Origin: Paenibacillus forsythiae T98
Lineage (GTDB): Bacteria; Bacillota; Bacilli; Paenibacillales; Paenibacillaceae
NCBI RefSeq assembly: GCF_000520735.1
Contig: NZ_ASSC01000142.1
Coordinates: 1 to 54,724, forward strand
Direction of reading: 5' to 3'
DNA: 54,724 bases
A program made the position numbers and the translations under genes. Shown here one piece after another: positions 1 through 54,724 of the stretch. The notes beneath the pieces were generated by a model that searched no databases, was not told the origin of the DNA, and saw only the letters and a program-made list of their open reading frames with translations. Position 1 is the first letter of the stretch, and the number at the start of each line of letters is the position of its first letter.

Positions 1-78
1 GAGGCTTGTTAGGTGAGATGTAATCAGGTTTAAACCGGATGGTTATGGAAAAAATAGAAGTACCAACAAAGGAGAGAT

Positions 79-1185
79 GTGAGAGCAAGCGTGCAGCCCA
101 GTGATAAAATATCCGGTTATCAGATCAGTCTGCTTTTTTTCACCTTTATCGTTTCCACCCTGATCCTGTCCGTTCCAGGAATCATGGTGGCCTTCGCCAA
201 GCAAAATGCCTGGCTGTCGATTCTTCCGGCTTCATTAACCGGACTCGTGAATATTTATGTGCTAACGACGCTGTCCAAGCGCTACCCTGGCCGCTCCATC
301 ATGCAGTATTTGACTGCCATTTGCGGGAAATGGGCGGGCAAGGCGGTAGGGGCGTTCTTTACTTACTATTTGTTTTTCTTTATTTCCAGCACCGTGAACG
401 AACATGCGCGATTTCTGAACAATGTTCTCCTGATGAATACGCCTTCTCTCGTACTTATAATCACGCTGCTGTTATTATGCGGGTTCGCCGTGCTGGCCGG
501 GGTCGAGACAATCGGCAGGTGCAATGAAGTTATTGTGCTCATCATCGTCATGATGCTCATTCCCATCTTTGTGTTCTCCATCCGAGACGGTGATTTTGCA
601 AGATTGTCGCCCGTGCTCGCAGAGGGGCTTGTTCCGGTCATCAAAGGCGCGATTGTTCCGTCCGCCTGGATGAGCCAATTCTTCTTTCTGGGATGGTTCC
701 TCCCGCACCTGAACGAGAAGCCGCAGCAGATCCGCAAGAAGCTGCTCGCGGCGCTAATCGGCATTGTCGTGTTGATCATGGCCATTGATGCGCTGACCAT
801 CATGATGTTCGGTCCGATCACCCCGCGGATGAACTTCGCTTTCCTGAATGTCATCAAGTATACCGGGATTATCGGGCCTTTGGAGAGACTGGAAGCCATC
901 GCCATAATGATCTGGATTCTCGGTATTTTCATTAAGGTGTCCATGCTGCTGTATATGTTCTGCATAAGCGCAGCCCAGCTGCTGGGCACGAATAACCACC
1001 GCAGAACCATCGTTCCAATTACGTTGTTATCCATCGTCGGGTCCGTCTGGATTTTCAAAAATGCCGCAGAATTTCAAGGCTGGATTACGTATACTTATCC
1101 GATTCTGGCTCTCTTTACGCAAAGCTTCCTTCCTCTCCTGCTGCTTGCGATTGACACGATCAAAGCCAGGCTTCTCAGCCATTAA
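79..1185 (+). CDS. gerKB: Spore germination permease, GerAB/GerKB family
   Basis: The 368-residue protein is almost wholly hydrophobic, with about ten membrane segments, the length and layout of the GerAB family (amino-acid/polyamine permease superfamily), the nutrient-binding subunit of the inner-membrane germinant receptor of spores. The GTG start follows AAAGGAGAG at the right distance; an ATG two bases upstream is out of frame. The gene converges on the gerKA-gerKC group and its stop overlaps the stop of the small gene 1182-1415 by three bases. In most Bacillales A, B and C subunits lie in one operon, so the opposite orientation here is a rearrangement. The family is certain; the germinant cannot be read from the sequence. 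Confidence 0.9.
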   Translation: MRASVQPSDKISGYQISLLFFTFIVSTLILSVPGIMVAFAKQNAWLSILPASLTGLVNIYVLTTLSKRYPGRSIMQYLTAICGKWAGKAVGAFFTYYLFFFISSTVNEHARFLNNVLLMNTPSLVLIITLLLLCGFAVLAGVETIGRCNEVIVLIIVMMLIPIFVFSIRDGDFARLSPVLAEGLVPVIKGAIVPSAWMSQFFFLGWFLPHLNEKPQQIRKKLLAALIGIVVLIMAIDALTIMMFGPITPRMNFAFLNVIKYTGIIGPLERLEAIAIMIWILGIFIKVSMLLYMFCISAAQLLGTNNHRRTIVPITLLSIVGSVWIFKNAAEFQGWITYTYPILALFTQSFLPLLLLAIDTIKARLLSH

Positions 1186-1415
1186 CGGGACAGAATCGAC
1201 TTCCCGAAAGCTTCAAATACGAGCCGGTAGGGCAGAATAAAGGTCGGCACATTCACACCCGCAATCAGAAGCGCGCCAGCGGCGGCGGAGACGGTCATGG
1301 ATAGCAGATAGATCCAGGCTTCCCGTTTCTCGTTCCGGCTCCATAACCGGCGGATCTGGATGAAAGTGAACGTGCCGAGACACAGGATATATACCGCTGG
1401 CAGAAACAATGTCAC
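1182..1415 (-). CDS. Small membrane protein of the germination operon
   Basis: A 77-residue protein with two probable membrane helices (about residues 1-20 and 37-60) separated by a charged stretch rich in Arg, Lys and Glu. The GTG start overlaps the gerKC stop (GTGA) and is preceded by AAGGAGA, so it is translationally coupled as the third gene of the gerKA-gerKC operon. Small two-helix proteins are known as a D subunit in some Ger operons (GerD-like modulators of receptor function); equivalence here is inferred from position and topology only. The gene ends on top of the convergent gerKB stop. Confidence 0.6.
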   Translation of the reverse strand: MTLFLPAVYILCLGTFTFIQIRRLWSRNEKREAWIYLLSMTVSAAAGALLIAGVNVPTFILPYRLVFEAFGKSILSR

Positions 1416-2593
1416 TTCACGATCTCCTTGTCTTTCAATTGTAATGAAGGGCCGGTTTCTCCGGTATTGTCGATGGTGAGATTCACTGTGACGGACATAT
1501 CAGCCTGTGCAAAATACCGGTCCCACTGCTTCTGCACGGCCCGCCATTTCTTCGGGTTATCCCTTTGTAATTGCTGGCCGAAGCCGACAATATCCGCCTG
1601 ATATTCTTTTTGAATTTTGTGCAGGAATTCCTCCATATTGTGAATGGCCTGTTGTTCAAGCGCCCTTTTCACTATTCTGAGGTTGTTCGAGTCGCTTACG
1701 TCGAGCGGGGAATCACTCTCCACCAATTCTCCTTTTCCTTTGAGATGAATATGAAATTTGAGGGAATCCTTTTTCGAGTCGCTCCTGATTTTCACTTTAC
1801 TGGAGGTGATGGTAAAAGACGTATCCCCCATGCCATCAGGAAGCTCGGCTACGATATGATCCGCATTTTTATTCTTCTTGAACCAAAGAAATTCATGCGT
1901 TTCCGCATTATTCAAAAAACCGGTCAATTTCAACGATTTGAAAATGGCTGTCCCGGTTATACGAAACAGCGGACGCTCACCTTGTTGTCCCGAACGGCGG
2001 TAAACGGCCGGCTCCAGAACACCGGTTGTCGGGCTCATTCCTTCGCTCGCCGATGCAACCATAAAATCGCGCAGCGTAGCGACCGTTCCTTCTCCCCGCA
2101 GCATCTCCATTTCCTTCAACGCTTCCGAAGGGACAAGCTCGTAAGGGTATTCAACCTGGAGGAGATCCCCGGCTTTTTTTCCCTTGACGACCAGAATGTA
2201 GGCCTTGAGCCGGTTTCGCGGATTACGGGTGAAGGTATCCAATATCCCGTCTAGACCTTTACGGGCTAGAGCTTCCCCAACCAGAATCACGCTGCGGTGT
2301 GAAAAAAATAACGTTCTGGACATTTTTTGCTGAAGCTTCTGGTCAATTTCCAACCCGTTCCTGCCAACCTCCGAAATCAGAAAAAAGCGTTCCGTTTCCT
2401 TCGATGCCCCGGTCGTTTGCGAGGAGGGCGAAGGAACGGCGACCTGAATGGTTGCCAGGATTTGTCCGTCTTCCGCCAGGTCGATTGCAGTTGCCATAAC
2501 CAGACCGATATCGTTAATTTCTTTCCGGTCCCAGCAGCCGGTAAGGGTCAGCAGAAGCAAAAATACCATAGAGACCCGCATCATCCGCTTCAA
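1412..2593 (-). CDS. gerKC: Spore germination lipoprotein, GerAC/GerKC family
   Basis: A lipoprotein of 393 residues, the C subunit of the germinant receptor, anchored on the outer face of the inner spore membrane. A hydrophobic signal ends in the lipobox LTGC followed by WD, the classical start of mature GerAC proteins. I chose the TTG at 2593: it lies one base after the gerKA stop and eight bases after GGAGG, while the longer reading frame starting at 2692 has no ribosome binding site and would overlap gerKA by about 100 bases. Middle and C-terminal parts follow the three-domain GerAC pattern and end in lysine- and glutamate-rich sequence. Second gene of the operon. Confidence 0.9.
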   Translation of the reverse strand: MKRMMRVSMVFLLLLTLTGCWDRKEINDIGLVMATAIDLAEDGQILATIQVAVPSPSSQTTGASKETERFFLISEVGRNGLEIDQKLQQKMSRTLFFSHRSVILVGEALARKGLDGILDTFTRNPRNRLKAYILVVKGKKAGDLLQVEYPYELVPSEALKEMEMLRGEGTVATLRDFMVASASEGMSPTTGVLEPAVYRRSGQQGERPLFRITGTAIFKSLKLTGFLNNAETHEFLWFKKNKNADHIVAELPDGMGDTSFTITSSKVKIRSDSKKDSLKFHIHLKGKGELVESDSPLDVSDSNNLRIVKRALEQQAIHNMEEFLHKIQKEYQADIVGFGQQLQRDNPKKWRAVQKQWDRYFAQADMSVTVNLTIDNTGETGPSLQLKDKEIVK

Positions 2594-2594
2594 G

Positions 2595-4130
2595 CTACTC
2601 TCCTCCTTCCTTCCGCGTCGCTTGTACAGTTCGTTCGTAAGAGGGGGCGGACAGGCCGGCATCATATTTTCCCGGTGCCCGAACCCAGACATCCTTCAAG
2701 GCCCGGAGCGAGAAAGGAGCGACCGGTGTAAGATACGGGACACCGAATGATCGGATATGGGTGACATACAGCAGAATGCCCAAAAAACCAAGCGCCAACC
2801 CGTATAATCCCAGCGACCCCGCCAGAAGAATGATCGGAAACCGCAGCAGCCGAACCCCGTTCGCAAAAGTAAACCGCGGAATGAGGAAGGCCGCTATGCC
2901 TGTCGTGGATACAACGATCAGGATGGGCGCCGAAATAATCCCGGCCAGCACGGCTGCCTGCCCGATGACAAGACCGCCGACGATGCTTACCGTCTGGCCT
3001 ATAGCCCTTGGCAGGCGAATGCCGGCCTCCCGCAGCGCTTCGAACATAATTTCCATGATCAAGGCTTCGATCATCACCGGAAAGGGCACCGGCTCCCGGG
3101 CGGAAGCGATACTCAGCAGCAAGCTGGTCGGGATCATTTCCTGATGATACGAGGTCACGGCAACAAAGAAGGAAGGGGCAAATATAGCCACAAATAAAAA
3201 AATAAACCGTATCCATCTCGTAAAAGTGGCTACAGGGTAGTTAAGGTAATAATCTTCGCTTGCCTGCAAACCGGCCCAGAACGTGGTGGGCACGATCATA
3301 ACGAAGGGGGTATTATCGACGAGAATACCGACCCTTCCTTCCAGCAAGCTTCCGGCAACAACGTCCGGCCGCTCCGTGATTTGTACACGGGGAAAAATGG
3401 GGAACGGATCGTCCACGATCAGCTCCTCCAGGGTTCCGGATTCCAGTACGCCGTCAATATGGATGGAAGTGATTTTGCTTCGTACCTGATCCACGACGGA
3501 AGCATCGGCCAGTCCTTCAATATAAGCAATCAGCACCTTCGTTTCCGTCAGCTCGCCTACGTTAAAAGCCTCCATCTTCAGACGCGGGGTCCGAAGATAG
3601 TTGCGCAGCAGCCCAACATTAACGGACTGTCTTTCAATGAAGCCTTCCTTGCTCCCCCGAATGACCTGTTCTGACGATGGCTCCTGGATGGACCTTTGAA
3701 TCGTAACATGGACTGGAAAGCAAACAGCATGATCTTCCCCCTCGGTGAACACGGCCGCGTACCCGCGCAGGACAAGCCGGATTACCTCCGCCCAGCTCTG
3801 CGTAACCACCTTTTGATCAACCGGCATCGCCTCGCCGGTCCACGTTCCCGTTTCAACAGCTTCGCGGTCCGGTTGATCGGCCGCCAGCGGCTTGACGAGC
3901 TGCTCGCTCACCTTTTTCTCATCTGCCAAAGTCTCCAAATAAACAATGAGCTGCCTTAAAGTCCCGTCTGGATAATTCATGCGGCGGCGCACCAAATCCG
4001 AGCACTTTTGAAACGCTTGCTCTACAAAGGCTTCGTTCTGACGGAGATCAGCAGACAGCCTTGCTTCTATGGTGCCTGGATCATCCATCATCGGGGTGCT
4101 GCTTATCCGCTTGCGTCGCCAGATCGTCAT
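2595..4130 (-). CDS. gerKA: Spore germination protein, GerA/GerKA family
   Basis: A 511-residue A subunit of the germinant receptor. The first ~270 residues are a soluble domain containing the family-typical stretch with RPD, EGRVGI and VP; the C-terminal ~220 residues hold about five membrane segments, starting at the aromatic run after DYYLNYP. Length is normal for the family. The ATG at 4130 follows GGAGG with eight bases spacing. First gene of a three-gene operon (gerKA-gerKC-small membrane protein). A sigma-G-like promoter lies about 40 bases upstream, agreeing with forespore expression. Confidence 0.92.
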   Translation of the reverse strand: MTIWRRKRISSTPMMDDPGTIEARLSADLRQNEAFVEQAFQKCSDLVRRRMNYPDGTLRQLIVYLETLADEKKVSEQLVKPLAADQPDREAVETGTWTGEAMPVDQKVVTQSWAEVIRLVLRGYAAVFTEGEDHAVCFPVHVTIQRSIQEPSSEQVIRGSKEGFIERQSVNVGLLRNYLRTPRLKMEAFNVGELTETKVLIAYIEGLADASVVDQVRSKITSIHIDGVLESGTLEELIVDDPFPIFPRVQITERPDVVAGSLLEGRVGILVDNTPFVMIVPTTFWAGLQASEDYYLNYPVATFTRWIRFIFLFVAIFAPSFFVAVTSYHQEMIPTSLLLSIASAREPVPFPVMIEALIMEIMFEALREAGIRLPRAIGQTVSIVGGLVIGQAAVLAGIISAPILIVVSTTGIAAFLIPRFTFANGVRLLRFPIILLAGSLGLYGLALGFLGILLYVTHIRSFGVPYLTPVAPFSLRALKDVWVRAPGKYDAGLSAPSYERTVQATRKEGGE

Positions 4131-4164
4131 CCATCGGACCTCCGTACATAACTTTTACCATGTA

Positions 4165-4194
4165 TAGCATGTGCCGGATTCGCAGCAATTATCC
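4165..4194 (-). promoter_or_regulatory. Candidate sigma-G (forespore) promoter of gerKA operon
   Basis: On the minus strand GGATA (4194-4190) is followed after 18 bases by CATGCTA (4171-4165). The -10 matches the sigma-G/sigma-F pattern CATnnTA exactly; the -35 differs from GHATR at one position. Location about 35 bases upstream of the gerKA start and known sigma-G control of ger operons support it. Confidence 0.5.
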
Positions 4195-4360
4195 AAACTA
4201 ATGGAATACCAGGCATTCTATTAGCTTCTGGACTGCGTATCTTCATATCATTTTTGATATGTATAATATAATAAATATTCATTTTATTTATGTCAGGTTG
4301 TATTGTATCATCGGAATCAGAAATTACTCGAAAATGATTTTTCCAGAAGGAGGAAGAAAC

Positions 4361-5185
4361 ATGAGTTTGATAACGGTAGATCAAGACAAATGTGCGAAGT
4401 GCGGGGTTTGTATAAGCGAGTGTCCGGAACAGGCATTGAAGCTTGGAGACAAGGGTCCGGAAGAAGTGTATCCGCAACAATGCATTGCCTGCGGTCATTG
4501 TGTAGCGGTCTGTCCCAAAGGAGCTATTGACAACAAGAGAACACCGCTCGCCAATCAAGCAAGTTCAAGAAGCCTGCCAAAATTAAGCCCGGAGGAGGCG
4601 GAAAGCTTCCTTCGCTCCAGACGCTCCATCCGGTCCTATAAAGCCGCTCCCGTTCCAAGAGAAAAGCTGATCCAGCTTGTTAATATCGCTCATTATGCGC
4701 CTTCAGGAAGCAATCTGCAAGGCGTCTCCTACAAAATCATAGACAATAAGGATATCATTGACCGGGCTGTCGCAATGACGGTTGAAGGATTGGAAAGAGA
4801 TGAGAGATTCAGCCAGAGACGGGATAACTTTTTCAAGCCTTATCATGAGCAAGGGATCGACACGATTTTACGGGGAGCCCCCGCTCTCGTTCTGGCCATT
4901 GCGGATAAGAATTTCCCAAGAGGCAGAGAAAACTCTATTCTTTCGTTAGCCTATTTGGAGCTGTATGCGCCAACGCTCGGATTAGGTTCATGCTGGGCCG
5001 GAATATTTGAAAATATTGCGCTCCAGGAGCATTCTCCCCTGCTGAAATTATTCAATATTCCTGAAGGGAAGAAAATAACCGGCGCCGTTATGACTGGCTA
5101 CCCCAAGTATCGCTATCCAAGATTCGTGGACAGAAACCCGCTTGACGTTAGTTTTTATGAATCCGGTACGGAGACCATCCACTAG
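4361..5185 (+). CDS. Ferredoxin-domain nitroreductase family protein
   Basis: A 274-residue fusion. Residues ~1-60 are a two-cluster ferredoxin with CAKCGVCISECPE and CIACGHCVAVCPK, each a CxxCxxCxxxCP set binding a 4Fe-4S cluster. The rest is an FMN-dependent nitroreductase domain beginning SRRSIRSYK, with GLGSCWAGIF near the end. Such fusions move electrons from 4Fe-4S clusters to FMN to reduce an unknown substrate. The ATG at 4361 follows AGAAGGAGG; an upstream in-frame start at 4259 has no site and would add unrelated sequence. Monocistronic, divergent from gerKA, convergent with the AraC remnant. Confidence 0.85.
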   Translation: MSLITVDQDKCAKCGVCISECPEQALKLGDKGPEEVYPQQCIACGHCVAVCPKGAIDNKRTPLANQASSRSLPKLSPEEAESFLRSRRSIRSYKAAPVPREKLIQLVNIAHYAPSGSNLQGVSYKIIDNKDIIDRAVAMTVEGLERDERFSQRRDNFFKPYHEQGIDTILRGAPALVLAIADKNFPRGRENSILSLAYLELYAPTLGLGSCWAGIFENIALQEHSPLLKLFNIPEGKKITGAVMTGYPKYRYPRFVDRNPLDVSFYESGTETIH

Positions 5186-5205
5186 TTCAGCTGCCGGGAG
5201 ATACG

Positions 5206-5520
5206 CTACTCCTCTTCCCGTATCTTCTTGTAGTACGCGGCGGGGGACAGCCCGGCATATTTCTTGAATACTTTGCTGAAATAATAGATGTCTCCGAAGC
5301 CGACGAGGTAGGCGATTTCACCGATGCTCAGGTGCGTCGCCTGCAGCAGTTCCTGAGCCTGGTCGATTCTTACCTTGTTGATATAATGGGTGATCGAGTG
5401 GCCGGTCAGCTTGTTGAAGGTCCGGTTCAGGTAGTCGAAATTGCATTCGAACAGGGCTTCGATATCCCGGCTCGTGATTTTGCTCTGATAGTGCGTATCG
5501 CTTTCGTACATCAACAAATC
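5206..5520 (-). pseudogene. AraC-family regulator, DNA-binding domain only (N-terminus lost)
   Basis: About 100 residues form an intact AraC-type double helix-turn-helix domain, including DIEALFECNFDYLNRTF (first HTH) and SIGEIAYLVGFGDIYYFSKVFKKYAG (second HTH). The N-terminal ligand-binding half (~170 residues in full-length relatives) is missing. In-frame upstream sequence meets a TGA at 5523-5521 and then a terminator hairpin, so no sensor domain can be joined on. TTG or ATG starts near 5517-5511 lack a ribosome binding site. Most likely a deletion remnant; production of a bare DNA-binding domain cannot be excluded. Confidence 0.65.
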
Positions 5521-5531
5521 TCAGTAGAACA

Positions 5532-5573
5532 TAAAAAAGGAAGGCTGCGTAATTTTGTACGCTGTGCCTTCCT
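5532..5573 (-). terminator. Rho-independent terminator downstream of DUF1284 gene
   Basis: Arms AGGAAGGC and GCCTTCCT with an inner GCGTA/TACGC pair form a strong hairpin; read on the minus strand it is followed by TTTTTTATG. It ends the transcript of the DUF1284 gene (and perhaps of everything upstream of it) just before the AraC remnant. Confidence 0.75.
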
Positions 5574-5739
5574 GTTGGAGCAGATGCCTGTTCACTGTGA
5601 TGCGCAATGCGCAGGTTTTTGCAATGATTGTGACTGTGGCTTGATGGGAATCAGCCTCCTGAAACGCTCTGATATCAGAGCCCCTGCCCTGCTCATGCTT
5701 TCCGGTCATTTAGCATCCTTAGGCCGATATTACTGGTAT

Positions 5740-6165
5740 TTACGTCTGCGCTTTAACCTCCGGCAGCGGCCGGCCTTCCCTGACCAACTGCACGCCCTCC
5801 TGGCATACCCCGTAGGATTTCCACGGACAGGTTACGCATAAATTCTCGATGTCGGAAGGCTCCACCTGCCGGGCTACGTACCCGCACACCTCCCGCCACT
5901 CTCCCTGATAACCGGGCGCAAGTCCGAGCTTGGTTAATACCGCCTGGTCCAGTTCATGCACAGTTCCATCACAATGATTATCTTGATCCGGCGGATACGC
6001 GCGGCAAATGTCGTCTACTCCTGTGACAATTTCGATCCGGGTATCCGGCTTCGTTCGAAGGGTCTCATAAATCCCCGTCATGTTCACGCAAAAATCCGCG
6101 GAATATCCCATCCCGCGGTATCCCAGCAGGCAGAGCAGATGGTGCCCGCGCAGTCGTATCGTCAT
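5740..6165 (-). CDS. DUF1284 cysteine-rich protein
   Basis: The 141-residue protein starts TIRLRGHHLLCLLGYRGMGY, the hallmark of DUF1284, and carries conserved cysteines in a C-terminal CVTCPWKSYGVCQEG motif plus single Cys in the middle, suggesting metal or iron-sulfur binding. The biochemical function of the family is not known. The ATG at 6165 has the ribosome binding site AAGGGGG, which lies inside the 3-prime arm of a hairpin (6175-6210), so translation may be structurally controlled. It follows the PepSY gene on the same strand at 75 bases. Confidence 0.8.
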   Translation of the reverse strand: MTIRLRGHHLLCLLGYRGMGYSADFCVNMTGIYETLRTKPDTRIEIVTGVDDICRAYPPDQDNHCDGTVHELDQAVLTKLGLAPGYQGEWREVCGYVARQVEPSDIENLCVTCPWKSYGVCQEGVQLVREGRPLPEVKAQT

Positions 6166-6174
6166 TTCAGTCTT

Positions 6175-6210
6175 CCCCCTTATATATTCAGCTTACTGAA
6201 AGTAAGGGGG
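6175..6210 (-). promoter_or_regulatory. Hairpin masking the DUF1284 ribosome binding site
   Basis: CCCCCTTA (6175-6182) pairs with TAAGGGGG (6203-6210) and TTCAG (6187-6191) with CTGAA (6196-6200), giving two stacked perfect stems. On the minus strand the second strong arm contains the AAGGGGG Shine-Dalgarno of the 6165 start. No T-run follows, so it is not a normal terminator. Confidence 0.55.
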
Positions 6211-6239
6211 TTCTACAACCATTAAGGAAGATGAATTAT

Positions 6240-7349
6240 CTACGACGCGTTCAGCTGAACCTCGGCCTGCTGTTTTTTCCGCCGTCTTTTTTTATACTGC
6301 CAGATATAGATACCGGTAAACATCAATATGGAAGGCATCAAACCGACGATGGAATACAAGACTTTGGTGATGATCCCTCCATAAGCGCCGGTGTGCAGAG
6401 GAAATACCCACGTTTGGTAAAAGACGTTATTGATTTTGGGGTCCCATTTTTCCAGCACCTTACCGTTGTACGGGTCCATCCACACCTTCACATTTCCGGT
6501 ATGTCCGGCTCCGGGGTCATAGTAACGGGTTAGACGAATGTCAATGTTCTTCTCCGGTTTGGCAGGCAGAATAATCAGGGTTGCTTTGCTGCTTGGCGTG
6601 GTCTGTTCGGCAAGCCGGACCAGCTCGTCCACAGGGAGCCTGCCTTCGGGCTTAACTTGAACGGCAAGCTTCTGAGCCGGCGGCGTCCAGCCTGTGCCGA
6701 ACCAGCCTAATATCTTCTCGCTAAACGGATAGACGGCGCCGGTAAATGCGATGATTAAGAGTACGGGGATGGAGTATATTCCAATCAGCCGGTGAAGGTC
6801 ATTCTTTTTAACATACGGATTCGTGGCCTTTCTTCGTTTGAAGCCCTGCGCCATGCTTTTGATTCCCGGCCACCACAGGTAAAGACCCGATATGAGAATG
6901 AACGTGAACATGAAGCCGACGATCCCGACAATTTCAAACCCGTGATACTTTTCCAGCAGTAAATTGCGATGAAATACGCTTAGCTTATTGGGAAAGGCGC
7001 TCTCATCCAGCGTTCCGAGTATGTTCCCGGTGGCAGGGTCCATGTATACATACACCCTTTCGCCGTCATTATTGATCCAGAACAGGAACGAGCCATTTGT
7101 AACCGGTTCATCGGGGGTGTAAATTCTCAGAAACTGCGCTTCGGGATATTGGGTCAAAATGGACTTTTGAGCATCCTGATAAGAAATCCGCTCCCCTTGG
7201 GTCACTTTAAACAGCTCCGGATACATGGCTTGGGTGAGCTCATTTTTAAATACGAGAACGGTACCTGTCAAGGAGAGAACGACAATGAACAGCCCGGCCA
7301 ACAAGCTTAGAGTCAGATGAATGTTGAGGATTACTTTTCTAACCTGCAT
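6240..7349 (-). CDS. PepSY-associated TM helix membrane protein
   Basis: A 369-residue protein of the PepSY-TM family (COG3182), with membrane segments at about residues 8-35, 135-160, 180-205 and 325-350 and two extracytoplasmic PepSY domains between them. Members are often linked to iron or siderophore uptake and may act as membrane ferric reductases. The ATG at 7349 (MQVRKV) has AAGGAAGGG five bases upstream; longer starts are unsupported. It lies 16 bases downstream of the hydrolase gene and is probably co-transcribed with it. No iron box was recognised. Confidence 0.8.
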   Translation of the reverse strand: MQVRKVILNIHLTLSLLAGLFIVVLSLTGTVLVFKNELTQAMYPELFKVTQGERISYQDAQKSILTQYPEAQFLRIYTPDEPVTNGSFLFWINNDGERVYVYMDPATGNILGTLDESAFPNKLSVFHRNLLLEKYHGFEIVGIVGFMFTFILISGLYLWWPGIKSMAQGFKRRKATNPYVKKNDLHRLIGIYSIPVLLIIAFTGAVYPFSEKILGWFGTGWTPPAQKLAVQVKPEGRLPVDELVRLAEQTTPSSKATLIILPAKPEKNIDIRLTRYYDPGAGHTGNVKVWMDPYNGKVLEKWDPKINNVFYQTWVFPLHTGAYGGIITKVLYSIVGLMPSILMFTGIYIWQYKKRRRKKQQAEVQLNAS

Positions 7350-7365
7350 ATAATCCCTTCCTTCT

Positions 7366-8205
7366 TCATTTGAGATGGTGGTCATTCGCCTTCAATGTTT
7401 CCGCCAGAAAATCTTTCACAGGAGACAACAGCTTGATACCTTCATGGGCAGCGCCCGGAACTTCATCATACCGGACGCGAATCCCATTCGATGTCCAATT
7501 ATCCCTCAGCGACCGGATTCGTTCCAGCCGCGTATTACCGGCAATTTCAACGCCCGGTAGCCAAAACGGATTATCCTTGCCGCTTGGCAGAATGTTCTTA
7601 TCTTCGCTTCCAATGACCAATTGGACGGGAACACGGCGCAGCTCCTCTATCCGAAGATCCGTGCCGAATTGTTCCTTAAAGTCACGGGTTCCCGTAAACC
7701 AATCCATGGAGGGATCAAGCAGCGTAACGTTGCCCGGTGCGGCAACCGATACCCCCAGCAGCTGGTCAGGATAAAGGTAAAAGAAACGGTGAACAAATTG
7801 TCCGCCGCCGGAAAAGCCGAACAGCAGGAACTTCTGCTCAGAAATTCCATATCGGGCCTTAAACTCTTCAATGATCGCCAATAATACGCGGTCGAAACGA
7901 ATGTCGCGGTATTTAATCATCTTGTAGGAATTCAGCTCTCCCGGTTCTCCGATTCCTGCCGGAAAGAGCGGAGCGAGGACAACGGTGCCAGTGCTGTCGG
8001 CAAAATCCTGGAATGCGTCCCTGTACCGCTGGGCGGAACGGTCCGTCCCGTGAATCACGACGAGCAGCGGGCGCTTCGTTGGACCGGGTTCGGCAGATGG
8101 GCCTGGAATATAGGCGCAGTAAGAAAACCTTTGATCGTCTTGGCATGCGTATAACGAAGTTGCGCCGCTTGCTGGCGTTATCGATGGCTTCCCGTTCAAT
8201 CTCAT
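7366..8205 (-). CDS. Alpha/beta hydrolase, esterase/depolymerase-like
   Basis: A 279-residue cytoplasmic alpha/beta hydrolase resembling the LpqC/PHB-depolymerase group. The nucleophile elbow is GFSGG with Ser132; an HGTD oxyanion segment is at ~52-55, a plausible Asp202 lies in GSEDKN and His254 in AAHEG. The ATG at 8205 follows GGAGGAGGA; the frame is open further upstream but runs into the ABC gene. It lies 77 bases downstream of the last ABC transporter gene on the same strand and could hydrolyse a compound brought in by that transporter, which is inference. Confidence 0.8.
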   Translation of the reverse strand: MRLNGKPSITPASGATSLYACQDDQRFSYCAYIPGPSAEPGPTKRPLLVVIHGTDRSAQRYRDAFQDFADSTGTVVLAPLFPAGIGEPGELNSYKMIKYRDIRFDRVLLAIIEEFKARYGISEQKFLLFGFSGGGQFVHRFFYLYPDQLLGVSVAAPGNVTLLDPSMDWFTGTRDFKEQFGTDLRIEELRRVPVQLVIGSEDKNILPSGKDNPFWLPGVEIAGNTRLERIRSLRDNWTSNGIRVRYDEVPGAAHEGIKLLSPVKDFLAETLKANDHHLK

Positions 8206-8282
8206 GGCCTGTCCTCCTCCACTTACGTTGATGTCGTCCGGCGATATACTCCGGCCCAGGCTTGTCCGCCTCACTTTCGCAT

Positions 8283-9248
8283 TTAAGAGTACAAATGACA
8301 GGCGACGTAGCGCCCCTCCACTTTCATAAGCTCCGGTTTCTCCGTCTTGCATATCGCCATGCATTCGCTGCATCTCGGGTGGAACGTACAGCCCGCAGGC
8401 GGATTGGCCGGACTCGGCACATCCCCTTGCAGCACGATCCGCTCCTTCTTGAGTAACGGATTCGGATTCGGCACGGCTGACAGCAAGGCCCGGGTATACG
8501 GATGCTTCGGGGAATCGAACAGGTCCCGCTTATCCGCCAGCTCCACCATCCGCCCCAAATACATCACCCCGATCCGGGTGCTGATATGCTTCACCACGCT
8601 CAAATCATGGGCGATAAATAAATACGTCAAATGAAACTGCTCCTGCAAGTCCTGCATCAGATTGATAACCTGGGACTGGATGGATACGTCCAGAGCCGAC
8701 ACCGGCTCGTCTGCGACAATCAGCATGGGATGGAGCGCCAGCGCCCTGGCAATCCCGATCCGCTGCCGCTGCCCGCCGCTGAATTCGTGCACATACCGCT
8801 TGGCATGGTAGCTGTTCAAGCCCACGGTATTCAGCAGCTCCTCGACCCGCCGTACTTTTTCCTTCCCTTGGGCAGCGTTGTGGATTTCCAGCGGTTCGGC
8901 GATAATATCGAAGACTGTGAGGCGCGGATCGAGAGAAGCATACGGGTCCTGAAAGACCATCTGCATATCCTTGCGGACCTTTCTTAGCTCGGCTGAGGGC
9001 AGCCCCACGAGATTTCTTCCCTGATAATAGACCTGGCCCTCGGTCGGATGCAGCAGTTGGAGCAGCGTTCTCCCCGTTGTCGACTTTCCGCAGCCGCTTT
9101 CCCCCACCAATCCGAGGGTTTCTCCCTTATAAATCGTAAAATCCAGTCCGTCGACGGCTCTGACATGACCTGCTGTTCGGCCAAAGATTCCTTTTTTAAT
9201 CGGGAAATACTTTTTTAAATTTCGGACCTCAACCAAAGGCTGCTTCAT
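8283..9248 (-). CDS. Oligopeptide-type ABC transporter ATPase (DppF/OppF)
   Basis: A 321-residue ATPase with Walker [10 protein letters not shown] (~49-57), signature [14 protein letters not shown], Walker B LIVADEP and the C-terminal oligopeptide-transporter domain ending in a four-cysteine motif ([14 protein letters not shown] then CH). The latter can bind an iron-sulfur cluster in DppD/DppF proteins. The ATG at 9248 overlaps the preceding stop (ATGA) and has GGAGGGGGG upstream. Last gene of the five-gene importer; pairs with the 9245-10228 ATPase. Confidence 0.92.
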
Positions 9249-10228
9249 TGTGATTTCCCCCCTCCCTCGGATGTATGGAGCCAGCAGCTTGTAAAGTGGC
9301 CCGGCCCGATTTCCGCAAGCTGCGGCGCTTGCAGGCGGCAGACCTCCATCGCAAATTCGCACCGGGGCGCGAACGTGCACCCTTCCCGCAAGCTGCCGGG
9401 AACCGGTACGCTTCCCTTGATGGAATAGAGCCGCGCCTCCTCGGAGTCCAGCGTCGGCATCGACTTCATCAGCCCTTGCGTATACGGGTGCTTCGGCTCG
9501 GTAAAGAGTGTGAACACGTCGCTCTCTTCAACGACCTTGCCGCCGTACATGACCACCACGCGGTCGCACATTTCCGCCACGACACCAAGATCATGGGTAA
9601 TGAGCAGAATCGCCGTGCCCTGGGACGACTTCAGCTCTTTCATTAAATCCAGAATCTGCGCCTGAATCGTTACATCCAGCGCAGTCGTCGGCTCATCGGC
9701 AATCAGCAGCTTGGGACTACAGGCCATGGCCATCGCAATCATCACTCTCTGCCTCATCCCTCCCGACAGACGGTGGGGATACTCGTCGACAATCTGTTCC
9801 GGTCTCGGAATCCCGACAAGCTTCAGCATCTCGATGGAGCGGGCTCTCGCCTGCTTCCTGCTGTACTTTAAATGAATCCGGACGGCTTCCCCAATCTGCT
9901 CCCCCACCGTAAATACCGGATTCAGCGAGGTCATCGGCTCCTGAAAGATCATCGCCATTTCATTGCCCCGGATATCCTGCATTTCCTGCTCGGACAGAGC
10001 GAGCAGATCCTTGCCGCCAAACCGGATGGAGCCGTCCATCACTTTGCCCGGCGTCAATCGCATCGCCGTTAAGGAGGTGACGCTCTTGCCGGAGCCGGAC
10101 TCTCCGACGACCCCTACGGTCTGCCCTTCGCGGATGGTGATATCCACACCGTCAACCGCCGGGACCACCCCTTCATCCGTATAAAAATAAGTTTTGAGCC
10201 CTTTGATCGCAAGCAGTTCACGTTCCAT
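9245..10228 (-). CDS. Oligopeptide-type ABC transporter ATPase (DppD/OppD)
   Basis: A 327-residue ATPase with Walker [10 protein letters not shown], signature [14 protein letters not shown], Walker [13 protein letters not shown] and the oligopeptide C-terminal domain with [15 protein letters not shown] chose the ATG at 10228 ([10 protein letters not shown]), which follows GGGAGGGAAAG. It forms the heterodimeric motor with the DppF-type protein. Located in the cytoplasm against permeases DppB and DppC. Confidence 0.92.
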
Positions 10229-10255
10229 AGCTTTCCCTCCCCTGGTATGCGGCAT

Positions 10256-11155
10256 TTACAGCTTCATTTTCGGATCGAGCGCGTCCCGGATACCGTCGCC
10301 CAGCATATTAAAGGCCAGCACCATAAACATGATGGCCAAGCCGGGGATTGTGCTGACATAGGGATCGGACCTTAAATAATCCCGGCCCGAGCTTAGCATC
10401 GCCCCCAGCTCTGGCGTCGGCGGCTGGGCGCCCATTCCGAGAAAGCTCAGCCCGGAGGCTGTCAGAATGGCCGTCGCTATGCGCATCGAGGACAATACAA
10501 TAATCGGCGCGATGCTGTTCGGAATCACATGCTTGAATATAATGCGAATATGTCCGGAGCCCATCGATTTTGCCGCCTCGATGTATTCCTTGCCGTTAAC
10601 GGACATGACCGAGCCGCGGGAAATTCTCGCAAAGGTCGGGACCGAGAAGATGCCGATGGCGATCATCACGTTCACCATGCCCGGACCGAGCACGCTGACG
10701 ATAGCGAGCGCGAGCAGAAAGCTCGGAAACGCCATAAACACATCCATCACCCGCATAATCAGGAGATCGGCTTTTCCGCCGAAGTAACCCGCGACCGTAC
10801 CAAGCGCGACGCCGAGCACGATGGAGATGAGCACGCCGACAACCCCGACCATCAGGGAAATTTGCGCTCCGTAAATCACCCGCGATAAAATGTCCCGGCC
10901 ATATTCATCCGTCCCGAACGGATGGCTTAATGAAGGAGCGTTCAGTATGCTCTGCATATTTTGCTCAATCGGATCATACGGCGCCAGCCATCTCGCGAAG
11001 ACCGCGACAAATACAAAAATGACAACCATCCATAATCCTACGATGGCGCGTTTGTTCTTCTTGAACCTCTGAATCATCAACGTCCACGGCGAGCGCCGTT
11101 GATATACCGCTTCCCCCGCTTCCCGGCTCATCAGAAGGATTGAGGTCTTGCTCAT
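10256..11155 (-). CDS. Oligopeptide-type ABC transporter permease (DppC/OppC)
   Basis: A 299-residue permease with an N-terminal OppC_N segment (KNKRAIVGLWMV), six predicted helices and an EAA loop near EAAKSMGSGHIRIIFKHVIP. The ATG at 11155 is preceded by AAGGGAG. It forms the transmembrane channel with the DppB protein encoded just upstream. Confidence 0.92.
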   Translation of the reverse strand: MSKTSILLMSREAGEAVYQRRSPWTLMIQRFKKNKRAIVGLWMVVIFVFVAVFARWLAPYDPIEQNMQSILNAPSLSHPFGTDEYGRDILSRVIYGAQISLMVGVVGVLISIVLGVALGTVAGYFGGKADLLIMRVMDVFMAFPSFLLALAIVSVLGPGMVNVMIAIGIFSVPTFARISRGSVMSVNGKEYIEAAKSMGSGHIRIIFKHVIPNSIAPIIVLSSMRIATAILTASGLSFLGMGAQPPTPELGAMLSSGRDYLRSDPYVSTIPGLAIMFMVLAFNMLGDGIRDALDPKMKL

Positions 11156-11170
11156 TGCGTACGCTCCCTT

Positions 11171-12091
11171 CTACTCATACCTGATTCTGGGGTCTACTGC
11201 GCTGTAACACAGGTCAACCACGAGATTGACTACGACGAAGATCGTCGCCACGAACAAGATGCAGCCCTGAACAGCCGGATAATCCCGGAACTGGATGGAT
11301 TGGATAATGAACCGGCCCAGCCCGTTCATCGAGAATACCGTCTCCGTCAGAACAGCCCCGCCAAGCAACGTGCCGAACTCCAGGCCAATGATCGTAATGA
11401 TCGGAATGAGCGCATTTTTCAAGGTGTGCTTGTAGATGACTATTCTCTCCTTGACCCCTTTGGCCCGCGCGGTACGGATGAAATCCTGATGAATCACCTC
11501 CAGGATGCTGGAACGGGTTAACCTCGCCAGCACCCCGGAGGAAGACAGGCCCAGGACGACAGACGGAAGAATGAAATGCCGGAACCCGCTGCTTCCTCCG
11601 GAAGGAAGCAGGGGCCAGTAGTAGGAGAACAACAGAATAAGCATCGTTCCGAACCAGAACACCGGCATTGAGATGCCAAACAGCGAGAACATCATCGTCA
11701 CATTATCCCTGATGCTGTTCGGCTTCGTCGCGGAGAGGATTCCGGCAAACAGGCCGACGACAACCATAATGGCAACGGAGAATACCGTCAGCAGGATCGT
11801 ATTGGGGAACCTCGTCATAATTTCCTGGAGAACCGGACGCTCGGATTGCAGCGACTCTCCCAGGTCGCCCCGGAGCAAATGGGACACGTAGCTGAAATAC
11901 TGCTCCAAAAGCGGCCGGTCCAGCCCCAGCTGTTCCTTGACGCTCTGCACCTGCTCATCGGTCGCATCGACTCCCGCAATTAAATGCGCCGGGTCTCCCG
12001 GAACCGAGTGGATGATGACGAAACAGAGGAGAGATACGCCGAACAAGGTGGGAATCATTTGCAGCACACGCTTGACGACATAGCTTAACAA
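11171..12091 (-). CDS. Oligopeptide-type ABC transporter permease (DppB/OppB)
   Basis: A 306-residue permease beginning LSYVVKRVLQMIPTLFGVSL, as in DppB/OppB proteins, with six helices and an EAA-type loop (TARAKGVKERIVIYKHTLKNALIP). The start is TTG at 12091 with AAGGAGGAG at good distance. It is followed by DppC after 15 bases. Confidence 0.92.
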   Translation of the reverse strand: MLSYVVKRVLQMIPTLFGVSLLCFVIIHSVPGDPAHLIAGVDATDEQVQSVKEQLGLDRPLLEQYFSYVSHLLRGDLGESLQSERPVLQEIMTRFPNTILLTVFSVAIMVVVGLFAGILSATKPNSIRDNVTMMFSLFGISMPVFWFGTMLILLFSYYWPLLPSGGSSGFRHFILPSVVLGLSSSGVLARLTRSSILEVIHQDFIRTARAKGVKERIVIYKHTLKNALIPIITIIGLEFGTLLGGAVLTETVFSMNGLGRFIIQSIQFRDYPAVQGCILFVATIFVVVNLVVDLCYSAVDPRIRYE

Positions 12092-12119
12092 AAGAACTCC
12101 TCCTTACGATTCAGATTCG

Positions 12120-13670
12120 TTAATTCTTGACCGCCTTGCGCAGATCATAGATATAAGTAGGAAGGAAGGTGATTCCTTCAACCTTCTTGGACATTCCGTA
12201 GCGGGCCATATCTTCATGTAGGAAAATCCATGGCGCATCTTCCTTGACCAGCTCCAGCACCTTCGCGTAGCTCTCCAGACGCTGCTTCGGCTCGAATTGC
12301 GCTTGCCCCGCGAGGATCAATTTGTCGACTTCCGGATTGTTGTAATGGGCGTAGTTCGTGGCGCTGGTCGATAACAGGGCATCCCGGAACAGAGGATCGG
12401 CGTCGCCGGTGGTTGCCAGCGCCCCTCTGACGAATAAATCGTATTTGCCGGGATCTTTAAGCGTCTCTAAATAAGTGCCAAGCTCAAGTGTCTGCAGCTC
12501 GACATTGAATCCCAATTGCGTCAGACTGTTCTGGACAAATTCGGCGGCCGGTTTATCCTGGACAACATTGGCGGCCAGAATCAATCTGAACTTGTAATTT
12601 CCCGGTACGATTCCCGCGTCCTTCAGCATTTGCTTCGCTTTGTCCATGTCAAATGGATAAGAGCCTACATTGCTGTACCCAATCGTTCTCGACGCGATGG
12701 CGGAGGTGGCGACGGTAACCCGTCCGTCATACAGCTTGTTCACAAGCGTTTCCTTGTCAATCGCATAGTTCAGCGCCTGGCGCACGGCCGGCTGATCAAA
12801 AGGCTTGACGGTCGTATTGAACCCGATGTACGCGATCCGGTTGGCCTTGATCGGATTGATGACCAGCTCGCTGTTCTGCTTCAGCCGTTCGATTTCCGTA
12901 ATCGGGACACCTTCCATCAGATCGGATTCGCCATTTTCAAGCATAATTACGCGGGAGGCGGTTTCCGGAACATTCTTGAAGGTAACGCTGCCGACCCCTG
13001 GCGCTCCGCCCCAATAATCCTTGTTGGCTTCAAGCACCACCGCATCCCCGGTCGTAAATTCTTTTAATTTGAACGGGCCGGTTCCCACCGGGCTTTTGGC
13101 GATGCCTTCCTCGTCCTCCTTAATGGACTTAGGGCTGAGAATACTGCTCGCTACGGAAGCCAAGTTCCCCAGGAAGGCTCCTTGCGGGGCTTTCAAATGA
13201 AAGACAACCTCCGTCTCGCCGTTCGTTGTAATGCTGTCGATAAATGAGCCTACCAGCGAATGCTGGCTCAAATTCTTTCCTTCATCGGCGATCCGCTCAA
13301 AGCTGGCTTTTACCGCTTCCGCATTAAACGGAGTACCGTCGGTGAAGGTGATTCCCGTGTTCAGCTCGAAGGTCCAGGTCTTGCCGTCCTCGGAGGTTGT
13401 CCAGCTCTTGGCCAGTTGGGGAACAATCTCCATATTCTCATTGAAGGTAACAAGCCTGTCGTAGATTTGGTAATTGATAAGGCTGGAAATGGTATCGGTT
13501 GTATTCTGAGGATCGAAGCCGACAGGGTCGCCTTTTAATGTGATAACCAGCCCCTTGGCTTCCTTCTCCGTCCCATTCGCCGCTCCCTGATCCGAACCGC
13601 ATGCGGACAAGAGCAAAGACAACACCATCAACATAAGTCCCACTGCTTTCCCGGCCTGATTCCATCGCAT
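12120..13670 (-). CDS. ABC transporter solute-binding lipoprotein, family 5
   Basis: A 516-residue lipoprotein with signal peptide and lipobox LLSAC, then a full SBP_bac_5 fold (DppA/GsiB type; ITLKGDPVGFDPQNTTD near the N-terminus, WTFELNTGITFTDGTPF). It captures a peptide-like or other small ligand and delivers it to the permease encoded downstream. ATG at 13670 with AAGGAGG. Family 5 proteins bind peptides, nickel complexes, glutathione or opines; neighbours here (amidases, aldolase, ethanolamine lyase) point to an amide- or amine-containing ligand, but this is inference. Confidence 0.9.
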   Translation of the reverse strand: MRWNQAGKAVGLMLMVLSLLLSACGSDQGAANGTEKEAKGLVITLKGDPVGFDPQNTTDTISSLINYQIYDRLVTFNENMEIVPQLAKSWTTSEDGKTWTFELNTGITFTDGTPFNAEAVKASFERIADEGKNLSQHSLVGSFIDSITTNGETEVVFHLKAPQGAFLGNLASVASSILSPKSIKEDEEGIAKSPVGTGPFKLKEFTTGDAVVLEANKDYWGGAPGVGSVTFKNVPETASRVIMLENGESDLMEGVPITEIERLKQNSELVINPIKANRIAYIGFNTTVKPFDQPAVRQALNYAIDKETLVNKLYDGRVTVATSAIASRTIGYSNVGSYPFDMDKAKQMLKDAGIVPGNYKFRLILAANVVQDKPAAEFVQNSLTQLGFNVELQTLELGTYLETLKDPGKYDLFVRGALATTGDADPLFRDALLSTSATNYAHYNNPEVDKLILAGQAQFEPKQRLESYAKVLELVKEDAPWIFLHEDMARYGMSKKVEGITFLPTYIYDLRKAVKN

Positions 13671-13724
13671 ATTTATTTTCCTCCTTAGGTTTGGTCATAT
13701 GAACGGCAAGACATCTCTCTTGTT

Positions 13725-14507
13725 CTACATCATGGACAACCTTTCATTTCGCTTCACATCGCGCAGATAGGAGGTCATTGCCCGGCTGAAGAGAAGCGTA
13801 TCAATCGGCGGCACGGTAAAAAAGTTAGCCCCCCACCCGGAATACTTGTCCACCTCCTCCGCCGTAAACGCCGGAATCCCGATGCCAAGCCCGGCCTCCC
13901 GGGTCGTTCGGATAATCTCTTCGATGGCCTCCATAACGACGGGATGATCAAATTGCTCCTGAAATCCAAGCGAGGCCGCCAAATCCGCCGGGCCGACAAA
14001 GAGCAAATCCAGTCCAGGCACGCTGACAATATCGTCCAGGTTGGTCAGAGCCGATTCATCCTCAATCATGCCGATCACGGTGACCCGTTCATTTTGCCTG
14101 CTCAGATGCTGCTGGAAAGGCGTAGTGCCATATTGCGCCGTTCTTGAGGAGCCGTCGAGCCCGCGGGAGCCGATCGGGCGGTATTTGGCCGTGCCGACGA
14201 TTCGTTCAGCCTGTTCCCGCGTGGTGAGATGAGGAACCATGATGGCGTCGGCTCCCGCTTCAAGAACGCGCAGCATGGCGCCATAGTCATTCTGAGGGGT
14301 CCGGACCACGGAAGATACCTGAACGCACTCGGCCGCCCGGATCATATGCTCCACCAGCCCGAAGTCCATTGTCGTATGCTCCATATCAATGATGGCAAAA
14401 TCATACCCGGCATGCCCCAGCATCTCCACGACGGCAGGGTCCTTCAGCGTGACAATCATTCCGTAAGCCGACTCTTGATGATGCAGCAGCTTGCTCAGTT
14501 TATTCAT
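13725..14507 (-). CDS. HpcH/HpaI family class II aldolase
   Basis: A 260-residue metal-dependent pyruvate aldolase. Visible family motifs: DFAIIDMEH (substrate region), the VRTP-N loop, EAGADAIMVPH, and metal ligands Glu and Asp in MIEDESA and LLFVGPADLA. Such enzymes reversibly split 4-hydroxy-2-oxo acids into pyruvate and an aldehyde. Its ATG overlaps the nitrilase stop (ATGA) and has AAGGAG upstream. Because ethanolamine lyase in the same regulon makes acetaldehyde, an acetaldehyde-pyruvate reaction is an attractive but untested role. Confidence 0.85.
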   Translation of the reverse strand: MNKLSKLLHHQESAYGMIVTLKDPAVVEMLGHAGYDFAIIDMEHTTMDFGLVEHMIRAAECVQVSSVVRTPQNDYGAMLRVLEAGADAIMVPHLTTREQAERIVGTAKYRPIGSRGLDGSSRTAQYGTTPFQQHLSRQNERVTVIGMIEDESALTNLDDIVSVPGLDLLFVGPADLAASLGFQEQFDHPVVMEAIEEIIRTTREAGLGIGIPAFTAEEVDKYSGWGANFFTVPPIDTLLFSRAMTSYLRDVKRNERLSMM

Positions 14508-15346
14508 CGATAAATGCTCCTTCCGGGATCTGATATTGCCTCGTACAGCTCGGGTCTCCGCTGTTCATACGATGGCAGCTTGGAACGGACGCTTCCGATT
14601 CGGGACAGGTCGATTTCGCAGGGGATCAGCGCCTCCGTCTCGGGACCCGCAGCCATCAACACGCCCATCGGATCTGCGACAAGGCTCTGTCCGCTGTAGA
14701 AATCGCTCACCTGGTTGCAGGCCACCATGAACACCGTATTTTCCAACGCCCGAACGGTGATCAAGTGGCTCCAGTGGCGCTCCTTCATCGGCCCGCGGAC
14801 CCAGCCGGAAGGAACAATGATGATGTCCGCCCCCTTGGCCGCCTGATAGCGGGCGATCTCCGGGAAGCGCAGCTCGTAACAGACGAATAATCCCAGCTTG
14901 CCGAATGGGGTCTGAATCGGCTCGAAGAGACGGTCCCCCGGCATAATCGTGTCGGATTCCTTAAGCCCGAACGCATCGTACAGGTGCGTCTTCCGGTAAG
15001 CTCCGGCGATCGAGCCGCCGCTATCGACAATGACTACCGTGTTATACACCCGGTCCGCGCTGCGCTCATCCACCAATTCCTTCATTCCGAATATCAGCCA
15101 TACGCCGTTCTCGGCCGCGAGCTTCCTCATCCCGGCGACGAACGGGCCCTCCAGCGTCTCGGCGTCGTCCACAATGACATGCCTCGGAGTATGTGCGGGG
15201 AAGAAGCTCATAAATATTTCCGGGAAAACGACCATCTGCGCGAAGTGGTCACGAACAGCTCCCTGGACGGCCGTTACCGCTTTTTCGTAATTGATGTGCT
15301 TGTCCGATGTCGATTCCAACTGGGCCATAACTACTCGAACTTTCAT
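14504..15346 (-). CDS. Carbon-nitrogen hydrolase (nitrilase family amidase)
   Basis: A 280-residue nitrilase-superfamily enzyme with the complete triad Glu43 (FPEIF), Lys119 (YRKTHLYD) and Cys156 (FVCYELRFPE), plus the second conserved Glu region. The CYELRFPE form is usual in omega-amidase/N-carbamoyl amidase branches rather than true nitrilases. It follows gntR directly with AAAGGAGG before the ATG at 15346 and is coupled to the aldolase. Probably removes ammonia from an amide intermediate of the imported compound. Confidence 0.87.
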   Translation of the reverse strand: MKVRVVMAQLESTSDKHINYEKAVTAVQGAVRDHFAQMVVFPEIFMSFFPAHTPRHVIVDDAETLEGPFVAGMRKLAAENGVWLIFGMKELVDERSADRVYNTVVIVDSGGSIAGAYRKTHLYDAFGLKESDTIMPGDRLFEPIQTPFGKLGLFVCYELRFPEIARYQAAKGADIIIVPSGWVRGPMKERHWSHLITVRALENTVFMVACNQVSDFYSGQSLVADPMGVLMAAGPETEALIPCEIDLSRIGSVRSKLPSYEQRRPELYEAISDPGRSIYR

Positions 15347-15375
15347 CGCTTCCGCCGCCTCCTTTCGTTTAAGCG

Positions 15376-16002
15376 CTACAGCTTTCCTTTTTCCAGATGC
15401 TCCACCAAATGCTGAATCGCGGCCGGAATATCCTTCCGGGTGATCGCGTCCAGAATGGTTCTGTGCTCTTCAATAAAGGTCTGGAGAATATCCGGCTGAT
15501 TCTTGAGCCATTTTCCGGCCCGCACCGTGAACTGCCGCTCCCTCGCGTGACGGTACATCTTGATGAATTGCGAGTTCCCGACGATCTCCAGCAGGTAATG
15601 ATGGAACAGCGCGTCCTTCTCGACCAGATCGGCAAAATCCCCCGCCCGGTAAGCCTTCTCCTGCATGCCGATGATGCGGGCAAGCTCCTGAATGTGATGG
15701 TCCCGGATACGGCTCTCGGCCTGCTTCAGCGAATACGTCTCGATGGCGATCCGCATGTCAATCAGCTCATTGCGTTCCTCCACGGACAGCTCGGTGAAGA
15801 CGATGCCCCGGTTCGGCAATATTTTCAGGAAGCCTTCGTACTGAAGCCGGTTCAATGCTTCGCGAATCGGGGTTCGGCTCATGCTTAATTCCTGAACCAG
15901 CGTATTCTCCGACGTATATTCCTCATCTCCCCGGATCATCTTTTCCTTGATTTTGTCGTATGCGGTATCTTTTAAGAGAACTTTATCATGTTTATCTATC
16001 AA
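15376..16002 (-). CDS. GntR-family regulator, FCD subfamily
   Basis: A 208-residue regulator: N-terminal winged helix-turn-helix (residues ~8-75, with SRTPIREALNRLQYEGFLKILPNRG) and an all-helical FCD ligand domain. The start is TTG at 16002 with AAGGGTGA upstream. It heads the gntR-amidase-aldolase-ABC transporter transcription unit. Operators of the TTGTATACAA kind typical of FCD regulators occur in its own promoter and in that of eutA (see sites), so it is most likely an autoregulated repressor of both, released by a pathway metabolite. Confidence 0.88.
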   Translation of the reverse strand: MIDKHDKVLLKDTAYDKIKEKMIRGDEEYTSENTLVQELSMSRTPIREALNRLQYEGFLKILPNRGIVFTELSVEERNELIDMRIAIETYSLKQAESRIRDHHIQELARIIGMQEKAYRAGDFADLVEKDALFHHYLLEIVGNSQFIKMYRHARERQFTVRAGKWLKNQPDILQTFIEEHRTILDAITRKDIPAAIQHLVEHLEKGKL

Positions 16003-16043
16003 CTGATTCTCACCCTTTGCGGCATGCTCGTCTGCATGCGTTA

Positions 16044-16067
16044 CTTGTATACCAAGTTGTATACAGG
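16044..16067 (-). promoter_or_regulatory. Operator O1 in the gntR promoter
   Basis: A 24-base site with two TTGTATAC boxes 12 bases apart (16045-16052 and 16057-16064), the second being the perfect palindrome TGTATACA. It begins four bases after the -10 box of the gntR promoter and covers the expected start site. Twenty of 24 positions match the site before eutA (20622-20645). Confidence 0.75.
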
Positions 16068-16070
16068 TCT

Positions 16071-16099
16071 AATATAAAATAAACGCCCTTTCTTTTCAA
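16071..16099 (-). promoter_or_regulatory. Sigma-A promoter of gntR unit
   Basis: On the minus strand TTGAAA (16099-16094), 17-base spacer, TATATT (16076-16071). Predicted start near 16064, inside operator O1. Confidence 0.7.
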
Positions 16100-16119
16100 T
16101 GGGGTATTTAAAATTTTAT

Positions 16120-17022
16120 TTATTCGACCAGGCCAGGCATGCCTTCCAGCTTCGGTATTCGCACGCGAACGACCGTCTCCACCGGACAAGGCTTGCAGCA
16201 TTGGCTCATTTGGACGTCGCTCACCGCGCCCATCAGCAAATAGGTGTCTGTCGGCGTCAGCTCCCAGCGCCGGATAATCATGCTCTGCATATCCTCGCTC
16301 GCTTGCCGGATGGCCGCCAGGACATCGTGATCGCTGGATACGGCATACCAGGAATCCTCCGTTTCGACTACAGGAGCGCCAAGCTCCGCTCCCTTCAGGA
16401 CGGTCAGACGAACCTCGACTTCTCCGGCGGTTTCCACTCCGGTTCCGCACATTTCCCCGTCGCCCATGGACGCGTGAAGATCGCCAAGCCCGAACAGCGC
16501 GCCGGGAACGAACACAGGCAGATACACGCTTGATCCCTCCGTGATGCAGCTGGAGTCCAGATTGCCGCCATGCCTGCCGGGGTGTCCGCAAGCGACTTCG
16601 CCGCCGGGCGGAGCCACGCCTATAACCCCAATCATCGGAGTGCATTCGAACTGAATCCTGTCCGAGAACTGCACGCGCCTTCCTTCTCTGATCTGTACCA
16701 GCTTCGACCGGACTTCGGAGCGGTGAATCAATGTCCCGATGCCCGGAAGCGTCGTAATAACGCCCTGGTTGTCCAGCGAAATACGGATAATCTCCGCTTT
16801 CAACACATCTCCCGGCAGCGCCCCCTCCACAAAGACCGGTCCGGTCGCCGGATTAATTCGGCCATAGTCAATGGAAGTGACCAGGTCCTCGTCTCCCTGA
16901 ATTTGTCCGGAGAAGCAGTCATTCGTCCGGAGCACGACGCGGTCGCCGCTCTGCACGGTTAATACCGGCGCGTGATGGCCTGAGAAACTGAATACGAATT
17001 GGTCACGCTCGATCGTATGCAT
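16120..17022 (-). CDS. Acetamidase/formamidase family protein
   Basis: A 300-residue FmdA_AmdA family hydrolase. Visible family features: DRVVLRTNDCFSG, GPVFVEGALPGD, the CTPMIGVIG and GGEVACGHPGRHGGNLD stretches and LGDLHASMGDGE. These enzymes release ammonia from short amides such as formamide. I chose ATG 17022 because the AGAGGGGG site is about seven bases away; ATG 17028 is possible. Last gene of the eutA-eutB-eutC unit, overlapping nothing and followed by the gntR promoter. Confidence 0.85.
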   Translation of the reverse strand: MHTIERDQFVFSFSGHHAPVLTVQSGDRVVLRTNDCFSGQIQGDEDLVTSIDYGRINPATGPVFVEGALPGDVLKAEIIRISLDNQGVITTLPGIGTLIHRSEVRSKLVQIREGRRVQFSDRIQFECTPMIGVIGVAPPGGEVACGHPGRHGGNLDSSCITEGSSVYLPVFVPGALFGLGDLHASMGDGEMCGTGVETAGEVEVRLTVLKGAELGAPVVETEDSWYAVSSDHDVLAAIRQASEDMQSMIIRRWELTPTDTYLLMGAVSDVQMSQCCKPCPVETVVRVRIPKLEGMPGLVE

Positions 17023-17039
17023 GCGCATTCCCCCTCTTG

Positions 17040-17741
17040 TCAGTAAAAGTTCGTGCCGCTCGTCTGACGCTCCAGCATCCCCCGGAGCATCGTGCCGATA
17101 TGCGCCGCCGCCTCTAGCGGAGGCGTTCCGCCCGGATGGATGTTGGAGATGACGTTCCGGTCGGATTCGATTGTGCCTTTGCGGGGCTTGTAGCACATAT
17201 AGGCGCTCATGGATCGGGCCGTTACCAGCCCGGGCCGCTCGCCGATCAGCAGCACCAGCGCATCCGGCTGCAGCACCTCGCCGATATGGTCCATGCAGGC
17301 AACCCTTCCCCCTTTTACATAAAATGAGGTTCCCGGGTTCAGATCATGGACTCTCAAGGAGTCGAGCAGGGCGGGATATACATCCAGGATGTTCGCAGTG
17401 ATCGCGTCGGCGCTCAAGCCGTCCGACACGACAATCTGGATTTGCGGCTGCTTGACGCATCTTTCACGAATGACCTCCATGCCCTCGTCCGTAATGATTC
17501 GGCCAAGGTCCGGGCGTTTCAAATACGTTTCCTTGTTCCCGTAACAAGTCTCCACAGTAAATAATCCAAGCTGCCGCAGAATCGATTCATCCACTTCGCC
17601 GTACACGGCATCCACAGCGGCGGCATGATCCTTCCGAAATTGCAGCATCGTATGCGTCAGCGGCCGGACTCCCGCACGTCCCACCCCGATGCGCGCCGGA
17701 GTGCTCTTCATTAACGACTCCAGTTTCTCGCGGTCTCCCAT
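17040..17741 (-). CDS. eutC: Ethanolamine ammonia-lyase small subunit
   Basis: A 233-residue EutC. Conserved stretches include TPARIGVGRAGVRPLT, LRFRKDHA-type sequence (LQFRKDHAAAVDAVY), VSDGLSADA and IGERPGL. With EutB it binds adenosylcobalamin and deaminates ethanolamine to acetaldehyde and ammonia. ATG at 17741 follows GGAGGTG; the gene starts 22 bases after eutB. It ends 17 bases before the amidase gene, suggesting co-transcription. Confidence 0.92.
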   Translation of the reverse strand: MGDREKLESLMKSTPARIGVGRAGVRPLTHTMLQFRKDHAAAVDAVYGEVDESILRQLGLFTVETCYGNKETYLKRPDLGRIITDEGMEVIRERCVKQPQIQIVVSDGLSADAITANILDVYPALLDSLRVHDLNPGTSFYVKGGRVACMDHIGEVLQPDALVLLIGERPGLVTARSMSAYMCYKPRKGTIESDRNVISNIHPGGTPPLEAAAHIGTMLRGMLERQTSGTNFY

Positions 17742-17763
17742 GCCGCACCTCCGTAAGTATAGT

Positions 17764-19128
17764 CTATCCCATAAAAAGGGTCGGATCTCCGGCCGCATCC
17801 GTCAACCGGCCATCAGCCATGATCCCCATCTTGACCAGCCATTCCTCGAACGCCGGCGCCGGATGGAGGCCGAACGTCTCCCGCAGGGCGGCGAGATCGT
17901 GAAAGCTGAGCGACTGGTAATTGAGCATGCAATCGTCCGCCATCGCCACGCCGATGAGGAAATTGACGCCCGCCGACGTCAGCAGCACGCCAAGATTCTC
18001 CATATCGTTCTGCTCCGCCTGCATGTGGTTCGTATAGCATACATCCACGCCCATCGGCAATCCATGAAGCTTGCCCATAAAATGGTCCTCCAATCCGGCG
18101 CGAATAACCTGCTTGCTGTCATACAGGTATTCCGGTCCGATAAAGCCGACGACCGTGTTGACGAGGAAGGGCTTGTATTGCCGGGCCAGCCCGTAGCATC
18201 TTGATTCGAGCGTCACCTGATCGATCCCGAAATGAGCGTAGGAGGACAGCTCCGAGCCTTGCCCGGTTTCAAAATACCAGTGATTCGGTCCCAGCGAGGC
18301 GCGCTTCATGCGCATCAGCCCGTCCGCCTCGTCAAGCAGCCGGATATTTACGCCAAAGCCTTTATTGCCCTGCTCTGTTCCGGCGAGGCTCTGGAATAGC
18401 AGGTCCATGGGCGCCCCCTGCTCAATCGCTCTCATCTGGGTCGTTACATGCGCAAGGACACAATTCTGGGTCGGGATGCTCCACCGGTCCATTACTTCCT
18501 TGGTTGCCGACAAAATCGCCTTGACGCTCTCCGCTGAATCAATCACCGGGTTGATTCCGATGACCGCATCACCGATGCCGTAGCTGAGCGCTTCATACAA
18601 AGCCGCTACAATGCCCGGAATACTGTCCGATGGATGATTCGGCTGCGCCCTTGTGGCAAGCACGCCCCGCTGACCGATTTCGGTGTTGCACCGGGTCACC
18701 GTGCGGAGCTTGGAGGCCGCCGTAATCAAATCGAGATTGGACATCAATTTGGCGACTGCGGCAATCATTTCACTGGTCATGCCCGAGCTGATCCGCTCCA
18801 GCTCCCCCGGCCCGGCCTTATGGGACAAAATATACTCGCGAAGCTCGGCGACGCTCCAGTTCCGAATTCCGCTATACACCGCCTCGTCTACGTTCTCCTC
18901 AATCACCCTCGACACTTCATCCTCTTCAGGCGGCAGCAGCGGATCATTCCGGATTTCACCCAGCGTCAGGTCGGCCAGCACAAATTTCGCGGCGATCCGT
19001 TCACGGGCATCCGCCGCTCCGATTCCGGCCAGCTGGTCGCCCGACTTCTCCTCGTTCGCTTTGGCCAGGATTTCCTTGAGACTGTTGAATTGATAGGTCT
19101 GCCCAAGCATTGTCGTGCTCCTGAGCAA
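17764..19128 (-). CDS. eutB: Ethanolamine ammonia-lyase large subunit
   Basis: A 454-residue EutB, clearly homologous over its full length to enterobacterial EutB (NTVVGFIGPEYLY, AGLEDHFMGKL, CYTNHMQAEQNDMENL, IMADGRL). It forms the radical-generating (beta/alpha)8 barrel. The start is assigned to TTG at 19128: AAGGAGG lies eight bases upstream and the resulting N-terminus MLRSTTMLG aligns without gap to the usual MKLKTTLFG start; ATG 19110 is the alternative. No microcompartment shell or EutD/E/G genes are nearby. Confidence 0.93.
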   Translation of the reverse strand: MLRSTTMLGQTYQFNSLKEILAKANEEKSGDQLAGIGAADARERIAAKFVLADLTLGEIRNDPLLPPEEDEVSRVIEENVDEAVYSGIRNWSVAELREYILSHKAGPGELERISSGMTSEMIAAVAKLMSNLDLITAASKLRTVTRCNTEIGQRGVLATRAQPNHPSDSIPGIVAALYEALSYGIGDAVIGINPVIDSAESVKAILSATKEVMDRWSIPTQNCVLAHVTTQMRAIEQGAPMDLLFQSLAGTEQGNKGFGVNIRLLDEADGLMRMKRASLGPNHWYFETGQGSELSSYAHFGIDQVTLESRCYGLARQYKPFLVNTVVGFIGPEYLYDSKQVIRAGLEDHFMGKLHGLPMGVDVCYTNHMQAEQNDMENLGVLLTSAGVNFLIGVAMADDCMLNYQSLSFHDLAALRETFGLHPAPAFEEWLVKMGIMADGRLTDAAGDPTLFMG

Positions 19129-19154
19129 GCAAGTCACCTCCTTCTTCGCATCGG

Positions 19155-20600
19155 TTATGAAAATGCCAACGTCTTGATGACAACAGGAACAAGATAGCCG
19201 GGCAGCGGCTCCCCGATATCGATATAGTCGCCGCGCTCCACCCGAATCTGATCGATGCAGACGATGCTCAGACGCTTGCCGCAGCGGATCGACAAAGCCT
19301 GCCCCAGCGCCTTGGCCATGTCATGGTCGCAGACAACGACCATGATGCTCGCGCCGGAAAAATGAGCGGCATACGTGTCCAGCAGCGTCCGGGCAACCCT
19401 CTGCAGGGCGGCGTACGAATGGATGACTTCTCCGCCTAAAGCGATGGCGCAAGGAGCCTCGGCTCCCGGCAGAGCGTACCTTGCGGCCTCCAGCATAGCA
19501 TCATCCGCCGTCCGGCTCCAGTCCTCAACCGGCATCCCGGTGTATTCCAGATGGAGAACCGGGAGGTTGCGAAGCGGCAGCACGGACGGATCGATATGCA
19601 CCGTGGAGCCGCTGATTTCCACGCTCTGCATGCCCGCGCCAATGACGGTCGCCCGCACGGTTTGACTGGAGGTAACGATCCGGAACGGCCATTTGTCCGC
19701 TTGCCGCCGCAGGAAGCTGGCCAGAAGCGGCCCGATGTCGCCGTATCTGGCAATGGCGGCCATGGTATCCGGGACTTCCGGATTCGCCATGAGTGTGCTG
19801 ATTCCACCGGAGATCATAAGCTCGTCTATCTCCGGTAGCGGTCCGGCTGGCGGCGATCCGGCAATCAGATGGCAGAATGAAGGGTCGACGGCTTCCCCTG
19901 CCAAATAAGCCAGCATGTCGCCGCACATGGCAGAAGCAATCGCTTCGAGCTGCTCCGTTGTCGTCTTCCTGCCTGCTGTCAGCGAAAGTCCGCGTTCCGG
20001 CAGCCATCCCTGCACATGCGGGGAAACCGAAATGACGCAGCCCTGCTCATCCAGCCGGATCAACCGCCCGCCGACATGGAAGGTGACCGTGCCAATCGCT
20101 CTCCCTTCCCGAAAATAAGCGACATTCGCCGTACCGCCCCCGATATCGACATTCGCCACAACGCCCGGCGTTTCCCTGGAGCGTTGCTCCGCGCCGGAAC
20201 CTTTCCCGGCGAGCAGGCCCTCCAGATCCGCTCCTGCGGCAGCTACGACGAAATCCCCGGAACGCTCCGCCAGGTAATGCACCACCCTCCGGGCATTCGT
20301 CTTGGTGGCCGTTTCTCCGGTGATGATAACGGCCCCAGACTTGACCTCGGATAAGCTCAGACCGATGAGGTCATATTCCTGCCTCAATATCCGGGCGACC
20401 TCATCCATGTCGATTTCGTCCCTGGACAGCAGCGGCGTAGAGTAAATCGGACTGGCATAACGCAGCTCCCGCTCTGTAATTTCATAACGGGGCAAATGGA
20501 AGGCCCCCGATACCCGCCCCAGCCGAAGCCTGCTGACAATCAGCTTCGTCGTGCTGGTTCCGATGTCGATGCCGACACTTGTAAACGACAGCTCATCCAT
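19155..20600 (-). CDS. eutA: Ethanolamine ammonia-lyase reactivating factor
   Basis: A 481-residue EutA of the actin-like ATPase fold: GIDIGTSTTKL phosphate loop at the N-terminus, NVDIGGGTANVAYF second phosphate loop, and IALGGE near the C-terminus. EutA uses ATP to remove damaged cobalamin from the lyase. ATG at 20600 has GGAAGGG upstream; the longer frame to 20633 runs into operator O2. First gene of the eutA-eutB-eutC-amidase unit. Confidence 0.9.
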   Translation of the reverse strand: MDELSFTSVGIDIGTSTTKLIVSRLRLGRVSGAFHLPRYEITERELRYASPIYSTPLLSRDEIDMDEVARILRQEYDLIGLSLSEVKSGAVIITGETATKTNARRVVHYLAERSGDFVVAAAGADLEGLLAGKGSGAEQRSRETPGVVANVDIGGGTANVAYFREGRAIGTVTFHVGGRLIRLDEQGCVISVSPHVQGWLPERGLSLTAGRKTTTEQLEAIASAMCGDMLAYLAGEAVDPSFCHLIAGSPPAGPLPEIDELMISGGISTLMANPEVPDTMAAIARYGDIGPLLASFLRRQADKWPFRIVTSSQTVRATVIGAGMQSVEISGSTVHIDPSVLPLRNLPVLHLEYTGMPVEDWSRTADDAMLEAARYALPGAEAPCAIALGGEVIHSYAALQRVARTLLDTYAAHFSGASIMVVVCDHDMAKALGQALSIRCGKRLSIVCIDQIRVERGDYIDIGEPLPGYLVPVVIKTLAFS

Positions 20601-20621
20601 CCATTGCCCTTCCCCCTTGAT

Positions 20622-20645
20622 CTTGAATACCAACCTGTATACAAG
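20622..20645 (-). promoter_or_regulatory. Operator O2 in the eutA promoter
   Basis: A 24-base site sharing CTTGnATACCAA and TGTATACA with operator O1 (20 of 24 identical). It lies between the eutA -10 box and the start codon, a position suited to a repressor roadblock. Its presence ties eutABC-amidase to the gntR unit as one regulon. Confidence 0.75.
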
Positions 20646-20657
20646 TTCTATGCCGTT

Positions 20658-20686
20658 ATTATAAAGCAGAGATCGGCATTATTCAA
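20658..20686 (-). promoter_or_regulatory. Sigma-A promoter of eutA unit
   Basis: Minus strand TTGAAT (20686-20681), exactly 17 bases, TATAAT (20663-20658). Start expected near 20651, just upstream of O2. Confidence 0.75.
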
Positions 20687-20748
20687 TCAAATTTTAATTA
20701 ATTTTCAGAAATATTTTAGCGGTACATAATAAGGTTTATGTAAAATCT

Positions 20749-21272
20749 ATGCACAAAATCGGGCAAGTGTTCAGCCGTCCCGTGCTCACCTATCAACAAA
20801 GGGAAATGAACGTAATTTCAGCGTTGATCTCATTGGGCGATTCTGCAAATCACTCAAATGGCATATGAGCTTCGGCTTGAAAGTCGGGATCGCCCCGCAG
20901 GAATTTATCGAAATTGCTACTCACTGCATTCCATTTTGCGGCTTTCCCCGCGCATTAAATGCCGTTCAGGTTGCGAAGCAGCTTTTTGCCGAACAGAATA
21001 TCGATGTAACCATCGAGGACGAGCTGCTAAATCATGTAGACGAACGGCGGGAACGAGGATTAGCCAAGCTTCAGGAAATCGACGGCGCACATGGCGAAGC
21101 CGTTGCTGATTCACTCGCCGGTATCGCTCCCTTGTTAGCTGAACAAATCATCGAATTTCCATTCGGTGAAATCTACAGTCGCTCGGCTCTGAGCCCTGGG
21201 CAACGCCAGCTTGTCACATTGGGAGCCTTGACCGCTCAAGGCCGGTGCGAGCCGCAGCTGCACGTTCAATAG
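20749..21272 (+). pseudogene. Carboxymuconolactone decarboxylase/AhpD-like protein, decayed
   Basis: Pieces of a two-domain CMD-family protein. Frame 1 from ATG 20749 reads VFSRPVLTYQQREMNVISAL to about 20852; one missing base there shifts into the frame of 20865-21272 (LKWHMSFGLKVG, CGFPRALNAVQVAKQLFAE, then a second domain with FGEIYSRSALSPGQRQLVTLGALTAQG). The second domain stops after EPQLHVQ, about half its usual length, and the first lacks its N-terminus. A frameshift plus truncation at both ends means it is non-functional; no good ribosome binding site remains. Originally probably a peroxidase-like or lactone-decarboxylating enzyme. Confidence 0.75.
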
Positions 21273-21382
21273 TTTCATGCGGCCCCCTACCGTTATTCCT
21301 GAAATGAGCATCCCTATAAATAATAAAGAAAAGTATGGTAATCTTAAATATGAATACTTTTGTTCCCTGGGGGGCTATAACA

Positions 21383-22036
21383 ATGAAACCATTTGCTTTT
21401 CTCTCCGACTTTGACGGCACGCTATCCGAACGGGATTTTTACCACTTGATGATTGACCGTTTCTTCCCGGAATGGGGACATCAATTCTATCAGGACTGGA
21501 AGAAATCCAAGAAGATTGATGTGGAGTTTCTGAACATTATTTTTGGCAAGCTTAATCTTACGGAGGAGCAGTTGATGGACGAGATCCGCAAGATTCCGCT
21601 CACTCCGGGGGCGATTGATTTTGTCCGGGAGGTTCAGGCGCGCGGGGGAGATTTCTATATCGTAAGCGCGGGTACGTCATGGTATATCGAGCGGCTCATG
21701 CAGGCGCTTGAAATCCCGAATGTAACGGTCATTTCCATGCCGGCCGTACACGAGAACGGCGCGCTGCGGATTGTTCCCGACACCGCCAACCCTTTTTTCT
21801 CGGAGATGTTCGGACTGGATAAACGCAAGGTGCTGGAGGACATCCGGGGGCGCTATCGTACCGTTCTGTTTGCCGGGGACAGCGAGCCGGATCTTGAAGC
21901 GGCCAAAGCCGCCGACATCGCCTTTGCCCGGGGGGAGCTGCGCGATCTGCTAACGCGGGACGGAGTCAGCTATGTTCCGGTTGACAACTATCATGCCATT
22001 TCGGGCTATTTGAATGAACAAGGGTGGCCGAAATGA
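21383..22036 (+). CDS. HAD-superfamily phosphatase (MtnX/SerB-like, HAD-IB)
   Basis: A 217-residue HAD phosphatase: motif I DFDGTLSE with nucleophile Asp9, motif II SAG (IVSAGTS), motif III/IV GDSEPDLEAAKAADIAF. Overall resembles MtnX and phosphoserine phosphatase-like proteins. I chose ATG 21383 (MKPFAFLSDFDGT) because the motif normally lies near the N-terminus; ATGs at 21335 and 21350 have poor sites. It overlaps the next gene by an ATGA junction. The pairing with a glycerol-1-phosphate dehydrogenase suggests a polyol-phosphate substrate. Confidence 0.82.
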   Translation: MKPFAFLSDFDGTLSERDFYHLMIDRFFPEWGHQFYQDWKKSKKIDVEFLNIIFGKLNLTEEQLMDEIRKIPLTPGAIDFVREVQARGGDFYIVSAGTSWYIERLMQALEIPNVTVISMPAVHENGALRIVPDTANPFFSEMFGLDKRKVLEDIRGRYRTVLFAGDSEPDLEAAKAADIAFARGELRDLLTRDGVSYVPVDNYHAISGYLNEQGWPK

Positions 22037-23097
22037 AGCGCCAGGCCCACGAAGTAGCCATCCCTGCGCTCCTGGAGGTCGGGGACCAGGTTCTGTCCAA
22101 TTTCGGGATGCTGCTGTGCAAGGCCGGGTTCTCGCGTATTGTGCTCTGCTTTGGGGAAGGCATCCGCCCTCTTTGCGAGCCGCAAATTGTTCAATCGCTG
22201 ACAGAGCAAGCTCAGCTTGAGGTTCTGGACAACCGGGATGTTCTGGATAACAGCCTGGAGGCGATTGCGGGCACCGCCTTTTCCCTTCCGGCCCGTACCG
22301 AAGTCATTGTCGGCATCGGGGGTGGAAAGGGGCTGGATATTGCAAAATATATCGCGTTCCTGAACGGCCTGCCCTTTATCAGCGTTCCGACGTCGGTCGC
22401 CCATGACGGCTTCGCAAGCTCCGGCTGCTCCCTCTATGTTCAGGGCCGCCGCACGTCGGTTCCCGCCCGGATGCCCTACGGCATTCTGGTCGATCTTGGA
22501 CTTGTCCGCAATTCACCGGTTCAGTTCCTGTACAGCGGACTCGGCGATATCCTCTCGAAGATCCCGGCGGTATTCGACTGGCGGTTCGAGGAATCCCTTG
22601 GCGCTACCCGCGTGAACGACTTTGCGGTGATGATGGCCAAGAAATCGGTGAACAGCATTGTGCGCATGCCCTACACCGATATTCGCGAGTTCTTTTTTAT
22701 TAAAGAGATTGTCGATTCCCTTACGCTTTCCGGGATTGCCATGGAGATTGCCGGAAGCAGCGCGCCCGCAAGCGGCAGCGAGCACCTGATCTCCCATGCG
22801 CTGGACCAGCTTGTGGAGCGGCCGCAGCTTCACGGGATTCAGGTGGGGGTAGCCTCATACCTGATGTGTCTCGTGCAGGAGCATCGGGTGGAGCGGGTCC
22901 GCAAGTTCCTTGATGAAACCGGATTCTTCGATTTCGTCGCCGCGCTCGGGATGAAGCGGGACGATTTCGAACAGGCGGTGACGCTGGCCCCGTCCATCAA
23001 GCCGTCCCGCCGGACATATCTGCATCTGCCGGAGATGCGCGAGAAGGCGCTGCACCTGCTTCGCAGTGACGAAACGCTGCAGCGGATTTTGGCTTAG
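22033..23097 (+). CDS. sn-glycerol-1-phosphate dehydrogenase-like (AraM/EgsA family)
   Basis: A 354-residue iron-containing-alcohol-dehydrogenase-fold protein of the G1PDH branch. NAD-binding motif GIGGGKGLDIAKY, substrate loop SVPTSVAHDGFASSG, and metal-binding His in SGSEHLISHALD and after ERPQLHG are present. Relatives reduce dihydroxyacetone phosphate to glycerol 1-phosphate; in Bacillus AraM the product feeds heptaprenylglyceryl phosphate ethers. ATG at 22033 overlaps the phosphatase stop; AAGGGTGG lies six bases upstream. A GTG at 22024 is possible. Ends in a terminator. Confidence 0.83.
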   Translation: MKRQAHEVAIPALLEVGDQVLSNFGMLLCKAGFSRIVLCFGEGIRPLCEPQIVQSLTEQAQLEVLDNRDVLDNSLEAIAGTAFSLPARTEVIVGIGGGKGLDIAKYIAFLNGLPFISVPTSVAHDGFASSGCSLYVQGRRTSVPARMPYGILVDLGLVRNSPVQFLYSGLGDILSKIPAVFDWRFEESLGATRVNDFAVMMAKKSVNSIVRMPYTDIREFFFIKEIVDSLTLSGIAMEIAGSSAPASGSEHLISHALDQLVERPQLHGIQVGVASYLMCLVQEHRVERVRKFLDETGFFDFVAALGMKRDDFEQAVTLAPSIKPSRRTYLHLPEMREKALHLLRSDETLQRILA

Positions 23098-23109
23098 TTG
23101 AAGAAAGAA

Positions 23110-23136
23110 CGGAACCTTTGCGGGTTTCGTTTTTTT
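23110..23136 (+). terminator. Rho-independent terminator after G1PDH-like gene
   Basis: CGGAACC pairs with GGTTTCG (one G-T pair), loop of six, followed by a run of seven T. Confidence 0.75.
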
Positions 23137-23158
23137 GCGTGCTTGAAATCTTTTACTT

Positions 23159-23338
23159 TCATCTTGAGACGAAGACAAGAAAAATGAAACCAAGGACAAG
23201 CGCTCCAAACAAGACTGCTCCCCATGCAGTGTTTTCGAATGTCTCCTCTCCTTTTTTGATTTTAATCAAAATACTCACCGTATTGGCATAAAGAATACCA
23301 GCAACCAGCGGTAACCCAACCAACAAAGCTAGCATCAT
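23159..23338 (-). CDS. Small two-helix membrane protein (59 aa)
   Basis: Reads MMLALLVGLPLVAGILY, a short basic loop IKIKKGEE and a second hydrophobic segment from GAVLFG to LVFVSR. GGGGGAGAT lies just before ATG 23338 (a second ATG is next to it). Two membrane segments joined by a Lys/Glu loop. No family recognised; the good ribosome binding site and clean frame support a real gene. Confidence 0.6.
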   Translation of the reverse strand: MMLALLVGLPLVAGILYANTVSILIKIKKGEETFENTAWGAVLFGALVLGFIFLVFVSR

Positions 23339-23360
23339 TATATCTCCCCCTATTAGTTAC

Positions 23361-23477
23361 TCATAAAGCCGACTCGACCGCATCTTCATAACTTTTGACT
23401 CTCTTTACTGTAAAATACTTCATGAACTCCTTCGTCCACATGTCCATCTCCTCTTCGATCTCGTTAACTTCATTCAT
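23361..23477 (-). CDS. Hypothetical 38-aa acidic peptide, or 3-prime part of a split gene
   Basis: Reads MNEVNEIEEEMDMWTKEF and continues to a stop at 23361. Its ATG overlaps the end of the 57-aa frame upstream by eight bases, so it is either translationally coupled or the frameshifted tail of that protein. No family recognised. Confidence 0.35.
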   Translation of the reverse strand: MNEVNEIEEEMDMWTKEFMKYFTVKRVKSYEDAVESAL

Positions 23478-23643
23478 GATGAATACAACTCTCAAGCAGT
23501 TCCAAAGCAAACCATGTCGGGGTTCTATAGTCGTCATAGCAGCAGAACTTTTTCCATGCAAGAAACACTATATTGTCTCCCGGTATATATTTCACATGAC
23601 TAAATTCCGAATCAAACTCATTTTTCTCTGCATGCATATTCAT
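23470..23643 (-). CDS. Hypothetical 57-aa protein
   Basis: Begins MNMHAEKNEFDSEFSHVKY; ATG at 23643 has GGGGGAATC just upstream, better than the in-frame start at 23724 that falls in the FNR-box region. The protein contains aromatic residues and two adjacent Cys (KKFCCYDDY). No family recognised. Together with the overlapping 38-aa frame it could be one ~95-residue protein broken by a frameshift. Confidence 0.45.
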   Translation of the reverse strand: MNMHAEKNEFDSEFSHVKYIPGDNIVFLAWKKFCCYDDYRTPTWFALELLESCIHHE

Positions 23644-23705
23644 AGATTCCCCCTGCTGAATTGGATTAATTCCCACGGTGACATTATGAAGAAAATACAA
23701 CAAAA

Positions 23706-23729
23706 TAATTGTGAAATACTTCACAATTA
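23706..23729 (+). promoter_or_regulatory. FNR/Crp-type operator upstream of fumarate-reductase-like gene
   Basis: A perfect 10-base inverted repeat TAATTGTGAA-atac-TTCACAATTA containing TGTGA-N6-TCACA, the Bacillus FNR consensus. Its centre (23717.5) is about 39 bases before the start predicted from the -10 TATACT at 23744-23749, close to the classical -41.5 of FNR-activated promoters. It predicts induction without oxygen. Confidence 0.75.
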
Positions 23730-23844
23730 AATAATTTTAATGGTATACTTAATATGATGAATTAAAGAGTACGCTGCTCTCTCTTTTGGGCTTGGTTCTT
23801 TCATTCATCTTAATTGCAAGAGATTTAAAATTGGGGGGTACACT

Positions 23845-25377
23845 ATGAACAAGAAAGTATTATCGGCTCTTATTCTCGTTCTCTCGGTCCTGCTCGTTAT
23901 TGCGGGATGCGGCAGCGGGAATGCGGGCAACAACACGGAGAACAAAGAAACTGCGGGACCAACCGCCAAGGCAACAGCTGAAGCCACATCGGGAGCGTCT
24001 CAAACCGAATATACGCCATTCGATCAACTGAAGGATAAATATGATATCATCATTGTCGGCGCGGGCGGCGCCGGGATGTCTGCCGCGCTTGAGGCCAAAG
24101 CAAGTGGCATGAATCCGGTTATTTTTGAAAAAATGCCGGTTGCCGGCGGGAATACAACCAAATCTTCTTCCGGAATGAATGCTTCTGAAACGAAGTTCCA
24201 GAAGGAGCAAGGCATTCAAGACAGCAATGATCTATTTTATGAAGAGACATTAAAGGGCGGTCATGACACCAACGACAAAGAGATGCTTCGTTTCTTCGTT
24301 GACAATTCGGCAAGTGCTATTGATTGGCTGGATTCCATCGGCATTAAACTGAACAATATCACGATTACCGGCGGCATGAACGAAAAGCGCACACACCGTC
24401 CTGAGGACGGCTCCGCGATCGGGCAATACCTGGTCAAAGGTCTGCTGCAAAATGTAAGAGAACAGGGGATTCCGCTGTTTGTTAACGCCGATGTGAAGGA
24501 GCTTACGCAAACAGACGGTAAGGTTAACGGCGTCAAAGTCGTCTTCAACCAGGTAGATGAAAAGACGATTGCCTCTAATGCTGTCGTTGTGACAACCGGC
24601 GGTTTCGGGGCCAACAAGGAGCTGATCGCCTCGGTCAGACCGGATTTAAAAGGATACGTGACAACAAACCAGATCGGCAGCACGGGTGATGGCATTAAGA
24701 TGATTGAGCAGGTTGGCGGCACAACTGTCGATATGGATCAAATTCAAGTTCACCCGACCGTACAGCAAGAAAAATCATATCTCATCGGGGAAGCGGTTCG
24801 CGGCGAAGGGGCCATTCTCGTGGCGCAAGACGGCAAGCGATTCACCAACGAGCTGGGCACCCGCGACAATGTCACCGCTGCAATCAATGCTCTTGCCGAC
24901 AAATCCGCATATCTGGTGTTTGATTCCGGCGTGAAATCCCGCGCCAAAGCGATTCAGCAATATGAAAAAATGGGCTTTGTGAAAACAGCCGATACCATCG
25001 AAGCGCTGGCTAAGGAAATCAATGTTCCGGCGGATCAGCTTAAAGCGACACTGGATACCTGGAACAGCAGCGTGAAGAATAAAAAGGATGCCGAGTTCGG
25101 CAGAACGACAGGAATGGACAACGACCTGTCCGCAGCGCCATACTACGCCATCAAGATCGGCCCGGGGATTCACTACACCATGGGCGGCGTGAAGATCAAC
25201 ACGAACACCGAAGTATTGAATAAAGAAGGCAAAGCGATTCCGGGTCTTTTTGCAGCAGGCGAAGTGACCGGCGGCTTGCACGGGCAGAACCGGATCGGCG
25301 GCAACTCCGTAGCCGAAATCATTATTTTCGGTCGTCAAGCGGGTATCAAATCCGCCGAATTCGTAAAGGCACAATAA
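23845..25377 (+). CDS. Secreted fumarate-reductase-like flavoprotein (lipoprotein)
   Basis: A 510-residue lipoprotein: signal with lipobox VIAGC (Cys22), an Ala/Thr/Glu-rich linker to ~58, then an FAD_binding_2 domain with GAGGAG at 72-77. Active-site elements of soluble fumarate reductases (Fcc3/UrdA group) are present: QVHPT, KRFTNELGTRDN, HYTMGGV and GQNRIGGNS. It should reduce fumarate, urocanate or a related enoate outside the membrane, taking electrons from the quinone pool or a flavin carrier. No FMN_bind domain or heme motifs are seen. Start ATG 23845 with TTGGGGGG. Under a clear FNR box; monocistronic, followed by a strong hairpin. Confidence 0.88.
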   Translation: MNKKVLSALILVLSVLLVIAGCGSGNAGNNTENKETAGPTAKATAEATSGASQTEYTPFDQLKDKYDIIIVGAGGAGMSAALEAKASGMNPVIFEKMPVAGGNTTKSSSGMNASETKFQKEQGIQDSNDLFYEETLKGGHDTNDKEMLRFFVDNSASAIDWLDSIGIKLNNITITGGMNEKRTHRPEDGSAIGQYLVKGLLQNVREQGIPLFVNADVKELTQTDGKVNGVKVVFNQVDEKTIASNAVVVTTGGFGANKELIASVRPDLKGYVTTNQIGSTGDGIKMIEQVGGTTVDMDQIQVHPTVQQEKSYLIGEAVRGEGAILVAQDGKRFTNELGTRDNVTAAINALADKSAYLVFDSGVKSRAKAIQQYEKMGFVKTADTIEALAKEINVPADQLKATLDTWNSSVKNKKDAEFGRTTGMDNDLSAAPYYAIKIGPGIHYTMGGVKINTNTEVLNKEGKAIPGLFAAGEVTGGLHGQNRIGGNSVAEIIIFGRQAGIKSAEFVKAQ

Positions 25378-25401
25378 ATATCAGCTTTCTCTTTTCACGC
25401 A

Positions 25402-25449
25402 GCAAGGGGCGTCCCGCAAGCCATATTTATGGCCAGGGACGCCCCTTGC
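25402..25449. terminator. Strong bidirectional hairpin between flavoprotein and cysS
   Basis: Perfect 14-base arms GCAAGGGGCGTCCC (25402-25415) and GGGACGCCCCTTGC (25436-25449) with an inner GCC/GGC pair. No long T-run on either side, so it may act as a transcript-end stabiliser or weak terminator for both convergent genes. Confidence 0.6.
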
Positions 25450-25464
25450 GTATGTAAAATAAGC

Positions 25465-26910
25465 TCAGTCCGTGCAGGCCAATTTATAAGTGGTCGAGCC
25501 GTCCCGGTTATCGAAAAGCGTAACTCCCATCTGGCTCAGCTCATTTTTCACCGCATCGGCTTCCGCCCAGCTCTTGTTCTTGCGCAGTTCTGCCCGCTTT
25601 AAGACCAAGGCTTCTATCGAACTGGCCTGAACGCCTTTATCCGCTTGGACATTTAGATCCTGTCTCATATCAAAGCACTTGAATACTTGATTGATTTTAG
25701 AGAAATACTCCCAGATCTCTCTGAAATTAACCTCGTTATAATTCCCCCGAATGATCTCATGATTCGTGTCCCTCAGGAAATTAAACAAATGGGCGATAGC
25801 GTTGGGCGTATCGAAATCATTTTCCAGCTCCGCTTCAAAGCAGCTTATCCATTCGTGCAATCTGATGTGCAACAACTGGTTGAATACCTTGCCTGTTCTG
25901 CTGTGGAGATTAAACAAGTAGTTATTGATTCTTTTTAAAGCCGCTTTTGCGGATGCCAGACTGTCATCACTCATGTTCACCATTGCGGAATAATGGTTTG
26001 AAAGGATAAAGAAACGCAAGGACTCGGCGCTGTGCTTCTTTAGAGCCTCTTCTATAGTAATGTAATTCCCGAGCGACTTGGCCATCTTCTGCCCGTTTAT
26101 TTGAAGGACGCCGGAATGAAGCCAGTATTGGACGACTCTTTCCCCTACCAGAGCCTCCGACTGAGCAATTTCATTCTCATGGTGCGGAAAGCATAGCTCT
26201 ACGGCTCCCCCATGAATATCGATTTTGCCCAGGTACTTAAGGGACATGACGGAGCACTCGATATGCCAGCCCGGATAACCTTTGCCCCAGGGACTGGACC
26301 ACTGCATAATATGATTGGGTTCAGCTTTCTTCCACAATGCAAAATCACCGGGATTTCGCTTGCGGCCGTTCACTTCAATTCTGGCCCCGGCCGCCAGCAT
26401 GTCCACCGCGTTGCCTGATAATATACCATAGCTCTCTCTTGTCAGGACATCGAAATAGACATCGCCCTCCACCTCATAGGCGAAGCCCTTTGCTATTAAC
26501 TCTTTAATCGCGTCTATAATTTCTATTATGTGTCCTGTCGCCCGCGGTGCAATAGTTGGTCTGGCAATTTTCAAGGCGTCGTAGCCGCTCCACATGTTTT
26601 GAATATACTCATCCACAATTGCCATTGGATGCTTCTGTTCCAGATTTGCCTTTCTTTGAATTTTGTCTTCCCCGGTATCCACATCTCCAACAATATGCCC
26701 CACATCGGTAATATTCTGAACATGAATGACTTTGTATCCTTTAAACACTTCCAGCACGCCTCTGATCATGTCATAAGCGATAGCTGTTCTTGCATGCCCA
26801 AGATGAACGGGTCCATACACGGTAACACCGCATACATACATGGTCACAATGTTGGGGTCATAAGGCTGAAAATTCTCTTTCTCTCTGGTTAACGTGTTAA
26901 ACACCTGCAT
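25465..26910 (-). CDS. cysS: Cysteinyl-tRNA synthetase, cluster-linked copy
   Basis: A full-length 481-residue class I CysRS. HIGH motif is HLGH (36-39), KMSKS is KMAKS (275-279); zinc ligands Cys27, Cys219 and the HHENE segment (243-247) are intact, and the C-terminal anticodon-binding part is present. It should charge tRNA-Cys in the cytoplasm. ATG at 26910 has AAGGGGGG upstream. It is the last gene of the ten-gene biosynthetic operon, far from the gltX-cysE context where Bacillales keep their housekeeping cysS. Likely a second copy acting in self-resistance or in supplying Cys-tRNA; one cannot tell from this window whether another cysS exists. Confidence 0.9.
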   Translation of the reverse strand: MQVFNTLTREKENFQPYDPNIVTMYVCGVTVYGPVHLGHARTAIAYDMIRGVLEVFKGYKVIHVQNITDVGHIVGDVDTGEDKIQRKANLEQKHPMAIVDEYIQNMWSGYDALKIARPTIAPRATGHIIEIIDAIKELIAKGFAYEVEGDVYFDVLTRESYGILSGNAVDMLAAGARIEVNGRKRNPGDFALWKKAEPNHIMQWSSPWGKGYPGWHIECSVMSLKYLGKIDIHGGAVELCFPHHENEIAQSEALVGERVVQYWLHSGVLQINGQKMAKSLGNYITIEEALKKHSAESLRFFILSNHYSAMVNMSDDSLASAKAALKRINNYLFNLHSRTGKVFNQLLHIRLHEWISCFEAELENDFDTPNAIAHLFNFLRDTNHEIIRGNYNEVNFREIWEYFSKINQVFKCFDMRQDLNVQADKGVQASSIEALVLKRAELRKNKSWAEADAVKNELSQMGVTLFDNRDGSTTYKLACTD

Positions 26911-26939
26911 TCCGAAAGCCCCCCTTGCTAGGATCTGCC

Positions 26940-27743
26940 CTAATTGCCTGCACTCTCGTATCTTTTTAAACCATAGTTGAAAATCGTTACCGCTCCGATT
27001 GCACAATAGATGGCAACTACCGGAGTCAGCAGCCCCCAGTATCTGAATACCTCTTTGTCAAAGAGATAGGCGGCGGGATAAAAGCTTACAAACGCAAAAG
27101 GGACGACTACAGTCACAATCCCTTGAATCACGGTGTTATAGATGGAAACGGGGTATTTCGCAAATTCACCGATGCTATGAATCATAAAGGGAAATGAGCT
27201 TCCAGGGTTTTGCGTCCAGAATACAGACGAATTGGAGGCCAGCTTAATGGAGGACCTGATGATAATTGCCGAAACCAGCAGGACAACAGCCATGATGATT
27301 TTGGGTATTGTCCAATGCATGGATATATGGCTGACAGCCTGAATAAGAATGGCCGTTCCTATGAGAATATTTCCGATTCCATTCACGCCAATCCGCGAAG
27401 ATAATATTTGAAGAATCGGAGATACGGGGCGGATTAGAAAATTATCCAACAGCCCTTTATTGACCAAGGTGTTCATCATCCAGCTTCCCTCGAACAAGAA
27501 AGAAGAGATGCCCTCTGTAACATAAACCATAGCATACACCACAAGCACTTCCCATAATCCCCAACCGTTAATATCCGGAACCCTCTGATAGATCACCCAC
27601 AAAAAAACAAGACCCAGCAAGTGTATCAACGCGGAAGAGAAGATCATAATCATCATATCCAGCCGATATTCCAGCAGCGCTATCAAATTAGCCTTCATAA
27701 ACCTTACATACAAGAGCAGCATTTTGACCCATTTCGCAATCAT
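26940..27743 (-). CDS. ABC-2 type permease (DUF990/ABC2_membrane_6)
   Basis: A 267-residue protein with six membrane helices, of the ABC-2 family formerly DUF990 (LDNFLIRPVSPILQIL is the characteristic loop). With the neighbouring 27759-28559 permease and the 28556-29581 ATPase it should form a heteromeric exporter. ATG at 27743 has a weak GGCGGGA site. Located 15 bases after the sister permease. Confidence 0.85.
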   Translation of the reverse strand: MIAKWVKMLLLYVRFMKANLIALLEYRLDMMIMIFSSALIHLLGLVFLWVIYQRVPDINGWGLWEVLVVYAMVYVTEGISSFLFEGSWMMNTLVNKGLLDNFLIRPVSPILQILSSRIGVNGIGNILIGTAILIQAVSHISMHWTIPKIIMAVVLLVSAIIIRSSIKLASNSSVFWTQNPGSSFPFMIHSIGEFAKYPVSIYNTVIQGIVTVVVPFAFVSFYPAAYLFDKEVFRYWGLLTPVVAIYCAIGAVTIFNYGLKRYESAGN

Positions 27744-27758
27744 CTTGACATTCCCGCC

Positions 27759-28559
27759 TTATCCTCCATAGATCGTAATTTGACGTACCGCCCGGCTCCA
27801 AATCATCCTGCCCGCCAGCCATAGAAACAGCGCCCAGAGCAGCTGTATGGCGATTTCCTGAACTGCGGCTTGACCATTTATCCGATTTAGAAATATGGAG
27901 GCGGGAACGAATACGACACCTCTGAACGGCAAATACGCCGTCACGCTCTCCAGCCACCTTGGAAATAACGTAAGAGGAACGATCGCCCCCGACAGCAAAT
28001 TTGTTATGGCGGCACGCACCCACGCGACTCCATATGGATTGGATGTCCAAAAGCAGAACAGGCCCGCAATATAAATAATGCCGAATTTAATCAAGGCAGA
28101 GGCCAGTAGGCTTACCAGAAATAATAGCCAGGTCAAAAGGTCGGGCGGAGATGCGATACCCTCAAAAATAATGATAATGATGGAAGCCAGCGCGGCGCCG
28201 AGTATACTTTCAAAAATACTGGCTCCCATCGTTTCCGCAAGACGGGCTTTCTGAAAGTCCAGAGGCTTTAGCAAATCCATAGCTACGCTTCCGTCCAATA
28301 TTTTTTGGGAAATCGCCATTTCAGAGTACCAGGATAGCAATGAGTTGGTAATAAACATAATGAGCAAATAAGCCTTCATTTCATCCCACGAATATCCGCC
28401 TATTTCATTATGCTTGGAATAAATAGCTTTCCAGATATAAAACTGGGACATGACCAGCACGAAACCGGCCAGTAAGCTGATTAAGAACGTGCTTCGGTAT
28501 GCCATTGCATTTTGCAGGGATACTTTGCCAAGGACTATATATTTTCTGAATGCATTCAT
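27759..28559 (-). CDS. ABC-2 type permease (DUF990-like), sister subunit
   Basis: A 266-residue six-helix ABC-2 permease; SVAMDLLKPLDFQKARL is the equivalent of the RPVSP loop in the sister. The ATG at 28559 overlaps the ATPase stop as ATGA, so translation is coupled. Paired DUF990 permeases with one ATPase are a recurring export arrangement in Firmicutes and actinobacteria. Confidence 0.85.
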   Translation of the reverse strand: MNAFRKYIVLGKVSLQNAMAYRSTFLISLLAGFVLVMSQFYIWKAIYSKHNEIGGYSWDEMKAYLLIMFITNSLLSWYSEMAISQKILDGSVAMDLLKPLDFQKARLAETMGASIFESILGAALASIIIIIFEGIASPPDLLTWLLFLVSLLASALIKFGIIYIAGLFCFWTSNPYGVAWVRAAITNLLSGAIVPLTLFPRWLESVTAYLPFRGVVFVPASIFLNRINGQAAVQEIAIQLLWALFLWLAGRMIWSRAVRQITIYGG

Positions 28560-29581
28560 ACAATTATCCTCTGATTATTTAAGTTGCTTTCATAAATCTG
28601 TCTGATTACAAGTTCAATGCTGGGCTCGTCTATATGGATATCGACAACATCGCTTCGCTTCATCATAAATTCAATAATTTCACCTGCTGCAAGGTGGAAA
28701 CGATTGAACTGAATGGAACAATGGCTTCCTTCATTCTGAATATGCAACGCTGCCCCCGGAAATTGATTATGCAGGGCGTCTTCCGCCAAATGAAGCGGAG
28801 CCCGGACTTCAAAATGAATCGTTCTTTCCTGTGCGAAAGCATCTTTTACCGCCTGCAATTCACCGTCAAAAATAACCCTGCCCTGGTCGATAATCAGAAG
28901 TCTTTTGCAAATATCCTCAATATCCTCCATGTCATGCGTTGTCAGCAGAATGGTTGTGCCGCTCTCCTGATTGACTTGCTTGATAAATTGGCGAATCCGC
29001 GCTTTAACCGAAACATCCAGCCCAATCGTCGGTTCATCAAGGTAGAGTACCTTGGGGTTATGCAACAACGAAGCGGCCAAATCCGCCCGCATCCTCTGAC
29101 CCAGGGAAATCTTTCTCGCAGGAAGGTGAAGAAACTCGCCTAAATTAAGAATGTCCGTAAAAAGCTCCAGATTTCTCTTGTACTCCCTCTCAGGGATTTC
29201 GTAAATAGCCTTCAGCAATGATAGGGATTCCCTCACCGGCAAATCCCACCAGAGCTGCGTTCTTTGTCCGAAGACGGCGCCGATATTCTTGGCGTTTTCT
29301 ATTCGCTGCTTGTACGGGATGACCCCATTTACAAGGATCTTTCCGCCGGTTGGCACGAGAATTCCCGTCAGCATTTTAATGGTTGTTGATTTCCCGGCTC
29401 CATTAGGTCCCACATATGCGACAGACTCACCCGGATCGATGGAAAAGCTGATGCGGTCTACCGCCGTTTTCTTCTCGTATTCGGGACGCAGCAGATGCCG
29501 GACGGAGCCTGTCAGCCCCGGTTTTTTCACAGCATGAAGAAACTCTTTGGTCAAATCGTCTACGATGATTAATGGTGTCAA
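28556..29581 (-). CDS. ABC exporter ATPase
   Basis: A 341-residue ATPase with Walker A GPNGAGKST, signature ISLGQRMRADLAASLL (degenerate LSGGQ as SLGQR, usual for this subgroup), Walker B VLYLDEPTIGLD and the H-loop TTHD. A C-terminal ~80-residue extension follows. TTG start at 29581 with AGGAGGAAGG. Forms the exporter with the two permeases downstream; likely exports the cluster product. Confidence 0.9.
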   Translation of the reverse strand: MTPLIIVDDLTKEFLHAVKKPGLTGSVRHLLRPEYEKKTAVDRISFSIDPGESVAYVGPNGAGKSTTIKMLTGILVPTGGKILVNGVIPYKQRIENAKNIGAVFGQRTQLWWDLPVRESLSLLKAIYEIPEREYKRNLELFTDILNLGEFLHLPARKISLGQRMRADLAASLLHNPKVLYLDEPTIGLDVSVKARIRQFIKQVNQESGTTILLTTHDMEDIEDICKRLLIIDQGRVIFDGELQAVKDAFAQERTIHFEVRAPLHLAEDALHNQFPGAALHIQNEGSHCSIQFNRFHLAAGEIIEFMMKRSDVVDIHIDEPSIELVIRQIYESNLNNQRIIV

Positions 29582-29604
29582 ACATCCTTCCTCCTATACT
29601 CGTG

Positions 29605-30585
29605 CTAAAGGTCTGCAATCGGGGATTGTCTCAATATTCTGTCGCGTATGGCATGGAAATTATCCGGGTTAGGAAGCAGCGACTGGTACATGGCGGTAAA
29701 AAGCAAAATTCTTCTGTAGCTCAGAAATACATTTAATTGTTTGAGCCAAAACTCATCGATTGCATTCTCCTGATTGTAGGCCCTTAAAAATTGGCTGACG
29801 CTCCTTTGGGCTTGATCTTTTTTCATAGCCGCGCCCTCATAATTCCTATGATCGGGGTACAGGATACTATAAAGAGCAATCGCAATATCCGCCATGTACC
29901 AATGATAGTTGGCAACGTCAAAGTCTATGAATATCCCTTTATTCCTTGCGTACAACACGTTTAATTTGCTCGGGTCATTATGTATAAACCCATATGACTG
30001 CCGATCTAGCGGCAGCGAGCTAAACTGCCTGTTTATATCTCTCCAGCACTCCTGTATCCCATCGTCTTTGGACATCCGGTAGAAGTAGCTCCATTCTTTC
30101 AACCATCCAAAGATAGGAGTCCCTGTAGCCTGGCTTACCTTGACTTCCCTCCATGACGCGTACTCTTTGGACCATCTATGAAGCTGTCCCAACGACTTGC
30201 CCCATTGCGTAATATAATCGTCCAGCTCCATTTCATTTACTGCATAGAACCCCTTGCCTTCAATGAGTTCCATGCAATAAGCAATGTAAATCTGTTGATC
30301 TTCATGAATGAATTCCACTAAATTCCCGTGGAGGGAGCAGTTGATCCTGGCAACCGGCACCTGCCTTTCTCCCAGAAAATTCACAAATGCAAGCCTCTCG
30401 CGAAAGCATTCCACGGTATCCGGATCACGGGATGGAGGGACTGTGCATTTTAATACCTTCGTTGTTCCGTTTTGAATAAAAGTAAATGCGACTCCGCAAA
30501 GACCGTGCCCTAGACTGTTTAAGGCTGCTCTGCAAGTTCCATAAAGCGCCGTTAACTGATCGAGAATCTTATCTGAAATATTCAT
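29605..30585 (-). CDS. Aminoglycoside-phosphotransferase-fold kinase
   Basis: A 326-residue APH/choline-kinase fold protein. Catalytic loop HNDPSKLN (202-209) and the metal-binding DFD (221-223) are intact, with VLKC at ~44-47 as a likely ATP-binding lysine. It phosphorylates an unknown small molecule, either a pathway intermediate or the final product as self-protection. The ATG at 30585 overlaps the end of the radical SAM gene by 17 bases; AAAGGGCGAG lies upstream. Confidence 0.82.
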   Translation of the reverse strand: MNISDKILDQLTALYGTCRAALNSLGHGLCGVAFTFIQNGTTKVLKCTVPPSRDPDTVECFRERLAFVNFLGERQVPVARINCSLHGNLVEFIHEDQQIYIAYCMELIEGKGFYAVNEMELDDYITQWGKSLGQLHRWSKEYASWREVKVSQATGTPIFGWLKEWSYFYRMSKDDGIQECWRDINRQFSSLPLDRQSYGFIHNDPSKLNVLYARNKGIFIDFDVANYHWYMADIAIALYSILYPDHRNYEGAAMKKDQAQRSVSQFLRAYNQENAIDEFWLKQLNVFLSYRRILLFTAMYQSLLPNPDNFHAIRDRILRQSPIADL

Positions 30586-31831
30586 GGGCTCGCCCTTTGC
30601 TCTCGGAACGAATTGCAGGTTCTGCCATCCTCTCCAGCACCTCCAGATTTTCTCTGATCTTCAGAAAGGTAAGACTATGGTCATGAGGTGTTATCGTATG
30701 ATAGGAATTCGAGGGATAGTTCATCAATTGAGTTAGCTGCTGTTTGATCGCTGCTGAATTACTGACGAGCTTGCTTATATTTTCCGGCCAGTTCTTGTCC
30801 ATAAACCAATTTGTTGAAATAGGTCCCCCTGCTGTCGTACCTGGATAGGGCAAATAAAAATGAAAAGAATAAGAAGCAGCGTTAACGAGGTGATGAAATG
30901 TCATAAACTGATGAATGTCCATATTGTCCGATATAATAAATGACAGATGGTAGGGAATCCCATACTCTTTTACCAGATTAATTCTTGAAGTAATCGTAGC
31001 GACGGTTTCGCCTTTCGAGTATCTGTTCAGCTGCGCATCATCCAAGGACTCGACGCCAATGTACAGCTTGTCTATCTTTAAGTCTGTGATGCGGGCCAGA
31101 AGAGCAGGGTTAATCTGATCGGCCCTAATATTCATGGAATACGAGATATTATCAAAGCTCTTTAATAGAGCAATAATATCGTTTAGAATTAGCAGATTAT
31201 TAATGGAGGGATCGGCAATATAAAGCTGCACGGGCTCGTTCGCGTACATTCCCAATTCATATTCGATGGATTTGACGCCTCTTGTATGCATGCTCTTGTG
31301 AAAGGCAGAATGAATGCAAAATTTACATTTATACCGGCAGCCTCTGTTAAACAGAACGATCTCTGAGAAATCAGCTTCAATCGTTTGGTTGGAAAAATGT
31401 CTCTTGGGCCTGCTGGGTACGAAGCTGTCATCGGACCACAGGCTTCTCTTAGCCATATTGAAATACTGGAGTATGCCGTCCTCTTCAAGCTCCGTATCTA
31501 TAAGCACATCCTCTTCAAAAAGCTCAGGGCGAAACTTCGGAAGCGGCCCGCCCACCAGAATTTTTCTATTTATCAGCCTTCTGAATAATCGGTAGGAGTA
31601 ATGCTTGTTCGCCGTCAAATGAGTATAAACCTCATGACCAGCCTGGAGGATGTATTCCAGCTTTTCTTCTATGTTCCCTTGATTCAAATTGACATACGTT
31701 ACAGACATTCCTGCCTGGGACAGCAACGGAGCCAGATATTTTTCAGTAAAGGTTGGAAAAATAAACCCCTTAATATAAACATCCTGTGTGGTATCCAATG
31801 CCGGCAAGTCCACTAAAATAATTGATTTCAC
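30569..31831 (-). CDS. Radical SAM protein with N-terminal Rossmann-like domain
   Basis: A 420-residue protein laid out like B12-binding radical SAM enzymes: residues 1-~145 look like a Rossmann/B12-binding domain (MKSIILVDLPALDTTQD, KILVGGP) but the DxHxxG cobalamin motif is absent; then a radical SAM core with CRYKCKFC (Cys165, 169, 172), and YIGVESLDDAQLNRY later in the barrel. GTG start at 31831. Chemistry unknown; could be methyl transfer, ring rearrangement or C-C bond formation on the cluster substrate. Fifth gene of the operon. Confidence 0.82.
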   Translation of the reverse strand: MKSIILVDLPALDTTQDVYIKGFIFPTFTEKYLAPLLSQAGMSVTYVNLNQGNIEEKLEYILQAGHEVYTHLTANKHYSYRLFRRLINRKILVGGPLPKFRPELFEEDVLIDTELEEDGILQYFNMAKRSLWSDDSFVPSRPKRHFSNQTIEADFSEIVLFNRGCRYKCKFCIHSAFHKSMHTRGVKSIEYELGMYANEPVQLYIADPSINNLLILNDIIALLKSFDNISYSMNIRADQINPALLARITDLKIDKLYIGVESLDDAQLNRYSKGETVATITSRINLVKEYGIPYHLSFIISDNMDIHQFMTFHHLVNAASYSFHFYLPYPGTTAGGPISTNWFMDKNWPENISKLVSNSAAIKQQLTQLMNYPSNSYHTITPHDHSLTFLKIRENLEVLERMAEPAIRSESKGRAHEYFR

Positions 31832-31847
31832 AGATCATCACATCCCA

Positions 31848-32738
31848 TTAGTGAAGGGCCTCACTTAAATATAAGCAGGGCTCGCACCGGTAATAAAATG
31901 TTTGGTTTAAAAAGGCCTCTCTCAGCTTAGGATTGGTAACTTCCTCCAGCAGAGAACCGATCCCTTGTACTCTTAAGCTGCGGAAAATGCCAGACTGTCT
32001 TTTATGAAATAATTTCTCATTCATGTCTTCGTCGCCCAAATGAGCTACATAGGATAGATTACATGCCGTGTAACATGCGTGCCATTGCTTTCTTACATTG
32101 AAATGGATCATGTTATTCGCAAGACACGTGAACAGCTCTTTATTTTCTTCATACCGGAAGCCCTTAAAATCCTTAAGATTCTCACTTGCTCTGCCCGAAG
32201 GCGAAACGTATTTTATTTCCAAAGCAAGGGAGTCATCCCGCCCATATCGCTCAAGGAATAAGGGGATAATATCGCTATCCGAATGATCGACGGTTAATCG
32301 GCAAATCACCTTAAAGCCATTCCTTATGGAGTAATGGATGAAGAAATCCAACAATTCCGAGTGACCCTTCCTGTCTATGGTTCCATGAAAGGTATCCGCG
32401 CTAATGAAATATTCCTCCGCCCGGAAGATTTGAAAAAGCTCCGGTCTTCGCTTGAACAGAAGCCCATTCGTTTCAATCCGGAGACTGCCATGGAAATGCT
32501 CACGTATGTATGCGTATATTTCTGCGGCTTGCTTCATATAGACAAATTCGCCACCGGTTAGAATGACCTTCTCAATATGGTAATCCGTAAGCTTGTTTAA
32601 ATCATGAATGATTTCTTTAACCGTCTCCAGCCCAAGCTCCTCCGTTGAAGCGGGAGAACTGCTGTTATAGCAATGCTTGCAGGTTAAGTTGCATCTGTGA
32701 GTCAATTCCAATAATGCGGTTATGCTCTCCTTCTCCAT
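31848..32738 (-). CDS. Radical SAM/SPASM-like protein
   Basis: A 296-residue radical SAM protein: CNLTCKHC near residues 16-23, the GGEFVY glycine-rich SAM segment, ETNG further on, and a C-terminal pair CEPC with extra Cys in HACYTACNLS, which may hold an auxiliary cluster. ATG at 32738 with AGGAGGAAGAA. Similar proteins modify peptides or small molecules; no precursor peptide gene was found nearby. Confidence 0.82.
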   Translation of the reverse strand: MEKESITALLELTHRCNLTCKHCYNSSSPASTEELGLETVKEIIHDLNKLTDYHIEKVILTGGEFVYMKQAAEIYAYIREHFHGSLRIETNGLLFKRRPELFQIFRAEEYFISADTFHGTIDRKGHSELLDFFIHYSIRNGFKVICRLTVDHSDSDIIPLFLERYGRDDSLALEIKYVSPSGRASENLKDFKGFRYEENKELFTCLANNMIHFNVRKQWHACYTACNLSYVAHLGDEDMNEKLFHKRQSGIFRSLRVQGIGSLLEEVTNPKLREAFLNQTFYYRCEPCLYLSEALH

Positions 32739-32762
32739 TTCTTCCTCCTGCTCCGCAATGTT

Positions 32763-33800
32763 CTAATGGCTGAATGAATAGTAGCGTCTGCCTGGACATA
32801 CTCCGAAGATATCCTCCGTTTTCGAAATATGATAAGCCAAATTGGCGGCTTGTTTCTCCTCCAGCAGACGACTCCAATGCTCCGCCAGAGAACGGTCATG
32901 TATCGTTCCGGCATCAGACGGCACGGCCAGACATCTTCTGATCCGGCCCTCCAAATCATAGACAAGCCCGTAATTATGAATAATGCAGTTGCTTAAATCG
33001 TACATGCCCATATCGTAGTCGGAGAATGTGCTTTTTACTTTTTCGTATAAAATACGGTTTTCACTGTCTGTGATAGCCAGCTCATCCCGGTTTCTTTCTG
33101 CTTCCGACTTTATGACTAACGGGTCAATACAAGTAAGCATATGATTTCTTAGTGAAAAATGAATAATCTCCGTGATTTCGTCCATATTTTTTCTTGTGAT
33201 GATTACGTCATTGATTAACCTGGTTGCATTTCCATCAAGCCCGTCGCTAAAACCGGCTTCGATCAAGCACTTGAGATAATGCGGAATTCTCGTTAATCGC
33301 CCGTCCTTTTCCCTGTAATCGACGAATTGAATCTCATGATGATTCAGCTCCGAAAAAACCGACTCATTCAGAGAGGACAGTTTAATAATTAAGCTGATTC
33401 TTCTTTTGTATAAGGCCTGCGCCAGCTTGCTATCAATCATCATCCCGTTGGTAAAGACAACCGTATATAAATCAAGCTCCTCTGCCAGATCCAGAAGAGG
33501 AAAGGTGTTGTCCTGTTTGTTATACAAATAGGGGTCCATGAAGGGCTCTCCCAAGCCCGATATGACAATAGTCTTGCATCCTAAATCCACCGCCTGCCTG
33601 AAAACTCTCTTGTGATCCTCCAACGTTAATTTTCTCTCTTGATTGACCTTCACTCTCTCATCCTTCATCATGCAATAAATACAATTTAAATTGCATCGTT
33701 CAGAAATGAACGGAACGAGCACAAGCATCCTTCCCTCTCTTTCCGCCTGGCGCCATTCCTCCTCCTTAAAGTCAAACCCTTTGGGAACCAGAGATTTCAC
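32763..33800 (-). CDS. Radical SAM protein with C-terminal cysteine cluster
   Basis: A 345-residue radical SAM protein: CNLNCIYC near residue 36-43, SGLGEPFMDPYLY (GGEP-type motif), FTNGM, and C-terminal Cys in SNCIIHNYG, RRCLAVPS and GVCPGRRYY that resemble a SPASM/twitch auxiliary cluster site. GTG start at 33800 with GAGAGGTG upstream. First of three consecutive radical SAM genes, each distinct in sequence. Confidence 0.82.
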   Translation of the reverse strand: MKSLVPKGFDFKEEEWRQAEREGRMLVLVPFISERCNLNCIYCMMKDERVKVNQERKLTLEDHKRVFRQAVDLGCKTIVISGLGEPFMDPYLYNKQDNTFPLLDLAEELDLYTVVFTNGMMIDSKLAQALYKRRISLIIKLSSLNESVFSELNHHEIQFVDYREKDGRLTRIPHYLKCLIEAGFSDGLDGNATRLINDVIITRKNMDEITEIIHFSLRNHMLTCIDPLVIKSEAERNRDELAITDSENRILYEKVKSTFSDYDMGMYDLSNCIIHNYGLVYDLEGRIRRCLAVPSDAGTIHDRSLAEHWSRLLEEKQAANLAYHISKTEDIFGVCPGRRYYSFSH

Positions 33801-33826
33801 CCCTGCACCTCTCTTTCGATAAATAT

Positions 33827-34948
33827 TTAATGGTACAAGAACAACAGCCTTTCATCCAGATATTCCATAAAGCTCTTTACTTCTCTGAGGCTTTCGCTTG
33901 GAATCGACTGCGCATCTTTATGTATCATGCGGATTAATTTAAACAATTGAGCCAAAGCAAATGGAATGTTTATCTCATCCAGCTTCCTCTTGGCTTCCGT
34001 TATTATCGCGCTTATTTGTGCGCTCATTTCACTTTGTTCCTCAGCCGTTCCTTTCAGCCTGGACAAGCCGGAGTAGAACTCATTAAGCTGTTTAAGATTC
34101 TTTCTGCAAGCCTTAATGTAGTCCGCGTTCAGCTTAAACTCCTTATCAAACTTCGAGTTAAACATGATAAATCGAATTTCCTGCTTGGTGTATCCCGCAT
34201 TGATGTAATCCCGCATATAAAAATAAGGAGATTCCTCGGTGAACAGCACATACTTAACCAAAACCCACTTTTTCGCCAGACTGTTGTTGAATTGGGTATA
34301 GGCCCCGTAAATGGCTTCCTCATTTTCATAATGTGTTCTTTCATTGAATCCGGCGACATGATAATCCACAGGATTCTTCAATTGATTAATGATCGAGGAT
34401 ACACATTGAATGTCCCACCCCGGCCTTCCCTTTCTTCCGTAGTAATCCAATTCAAAACAACCGTTCTCCTCAAATTTCCATAATGACGGATCATAATGGT
34501 TTATCTTGGATAGATCTTTCGCTTGATCCTTCGCTATTGTCCTCTCCGGGATCAAATTCGAGATTTTCCCATAATCGGGAACCCGATTTATATTCAAGTA
34601 GATCCCTTTATCGCCTGTGTAAGCCAGTCCCGAAGCCAATAATTGATTTATAATCGGATACATCTCATGATAGTGCGTCGATGTACAGGTTATCTTCTCA
34701 GGATAGTCGATGGAGAGATAGGCGTATTCCTTCTTCATTTCTTCCAGGAGCGACTCGGTAGAAAACTCAGGATTCCTTGTCTTGGCCTCAATAATGTGGT
34801 CATCGATATCCATGATATTCATACCATGCTCAACATGAACGCCTTGCTTTCTGAAATGCTTGACAATAAAGTCTGTCATCAAAAATATTCTATAGCAGCC
34901 AAAGTGAATACTGTCATTCAGTGTAGGACCACAGTTGTAAATCCTCAT
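33827..34948 (-). CDS. CysRS-like ligase paralogue without HIGH/KMSKS
   Basis: A 373-residue homologue of the CysRS catalytic domain (MRIYNCGPTLND; NIMDIDDHIIEA). Zinc ligands match CysRS: Cys6, Cys182 (GRPGWDIQC), His206 and Glu210 (HYENE). But HIGH has become HFGC (15-18) and the KMSKS loop is gone (KYVLFTEESPYFYMRDY instead). The helical DALR-type region remains; the anticodon-binding end is missing. This recalls MshC, a CysRS-derived cysteine ligase, but with weaker ATP motifs. ATG 34948 has AGAGGG upstream and overlaps no other gene by more than its leader. Predicted to bind cysteine or Cys-like thiol and join it to the C-glycoside scaffold; inferred. Confidence 0.8.
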   Translation of the reverse strand: MRIYNCGPTLNDSIHFGCYRIFLMTDFIVKHFRKQGVHVEHGMNIMDIDDHIIEAKTRNPEFSTESLLEEMKKEYAYLSIDYPEKITCTSTHYHEMYPIINQLLASGLAYTGDKGIYLNINRVPDYGKISNLIPERTIAKDQAKDLSKINHYDPSLWKFEENGCFELDYYGRKGRPGWDIQCVSSIINQLKNPVDYHVAGFNERTHYENEEAIYGAYTQFNNSLAKKWVLVKYVLFTEESPYFYMRDYINAGYTKQEIRFIMFNSKFDKEFKLNADYIKACRKNLKQLNEFYSGLSRLKGTAEEQSEMSAQISAIITEAKRKLDEINIPFALAQLFKLIRMIHKDAQSIPSESLREVKSFMEYLDERLLFLYH

Positions 34949-34967
34949 AGTCTGCCCTCTATCGTAT

Positions 34968-35966
34968 CTACTCATAGCTTTTGCTTATCTCAAAAGGAGC
35001 GTTTCTGATTTCGGTAATATAAATATCGCAGTTGGGGAACTTTTCTGTCAGATAACGCTCATTGACGAACGGGCTTAAGCTGCCATCTTCACGAGCCTCC
35101 ACGAACGTATAACACGCCGGACCGAGTGAAGACAGCGCCGAGAAGCCGAATAATTCCTCCAGCCGGCAGAGAATCTCTCCGCATATCCGCTCATTGATTT
35201 TCAATTCGGCTCTTTTGGTTCCAGCCTTCGTAATCATCTTCATCGAACGGATAAACCCTTGAAAGTCGCTCTCGATAATAGCTGGAATTACACCCATTAG
35301 AGTGAAATAGGCGATTTCTTTCACTTCCTCTACGGGAACCGGAGTATACTTGGCGAAAAAAGCATCTTCTTCAGCTTTGCTTATCGAGGTGTGCAGCTTG
35401 GGAATTACTACAATCACCTTCCATGTACTCTTAATTTCGTGATTAAACAGAAACACCGGAGGCTTTTTGGAATGCTCGACGAAGTTCGCTTTTTCTTCTC
35501 CTAGCATGTATCCGCCGTCGACAATAAATTTCCCCAGCGTGTACGTTCCATATCCGATCCCCGATACACCCGCAAGCCCCAGCTTTTTTGAAATATCGAC
35601 AAAATCATACTCTGCATTCTCAAGTGAAACAATCCCGGTTGCCAGTGCATAGTACAGTTGGGTTTCCGATCCAATTCCGATGTGCTCGCTAATTTCATTC
35701 ACTACATTTATGTAATAGTTCGACTGAAACGAGTAGACCTCCTTAAGCTTGTCTATGTATTGCTTAACTTTATCCGGGTATTTACACTGATAGATTTCTT
35801 CATCGCTCTTCTCAATTTCCAGCTCCAGAAAAGGCTCCTTTAGAGCAAAGCCCAATCCGCCACAGCAACGCCCGCTGAAACCGTTCATATCAATACTATT
35901 GATGTGAATACGGTATCCGGTTTTAATGGAAACCTTCTTGAGGCTTTTAACCGTAGTATCTATCAT
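34968..35966 (-). CDS. Beta-RFAP synthase / C-glycoside synthase homologue (GHMP fold)
   Basis: A 332-residue GHMP-kinase-fold protein matching beta-ribofuranosylaminobenzene 5-phosphate synthases: YRIHINSIDMNG, GRCCGGLGFALKEP, the phosphate loop GIGSETQLYYALATG (~97-111), and AGVSGIGYGTYTLGKFIVDGG (~132-152). These enzymes join PRPP to an aromatic acid with loss of CO2 and PPi, making a C-riboside; archaeal and methylotroph forms serve methanopterin synthesis and relatives (ForT, PyfQ) make C-nucleoside antibiotics. ATG at 35966 follows GAAGGGGA. First gene of the operon; no methanopterin genes are nearby, so secondary metabolism is likelier. Confidence 0.85.
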   Translation of the reverse strand: MIDTTVKSLKKVSIKTGYRIHINSIDMNGFSGRCCGGLGFALKEPFLELEIEKSDEEIYQCKYPDKVKQYIDKLKEVYSFQSNYYINVVNEISEHIGIGSETQLYYALATGIVSLENAEYDFVDISKKLGLAGVSGIGYGTYTLGKFIVDGGYMLGEEKANFVEHSKKPPVFLFNHEIKSTWKVIVVIPKLHTSISKAEEDAFFAKYTPVPVEEVKEIAYFTLMGVIPAIIESDFQGFIRSMKMITKAGTKRAELKINERICGEILCRLEELFGFSALSSLGPACYTFVEAREDGSLSPFVNERYLTEKFPNCDIYITEIRNAPFEISKSYE

Positions 35967-36022
35967 TCATTACCAGTCCCCTTCAAACAAAGAATAAATA
36001 ACAACCAGCGATTCTTTGGGGC

Positions 36023-36063
36023 AAAAAAAGAGGCAAGCTGCATTGTTATATGCAACCCGCCTC
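36023..36063 (-). terminator. Leader terminator (attenuator) before the biosynthetic operon
   Basis: Arms at 36030-36043 and 36050-36063 pair over 14 positions (some G-U), loop of six; on the minus strand seven T follow. It lies between the promoter and the first gene, 57 bases upstream of the ATG, so transcription of the operon must read through it. Confidence 0.75.
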
Positions 36064-36072
36064 CATATTCAT
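36046..36072 (-). CDS. Possible leader peptide MNMEAGCI
   Basis: An eight-codon frame (MNMEAGCI) starting 36072, whose Cys codon lies in the first arm of the attenuator hairpin. Ribosome movement over it could influence termination. The Shine-Dalgarno (AGAG) is weak, so this is tentative. Confidence 0.3.
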   Translation of the reverse strand: MNMEAGCI

Positions 36073-36118
36073 GGTCAGCTCTAACCGTTTTACCGTCGAT
36101 CCTCTTAGAAAATATAGT

Positions 36119-36149
36119 ATTATCCTAACATTTTTTCCCTTGATGTCAA
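36119..36149 (-). promoter_or_regulatory. Candidate sigma-A promoter of the biosynthetic operon
   Basis: Minus strand TTGACA (36149-36144) and GATAAT (36124-36119), spacer 19 bases, longer than optimum. Start near 36112 gives a leader of about 145 bases including the attenuator. Confidence 0.5.
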
Positions 36150-36570
36150 TCTTTTTTTTAAAAATATATTTCCGAAGGCCCGCACGGCCTCCAGTATTTG
36201 CTTCGTGGTGATTTGACCGCCGATAAAACCAATCTGACCGGGTGCGGACGGGGCTGCCCCTTTACGGACGACAACGGCTTCTTGTCCGCCAGTCTATAAT
36301 CCTTTTGCTTCCCGCAGCTTATGAATCCGTTCTTTTACCGAGTCGTCAGGCGTCAATCATACCACCTATATCTGACCTCACAAGCTTAGCATACAGAGCC
36401 TTTCTTGTACCATTCTTTGGCTTTCTAGAGTGTTTCGCTAGCAGGTGCACCAACTCACGTACTTCATCCGGCCTCTGATCGGACCCTGCATGGTGTCCGA
36501 ATGCTCCATCCATGCCACCAGCTACCCATCTTAATTTCCCCCCGGACCAGAATTCTTCGTCATCCGGCAA
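36120..36570 (-). pseudogene. Degraded reading frame downstream of the nucleotidyltransferase
   Basis: Protein-like sequence in two frames. From 36570 to 36346: LRWVAGGMDGAFGHHAG and following basic helix, ending MIDA-stop. Overlapping in another frame from ~36353: PDDSVKERIHKLREAKGL, a TAG stop, then TGGQEAVVVRKG and GFIGGQITTKQILEAVRAF to a TAA at 36120. This fits one gene (or two) broken by a frameshift and a nonsense codon. I do not recognise the family. The biosynthetic operon promoter lies in its tail. Confidence 0.45.
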
Positions 36571-37355
36571 GGAACCGTCGACGGATTTAGCGCCGATCGG
36601 AACAACTCGTCAAGCCGCTGATCCTGGTCTCCATCAGAAGGCTGCATACTTGATGCGGCCCTCTCGTAATACGCGATTCTGTTCTCCAAAAATTCATTGA
36701 TCGGGTTGATCCTTAGTTCGTAGTCCATTTCGTCGCCAGCCCTTTTACGGTCCAGCAAGCCCGCAATAACCGCCTTAAGCTCGCTTTCCTTTGGCACTAA
36801 GCTATCAACAAGCCGGGCAAATTCTATAGGCGGCATGGAGTTATACTTCTCTATCCACTCACATGCCAGAATCGGGCGGAGAACATAGAAGTATTTTTTG
36901 ATCTTGACCTGATCCCCTTGCAGGTACTCCCGGTAGTTCCCCTTCGCCATGTGCAGGTAGTGGTGCATACATGACCTTGGGGAAAAGGTGAGCGGAGAGA
37001 TTCGGCGGATTTGCTCGGCTATCGCATAGTTCTCCCTATACACAATCGGGGACTGAAGCCACTCCAGCAACGGCGGATTCGACTTGCGAAACAAGTTCAA
37101 GGCTTTGCGCAGATCCCAACCATTGATATCCAGCCTGTCGCTGATCGGACGCTCGATCACATCCCGCTTGTCAAAAATAGATAAGTACCACTCTTCCGGC
37201 CTGATATAGATAAACCTTACGTCATAATCGCTATCTTTGGACGGGAAACCCCAGGCGCGGCTGCCCGATTCGCAAGCATACAAAATACGGACATTGTCTT
37301 CGCGCTCAATCCGCTCAAGCTCAGTCACAATCTGTTGATGGTAACTGCTGCTCAT
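36531..37355 (-). CDS. RlaP-type nucleotidyltransferase (COG3541)
   Basis: A 274-residue DNA-polymerase-beta-fold nucleotidyltransferase: ACESGSRAWGFPSKDSDYDVRF holds the GS and DxD catalytic motif, followed by YIRPEEWYLSI and LDINGWDLRKAL typical of the RlaP (RNA ligase associated pol beta) family. Predicted to add or edit nucleotides at RNA ends in repair systems. ATG at 37355 with AAGGAGGG. It follows the slipin gene after a 147-base gap containing a long inverted repeat. The last ~25 residues are unusual and overlap the degraded frame below, so the natural C-terminus may have been altered. Confidence 0.82.
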   Translation of the reverse strand: MSSSYHQQIVTELERIEREDNVRILYACESGSRAWGFPSKDSDYDVRFIYIRPEEWYLSIFDKRDVIERPISDRLDINGWDLRKALNLFRKSNPPLLEWLQSPIVYRENYAIAEQIRRISPLTFSPRSCMHHYLHMAKGNYREYLQGDQVKIKKYFYVLRPILACEWIEKYNSMPPIEFARLVDSLVPKESELKAVIAGLLDRKRAGDEMDYELRINPINEFLENRIAYYERAASSMQPSDGDQDQRLDELFRSALNPSTVPCRMTKNSGPGGN

Positions 37356-37386
37356 ATAAATCCCTCCTTAGGGGACGGATATAAAT

Positions 37387-37412
37387 GGCCTTGGACATCA
37401 ATGTCCAGGGCC
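37387..37412. repeat. 26-base inverted repeat between slipin and nucleotidyltransferase genes
   Basis: GGCCTTGGACAT (37387-37398) and ATGTCCAGGGCC (37401-37412) are complementary apart from one T-G pair, spacer two bases. No T-run, so it may be a protein-binding palindrome or a processing hairpin in the transcript. Confidence 0.5.
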
Positions 37413-37502
37413 CGGATTACATAAAACTGCTATTCCTGCATCGGCAGAACGATTTAACAATCGGTTTGGTTGATGAAAAGAAAACATAGTGTTCTTTATT
37501 TG

Positions 37503-38609
37503 CTATCTGCTCTTTTCACCAAGCAAAGCGTTCAACCGCTCCAACAGGTCTCCGCCTCCCGTTAAAGAGATGGATCCGATCTTCTCGCATATTTTTTCGA
37601 GGAATTCCAGCTCTTTAAGACGGAACAACGTCTGATTCTCGTCCATCAGCTTGGCTGTATTAAGCAGACTTCGGGTCGAGGCGGTTTCTTCCCGACGAAT
37701 GATCAGATTCGCCTGCGCTCTCTTCTCCGCAAGCAGGACAGTGTTTAGGATATCTCTCATTTCCCCCGGCAAAACGACATCCTTAACTCCCGTGCTCAGG
37801 AAATGCACTCCGAACTCTTCCCCCTTCTCACGTAAACGGGATAGTATGAACGACGTAACGTCCTCTTTTCGTTTCAATAGATCGTCCAATTTAAGAGTTC
37901 CGACATATTCACGAAGCATAAGTTGAAGCTGGATATGGATTTGCTCTTCAAACGACTTTATTTCCAAAGCGCGTAATGGCTTTACGATCTTGTATTGACA
38001 AACGAAGTTTAACCGCAGCGTAACTTTGTCTTCTGTCATGATTTCCTGGCCGATGAGATCCATTTGCTGTTGTCTCAAATCAATCGTCTTTACCATAGTT
38101 GAAACTGGACCTCTCCAGAAGTGGTACTTGCCAGGGGAAAGCTCTCGTTGTAAAACATGATCATAAAACAAAAATCCGGATTCGTAGCTCGCGATTTCGT
38201 AGGGCTGTACATTGGCTGTAAGCTTCGGTACAATCGAACGGTCTATCTCTACAGGCAACTCAGGTTGTCTGATATCCGTATGCAAAAAGGAATGTTTTTT
38301 AAGTATGTTCCAAAAGGCGTAGACACCCGGCTTAAGCAGTTGTACGAATTGCCCGTCCTCGTAATGCAGAACGTATTCGTGATCTTGCACTCGTACGATA
38401 TCGAGCTCTCGCAAGAGGTTTTCATCCTGAAGGAACAACTGCAAATCTTTACCCTCTACAACGAACGGTTTTGCGATATTCAATACCACAACTGTGGGTT
38501 GTAACCACAATAAATAGTGATAGGTCCCCGGAATCAGCTTTTTCACATAACTTCCTTTATGAAAGAGCAAACCACGCTGGTCAGCTTGTATTGTTACTTT
38601 TTTAAACAT
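37503..38609 (-). CDS. Slipin-family SPFH/Band-7 protein
   Basis: A 368-residue protein with an unusual N-terminal part (repeated PGTYHYLLW, PGVYAFWN, PGKYHFWRG modules) and a slipin-like Band-7 domain from ~150 to 290 (MTEDKVTLRLNFVCQYKI, VLPGEMRDILNTVLLAEKRAQANLI), then a coiled-coil tail. There is no N-terminal membrane helix, unlike classical slipins. This form is the cofactor/scaffold described in bacterial RNA-repair operons together with a tRNA-like RNA, which lies upstream here. ATG at 38609 with AAGGGGG. Followed by RlaP. Confidence 0.82.
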   Translation of the reverse strand: MFKKVTIQADQRGLLFHKGSYVKKLIPGTYHYLLWLQPTVVVLNIAKPFVVEGKDLQLFLQDENLLRELDIVRVQDHEYVLHYEDGQFVQLLKPGVYAFWNILKKHSFLHTDIRQPELPVEIDRSIVPKLTANVQPYEIASYESGFLFYDHVLQRELSPGKYHFWRGPVSTMVKTIDLRQQQMDLIGQEIMTEDKVTLRLNFVCQYKIVKPLRALEIKSFEEQIHIQLQLMLREYVGTLKLDDLLKRKEDVTSFILSRLREKGEEFGVHFLSTGVKDVVLPGEMRDILNTVLLAEKRAQANLIIRREETASTRSLLNTAKLMDENQTLFRLKELEFLEKICEKIGSISLTGGGDLLERLNALLGEKSR

Positions 38610-38622
38610 CTTCGTTACCCCC

Positions 38623-38817
38623 TTAATGGTTCGACCATTGGGTGTAGAATCCCACTGCGGTTCCGGCGGAATCTCGTTTTAGATAAGCGATCTGCCAGGG
38701 ATTTTTAAGGACATTTGATTCAGGAGGGTGACCCTGCTTCAGCCATCCTTCTTCCTCTTCCATCCTAAAAAGCCCCCGGAATTTCGCTCCATCGGTATCC
38801 ACGGATTGCAAGGCCAA
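38623..38817 (-). CDS. Small hypothetical protein upstream of slipin
   Basis: A frame of up to 64 residues from TTG 38817, or 46 from ATG 38763 (MEEEEGWLKQG), ending GFYTQWSNH 13 bases before the slipin start. Composition and codon use look coding (NPWQIAYLKRDSAGTAVGFY). The ribosome binding site is weak for every start. No family recognised. It may be translated from the same transcript that carries the tRNA-like RNA. Confidence 0.45.
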   Translation of the reverse strand: MALQSVDTDGAKFRGLFRMEEEEGWLKQGHPPESNVLKNPWQIAYLKRDSAGTAVGFYTQWSNH

Positions 38818-38829
38818 CCTGCAGTGCGC

Positions 38830-38918
38830 TCAAACTAGCCGCCGGGGATTCTACCCTTTGGTCTTAGTACAATTTCTCGCTCGATTGGAAGTCGAGTATT
38901 CTACCAGATTCGCGTCAC
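38830..38918 (-). ncRNA. tRNA-Gly-like element B upstream of slipin
   Basis: On the minus strand: D-arm-like CTGGTAGAATAC (38907-38896), a perfect anticodon arm CTCGA-CTTCCAA-TCGAG (38896-38880) with anticodon TCC, a long variable stretch, and a T-arm-like GGGTAGAATCCCC (38856-38844). The acceptor stem cannot be formed and there is no CCA, so it is not a normal tRNA-Gly. It directly follows element A. Burroughs and Aravind described a tRNA-like RNA with Band-7 repair systems; this appears to be an example. Confidence 0.55.
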
Positions 38919-39026
38919 AGGCGATTGGGGAATCGAACCCCAAATAGTGGCTTCTTACCGATCGATCGTACAGGATACCGCAACATACCATGCACGGCAC
39001 TGCGGGATAAATCGATATCCCCGCCT
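38918..39026 (-). ncRNA. tRNA-like element A upstream of slipin
   Basis: On the minus strand: acceptor-like AGGCGGG (39026-39020) pairs at six of seven positions with ATCGCCT (38925-38919); next to it is a perfect T-arm TGGGG-TTCGATT-CCCCA (38942-38926). A strong hairpin replaces the D-arm (39001-39024). Length ~109 bases and no canonical anticodon arm, so it is tRNA-like, not tRNA. Probably co-transcribed with slipin or processed from its leader. Confidence 0.55.
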
Positions 39027-39175
39027 CGTTACGACCGTCCGAACAAGAGCCAATGTATGATTAAACGCCATTTGGCGTTTACCACCTTACTCAATGCATC
39101 TAACAGGTTCTATCATCGCGCAATTCACTCTGATCGAACATGGCAAAAGTATTACGACGAACATAAACTTTTCCA

Positions 39176-39204
39176 TTTGCCCCATATCCCTCCCCTGTTA
39201 CAAT
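39176..39204 (+). promoter_or_regulatory. Candidate promoter of the WYL pair
   Basis: TTGCCC (39177-39182), 16 bases, TACAAT (39199-39204), about 35 bases before the TTG start. The intergenic region 38818-39238 otherwise holds the tRNA-like elements and an AAACGCC/GGCGTTT hairpin at 39063-39080. Confidence 0.4.
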
Positions 39205-39238
39205 AAAAGAAGAAGCTTCATTTGAACGGGGGATTATT

Positions 39239-40549
39239 TTGGCTAGAGAAAGCTTTGATAAAGAAATTCAATTCCTGCGCATGCTTGTGCTGACAAGCGG
39301 CGCATTCAGCAGGCAGCAGTTCGCCGAGCGGCTCGGCATTTCCGTCCATACCTTTGATAAAACAATCCGGCGGCTAAAGGATGTCGTAAGCTCCATGCAC
39401 CAGCATTTACCGCAGGAACAGCGCAAGGAATTATCCGAAACCATCCGGTTCAGCTATTATGACTCCGCCGATCCGCTGCTCTTGTTTCTGTTTCGGGCCA
39501 AATCCGTCAAGGAATCCGAAAGCCAAAGAATTTCACTGCTTTTGGGTGCGATGAATGAACAGGCTTTGACGGCGATGGAACTGCTCGATATGTACTGCGG
39601 CAGTCTGTCTCCGGGCCTTCCGCTGCCTGACGAGAAGACCATTCGGTCGGACCTCAAGTATCTGGAAGAGGTGGGCGTCATCAAGAGGGAATCGGGGCCT
39701 CGCCCCTACCGGTATCGCATTCAGGATGAGCTGGTCCGGAGCCTGTCGGATGAGGAGCTTATGGATTTGTATGATTTTGTGGATGTGATGGCGAACACGC
39801 AGGTGCCTTCCGTTCAAGGCTATCTGCTGCGTGACGGACTCAAGAAGCATCTGCTGCGCAATCAGGCCAGGCAGCACGCTGTCGAGCCATTTTTATATAA
39901 ATATCACTATTACTCGCGAATTCTGGATGAAGCGCATCTGTTCACACTGCTTCATGCCATCCGTCAACGCCGCAAGGTCCATTTTCTCTACTTCTCGCCA
40001 AAGTCTGAACAAAGCTACGTCGCCAGGAGCACCAACCCCTTATTTGAGCGGGGTACGGAGGGCAAAACCGAAAAGACGCTTCCGCTCAAGATCGTGTACG
40101 ATCATCAATATGGAAGATGGTATCTGCTGTCCTACGGCAGAGAGGGCATTCGGAAATACCGGATGGAAGGGATCACCCAAATCGAAGAGGATGAATCCGT
40201 AAATGAGGCTTGGTATGAGGAAAAAAAGCATGAGCTTGCCGAGAAAATACGGTACAGTTGGCTGATTGATACCGGCCGGCCAGTGACGGTGCGCGCCCGG
40301 TTTTATAATCCGGAAGACTCTGAACCGAACTTCGTCAAGGAGCGGGTACGGCTTCAGGGACAGTGGGGACAAATTGTGATGGAAGATGAGCATTCCTTCC
40401 TCTACGAAATCACCGTAAACGGGACTACCGAAATCAAGCCGTGGCTGCGCAGCTTCGGTTCCAGCTGCGAGGTTCTGGAGCCCGCTCGGCTCCGCCGGGA
40501 AATGATTGCCGAATGGAAGGAGATACAGGCCTACTATGAATCTGTTTGA
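39239..40549 (+). CDS. WYL-domain transcriptional regulator
   Basis: A 436-residue protein: N-terminal helix-turn-helix (SRQQFAERLGISVHTFDKTIRRLKD), a central region with a second winged-helix-like segment, and a WYL domain (~residue 235 on: RQRRKVHFLYF, KTLPLKIVYDHQYGRWYLLSYGR) with WCX-like C-terminus. WYL domains bind nucleic acid or nucleotide ligands and control stress and repair genes. TTG start at 39239 after GGGGGA. Divergent from the tRNA-like/slipin unit; coupled to a second WYL gene. Probably senses broken RNA or DNA and controls the island; inferred. Confidence 0.82.
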   Translation: MARESFDKEIQFLRMLVLTSGAFSRQQFAERLGISVHTFDKTIRRLKDVVSSMHQHLPQEQRKELSETIRFSYYDSADPLLLFLFRAKSVKESESQRISLLLGAMNEQALTAMELLDMYCGSLSPGLPLPDEKTIRSDLKYLEEVGVIKRESGPRPYRYRIQDELVRSLSDEELMDLYDFVDVMANTQVPSVQGYLLRDGLKKHLLRNQARQHAVEPFLYKYHYYSRILDEAHLFTLLHAIRQRRKVHFLYFSPKSEQSYVARSTNPLFERGTEGKTEKTLPLKIVYDHQYGRWYLLSYGREGIRKYRMEGITQIEEDESVNEAWYEEKKHELAEKIRYSWLIDTGRPVTVRARFYNPEDSEPNFVKERVRLQGQWGQIVMEDEHSFLYEITVNGTTEIKPWLRSFGSSCEVLEPARLRREMIAEWKEIQAYYESV

Positions 40550-41360
40550 GAAAATCTTTAACCACCAGATCATCTCCCGGTTGGAGGATTCCGGCACCTT
40601 CATGGTCACCTCGCACGAACGGGCATGGCTGAAGACGATGCTGGATCATCCCGCTGCGGCTGATGCTTTCACTCCAGGCACATTGGACAAGCTGCGTTCG
40701 ATCCTGGAGCCGGATCAAGTCATGGATACTTCCCGCCACTTGATTGAAAAAGCCCGAAGTCAGGAGCAGCAGGTCTATCACCCGCTCCTGCGGCCTCTGC
40801 GCCGCCACATCATGAACAAGACCGGAATCCGGTTAACCTACCAGATCAAGAGCGGGCGCGTGAACACCGACCATTCAGGCTGTCCGTATAAATTGGAATA
40901 CTCCATGGTCAAAAGAGAATGGTATCTGCTCTGGTATCACACCCGGCATCACGCCTTCATGCGAACCAGACTAAAGAACATTCACTCTGTTGCGGCAGAG
41001 CCTATGGAGCCGTCCATGGCAGAAGGCATACTGAAGAAGCTCGGAAAGAAGCTGGATTCGCGTAGAAGTGAGGCGGTCATCGAAATCATCCGCGATTATA
41101 ACGAAGAGCTGTCCCGCATCCTGTACGCCTTCTCCAGCTTCGAAAAAAATGTGGAGTACGATACAGAGAACGATACCTACCGGGTCAGAGTCTCCCTATC
41201 TGCGGATGAATTGGAGTATTTACTGTCCAAGCTTCGTTTTCTGGGGAAGCGGGTTCGGGTAATGGAGGGCGATTATTTAAAAAGAAGGATGCTGGAAGCG
41301 TCGACGAAGGCTTTGGATCGTTACGGGGTTATTTCGGAGGGTGAGGAGTTGTCTTCGTAA
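40536..41360 (+). CDS. Second WYL-domain protein
   Basis: A 274-residue protein lacking an obvious N-terminal HTH, with a WYL domain (KTGIRLTYQIKSGRVN, PYKLEYSMVKREWYLLWYHTRHHAFMRTRLKNI) and a C-terminal dimerisation-like region. ATG 40536 lies inside the end of the first WYL gene, so translation is coupled; GGAG is ~13 bases upstream. Likely forms a heteromer with the upstream regulator, as seen for paired WYL proteins. Confidence 0.75.
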   Translation: MNLFEKIFNHQIISRLEDSGTFMVTSHERAWLKTMLDHPAAADAFTPGTLDKLRSILEPDQVMDTSRHLIEKARSQEQQVYHPLLRPLRRHIMNKTGIRLTYQIKSGRVNTDHSGCPYKLEYSMVKREWYLLWYHTRHHAFMRTRLKNIHSVAAEPMEPSMAEGILKKLGKKLDSRRSEAVIEIIRDYNEELSRILYAFSSFEKNVEYDTENDTYRVRVSLSADELEYLLSKLRFLGKRVRVMEGDYLKRRMLEASTKALDRYGVISEGEELSS

Positions 41361-41449
41361 TCCGGCAGGAAGGCTGCGCTGCTGACAAAGCAGTTGTAAC
41401 TACAGCGGGCAACCTGCCTGCCTCCTATGTCATTCACACCTTGACAAGC

Positions 41450-42340
41450 TCATAATATAGATTTATAAAAATGTTCCATGTCTGTATGACTTGGCAGCCC
41501 AGAGACCTGCCCGTCTCCAATTTCAATAACCGTCCATTCTCCGCTTGCGGTTTTGGCAATATCCATCGTAAAAAACGGGCTCGCTACGCCCTTGGCTAAC
41601 TCTGTAAACGAATCAAGGTCTGTAATGCCCTGCTGGTAGACCGCCTCATCCCAATACTCTGTACATGCAATCAGCTTGTGATGAAGAAAAAAAAGCCGGT
41701 ACTCATTCGATAAAGGCATACCGCTTTTCGGATGCCTGGTGAGCTGCTCCAATTGAATAAACTCTCGAATTACGATGCCGCCATTAAGCTCCGAGCCTTG
41801 ACGATCAATAAAGTTTCGAAGAACCTTTAGAACCCTGTGCTTGTCGGAAGCGTCAGGGATATAGCAGGCTTCTTCCCACTCATGCTTTCTGGATTTTACG
41901 TAATCCTTGACAATAACCGGTTTGTTCTCGAATATGCGCATCTTCTCAAACAGAATGTCAAACCCATTTGAAAGTTCTTTCATTTCGAGCCAAATACTCT
42001 GAGGGGTAGCCTGTTTAATTGCCTCATAAGAATAAGGAAAGTAGTGTCCATTTCTATATTCCGCAGGAGAGTTGATCAAGACGACATTTTTCCGCTCTAG
42101 TGTGTGATACAGTTGTTCGTAATCATGCGGCTTTAACATCCATCCTCTGTAGATGAACCTTTCGGGTGCTTCGAATGCTGGAACTCGCTTAACTGCTGTA
42201 GTTAACTCCCCATCGAGAAGGGACTCGAGCGAAATCAAATGGACATCCATTCCTAGCTTTCGGGCACATTTGTACTCCTGTTCATATTCCATGTCTACAG
42301 CCTTATTATTCAAGGGATCAGAGCAAAATAAAATCTTCAT
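41450..42340 (-). CDS. ATP-grasp protein, R2K clade (DUF4343-like)
   Basis: A 296-residue ATP-grasp-like protein: MKILFCSDPLNNKAVD N-terminal Rossmann-like part, KPVIVKDYVKSRKHEWEEAC with the nucleotide-binding Lys, IVIREFIQLEQL, EYRLFFL and a C-terminal ITVIEIGDGQVSGLP-type metal site (WTVIEIGDGQVSG). R2K ATP-grasp proteins are found in conflict and RNA/peptide-modification contexts and probably form an amide or peptide-like bond. ATG at 42340 with GGAGGATACC. Separately transcribed on the minus strand inside the repair island. Confidence 0.72.
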   Translation of the reverse strand: MKILFCSDPLNNKAVDMEYEQEYKCARKLGMDVHLISLESLLDGELTTAVKRVPAFEAPERFIYRGWMLKPHDYEQLYHTLERKNVVLINSPAEYRNGHYFPYSYEAIKQATPQSIWLEMKELSNGFDILFEKMRIFENKPVIVKDYVKSRKHEWEEACYIPDASDKHRVLKVLRNFIDRQGSELNGGIVIREFIQLEQLTRHPKSGMPLSNEYRLFFLHHKLIACTEYWDEAVYQQGITDLDSFTELAKGVASPFFTMDIAKTASGEWTVIEIGDGQVSGLPSHTDMEHFYKSIL

Positions 42341-42477
42341 CCGGTATCCTCCACACAACAATAATTCTAACCAAAACCACCTTGTCCTGAGGTTTACATT
42401 TCCATTATAAAGAAACCTATTTGCATCGACAACGTCTATCTATACAGACAACGACAAACTTTTGATGAGGTGAAACT

Positions 42478-42501
42478 ATGAAGATATTAGACGGCCTCTA
42501 G
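42478..42501 (+). CDS. Possible leader peptide MKILDGL
   Basis: A seven-codon frame with an excellent site GAGGTGAAACT right before its ATG, ending 29 bases before the start of the 55-aa gene. It may set translation of the following gene. Upstream (42429-42455) lie direct GACAACG repeats flanking a GTCTATCTATACAGAC near-palindrome that could be an operator. Confidence 0.35.
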   Translation: MKILDGL

Positions 42502-42530
42502 CTTCCCGTAAGGAGGGGTTAGAGAGCCAA

Positions 42531-42698
42531 ATGAGCAGAAGTGTAAAAAAATCACCCGTATGGAATGACCACCATACACCTGGTACCCGCTGGAGTAAAC
42601 GGCAGGCCAGCAAGGCCGTGCGCCGTTTCACAGATACCGTTCAAAACGGCAAATGGTACCGGAGCGCTATAGAAGAAGATAAGCTCAAGCGCCGGTAA
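42531..42698 (+). CDS. Small basic conserved protein (55 aa, MSRSVKKSP type)
   Basis: Reads MSRSVKKSPVWNDHHTPG, then KRQASKAVRRF and ends WYRSAIEEDKLKRR. This resembles a widespread family of short basic hypothetical proteins (MSRSRKKNP...KRQANKAVRR) found in Firmicutes and phages. ATG 42531 after AAGGAGGGG and AGAG. High Arg/Lys content suggests nucleic-acid binding. Its stop is inside the first arm of a perfect terminator. Confidence 0.7.
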   Translation: MSRSVKKSPVWNDHHTPGTRWSKRQASKAVRRFTDTVQNGKWYRSAIEEDKLKRR

Positions 42699-42723
42699 GG
42701 GAAGCCCGGCGCTTGAGCTTTTT
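42681..42723 (+). terminator. Rho-independent terminator of the 55-aa gene
   Basis: Perfect 15-base arms at 42681-42695 and 42706-42720 followed by TTTTT-AT. It also separates the small gene from convergent pnkp. Confidence 0.85.
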
Positions 42724-42752
42724 ATAGGCTTTATTTAGCACTCTTCACTTTG

Positions 42753-45338
42753 TTATAGCCGCGGATCAATCTCCTTCTCCTTCGCAACCTCGAACAGCAG
42801 ATTGGCCGCAATCTCTTGATAGGCCTCATGCTCAGGCGTAACTTCGTCAAACGCAATCGCCAGCATTTGCATCCCAAGCTGGTATTCGCTTAGCGAGGTG
42901 CGAAGCTTCTGACCGACATTCTTTTGCTTGAGCAGCTTGCGGTATTTATGCGGGAACTTGTAGTCATATCCGTAGATAATGGACAAATAATCGGAATTCC
43001 GCACCTTCATATAAGGTACTGTTGTTCCGTCCCATATCTCCGGTTTAATCACGATCCCCTCCATATGGTTCTCAAGTGTAAGCCGAGAGAAGTAACGCTC
43101 CGCTCTCTTCAAGCACTCCGGCTCGGACAGATCCAGCGCGAGTGCCTCGTCCTCCGACAGAAAAGCATACATTTCGGAGGTCTTCCAGTCCGGGACCTCT
43201 TCCCCCCCGTCCTCATATACGATCTTCAGAACGGCAAACGGCTTATACTCCATGGGCTCGTCTTCCGCATACAACTCCAACTGCCTCTTGTACGTTTGAT
43301 AAGCCTCCATATGTTCGGACAAAGGAACATAGGTGTCTCGAAGGTCGTAAACATACTTGTAGTTCTGGTATACACTTGGGCCGTACTTATCGCTTAAAGC
43401 GGACTTGGCGGTATGATGCCGGTCTTCTTCAAACCCGCTCGCCTCATATTCGGTGATCAGCTTAGTGCAGGCTTCTTCAAAACCGTTGTGCTGCAGGAAC
43501 GCAAGCTCCGTCTCCAGCGCTTTCACAATGGGCTTGAATTGTCTTTCGATCAGCCCTTCGCCCAGCGCCTTCCAGGGAAGAAGCTCTCCATCCAGAATCA
43601 GCATGGCAATCCTGTTCTCTTCCATGTAGCCCCCAAACTTGAGCAGCAGCTTGCTGTAAATCTCCGATATATCCACATGGTTGATCTTGTAGCCGTTCCG
43701 GCTGACAGCAAAGCTGTGCTCCAGGTCCTTACGCAAATAAATGTTGCATCTCGAGCCCATATATTTGGGCTGCAGAGCCACTTGCCGGACGCCGCGTTCC
43801 CTGAAATAATCAAGACCGCGCTTTAAGGACTCCAGTTCGTTCGTCTCGTCATTCATATCCGCCGGGGACATGGTGCCCGAAATGAAATTGATTTTGTTCC
43901 GCGAGCAATAGCGGAGTCTGCGGATATCATCTTCCCCAAGGTCTTGAATGGATACCTTTCTCTCTTGCTTGAACAGGGTTTGCAGCTCCTCGGCAATCAC
44001 CGCTTGGCGGGACTTCCTGGACTTCATCAACGGTTTGTACGTGATGCTGACCGAAGTCAGCAGGTTGCCATGAACGCTGCCCGTGTCGATGTGAATCTTG
44101 TTCCCGATGCGGAAGGACTGCTTGGCCGCGACGTGACCGAATATATGGTACGGTTGATTTTTGACCGCTTCCTCCTGCAGAAAGGCCAGCTGTTCCTCCA
44201 TGGGCGCTTCCCGGTCGATTCGGAACATCCGCTGATGCCGGGCGGAATTCTTGTCGAGCTTCCCGATATACTTATTCCGGCATGGTGCATGAGTGACATA
44301 GAAGGATGACCCCTTGGCCCCCAAGTACCGATAGAAGGGCTTCGATATGGATACGAGGTACTGAAATTTCTCCAGCAGCTCCGAATCATTCATCAATACT
44401 TGTGTTGAATCAAAATAGGAATGAAGCAGCTTCGGGTCGAGGCCGTTAACCTCGCCTCTCATATACTTATTGACGAAGTTCTCATGATTTCCCAGGACGA
44501 AGTAAAAGTGCTCCTGGTTTTCGTAAAGAAATTCAATGATCTCCTTCGTTTGCTTGCCTTTATCAATCCAGTCCCCAACCAGGATAAGCTTGGTATGCTT
44601 CAGTCTATCCGCCGCAATCAGCTTGCCCGCATCAAGCTTGAACCCGTGATCGAGCAGCAGCCCCTTCAAATCGTCCACACATTCATGTACGTCGCCAATG
44701 ATGATGTACTGCTGATCCTGAGGGAGTATGGTCGCCAGGTAAGCATCCAGATCTTCGATGACAATGTTGTATTCCGGATTCGCCCTACCTTCTTCGGCAA
44801 GATAAAAGTCCTTTGCACGCACTTTATGGATCTTGTTGTATCCCTCGCGAGCCAGCGAGCCAAGGACATCCTTTTTCAGCCGGTTAATATGGTTCGTAAT
44901 CAGCTTCTTCGAACGCTCCGACGCATAGTAATCCTCCCGCTTCCGGTAATCGAAGACAATGACCTCAAGGTTGTAGTTGTTCTGAAGCGCAAGCTCCTTG
45001 ACCTTGGCCCGGAAATCCGCGGATAACCCGGTTGTATCGACGACCACAAACTCCGAATTGATTGGAAAAGACGTCGCCATCTTCAACCGTTCAAACAGCA
45101 GGTGAAAAGCCTGCTCGCTGGCCTCCAGCATTACCTGATCATACTTGTCATATTCATATCCAAGGATCTCCTGGCGGATTTGGTCGGAGGACAAATATTG
45201 AATGTTGGCCCTGACATTCCGAAGGGCATCCTCAAAACGCAGCCCGGGAATCAGCACTTCCTTGGCAAACGTGGTTTTGCCGCATTCGGTCGACCCGATC
45301 AGCATGAAAATCGTATGAACCCTGGTTTGGATATCCAT
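42753..45338 (-). CDS. pnkp: Polynucleotide kinase-phosphatase-ligase (bacterial Pnkp)
   Basis: An 861-residue three-domain RNA-repair enzyme. N-terminal 5-prime kinase: P-loop GSTECGKT (15-22) and the DTTG/RxxxR lid. Central metallophosphoesterase 2,3-phosphatase: GDVHE (215-219), GDWIDKG (255-261), GNHE (283-286), GHVAA (401-405). C-terminal ligase/adenylyltransferase: nucleophile Lys525 in PKYMGSR, with further motifs LDGELLPW and EGIVIKP. Heals and, with Hen1, seals cleaved tRNA. ATG at 45338 with AAGGGGG, four bases after the Hen1 stop. Confidence 0.93.
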   Translation of the reverse strand: MDIQTRVHTIFMLIGSTECGKTTFAKEVLIPGLRFEDALRNVRANIQYLSSDQIRQEILGYEYDKYDQVMLEASEQAFHLLFERLKMATSFPINSEFVVVDTTGLSADFRAKVKELALQNNYNLEVIVFDYRKREDYYASERSKKLITNHINRLKKDVLGSLAREGYNKIHKVRAKDFYLAEEGRANPEYNIVIEDLDAYLATILPQDQQYIIIGDVHECVDDLKGLLLDHGFKLDAGKLIAADRLKHTKLILVGDWIDKGKQTKEIIEFLYENQEHFYFVLGNHENFVNKYMRGEVNGLDPKLLHSYFDSTQVLMNDSELLEKFQYLVSISKPFYRYLGAKGSSFYVTHAPCRNKYIGKLDKNSARHQRMFRIDREAPMEEQLAFLQEEAVKNQPYHIFGHVAAKQSFRIGNKIHIDTGSVHGNLLTSVSITYKPLMKSRKSRQAVIAEELQTLFKQERKVSIQDLGEDDIRRLRYCSRNKINFISGTMSPADMNDETNELESLKRGLDYFRERGVRQVALQPKYMGSRCNIYLRKDLEHSFAVSRNGYKINHVDISEIYSKLLLKFGGYMEENRIAMLILDGELLPWKALGEGLIERQFKPIVKALETELAFLQHNGFEEACTKLITEYEASGFEEDRHHTAKSALSDKYGPSVYQNYKYVYDLRDTYVPLSEHMEAYQTYKRQLELYAEDEPMEYKPFAVLKIVYEDGGEEVPDWKTSEMYAFLSEDEALALDLSEPECLKRAERYFSRLTLENHMEGIVIKPEIWDGTTVPYMKVRNSDYLSIIYGYDYKFPHKYRKLLKQKNVGQKLRTSLSEYQLGMQMLAIAFDEVTPEHEAYQEIAANLLFEVAKEKEIDPRL

Positions 45339-45341
45339 GGG

Positions 45342-46607
45342 TCAGGCCCCCTTTTTCCTGAGTATGACGCCCTGTGTCGTCTTGATATGGTTGACTCCGT
45401 CTCCGACAGCTACAAATTCGGCATGCAGATTCGTTTCCTTAATCACGTCATGCACCCACTGTTGAAAAGATTCTTCGCCCAGCTCCCACTTATGATCGTC
45501 ATGCCGGAAATGGCTCAGCTCGTAGTAGCGGTTAAAATCAGCGTTAGGCGTCGTAATGATAAAGCTGTCGAAATCGACATGCGCGCAGATTTGATGAATC
45601 AGCCGCTTGGCCTCATCCTGGCTCATATGCTCAATAACCTCTGTCAAAATGACATCGACCTGCTCCCCGTTGTAGCTTTCCAGAAACTGATCCATCGAGC
45701 CAAATGTGACAATGTTGCCCAGCTCTTTGGCCTCCGCTTTACGCCTCACCTTCTCCAGCAGCTCCGCATTGATGTCAACCGCATAGTAGCTGCCCTCCAT
45801 TTTTCCGGCAAAAGGAATCGCATAGTAGCCCTCTCCGCAGCCCACATCCAGGATCGACTTGTCAAAGGCCAGCGCGCTTCCAATGTAACTTCTCCGCTGC
45901 AACGCCGTGCCTCCGTAGGCGAACTGAATGTCATACCGCTCCGTTTTCTCAAGCTCACCTTTGTACTTCTGAAACCGGTCTCTCGAAGACAGAAAATTTC
46001 GCACGAACAGGCTGCGTATATAGAACGGCGCATCAATCACATTCATGCTCTTGATATACTTATCCAGGATGCTGTCCGAGATATCGAAGTATTCATTGCC
46101 GAACATGGAGAGGAACAAGCACAACACACTTACAGTATGAAGCAGTTGATACAGGCTCTTCCTGGTTGTAACGGTAAGTGAATAGCTCTTGTGGGCCTGA
46201 TGGATGATTTCAAATGAGAAATCCTGCAAATGCTTCTCAAAAAACTCGATATACCGGATGAGTTCGATATGTACCATATTGATGAAAAAAGTGTGCTCAT
46301 AGCCTTCGACGTCTCTCTCATCCTGCGCTTTAAGCGGTGCCGAGAAAAATTCATTTATCGCATTCAGCGGAAATAAAGGGGTGTTGTAGCGCGATACATT
46401 CAGATACTCGAAGTTCTCCTGCTCATGCCGCCTATAGGAAATTTCATTATCCGCATCCTTAAAATACACATTATAGGTCTCTTCATCCGTATACCAGCCG
46501 TACGCCATGCCTCTACGGACCGAGCGAAGCATCATGCCGGAGTTCGGATTCTTCTTGATCAAAAATGAAAACTGCGGATTCGTGGATCTGACTTGAATGA
46601 TTGCCAT
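45342..46607 (-). CDS. hen1: Bacterial Hen1 3-prime-terminal RNA methyltransferase
   Basis: A 421-residue protein with the bacterial Hen1 N-terminal domain (1-~220), which activates the Pnkp ligase, and a C-terminal SAM methyltransferase: DVGCGEGYY (254-262) and the metal site EVIEHM (Glu323, Glu326, His327) plus His372 in HFRHDDHKWE. It 2-O-methylates the 3-prime end at the break before ligation so the repaired tRNA resists re-cleavage. ATG 46607 after AGGAGTAG. First gene of the hen1-pnkp operon, divergent from the MoxR gene. Confidence 0.92.
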   Translation of the reverse strand: MAIIQVRSTNPQFSFLIKKNPNSGMMLRSVRRGMAYGWYTDEETYNVYFKDADNEISYRRHEQENFEYLNVSRYNTPLFPLNAINEFFSAPLKAQDERDVEGYEHTFFINMVHIELIRYIEFFEKHLQDFSFEIIHQAHKSYSLTVTTRKSLYQLLHTVSVLCLFLSMFGNEYFDISDSILDKYIKSMNVIDAPFYIRSLFVRNFLSSRDRFQKYKGELEKTERYDIQFAYGGTALQRRSYIGSALAFDKSILDVGCGEGYYAIPFAGKMEGSYYAVDINAELLEKVRRKAEAKELGNIVTFGSMDQFLESYNGEQVDVILTEVIEHMSQDEAKRLIHQICAHVDFDSFIITTPNADFNRYYELSHFRHDDHKWELGEESFQQWVHDVIKETNLHAEFVAVGDGVNHIKTTQGVILRKKGA

Positions 46608-46643
46608 CTCAATCTACTCCTAAACTGCAAATTGGGAACCCTG

Positions 46644-46666
46644 GGCGGGGAACCTTAATCCCCGCC
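46644..46666. repeat. Hairpin in the hen1/moxR intergenic region
   Basis: GGCGGGG (46644-46650) and CCCCGCC (46660-46666), perfect seven-base arms. Lies in the 259-base divergent region, in the probable 5-prime leader of hen1. No other clear element; a -10-like TATAAT stands 40 bases before the MoxR start. Confidence 0.4.
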
Positions 46667-46866
46667 TAATGATGTAAATGCCTATGGAATCCATGCCCCT
46701 ACATGATCTGAGCCTTATTTTCACTTATTTTTATGCAGAGGAACAGGGTGAAAGTATTACGAAGCCGGAAAGATTACCCAAATTGTTTAACTAAACTTTA
46801 CCGCCAAGCCTCCCGGGACCTTATAATATTATTACTTTAACGTTAATTTACGGAAGGAATTGATGC

Positions 46867-47928
46867 ATGAATATATCCGCCTCTGTTACGTCTAAGCAAA
46901 TAATGGATCTTTTATTAAACATAGCTATTGTACGTCCCGTCTTTATTTGGGGGCCGCCCGGAATAGGGAAGTCCTCCCTGGTACAACAATTTGCCGATAT
47001 GGTGGGGTTGCCCTGTATTTCGCTGTTAGGCAGCCAACTGGCACCGGAGGATTTAATCGGGGTCCCGCAAATTGTGGACGGAAAAAGCAGATTTTGTCCT
47101 CCTGGCATGATTGCCCGAAGTGAGCCCTATTGTCTGTTTCTGGATGAACTGAACGCTTGTACTCATGAGGTTCAGAAGGCTTTCTACAGCCTGATCCTGG
47201 AGAAGCGTATTGGGGAATACATACTGCCGGAGGGCTCCATCGTGATTGGCGCGGGGAACCGTGCTCAGGATAGTGCCATAGTGAAACCCATGTCATCAGC
47301 ACTTATCAACCGAATGTTTCATGTTCAACTAAGAGTTTCCCACCGAGAATGGTTGGAGTGGGCCTATCAGAATGATATCCACCCTTTAGTAATTAATTAT
47401 ATTGAGACTCGTCCGGATCATTTATGGGTTCAGCCTCCGAAACATGAAGAACCGTTCTCCACTCCCCGGTCATGGCATATGTTAAGCGATGCATTAAAGG
47501 AATACGGTGATCGACTGCGGACGGAAACATTAGACATTCTGGCAACGGGCTGTTTGTCTCCCCATCATGCCGGTCAGCTCAAGGCTTTCTATAAGCAAAC
47601 CAACAACAAATATAAACTGAATGCCATTCTGGAGGGCGAGACAGGTTGGCCTCATCAACCGGAAGATCGGGATGTGTTGTACTTCATGGCGCAGTCCTTC
47701 CGTGCTCAACTTATTAAAGAGCTGCCGGAATCTAAAGACATACTGGCCGAGCATCACAGGAGGCTGGCCCACCGTGCTAAAGCTCTGATTAAAAGTCTGA
47801 GCACGATCAGTCTCGAAATTGCCCAACTTACCGTTGCAAAAAGTGAAAACGGTGAGAGTCTCCCTGATTGGTTCCTCGTGGAGATTGTCCGTGACCTACC
47901 GAGATTAGTACAGAAGAAGGAAGCTTGA
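46867..47928 (+). CDS. MoxR-family AAA+ ATPase
   Basis: A 353-residue AAA+ protein: Walker A GPPGIGKSS (29-37), Walker B CLFLDELN, sensor region GAGNRAQD. MoxR ATPases work with VWA proteins as chaperones that insert cofactors or remodel complexes. ATG at 46867 with GGAAGGAA. The TGA overlaps the TTG frame of the VWA gene and the two are translationally coupled. Its place next to hen1-pnkp suggests help in assembling or disassembling repair particles; inferred. Confidence 0.88.
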   Translation: MNISASVTSKQIMDLLLNIAIVRPVFIWGPPGIGKSSLVQQFADMVGLPCISLLGSQLAPEDLIGVPQIVDGKSRFCPPGMIARSEPYCLFLDELNACTHEVQKAFYSLILEKRIGEYILPEGSIVIGAGNRAQDSAIVKPMSSALINRMFHVQLRVSHREWLEWAYQNDIHPLVINYIETRPDHLWVQPPKHEEPFSTPRSWHMLSDALKEYGDRLRTETLDILATGCLSPHHAGQLKAFYKQTNNKYKLNAILEGETGWPHQPEDRDVLYFMAQSFRAQLIKELPESKDILAEHHRRLAHRAKALIKSLSTISLEIAQLTVAKSENGESLPDWFLVEIVRDLPRLVQKKEA

Positions 47929-47930
47929 TC

Positions 47931-49739
47931 ATGGCCAAACCAAAGTTCAGAGAGCTGGACATTGCTGCAAAATCTTATATGGAGGGGCTGCATTTCGTCA
48001 GTCAACACCCTATGTTCGCTCCCCTCGCATCCCATGCACAGTTTGTACGACGGGAGGGGAACCTCTGTCCGGAAAATGGCTGGGCCGTCACAACAAGTAC
48101 AGGGCACATTCACGTTCACCCCAAACGAAGGGCGCTTTCGGAGGAATGGATTTATATTCTTGCCCATGCTTTGCTGCACCTTGGCTTCGGACATTTTCAG
48201 GTGAAGGAGCGGCAGGACCTGTGGAATGCAGCCTGTGATTGCTTTATAGCGAAATTTCTTTATGATATGAAGCTTGGGCGGCCCCCTGCAGGAGATGGGC
48301 GAGTGGAGCTTACTGCCGGAAGTGAGGAAGATCTTTACCTGAGCTTTATGGAGAGGGGGCTCCCCTCTTCCTTCCATAATCTCGGCACGGCCGGGCATGG
48401 ATATCAGGATATGATCCTGAATCCTCGAACAACAGGTCCTTCATACTGGAATAATGATAATGTAAACTGGCAGGACTGTCTGGGTAAAGGGCTGACAATG
48501 GCCGTAACCAGTGCTGTCAATGTAACGGCAGGATATGAAGCTTATTTGGGTGCCAACCAAGATGTGTTGACCCCCGCTCTGAAAGCCCGGAACTGGTTTA
48601 TCAGCAGCTATCCTCTCATGGGCGCCATGGCGGCAGATTTCAAAATCATTGAGGACCCTGTGATTTGCAACCGGCTATCCATCTCGGTAGCTGCTGTTGA
48701 TGCTGAGGCAAAAGAAATCTACGTCAATCCGGCTGCGGGCCTTGACGAGCAGGAGTGCCGTTTCGTGCTTGCTCATGAATTTCTGCATGTGGGGCTCCGG
48801 CACCATGCCCGTGCCGATGGACGGGACCCGTATTTATGGAATGTTGCATGCGACTACGTCATCAATCAGTGGTTAATGGAAATGGGGCTAGGGGCTTTCC
48901 CCAGGATTGGCGGGCTTCATGATCCCGATCTAAAAGGAATGTCAGCCGAATCCATCTATGATCGTATCGTCAACGATATAAGGCTATACCGTAGAGTCGC
49001 TACATTTCGGGGAGTCGGCCTGGGGGATATACTCCCCCCACGTGTACCGGATTGGTGGGACCGGAACGATGGACTTACACTCGATGAATTTTATCGAAGC
49101 TGTTTAAGCAACGGTCTTGATTACCATTATGAGCAGAAACGTGGACTGCTTCCCGCTGGCCTTGTTGAAGAAATCCGCGCTCTTTCTCAGCCGCCAATCT
49201 TGTGGGATGTGGAGCTTGCGAAATGGTTTGATCATTACTTCTCCCCGCTAGAGAAGGTTCGAACCTATTCCAGAATCAGCCGGAGACAATCTTCCACCCC
49301 AGATATTCCAAGACCGCGCTGGGGGCCGAGTGCAGGTGACGAAGACGGCCGCACCTTCGGTGTTGTGTTGGACACTTCAGGTTCTATGGATACCAAGCTG
49401 TTGGGGAAAGCGCTGGGGGCCATTGCAAGCTATAGCCTGTCACGGGATGTCCCGTTGGTACGCGTAGTTTTTTGCGATGCGGCCGTTTACGATCAGGGCT
49501 ATCTTGCTCCGGAAGTGATAGCGGATCGGGTATCCATCAAAGGCAGAGGAGGCACCATCCTTCAGCCTGGCATTGATTTGTTGGAGCATGCCGAGGATTT
49601 CCCAAAGAACGGGCCATTGTTGATTATTACAGACGGCTTCTGCGACAGAGTAAAAGTCCATCGGGAGCACGCTTTCCTTATACCGAAAGGCCAGCATCTG
49701 CCGTTTGTCCCGAGAGGTAAGGTTTTCCGCATGGATTAG
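47931..49739 (+). CDS. Double zincin plus VWA-like protein (DUF2201 type)
   Basis: A 602-residue partner of MoxR. Two metallopeptidase-like domains: the first has HALLH (80-84) where Glu of HExxH is Ala, the second has intact HEFLH (282-286); both are followed by LWN-AACD/VACD repeats, showing duplication. The C-terminus is a VWA-like domain with MIDAS DTSGS (481-485) and ITDGFCD. ATG 47931 after AAGGAAG. Domain order matches the VWA-like metallopeptidase family always coded with MoxR. Confidence 0.85.
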   Translation: MAKPKFRELDIAAKSYMEGLHFVSQHPMFAPLASHAQFVRREGNLCPENGWAVTTSTGHIHVHPKRRALSEEWIYILAHALLHLGFGHFQVKERQDLWNAACDCFIAKFLYDMKLGRPPAGDGRVELTAGSEEDLYLSFMERGLPSSFHNLGTAGHGYQDMILNPRTTGPSYWNNDNVNWQDCLGKGLTMAVTSAVNVTAGYEAYLGANQDVLTPALKARNWFISSYPLMGAMAADFKIIEDPVICNRLSISVAAVDAEAKEIYVNPAAGLDEQECRFVLAHEFLHVGLRHHARADGRDPYLWNVACDYVINQWLMEMGLGAFPRIGGLHDPDLKGMSAESIYDRIVNDIRLYRRVATFRGVGLGDILPPRVPDWWDRNDGLTLDEFYRSCLSNGLDYHYEQKRGLLPAGLVEEIRALSQPPILWDVELAKWFDHYFSPLEKVRTYSRISRRQSSTPDIPRPRWGPSAGDEDGRTFGVVLDTSGSMDTKLLGKALGAIASYSLSRDVPLVRVVFCDAAVYDQGYLAPEVIADRVSIKGRGGTILQPGIDLLEHAEDFPKNGPLLIITDGFCDRVKVHREHAFLIPKGQHLPFVPRGKVFRMD

Positions 49740-49869
49740 CTATTTAGTGTCCAACGAGAAGCAGATCAATTGCTTCAGGAATTTGTGAACATGTCTCTTT
49801 CTGGAACGTGTTAATGAAAAAGCCGGGGGATGTCGGAAACCTTACCTGCATCTGTAATCTTGTATATTT
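49740..49869. other. Intergenic, nothing recognised
   Basis: About 130 bases between convergent genes; a short GAAAAAGCCGGGGG stretch but no stable terminator was seen. Confidence 0.5.
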
Positions 49870-50673
49870 TCAAGCGTTGTCTTCTTCGCTTTCCGTCGGA
49901 ATCTGGCGTCCTGGTCTGGAACGCGTGTAACAATAGGCGATTAAAATCAGTGAGCCAAGTATTAATATTACACTAGTCCATTGTCCGGCTGTCCACTGTA
50001 ACGCATATCTAGGCGAATCCCCGCGCAAGTATTCCAACATGAATCTGCCGAACGCGTACAAAATGTTATAAATAAGAAAAAGTACGCCATTAGGCAGTTT
50101 CTTATTTCGCAAGATCAGCAACAAGGCAAAGACCACAAGATCCCATTGCCCTTCCCAGATTTCGGCCGGCCATAGAGGCTGCGACCCATAACGTTCATAT
50201 GCCATGGTTCCTTCCGGATATACAATTCCGTACCCGGAACCGGTCGGTGATCCAAATGCGTCTCCGTTTAACAAACAGGCAATCCGTCCAAGCGCTTGAC
50301 CTAATACCAATGCCGGAGCAAGATGGTCCGCAAATTCCCAGAATGAGAGCTTCTTTCTCCATGCATAAATCGCGATTCCGCTCGCTCCGCCGATAATCGC
50401 TCCCATGATCGAAATTCCGCCGTTCCAAATCGCGAATATTTGGCCTAAGTGGTTGGAGTAATACCCCCATTGGAAGAAGAACACATGCCAAACCCGCGCG
50501 CCTATAATGGCGGCAACAATTGCATAATAGAAAGACTCCAATAAATGTTCTTGATAAATGGTGTTCTTTGTCAATGAGTGAGCAACGCCCAGGGCAAGCA
50601 AAACTGCGAGAGCGACAATCACTCCATAGGAGTGAACCGAAAAACCGCCAACTTCAAATAAGGTAACTCTCAT
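49870..50673 (-). CDS. Prolipoprotein diacylglyceryl transferase-like protein
   Basis: A 267-residue seven-helix Lgt family protein. The Lgt signature is present (GQALGRIACLLNGDAFGSP, with Arg130 in place of E. coli Arg143, and NGD for NGE), but the position of the essential His103 is Met90 (NGGISIMGAIIGG). It is therefore either a divergent or an accessory Lgt. Of the three consecutive ATGs I chose 50673, seven bases after AAGGAGA. It normally transfers diacylglycerol to lipobox Cys at the outer membrane face. Confidence 0.8.
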   Translation of the reverse strand: MRVTLFEVGGFSVHSYGVIVALAVLLALGVAHSLTKNTIYQEHLLESFYYAIVAAIIGARVWHVFFFQWGYYSNHLGQIFAIWNGGISIMGAIIGGASGIAIYAWRKKLSFWEFADHLAPALVLGQALGRIACLLNGDAFGSPTGSGYGIVYPEGTMAYERYGSQPLWPAEIWEGQWDLVVFALLLILRNKKLPNGVLFLIYNILYAFGRFMLEYLRGDSPRYALQWTAGQWTSVILILGSLILIAYCYTRSRPGRQIPTESEEDNA

Positions 50674-50897
50674 CATCATTCTCCTTAGTGTTCATTAAAC
50701 AGGTACATCATTCTTTCATGCTGTTCCCCCTGTTATATGCTTATAAATTGTACACCATATAAAGAAAATATTTACAGACAAACATTGCCAGACCCTGATC
50801 CTGATGTTGTTCTGGAATGGGATAATCCATCTATACTCCAGCGTCAGCTTCACATGGTCGCGGGCAATCAGCAGCAGGCGCTTGCGGTTCTGAAAAA
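50674..50897. other. Intergenic with an uncertain open frame
   Basis: Contains a 62-codon plus-strand frame (50737-50925, including WDNPSILQRQLHMVAGN) that has no ribosome binding site and runs into the terminator; possibly a gene remnant. Nothing else seen. Confidence 0.35.
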
Positions 50898-50925
50898 TAA
50901 AAAACAACCACACGTTGAAATGTGA
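50898..50925 (-). terminator. Terminator of GNAT gene (copy 1)
   Basis: Minus-strand hairpin GCAATCACA...TGTGGTTG (one mismatch) followed by TTTTTTATTTTT, 28 bases after the GNAT stop. Nearly identical to the hairpin at 51996-52024. Confidence 0.75.
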
Positions 50926-50952
50926 TTGCTTTGCGTTGACTTATTATGCTGT

Positions 50953-51870
50953 TTATTCGATTTCATAGCCGATCGTCAGTCTGAATCCGTACAGTTCATA
51001 TCCGATCTGCGTATAGAGAGAAATAGCCTTCCGATTGGTCCCATGGGTGCCCAATGTGGCGATTGTTTTGCCCTGTTGTTTCAGATGAGTTAGCGCTGTA
51101 CAGATCATGTTTCGCGCAACGCCCTTTTTCTGCCAATCTGGGATCACAAAAACATTTTCCGTGACGCTTCTCTCTTCTGTGACTTTCCAGGTTGAGGTGT
51201 TGCCAATCAATTGCTCGCCGCTAAAGGCGCAAAAATTGGTCATTTCCGGCCCTCCCTGCATCCATCCCAGATGGTTCATGCTCCGAGCCACACCGTCGAA
51301 GGAAGCCAGTTCGGCTTGATGATATTTTTCCAAAGCCTCACTGTTATTCAGCGCAAAGGGCACTACTCGCACGTCTTCCGGCAGAGGATAGCGGGGGATG
51401 TCCCGGCTCAGGTCGAATTTGAATACGACGATTGTATCATGGATGGTAAATCCTCGCGCCAGGAAATAGCTCAGTTCTTTGAGATTGTCTGTGTCGATAT
51501 ACTGGGCCATCACAATGCGTTTTTCCGGATTCTCTGCCTTGATTTCTCGGGAACGCCTGATCAACGCATCGGTCAGAGCGGCTTTGACAGCTTCATCCTC
51601 AACGTGCTTTGCAAACGTGATTTCATAGTTCAGGTAGCGGATAAAATCCGGATCTCCATCATGTCCAGCCGCATTGAAGGTACCATGCTTCATCAAATGA
51701 GCAACTGCCAACAGTTCGTCTTCCCCATTTACCGCGCAGAACATATTTCTTTTATCGAAATCGCCATGATACAGATAAAGCATTTTCAGCACAAAGTCCA
51801 GCTTTTCAAATTTCTCCACATCTTCATCTTTCGGATTTCGGATTACAAAGTCCTTCATTCTAATAAACAT
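50953..51870 (-). CDS. Tandem GNAT acetyltransferase
   Basis: A 305-residue protein of two GNAT-like domains. The C-terminal half carries the acetyl-CoA segment VFVIPDWQKKGVARNMICTAL and GTHGTNRKAISLYTQIGYELYG; the N-terminal half is degenerate. Substrate unknown; may acetylate an antibiotic or protein. I chose ATG 51870 (MFIRMKDFVIRN) with GGGAG close by; ATG 51858 is possible and the longer frame to 51939 is unsupported. It is flanked by two near-identical terminators. Confidence 0.8.
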   Translation of the reverse strand: MFIRMKDFVIRNPKDEDVEKFEKLDFVLKMLYLYHGDFDKRNMFCAVNGEDELLAVAHLMKHGTFNAAGHDGDPDFIRYLNYEITFAKHVEDEAVKAALTDALIRRSREIKAENPEKRIVMAQYIDTDNLKELSYFLARGFTIHDTIVVFKFDLSRDIPRYPLPEDVRVVPFALNNSEALEKYHQAELASFDGVARSMNHLGWMQGGPEMTNFCAFSGEQLIGNTSTWKVTEERSVTENVFVIPDWQKKGVARNMICTALTHLKQQGKTIATLGTHGTNRKAISLYTQIGYELYGFRLTIGYEIE

Positions 51871-51995
51871 CGTCTCCCATCTTTTGAGTGCTTCATGACG
51901 TACACTCCCAATAATGGATGATCCATCTAATTTAGGCAAGAGCGACTTTGATTATAGATATTTTGCAGATCAGCATCTGAGCTTGAGTCCAATGT

Positions 51996-52024
51996 AAAAA
52001 GCAACCGCACGTTATGATGTGATT
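51996..52024 (-). terminator. Terminator-like hairpin (copy 2) upstream of GNAT gene
   Basis: GCAACCGCA...TGTGATTGC on plus; on minus the hairpin is followed by TTTTTACA. No minus-strand gene ends here, so it is an orphan copy of the 50898-50925 terminator. Confidence 0.6.
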
Positions 52025-52164
52025 GCCAGGAGTGAAGTCATGTATGCTTTATGTTGTTCACCGCTTGTCGATAAAGTCCATCCGAGTTGTAAAATTCATA
52101 GTAAAAAATACCTAATCCTGCTAGAATGGGTTTGTTATATTGCCACATTTTAGGGGGACAAGAC

Positions 52165-53070
52165 TTGAAGAAACAAGTTATTTGGGGTCTCATAATTGCT
52201 ACATCCTTAGTTTCGGGATGCAGCGCTAAAGGAAACAATCAAGAAAGCTCTCCGACTGCGGCCATAGAGACTGAGAAACCCAGGAAATTAAGTGACTCTG
52301 AGAAGATTGCTTTGGAGTATGTAACTGTTTTTTTGAATGGGACCGATCTTGAAGCTAAGAAAAAGTTCGTTGCTGATAACATTTATCCCGACGTTCAACC
52401 CATATTCCAACTAGCTGCCTCGCAAGAAAGCACAGAGTCATCAAAGTTGCATAATCCAAAGGTCCTTGAATCCAAAGATTACACAGACAAAGAAGGCGGG
52501 AAGAATAAAATCGTTCTGATTGAGGGAGAGAAGTCATCCGTTCCTAAAAGTGAGCTTATCATCTTGATTAAAAATAATAAGATAGGGTGGGCCACAGGCC
52601 CATCGAATAAAGAAACCTTTGATGTAATAAGGAAGGAGTTTGCTCATCCGATCCCTTCAAGCTCACCAGCTGAAAGTGCCGTTGCTGATACAAAAGAAAA
52701 GTTAAAAGAAATTCGGAACTTCACCATTTCTGATATTTGGAATAGCGGATTTGTCGATATAAACTGGTTCATCGGAAGTGGCACGAACAGCACCGGAGAG
52801 AGTATGGATATTGATTTTGCGATGGAGCAATTGGGAAAAACCATGGATAAGAAAAAGGAGTATGACCAATACGTGGAGGGCCTTCCGTCTGAATATGATT
52901 CGCTGAAAAGCATATGGACTAAATTATCAGGCGAAGCCGACCGTATGTACCAACAACTTCAAACAACACCGCCTAAAGCTAACGACAAAAATGGAAATCT
53001 CGATGCCGGGAAATTGAACCAGTACTTGGAAGCCTTCGATAAAGCTGTTTCTGAATTAACCGAATCATAA
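52165..53070 (+). CDS. Lipoprotein of unknown function
   Basis: A 301-residue lipoprotein: signal LKKQVIWGLIIATSLVSGC with Cys in SGCSAKG, then a hydrophilic, Lys/Glu/Ser-rich protein with no recognised domain. The TTG at 52165 follows AGGGGGACAAG; an ATG at 52126 would put the signal too far from the N-terminus. Monocistronic. Attached to the outer face of the membrane. Confidence 0.78.
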   Translation: MKKQVIWGLIIATSLVSGCSAKGNNQESSPTAAIETEKPRKLSDSEKIALEYVTVFLNGTDLEAKKKFVADNIYPDVQPIFQLAASQESTESSKLHNPKVLESKDYTDKEGGKNKIVLIEGEKSSVPKSELIILIKNNKIGWATGPSNKETFDVIRKEFAHPIPSSSPAESAVADTKEKLKEIRNFTISDIWNSGFVDINWFIGSGTNSTGESMDIDFAMEQLGKTMDKKKEYDQYVEGLPSEYDSLKSIWTKLSGEADRMYQQLQTTPPKANDKNGNLDAGKLNQYLEAFDKAVSELTES

Positions 53071-53427
53071 TGTCACTGCATAGCATGGGTCACAACAACT
53101 GCTGCTATTCACGATTCACATCCTCTTGGATTAATGTAGGGGTCTCGTGATACTATCAAGGAAACATGCGTAATTAAGACCTACTATAACGTTATCTTGA
53201 ATCAGACCTCAAGCGTATTTGGTTAAACTTACATTAAAAAACGAAGATCTCAGGCTGCTCAGTCTCGCTTGAGATCTTCGTGTATTTGGACAGGTAAATG
53301 TGGCACCAACAAGCTATTTGCTGATAAGCAACACATAGCACTCCACGTACCCTGGGGGGCTAACACGGATGAAGTTTTCTATTAAATCTTGGTAGATTTA
53401 TCGTAAGTCCATTCAACCCCTTGCGGC
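53071..53427. other. Intergenic between lipoprotein and fic genes
   Basis: About 357 bases. Apart from the terminator at 53236-53281 I see no gene, repeat or RNA in it. Confidence 0.5.
53236..53281 (-). terminator. Rho-independent terminator of the fic gene
   Basis: Perfect 12-base arms ACGAAGATCTCA (53241-53252) and TGAGATCTTCGT (53270-53281); on the minus strand TTTTTAATG follows. On plus there is only a weak T stretch, but it may also stop the lipoprotein transcript. Confidence 0.75.
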
Positions 53428-54207
53428 TTACAACGATTGACCCATTCCCGGATGAGTCCCCGGCTCTTGCCCGGAGTTCCTCAACTCTGGAAAGAAATAA
53501 TCAACGAGCGCTTCATAGCGATCTTGAGCTGATCGGCAGGTATCCATCAAGTACCCTTTTTCGGAACGGTATTCTTTCAGGCCGCGATAATAAAACAACT
53601 TATGCTCATGATCAATGATGAAAGGCATAACATCATATTTTAGACATTCTTTAAACATGATGATCCTGCCAACCCGACCGTTGCCATCCTGGAACGGGTG
53701 GATGCTCTCAAATTCATGATGAAAATCCACAATGTCCTCAAGGGATATATTCGGCTTTTGATGGTATGCGGCCAGCAACTTGGCCATCGCGTCTGCTACT
53801 TTTCCCGGAGCCGTGGTTTTCATATCCCCCACCACATTGGGCCTCGCTTTATAATCGCCAACCCGAAACCACTCTTTCCTTTCATCCGAGGTCGTTCTCT
53901 TTAAGGTTCGGTGGAACTCCTTAATCATTCCTTCAGACAAAGCTTCATGCGCCATATTCAACATGTAGTCAAAACAGGAGAAGTGGTTTACCGTTTCAAT
54001 AATATCATCAACGCTTGCAGCTTCTTCCGGCGCTACATTTATCGTATTGGTTTCAAAAATATACCGGGTCTGATCCTCAGATAATCGACTTCCTTCAATA
54101 CGGTTGGAATTATAGGCAAGCTTAATTTGGGTCTGATGATACAGTCCCCCCTTAAGTCTCATCTTCATTTCTTCCTGCAGAAGCTTCAACAGGGTTTGAT
54201 TTGTCAT
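53428..54207 (-). CDS. Fic-domain protein, class II (self-inhibited)
   Basis: A 259-residue Fic protein. Catalytic motif HPFQDGNGRVGR (170-181) is complete, predicting AMP transfer to a target hydroxyl. The inhibitory helix motif S-x-x-x-E-G is at 34-39 (SNRIEG) upstream of the Fic core, so the enzyme is of the N-terminally self-inhibited class II and needs no separate antitoxin. ATG 54207 with AGGAGAAA; the frame open to 54258 is not supported by a site. Confidence 0.88.
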   Translation of the reverse strand: MTNQTLLKLLQEEMKMRLKGGLYHQTQIKLAYNSNRIEGSRLSEDQTRYIFETNTINVAPEEAASVDDIIETVNHFSCFDYMLNMAHEALSEGMIKEFHRTLKRTTSDERKEWFRVGDYKARPNVVGDMKTTAPGKVADAMAKLLAAYHQKPNISLEDIVDFHHEFESIHPFQDGNGRVGRIIMFKECLKYDVMPFIIDHEHKLFYYRGLKEYRSEKGYLMDTCRSAQDRYEALVDYFFPELRNSGQEPGTHPGMGQSL

Positions 54208-54385
54208 AGCATTTCTCCTAATCGAATCGTTCACAAGGATTCTTTGTCCGAAAATCAAGCTGATCCAGCCTTATTACTATCATTATAGCATTCTGCCACG
54301 CAAAATATGCACTGTTGTGATTCTTTCATCTAAGCATAGCCGTAATCATGAAGCTACCTGAGCAGTGTTCTCTCGCTGCAACAGC

Positions 54386-54411
54386 AAAAAACTCCGCCGC
54401 GGAGGTGGAGT
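54386..54411 (-). terminator. Possible terminator, minus strand
   Basis: ACTCC/GGAGT plus CC/GG pairs around a short loop, followed on the minus strand by TTTTTTG. It would stop a transcript entering from the right edge, e.g. that of the 54544-54672 frame. Confidence 0.5.
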
Positions 54412-54543
54412 CTATTACATCATTAGATGAGTTGGTGTATACTACAACCGATCAAACGAATCCAGGTAAATACGTTCCTTTACTTCCGGTGATAGGCAAG
54501 TATCCCGCTTAATTCATCAAGAGCGGATTGGGTCCAATATACA

Positions 54544-54672
54544 CTATATATTCAGTCCATCCTCGAATTCCCTTACCTTGGCCTGTAAATATTCGAGTCC
54601 GGCTTCCCATCCATAGATGCGTTCTTGTTCACGGTCCTCGCGGCTGTGTTGCACCTGCCGGATCAAATCCAC
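54544..54672 (-). CDS. Hypothetical small protein, right edge
   Basis: A minus-strand frame of about 42 residues (VDLIRQVQHSREDREQERIY then GWEAGLEYLQAKVREFEDG) ending in TAG at 54546-54544. Charged, helix-forming and coding-like. Start uncertain: GTG 54672, or TTG/GTG further upstream; a stop lies in frame shortly before. No family recognised. Confidence 0.4.
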   Translation of the reverse strand: MDLIRQVQHSREDREQERIYGWEAGLEYLQAKVREFEDGLNI

Positions 54673-54724
54673 CTTCAAGATATACAATATCACGCCTGTT
54701 GATTAACCACTAAATGGTAGAAAA

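Follow-up and report, generated by a model that had tools for sequence, protein, structure and literature searches.

A ten-gene Paenibacillus operon pairing a zinc-site CysRS paralogue without KMSKS with a second CysRS: a possible source of a cysteinyl nucleoside-like inhibitor

A compact operon in Paenibacillus forsythiae T98 encodes a C-glycoside synthase that is not of the methanopterin type, a truncated CysRS paralogue (CysL) that retains the zinc site and lacks KMSKS, and an extra, complete CysRS, together with three radical SAM proteins, a kinase and an ABC exporter. From this sequence-level picture we infer a product and a target: the chances appear about even that the product is a cysteinyl nucleoside-like CysRS inhibitor, made and exported by the operon, which would also protect the producer from it. 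The narrower form of the proposal, a cysteinyl C-nucleoside antibiotic directed at CysRS and built by a CysRS paralogue without ATP activation, from a sugar donor that is maybe not PRPP, is held with somewhat less than even confidence. The features, numbered within the 54,724-nucleotide stretch that was analysed (the window), are as follows:

36122..36149, minus strand: promoter-like site TTGACA-16-TAGGAT, its second hexamer preceded by TG (10 of 12 consensus matches)
36023..36064, minus strand: terminator-like hairpin (15 pairs, 36064-36029) and T run, between the promoter and the first gene
34968..35966, minus strand: C-glycoside (RFAP/ForT family) synthase, 332 aa (TIGR00144, ForT matches, active-site table, tree)
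33827..34975, minus strand: CysL, truncated CysRS paralogue, 382 aa, CysRS catalytic domain only
32763..33800, minus strand: radical SAM protein 1 (rSAM1), MoaA-like core, 345 aa (PF04055, 42.4 bits; CNLNCIYC)
31848..32738, minus strand: radical SAM protein 2 (rSAM2), YydG/SkfB/NirJ-like, 296 aa (PF04055, 48.3 bits)
30569..31831, minus strand: radical SAM protein 3 (rSAM3), B12-binding-type N-terminus by a weak match, 420 aa (PF04055, 46.7 bits)
29605..30585, minus strand: APH-fold kinase, 326 aa (PF01636, 53.9 bits), with amicoumacin kinases as nearest solved relatives
28556..29581, minus strand: ABC exporter ATPase, DrrA-like although below the DrrA cut-off, 341 aa (Pfam/NCBIfam)
27759..28559, minus strand: ABC-2 permease 1, 266 aa (PF06182)
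26940..27743, minus strand: ABC-2 permease 2, 267 aa (PF06182)
25465..26910, minus strand: complete, divergent second CysRS, 481 aa (TIGR00435, tree, genus count)

All ten ORFs (25465-35966) were recovered at the place and on the strand claimed for them, and adjoining genes overlap or sit at most 29 nt apart when the CysRS start is taken as the ATG at 26910, not the TTG of the longest ORF. The tight packing described in the initial annotation is borne out, and Pfam and NCBIfam confirm the enzyme families that it had named (RFAP/ForT, CysRS-derived, three radical SAM, APH kinase, ABC exporter and CysRS). Its single promoter fared less evenly: a consensus match does lie upstream of the first gene, but promoter-like sites in 25000-36700 number 25 against 22.8 expected in shuffles, so the site is to be read as a consensus match only. 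The leader folds with z = -2.24, with six of 200 shuffles folding as well, and its hairpin, a feature absent from the initial annotation, is possibly an attenuator. Rfam gave no family above its gathering score in the whole window; its only two matches in the leader were at chance level (E 0.29 and 0.75).

The first 8 nt of the CysL gene are shared with the end of the synthase gene before it. CysL matches the CysRS catalytic domain (PF01406) with 129.3 bits, and no DALR_2, CysS_C or anticodon domain was found in it with Pfam or NCBIfam. Its positions invariant with seven aligned CysRSs include C15, C191, H215, E219 and W187, the first four of which we take to be the zinc ligands and the last the Trp of CysRS. 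The ATP-binding motifs HIGH and KMSKS are required of MshC or of any ATP-dependent CysRS-type ligase; in CysL, HIGH reads HFGC and KMSKS is absent, with a gap in the alignment with the seven CysRSs and other residues at its place in further alignments. An ATP-using ligase role of the MshC type is therefore unlikely. The earlier description of a cysteine-type ligase derived from CysRS survives as far as the cysteine and zinc site goes but not in the sense of MshC, and cysteine as a building block is supported by the intact site. The AlphaFold model of CysL (pLDDT 39) is too poor to use.

MshC of mycothiol, as far as the available part of the source describes it (TIGR03447; PMC6594144), resembles CysL in having a CysRS-derived catalytic domain and in acting on cysteine. 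As a characterised small-molecule cysteine ligase among the matches of CysL (75.3 bits; 8hfm and 3c8z, E 9.6e-11), it lends something to the view that the operon makes a mycothiol-type low-molecular-weight thiol or redox cofactor. An MshC-like ligase would then join cysteine to a C-glycoside, and the product would not act as an antibiotic. This view is decidedly improbable: the 75.3 bits stand against a TIGR03447 cut-off of 485.1, KMSKS is missing, CysL lies closer to ordinary CysRSs (E 5.1e-27) than to MshC, an exporter and a second CysRS are unneeded for a thiol cofactor, and the synthase occurs in no other of the 394 family genomes sampled. The CysRS equivalog cut-off was likewise not reached by CysL.

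The second CysRS scores 486.8 bits against TIGR00435 (cut-off 340), carries HLGH, KMAKS and the zinc ligands, and has C-terminal domains DALR_2 (29.1, above the cut-off of 22) and CysS_C (19.8, just below 23); judged by these features, it is predicted to be a functional CysRS. With the other CysRS of the genome (contig C710) it shares 37% identity. CysRS matches at E<=1e-15 were present in all 100 genus genomes sampled, 99 of which carry one and only the source genome two. Four genus CysRSs form a 100/100 clade from which the operon copy is excluded, and its link to Bacteroidota drops to 90/93 once CysL joins the tree. KMAKS and an insertion after NITDV were considered as resistance marks and rejected, as a Prolixibacteraceae MAG CysRS has counterparts (KMGKS and a similar insertion); both look like lineage features, and no resistance mark could be named in the sequence. 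By analogy with the systems compared below, the operon CysRS is proposed to act as a self-resistance enzyme and a supplier of activated cysteine, roles that the initial annotation had not considered.

Another account would tie this CysRS to stress such as zinc limitation: a paralogue brought in on an island and merely adjacent to the biosynthetic genes, with CysL as a decaying copy. Plasmid CysRS genes in Klebsiella and Pantoea do sit among folE2, dksA, zigA and a repressor, neighbourhoods that are read as zinc-limitation islands, but companions of this kind are absent from the ten proteins. CysL is also an intact ORF of 382 codons that overlaps the synthase gene and keeps its zinc site, and its identity to the operon CysRS (22-23%) does not exceed that to other CysRSs (22-26%), which makes the account very unlikely.

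The synthase, the first gene of the operon, belongs to the RFAP synthase family (TIGR00144, 182.4 bits, cut-off 113.5) and matches ForT chains at E 1.5e-18 to 5.6e-18 (phmmer), which place it in one family with ForT and related C-glycoside synthases as described in the available parts of the literature (PMC8183095, PMC9832568, PMC8724604); it has no Pfam match. With NF040726, the methanopterin beta-RFAP synthase equivalog, it reaches 195.6 bits, below the required 328. In a tree of 21 rows it pairs (support 96/91, both long branches) with its closest relative found, a synthase from the Prolixibacteraceae MAG at locus L008 (30% identity), and the two lie apart from a clade (99/99, 14 rows) in which L055 and L056 adjoin formylmethanofuran/methanopterin genes. 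The proposed membership of the C-glycoside synthase family therefore holds, and the enzyme is not of the methanopterin type.

Its active site is kept in part. Arg19, the pyrophosphate loop, Thr106, Ser139 and Glu211 of ForT are retained, whereas Arg135, Ser142 and the Thr138 of wild-type ForT are not: Leu stands at 135 and Val at 138, a position that varies across the family. Arg occupies the 135 position in 13 of the 22 family loci compared, Ile in L008, and Gln, Pro or Tyr in the other eight. According to the accessible portions of the ForT reports, Arg135 is essential for PRPP binding (PMC8183095), and a change of Thr138 to Val lowers the activity of ForT without abolishing it (PMC8183095, PMC9832568, PMC8724604). 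C-ribosylation of an aromatic acid, as first suggested, is not supported in that form and is uncertain, because the PRPP-binding Arg135 is replaced; going by these residues, the sugar donor may be other than PRPP. The AlphaFold model of the synthase (pLDDT 48) is too poor to use.

The AcmF/AcmD and AbmF/AbmK systems share two marks, namely a truncated aaRS paralogue without an ATP site adjoining a nucleoside-type synthase and, encoded in the same cluster, a second aaRS that is divergent, full-length and specific for the same amino acid; both were found in the operon. In the available part of the ascamycin report, AcmF is a truncated AlaRS-like protein that lacks most of the ATP-binding residues and uses Ala-tRNA to aminoacylate a nucleoside. 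The extra AlaRS, AcmD, supplies AcmF and is resistant to the product, and SbzA provides a related case for IleRS (PMC12945691). The ascamycin cluster of Streptomyces sp. 80H647 resembles the operon in combining a truncated aaRS with a full one for the same amino acid, and its aminoacyl nucleoside product is better resisted by AcmD (PMC12945691). It differs in using alanine and an AlaRS fold in place of cysteine and a CysRS fold, in that AcmF keeps a tRNA recognition domain whereas CysL has no recognisable one, and in making a nucleoside sulfamate in Streptomyces instead of a presumed C-glycoside; a radical SAM trio goes unmentioned in that part of the report.

In the albomycin pathway, as partly available, AbmF condenses a thionucleoside with seryl-adenylate that apparently comes from AbmK, an extra SerRS that also confers immunity, and the radical SAM enzyme AbmJ is thought to alter the sugar (PMC9032320). 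An aaRS-like condensing enzyme, an extra divergent aaRS for supply and immunity, and radical SAM enzymes (AbmJ; AbmM, PMC12691670), which act on the nucleoside in albomycin, are thus shared with the operon, whereas serine and SerRS, the thionucleoside and the siderophore part are not; the accessible text does not mention a ForT-type synthase.

The pyrazomycin pathway contains a MetRS-like domain, PyrN, which like CysL derives from a class I aaRS and serves a C-nucleoside pathway, but the available account has it ATP-dependent and working with a cupin on N-hydroxylysine, partners that the operon does not have (PMC8664883). The C-nucleoside scaffold of this pathway comes from an enzyme resembling RFAP synthase, as reported in part for pyrazofurin (PMC8724604). 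Together with the kept cysteine site of CysL, this pairing of a MetRS-like domain with such a scaffold enzyme (PMC8664883, PMC8724604) favours a product in which cysteine ends inside a sulfur heterocycle, such as a thiazole-type C-nucleoside, the extra CysRS being accessory or an immunity factor. Such a product is nevertheless unlikely: neither a cupin nor an N-hydroxylase is among the ten proteins, the PyrN reaction needs ATP and CysL has no KMSKS, and the second CysRS is less well explained.

The radical SAM proteins carry CxxxCxxC at residues 36 (rSAM1), 16 (rSAM2) and 165 (rSAM3). rSAM1 matches TIGR02666 with 53 bits, below the cut-off; rSAM2 has extra Cys at 146, 205, 222, 226, 285 and 288; and rSAM3 matches the B12-binding domain PF02310 with 24.6 bits, below 32.1. 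The alignment of rSAM2 with the peptide-modifying YydG and SkfB could point to a RiPP cluster, in which these proteins modify a ribosomal peptide and the remaining genes are unrelated cargo. Against it, the gaps of at most 29 nt leave no precursor gene between operon genes, none of the best NCBIfam matches listed (25 each for rSAM1 and rSAM2, 13 for rSAM3) reaches its cut-off, and a RiPP protease or leader-binding domain is absent from the ten proteins; a RiPP origin is improbable in the extreme.

The kinase matched only two distinct sequences in the PDB at E<=0.01, the amicoumacin kinases 6sui (E 7.9e-21) and 6sum (2.6e-17), a similarity that does not fix its substrate here. The phosphorylation proposed earlier is upheld in that an APH-fold kinase is present, but a tailoring step is uncertain, since these relatives make an immunity role at least as likely.

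In the preferred reading of a cysteinyl nucleoside-like CysRS inhibitor, the ForT/RFAP-type synthase would couple an aromatic or heteroaromatic acid with PRPP or a variant sugar pyrophosphate, and the resulting C-nucleotide would be rearranged, methylated or otherwise tailored by the radical SAM enzymes, one of them perhaps B12-dependent. The operon CysRS would form Cys-AMP and Cys-tRNA. CysL, which is predicted to bind the cysteine moiety at its zinc site but not to activate cysteine with ATP, would take a cysteinyl group already carried by Cys-tRNA or Cys-AMP and attach it to a nucleophile of the C-nucleoside (amino, sulfamate-like or similar). The tRNA-dependent route is disfavoured, because CysL has no recognisable tRNA-binding domain, unless the acceptor stem suffices. 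The product would mimic Cys-AMP and block ordinary CysRS, while the producer would be protected by its divergent CysRS, by inactivation through the APH-type kinase and by the ABC exporter. No gene for the base or for an amine or sulfamate handle was recognisable among the ten proteins by Pfam or NCBIfam, and a natural CysRS inhibitor was not found in the available parts of the literature consulted.

The operon is more AT-rich than the block to its left, as had been observed, with GC of 0.44 against 0.53 (0.48 in the right flank). By tetranucleotide usage, a coarse measure with values of 0.425-0.884 for 13 stretches taken from four other genomes of the genus, the left flank resembles the host sample (0.873) and the operon (0.515) and right flank (0.577) fit poorly, so the foreign-looking DNA seems to extend rightward past the operon. 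The right flank also holds a second copy of Lgt, 36-37% identical to the Lgt of four other genus genomes, and a gene at 37503 for which five other genus genomes offered nothing better than a partial 28% match. With these foreign-looking features in the right flank as well, the contig may have been joined chimerically near 23-25 kb; contamination of the whole contig was considered and is less likely, as the left 25 kb matches host usage. The operon is probably a coherent, transferred biosynthetic unit, and the transfer suggested earlier is supported to that degree by its composition. No repeats of at least 10 bases were shared by the two operon edges examined, and no tRNA was found in the window.

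The samples searched (family, phylum and class genomes and synthase neighbourhoods) yielded no further copy of the cluster. The whole-genome searches covered the synthase, CysL, rSAM1 and CysRS, and the source genome itself was the only match for the synthase at E<=0.001 (1 of 394 family genomes), CysL at E<=1e-32 (1 of 398 phylum genomes) and rSAM1 at E<=1e-20 (1 of 299 class genomes), the latter two floors being strict enough to leave out ordinary CysRSs and radical SAM proteins, at the cost of hiding distant relatives. Close relatives of CysL were found neither in these phylum genomes nor in plasmids or viral contigs; the viral contigs also gave none of CysRS or the synthase, and phages searched with the synthase gave none. 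Around 15 synthase relatives, some with neighbourhoods shortened by contig ends, only one ABC ATPase match (L051) accompanied the synthases at E<=1e-4. A radical SAM protein at L008 matches rSAM3 weakly (24% over 186 positions), and its genome has a single CysRS match, with no CysL besides. The L008 synthase itself came from a scan of genome contigs with short exact peptide patterns, by which mainly close relatives are detectable. Plasmids searched with six operon proteins and CysRS gave no match of at least 60% identity, and eight plasmid neighbourhoods (synthase, rSAM1, kinase) showed by annotation no second gene of the set save ABC transporter genes (L054). The initial annotation had named two conditions that together would refute it: genes never together elsewhere, and a synthase that clusters with methanopterin-type primary metabolism. 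The first came out against it, as the material searched showed no co-occurrence elsewhere, and the second in its favour, as the synthase is not of that type.

If the proposal is true, the operon would encode a candidate CysRS-directed natural product that carries its own resistance gene, aimed at an unusual antibiotic target. It would also add cysteine, and with it the CysRS fold, to the Ala, Ser and Ile cases in which a degenerate aaRS is paired with a spare one, and place a C-nucleoside-type synthase outside the actinomycetes, where such pathways are described in the available part of the literature (PMC8724604). The combination of an aaRS paralogue without an ATP motif and a second aaRS of the same kind may serve as a search signature for new aaRS inhibitors. 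Even if the proposed target is wrong, CysL would be notable as an enzyme type with a zinc cysteine site and no KMSKS.

The draft genome (5.08 Mb in 895 contigs, 92% complete and 4.8% contaminated), from which contig C142 forms the window, carries ten minus-strand ORFs in series from 35966 to 25465, with neighbours overlapping or separated by at most 29 nt, confirming the compact ten-gene set described in the initial annotation.

Features of the operon and its leader
36149-36122, minus strand: promoter-like site ahead of the first gene
36064-36029, minus strand: strong terminator-like hairpin between the promoter-like site and the first gene
Gene 1, minus strand: RFAP/ForT-family synthase, 332 aa
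Gene 2, minus strand: CysL, a CysRS-like protein, 382 aa
Genes 3-5, minus strand: radical SAM proteins, 345, 296 and 420 aa
Gene 6, minus strand: APH-fold kinase, 326 aa
Gene 7, minus strand: ABC ATPase
Genes 8-9, minus strand: two PF06182 permeases
Gene 10, minus strand: complete CysRS, start ATG at 26910, preceded by AAGGGGGG

The operon is very probably biosynthetic. Its leader folds somewhat better than shuffled sequences (z -2.24), and an Rfam search of the window returned no family at threshold. Within the leader stretch 36016-36075 (minus strand), a possible 8-codon ORF, MNMEAGCI, contains the 5' arm of the hairpin, has its Cys codon within the terminator stem, and is not preceded by a clear ribosome-binding site. 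Inhibition of CysRS could stall a ribosome at this codon and open the terminator, or the arrangement could be due to chance.

The synthase scores above the RFAP-synthase family cut-off and below the methanopterin equivalog cut-off, and the three solved relatives that a sequence search found are all ForT chains, judged by alignment range and by length or name (best E 1.5e-18). According to passages of the ForT literature, PRPP binding requires Arg19, Thr106, and Arg135, and the E211A variant is inactive (PMC9832568 / PMC8183095). When the synthase is aligned with ForT and 22 loci of the family, Arg19, the pyrophosphate loop, Thr106, Ser139, and Glu211 are retained. The Arg135 position is Leu, compared with Ile in L008 (the Prolixibacteraceae MAG locus with its closest relative), and 13 of these 22 loci have Arg there. 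The run GYRIHINSIDMNG is common to the synthase and L008, and the two pair in a tree of 21 rows (96/91; L047, L024, and L025 omitted from the 24-row set), a pairing to be taken with caution because both branches are long. Both fall outside a 99/99 clade of 14 including L055 and L056, which adjoin formylmethanofuran and methanopterin genes; the synthase is therefore not of the methanopterin type, and the clustering with such enzymes that the initial annotation had set against its own reading was looked for and not found. The same phylum also has a distinct family of RFAP-like proteins, 406-428 aa long (L023-L026 and L052), in which Tyr replaces Arg135 and the scores, approximately 80-83 bits, are under the family cut-off.

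Aligned with seven complete CysRSs, CysL retains the invariant C15, C191, H215, and E219, which we take to be the zinc ligands holding the cysteine thiol, together with W187. The KMSKSLGN of the CysRSs, which is KMAKSLGN in the operon's complete CysRS, is replaced in CysL by a Ser followed by a six-column gap; in solved-structure alignments, other residues stand at this place, and KMSKS is missing in both alignments. HIGH is replaced by HFGC, the presumably ribose-binding DIHGG.x.DL stretch ahead of FPHHE is altered, and a domain search found no DALR and no anticodon domain. Judged from these residues, CysL is expected to bind cysteine without activating it with ATP; of the cysteine-type ligase derived from CysRS proposed earlier, the cysteine site stands, its zinc ligands being kept, and the ATP-type ligase is unlikely, KMSKS being missing. 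The strongest rival to attachment of cysteine to a C-nucleoside has CysL acting ahead of the sugar step, with cysteine going into the base, like the MetRS-like domain of PyrN that acts before the sugar step of pyrazomycin in the sections seen of PMC8664883; here neither its partner genes nor the ATP motif is present.

CysL lies under the curated cut-offs of both CysRS (157.8 vs 340) and MshC (75.3 vs 485.1), and a mycothiol-like thiol product fits worse than the PyrN-like rival. In 398 phylum genomes at E<=1e-32, the only match of CysL was itself, no relatives were found in viral contigs, and among 621 plasmid records the top ten share approximately 27-28% identity and are annotated cysS or unannotated; a close relative was thus not found in these searches. 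A zinc-stress CysRS paralogue, of the kind suggested by plasmid islands in Klebsiella and Pantoea, likewise fits worse than that rival.

The complete CysRS of the operon shares 37% identity with the genome's other CysRS on contig C710 (BLASTP). All 100 genomes of the genus sample, the entire set, have a CysRS match, and two copies at E<=1e-15 occur only in this genome; among the 398 phylum genomes, the operon copy has one other match at E<=1e-118 (46% identity). In a 12-row tree, four genus sequences form a clade (100/100) to which the operon copy does not belong; it joins three Bacteroidota sequences on a long branch (95/92, or 90/93 once CysL is added). The CysRS of the genome and the Clostridioides difficile CysRS form a group (99/99), which makes a Bacillota likely as the source. 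The operon copy resembles L083, the CysRS of the Prolixibacteraceae MAG, in an insertion behind NITDV and in a small residue within KMxKS, though in overall identity it is no closer to L083 (41%) than to L082 (43%). Its divergence, exclusion from the genus clade, and place in the tree point to an acquired extra copy and not a recent duplicate.

The GC content is 0.44 in the operon, 0.53 in the left flank, and 0.48 in the right flank, so the greater AT-richness relative to the left block claimed at the outset was upheld. The left 25 kb, where EutB-, EutC-, and EutA-like (ethanolamine ammonia-lyase-like) genes were seen by eye at 17040-20633 (minus strand) near an oligopeptide-type ABC transporter, correlates in tetranucleotide usage at 0.873 with same-genome contigs. 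This reference comprised 16 contigs of at least 7 kb (16 of 40 fetched stretches were long enough), themselves at 0.525-0.888 by leave-one-out. At 0.515, the operon scores lower than any of the 16. The right flank (18.6 kb) reaches 0.577, where the four 20-kb host pieces range over 0.827-0.888 (L093, 0.888; L094, 0.845; L104, 0.844; L123, 0.827); the measure is coarse because stretches from four other genus genomes range from 0.425 to 0.884. A second Lgt lies in the right flank (36150-54724) at 49870-50679, with 36-37% identity to the Lgt of four other genus genomes. The left part of the contig thus fits the host. From tetranucleotides and this Lgt, the operon looks like the left portion of a longer stretch that was acquired, although a chimeric join within the contig is possible. 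No repeats and no tRNA mark the operon edges. A degraded coding-like remnant at 36174-36300 (minus strand; ...GQIGFIGGQITTKQILEAVRAF), directly upstream of the operon promoter, may be the border of the acquired stretch.

The synthase family is matched in 68 of the 398 phylum genomes at E<=0.001, and in 14 of them, this genome included, above its cut-off. Fifteen neighbourhoods were compared (the 13 other cut-off passers, one weaker match, and L008), some ending at contig ends; at E<=1e-4, the synthase was matched in 15/15, and the remaining nine proteins gave a single match, to the ABC ATPase, in L051. The conserved co-occurrence put forward for checking was therefore not borne out in these neighbourhoods, the cluster having so far been found once. 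This counts most heavily against the finding and makes any conserved family harder to claim. Beside the synthase relative in L008 stand a pair of nucleoside-kinase-like proteins, one NUDIX protein, and one radical SAM protein, the last weakly similar to rSAM3 of the operon (24% over 186 positions, E 2e-5, single comparison); this neighbourhood is consistent with nucleotide chemistry yet different in gene set.

Several surroundings of relatives were also observed. At L008 6262-10945, genes of NUDIX, thymidylate-kinase-like, radical SAM, and deoxynucleoside-kinase-like type adjoin the synthase relative, a possible further C-nucleotide cluster. Genes of mobilisation type, a transposase-like gene, and a reverse transcriptase of group II intron-like type were seen around it by eye. 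On a Rhizobium plasmid (L054 6167-11397), an RFAP-family gene, a D12-class DNA adenine methylase, and a Ham1-kinase fusion in one row might serve DNA modification with an unusual nucleotide. Relatives of rSAM1 on Sinorhizobium and Azospirillum plasmids (L058 9935-14968; L057 9896-12097) have agmatinase-family genes after them, with an ATP-grasp gene in addition in Sinorhizobium.

In the open-access literature, nothing was found linking cysteinyl-tRNA synthetase, self-resistance, and a biosynthetic gene cluster, and among the matches listed, none was pertinent by title for CysRS-like proteins, nor was any such cluster found by title for RFAP-type synthases with biosynthetic clusters or radical SAM, or for C-nucleosides combined with genome mining or with Bacillales. 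A review names CysRS twice, one of these, among the places shown, in a classification of synthetases (PMC7916415).

Parallels are known for other amino acids. In ascamycin, as excerpted, AcmF is a truncated AlaRS-like protein without most ATP-binding residues that aminoacylates the nucleoside from Ala-tRNA, and AcmD is an extra AlaRS that makes this Ala-tRNA and resists the product; a related case, for IleRS and within one protein, is SbzA (PMC12945691). In albomycin, according to parts of PMC9032320, AbmF condenses seryl-adenylate with a thionucleoside, the adenylate apparently coming from the extra SerRS AbmK, which confers immunity, and the radical SAM protein AbmJ is thought to alter the sugar. 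CysL with the operon CysRS resembles AcmF/AcmD and AbmF/AbmK in layout, in a cysteine version, although CysL, unlike the otherwise matching layout, has no visible tRNA-binding domain. Designed cysteinyl-AMS, a synthetic compound, has been used on MshC, and CysRS inhibition would be expected of it (available text of PMC6594144). The nearest solved relative of the APH-fold kinase is amicoumacin kinase. The matching layouts and this kinase led us to propose a CysRS inhibitor; a RiPP fits worse. Cysteine is probably part of the product, and the chances that the whole is a cysteinyl C-nucleoside-like inhibitor of CysRS are about evenly balanced. The kinase would then inactivate the product, serving the organism as a third safeguard with the exporter and the spare CysRS.
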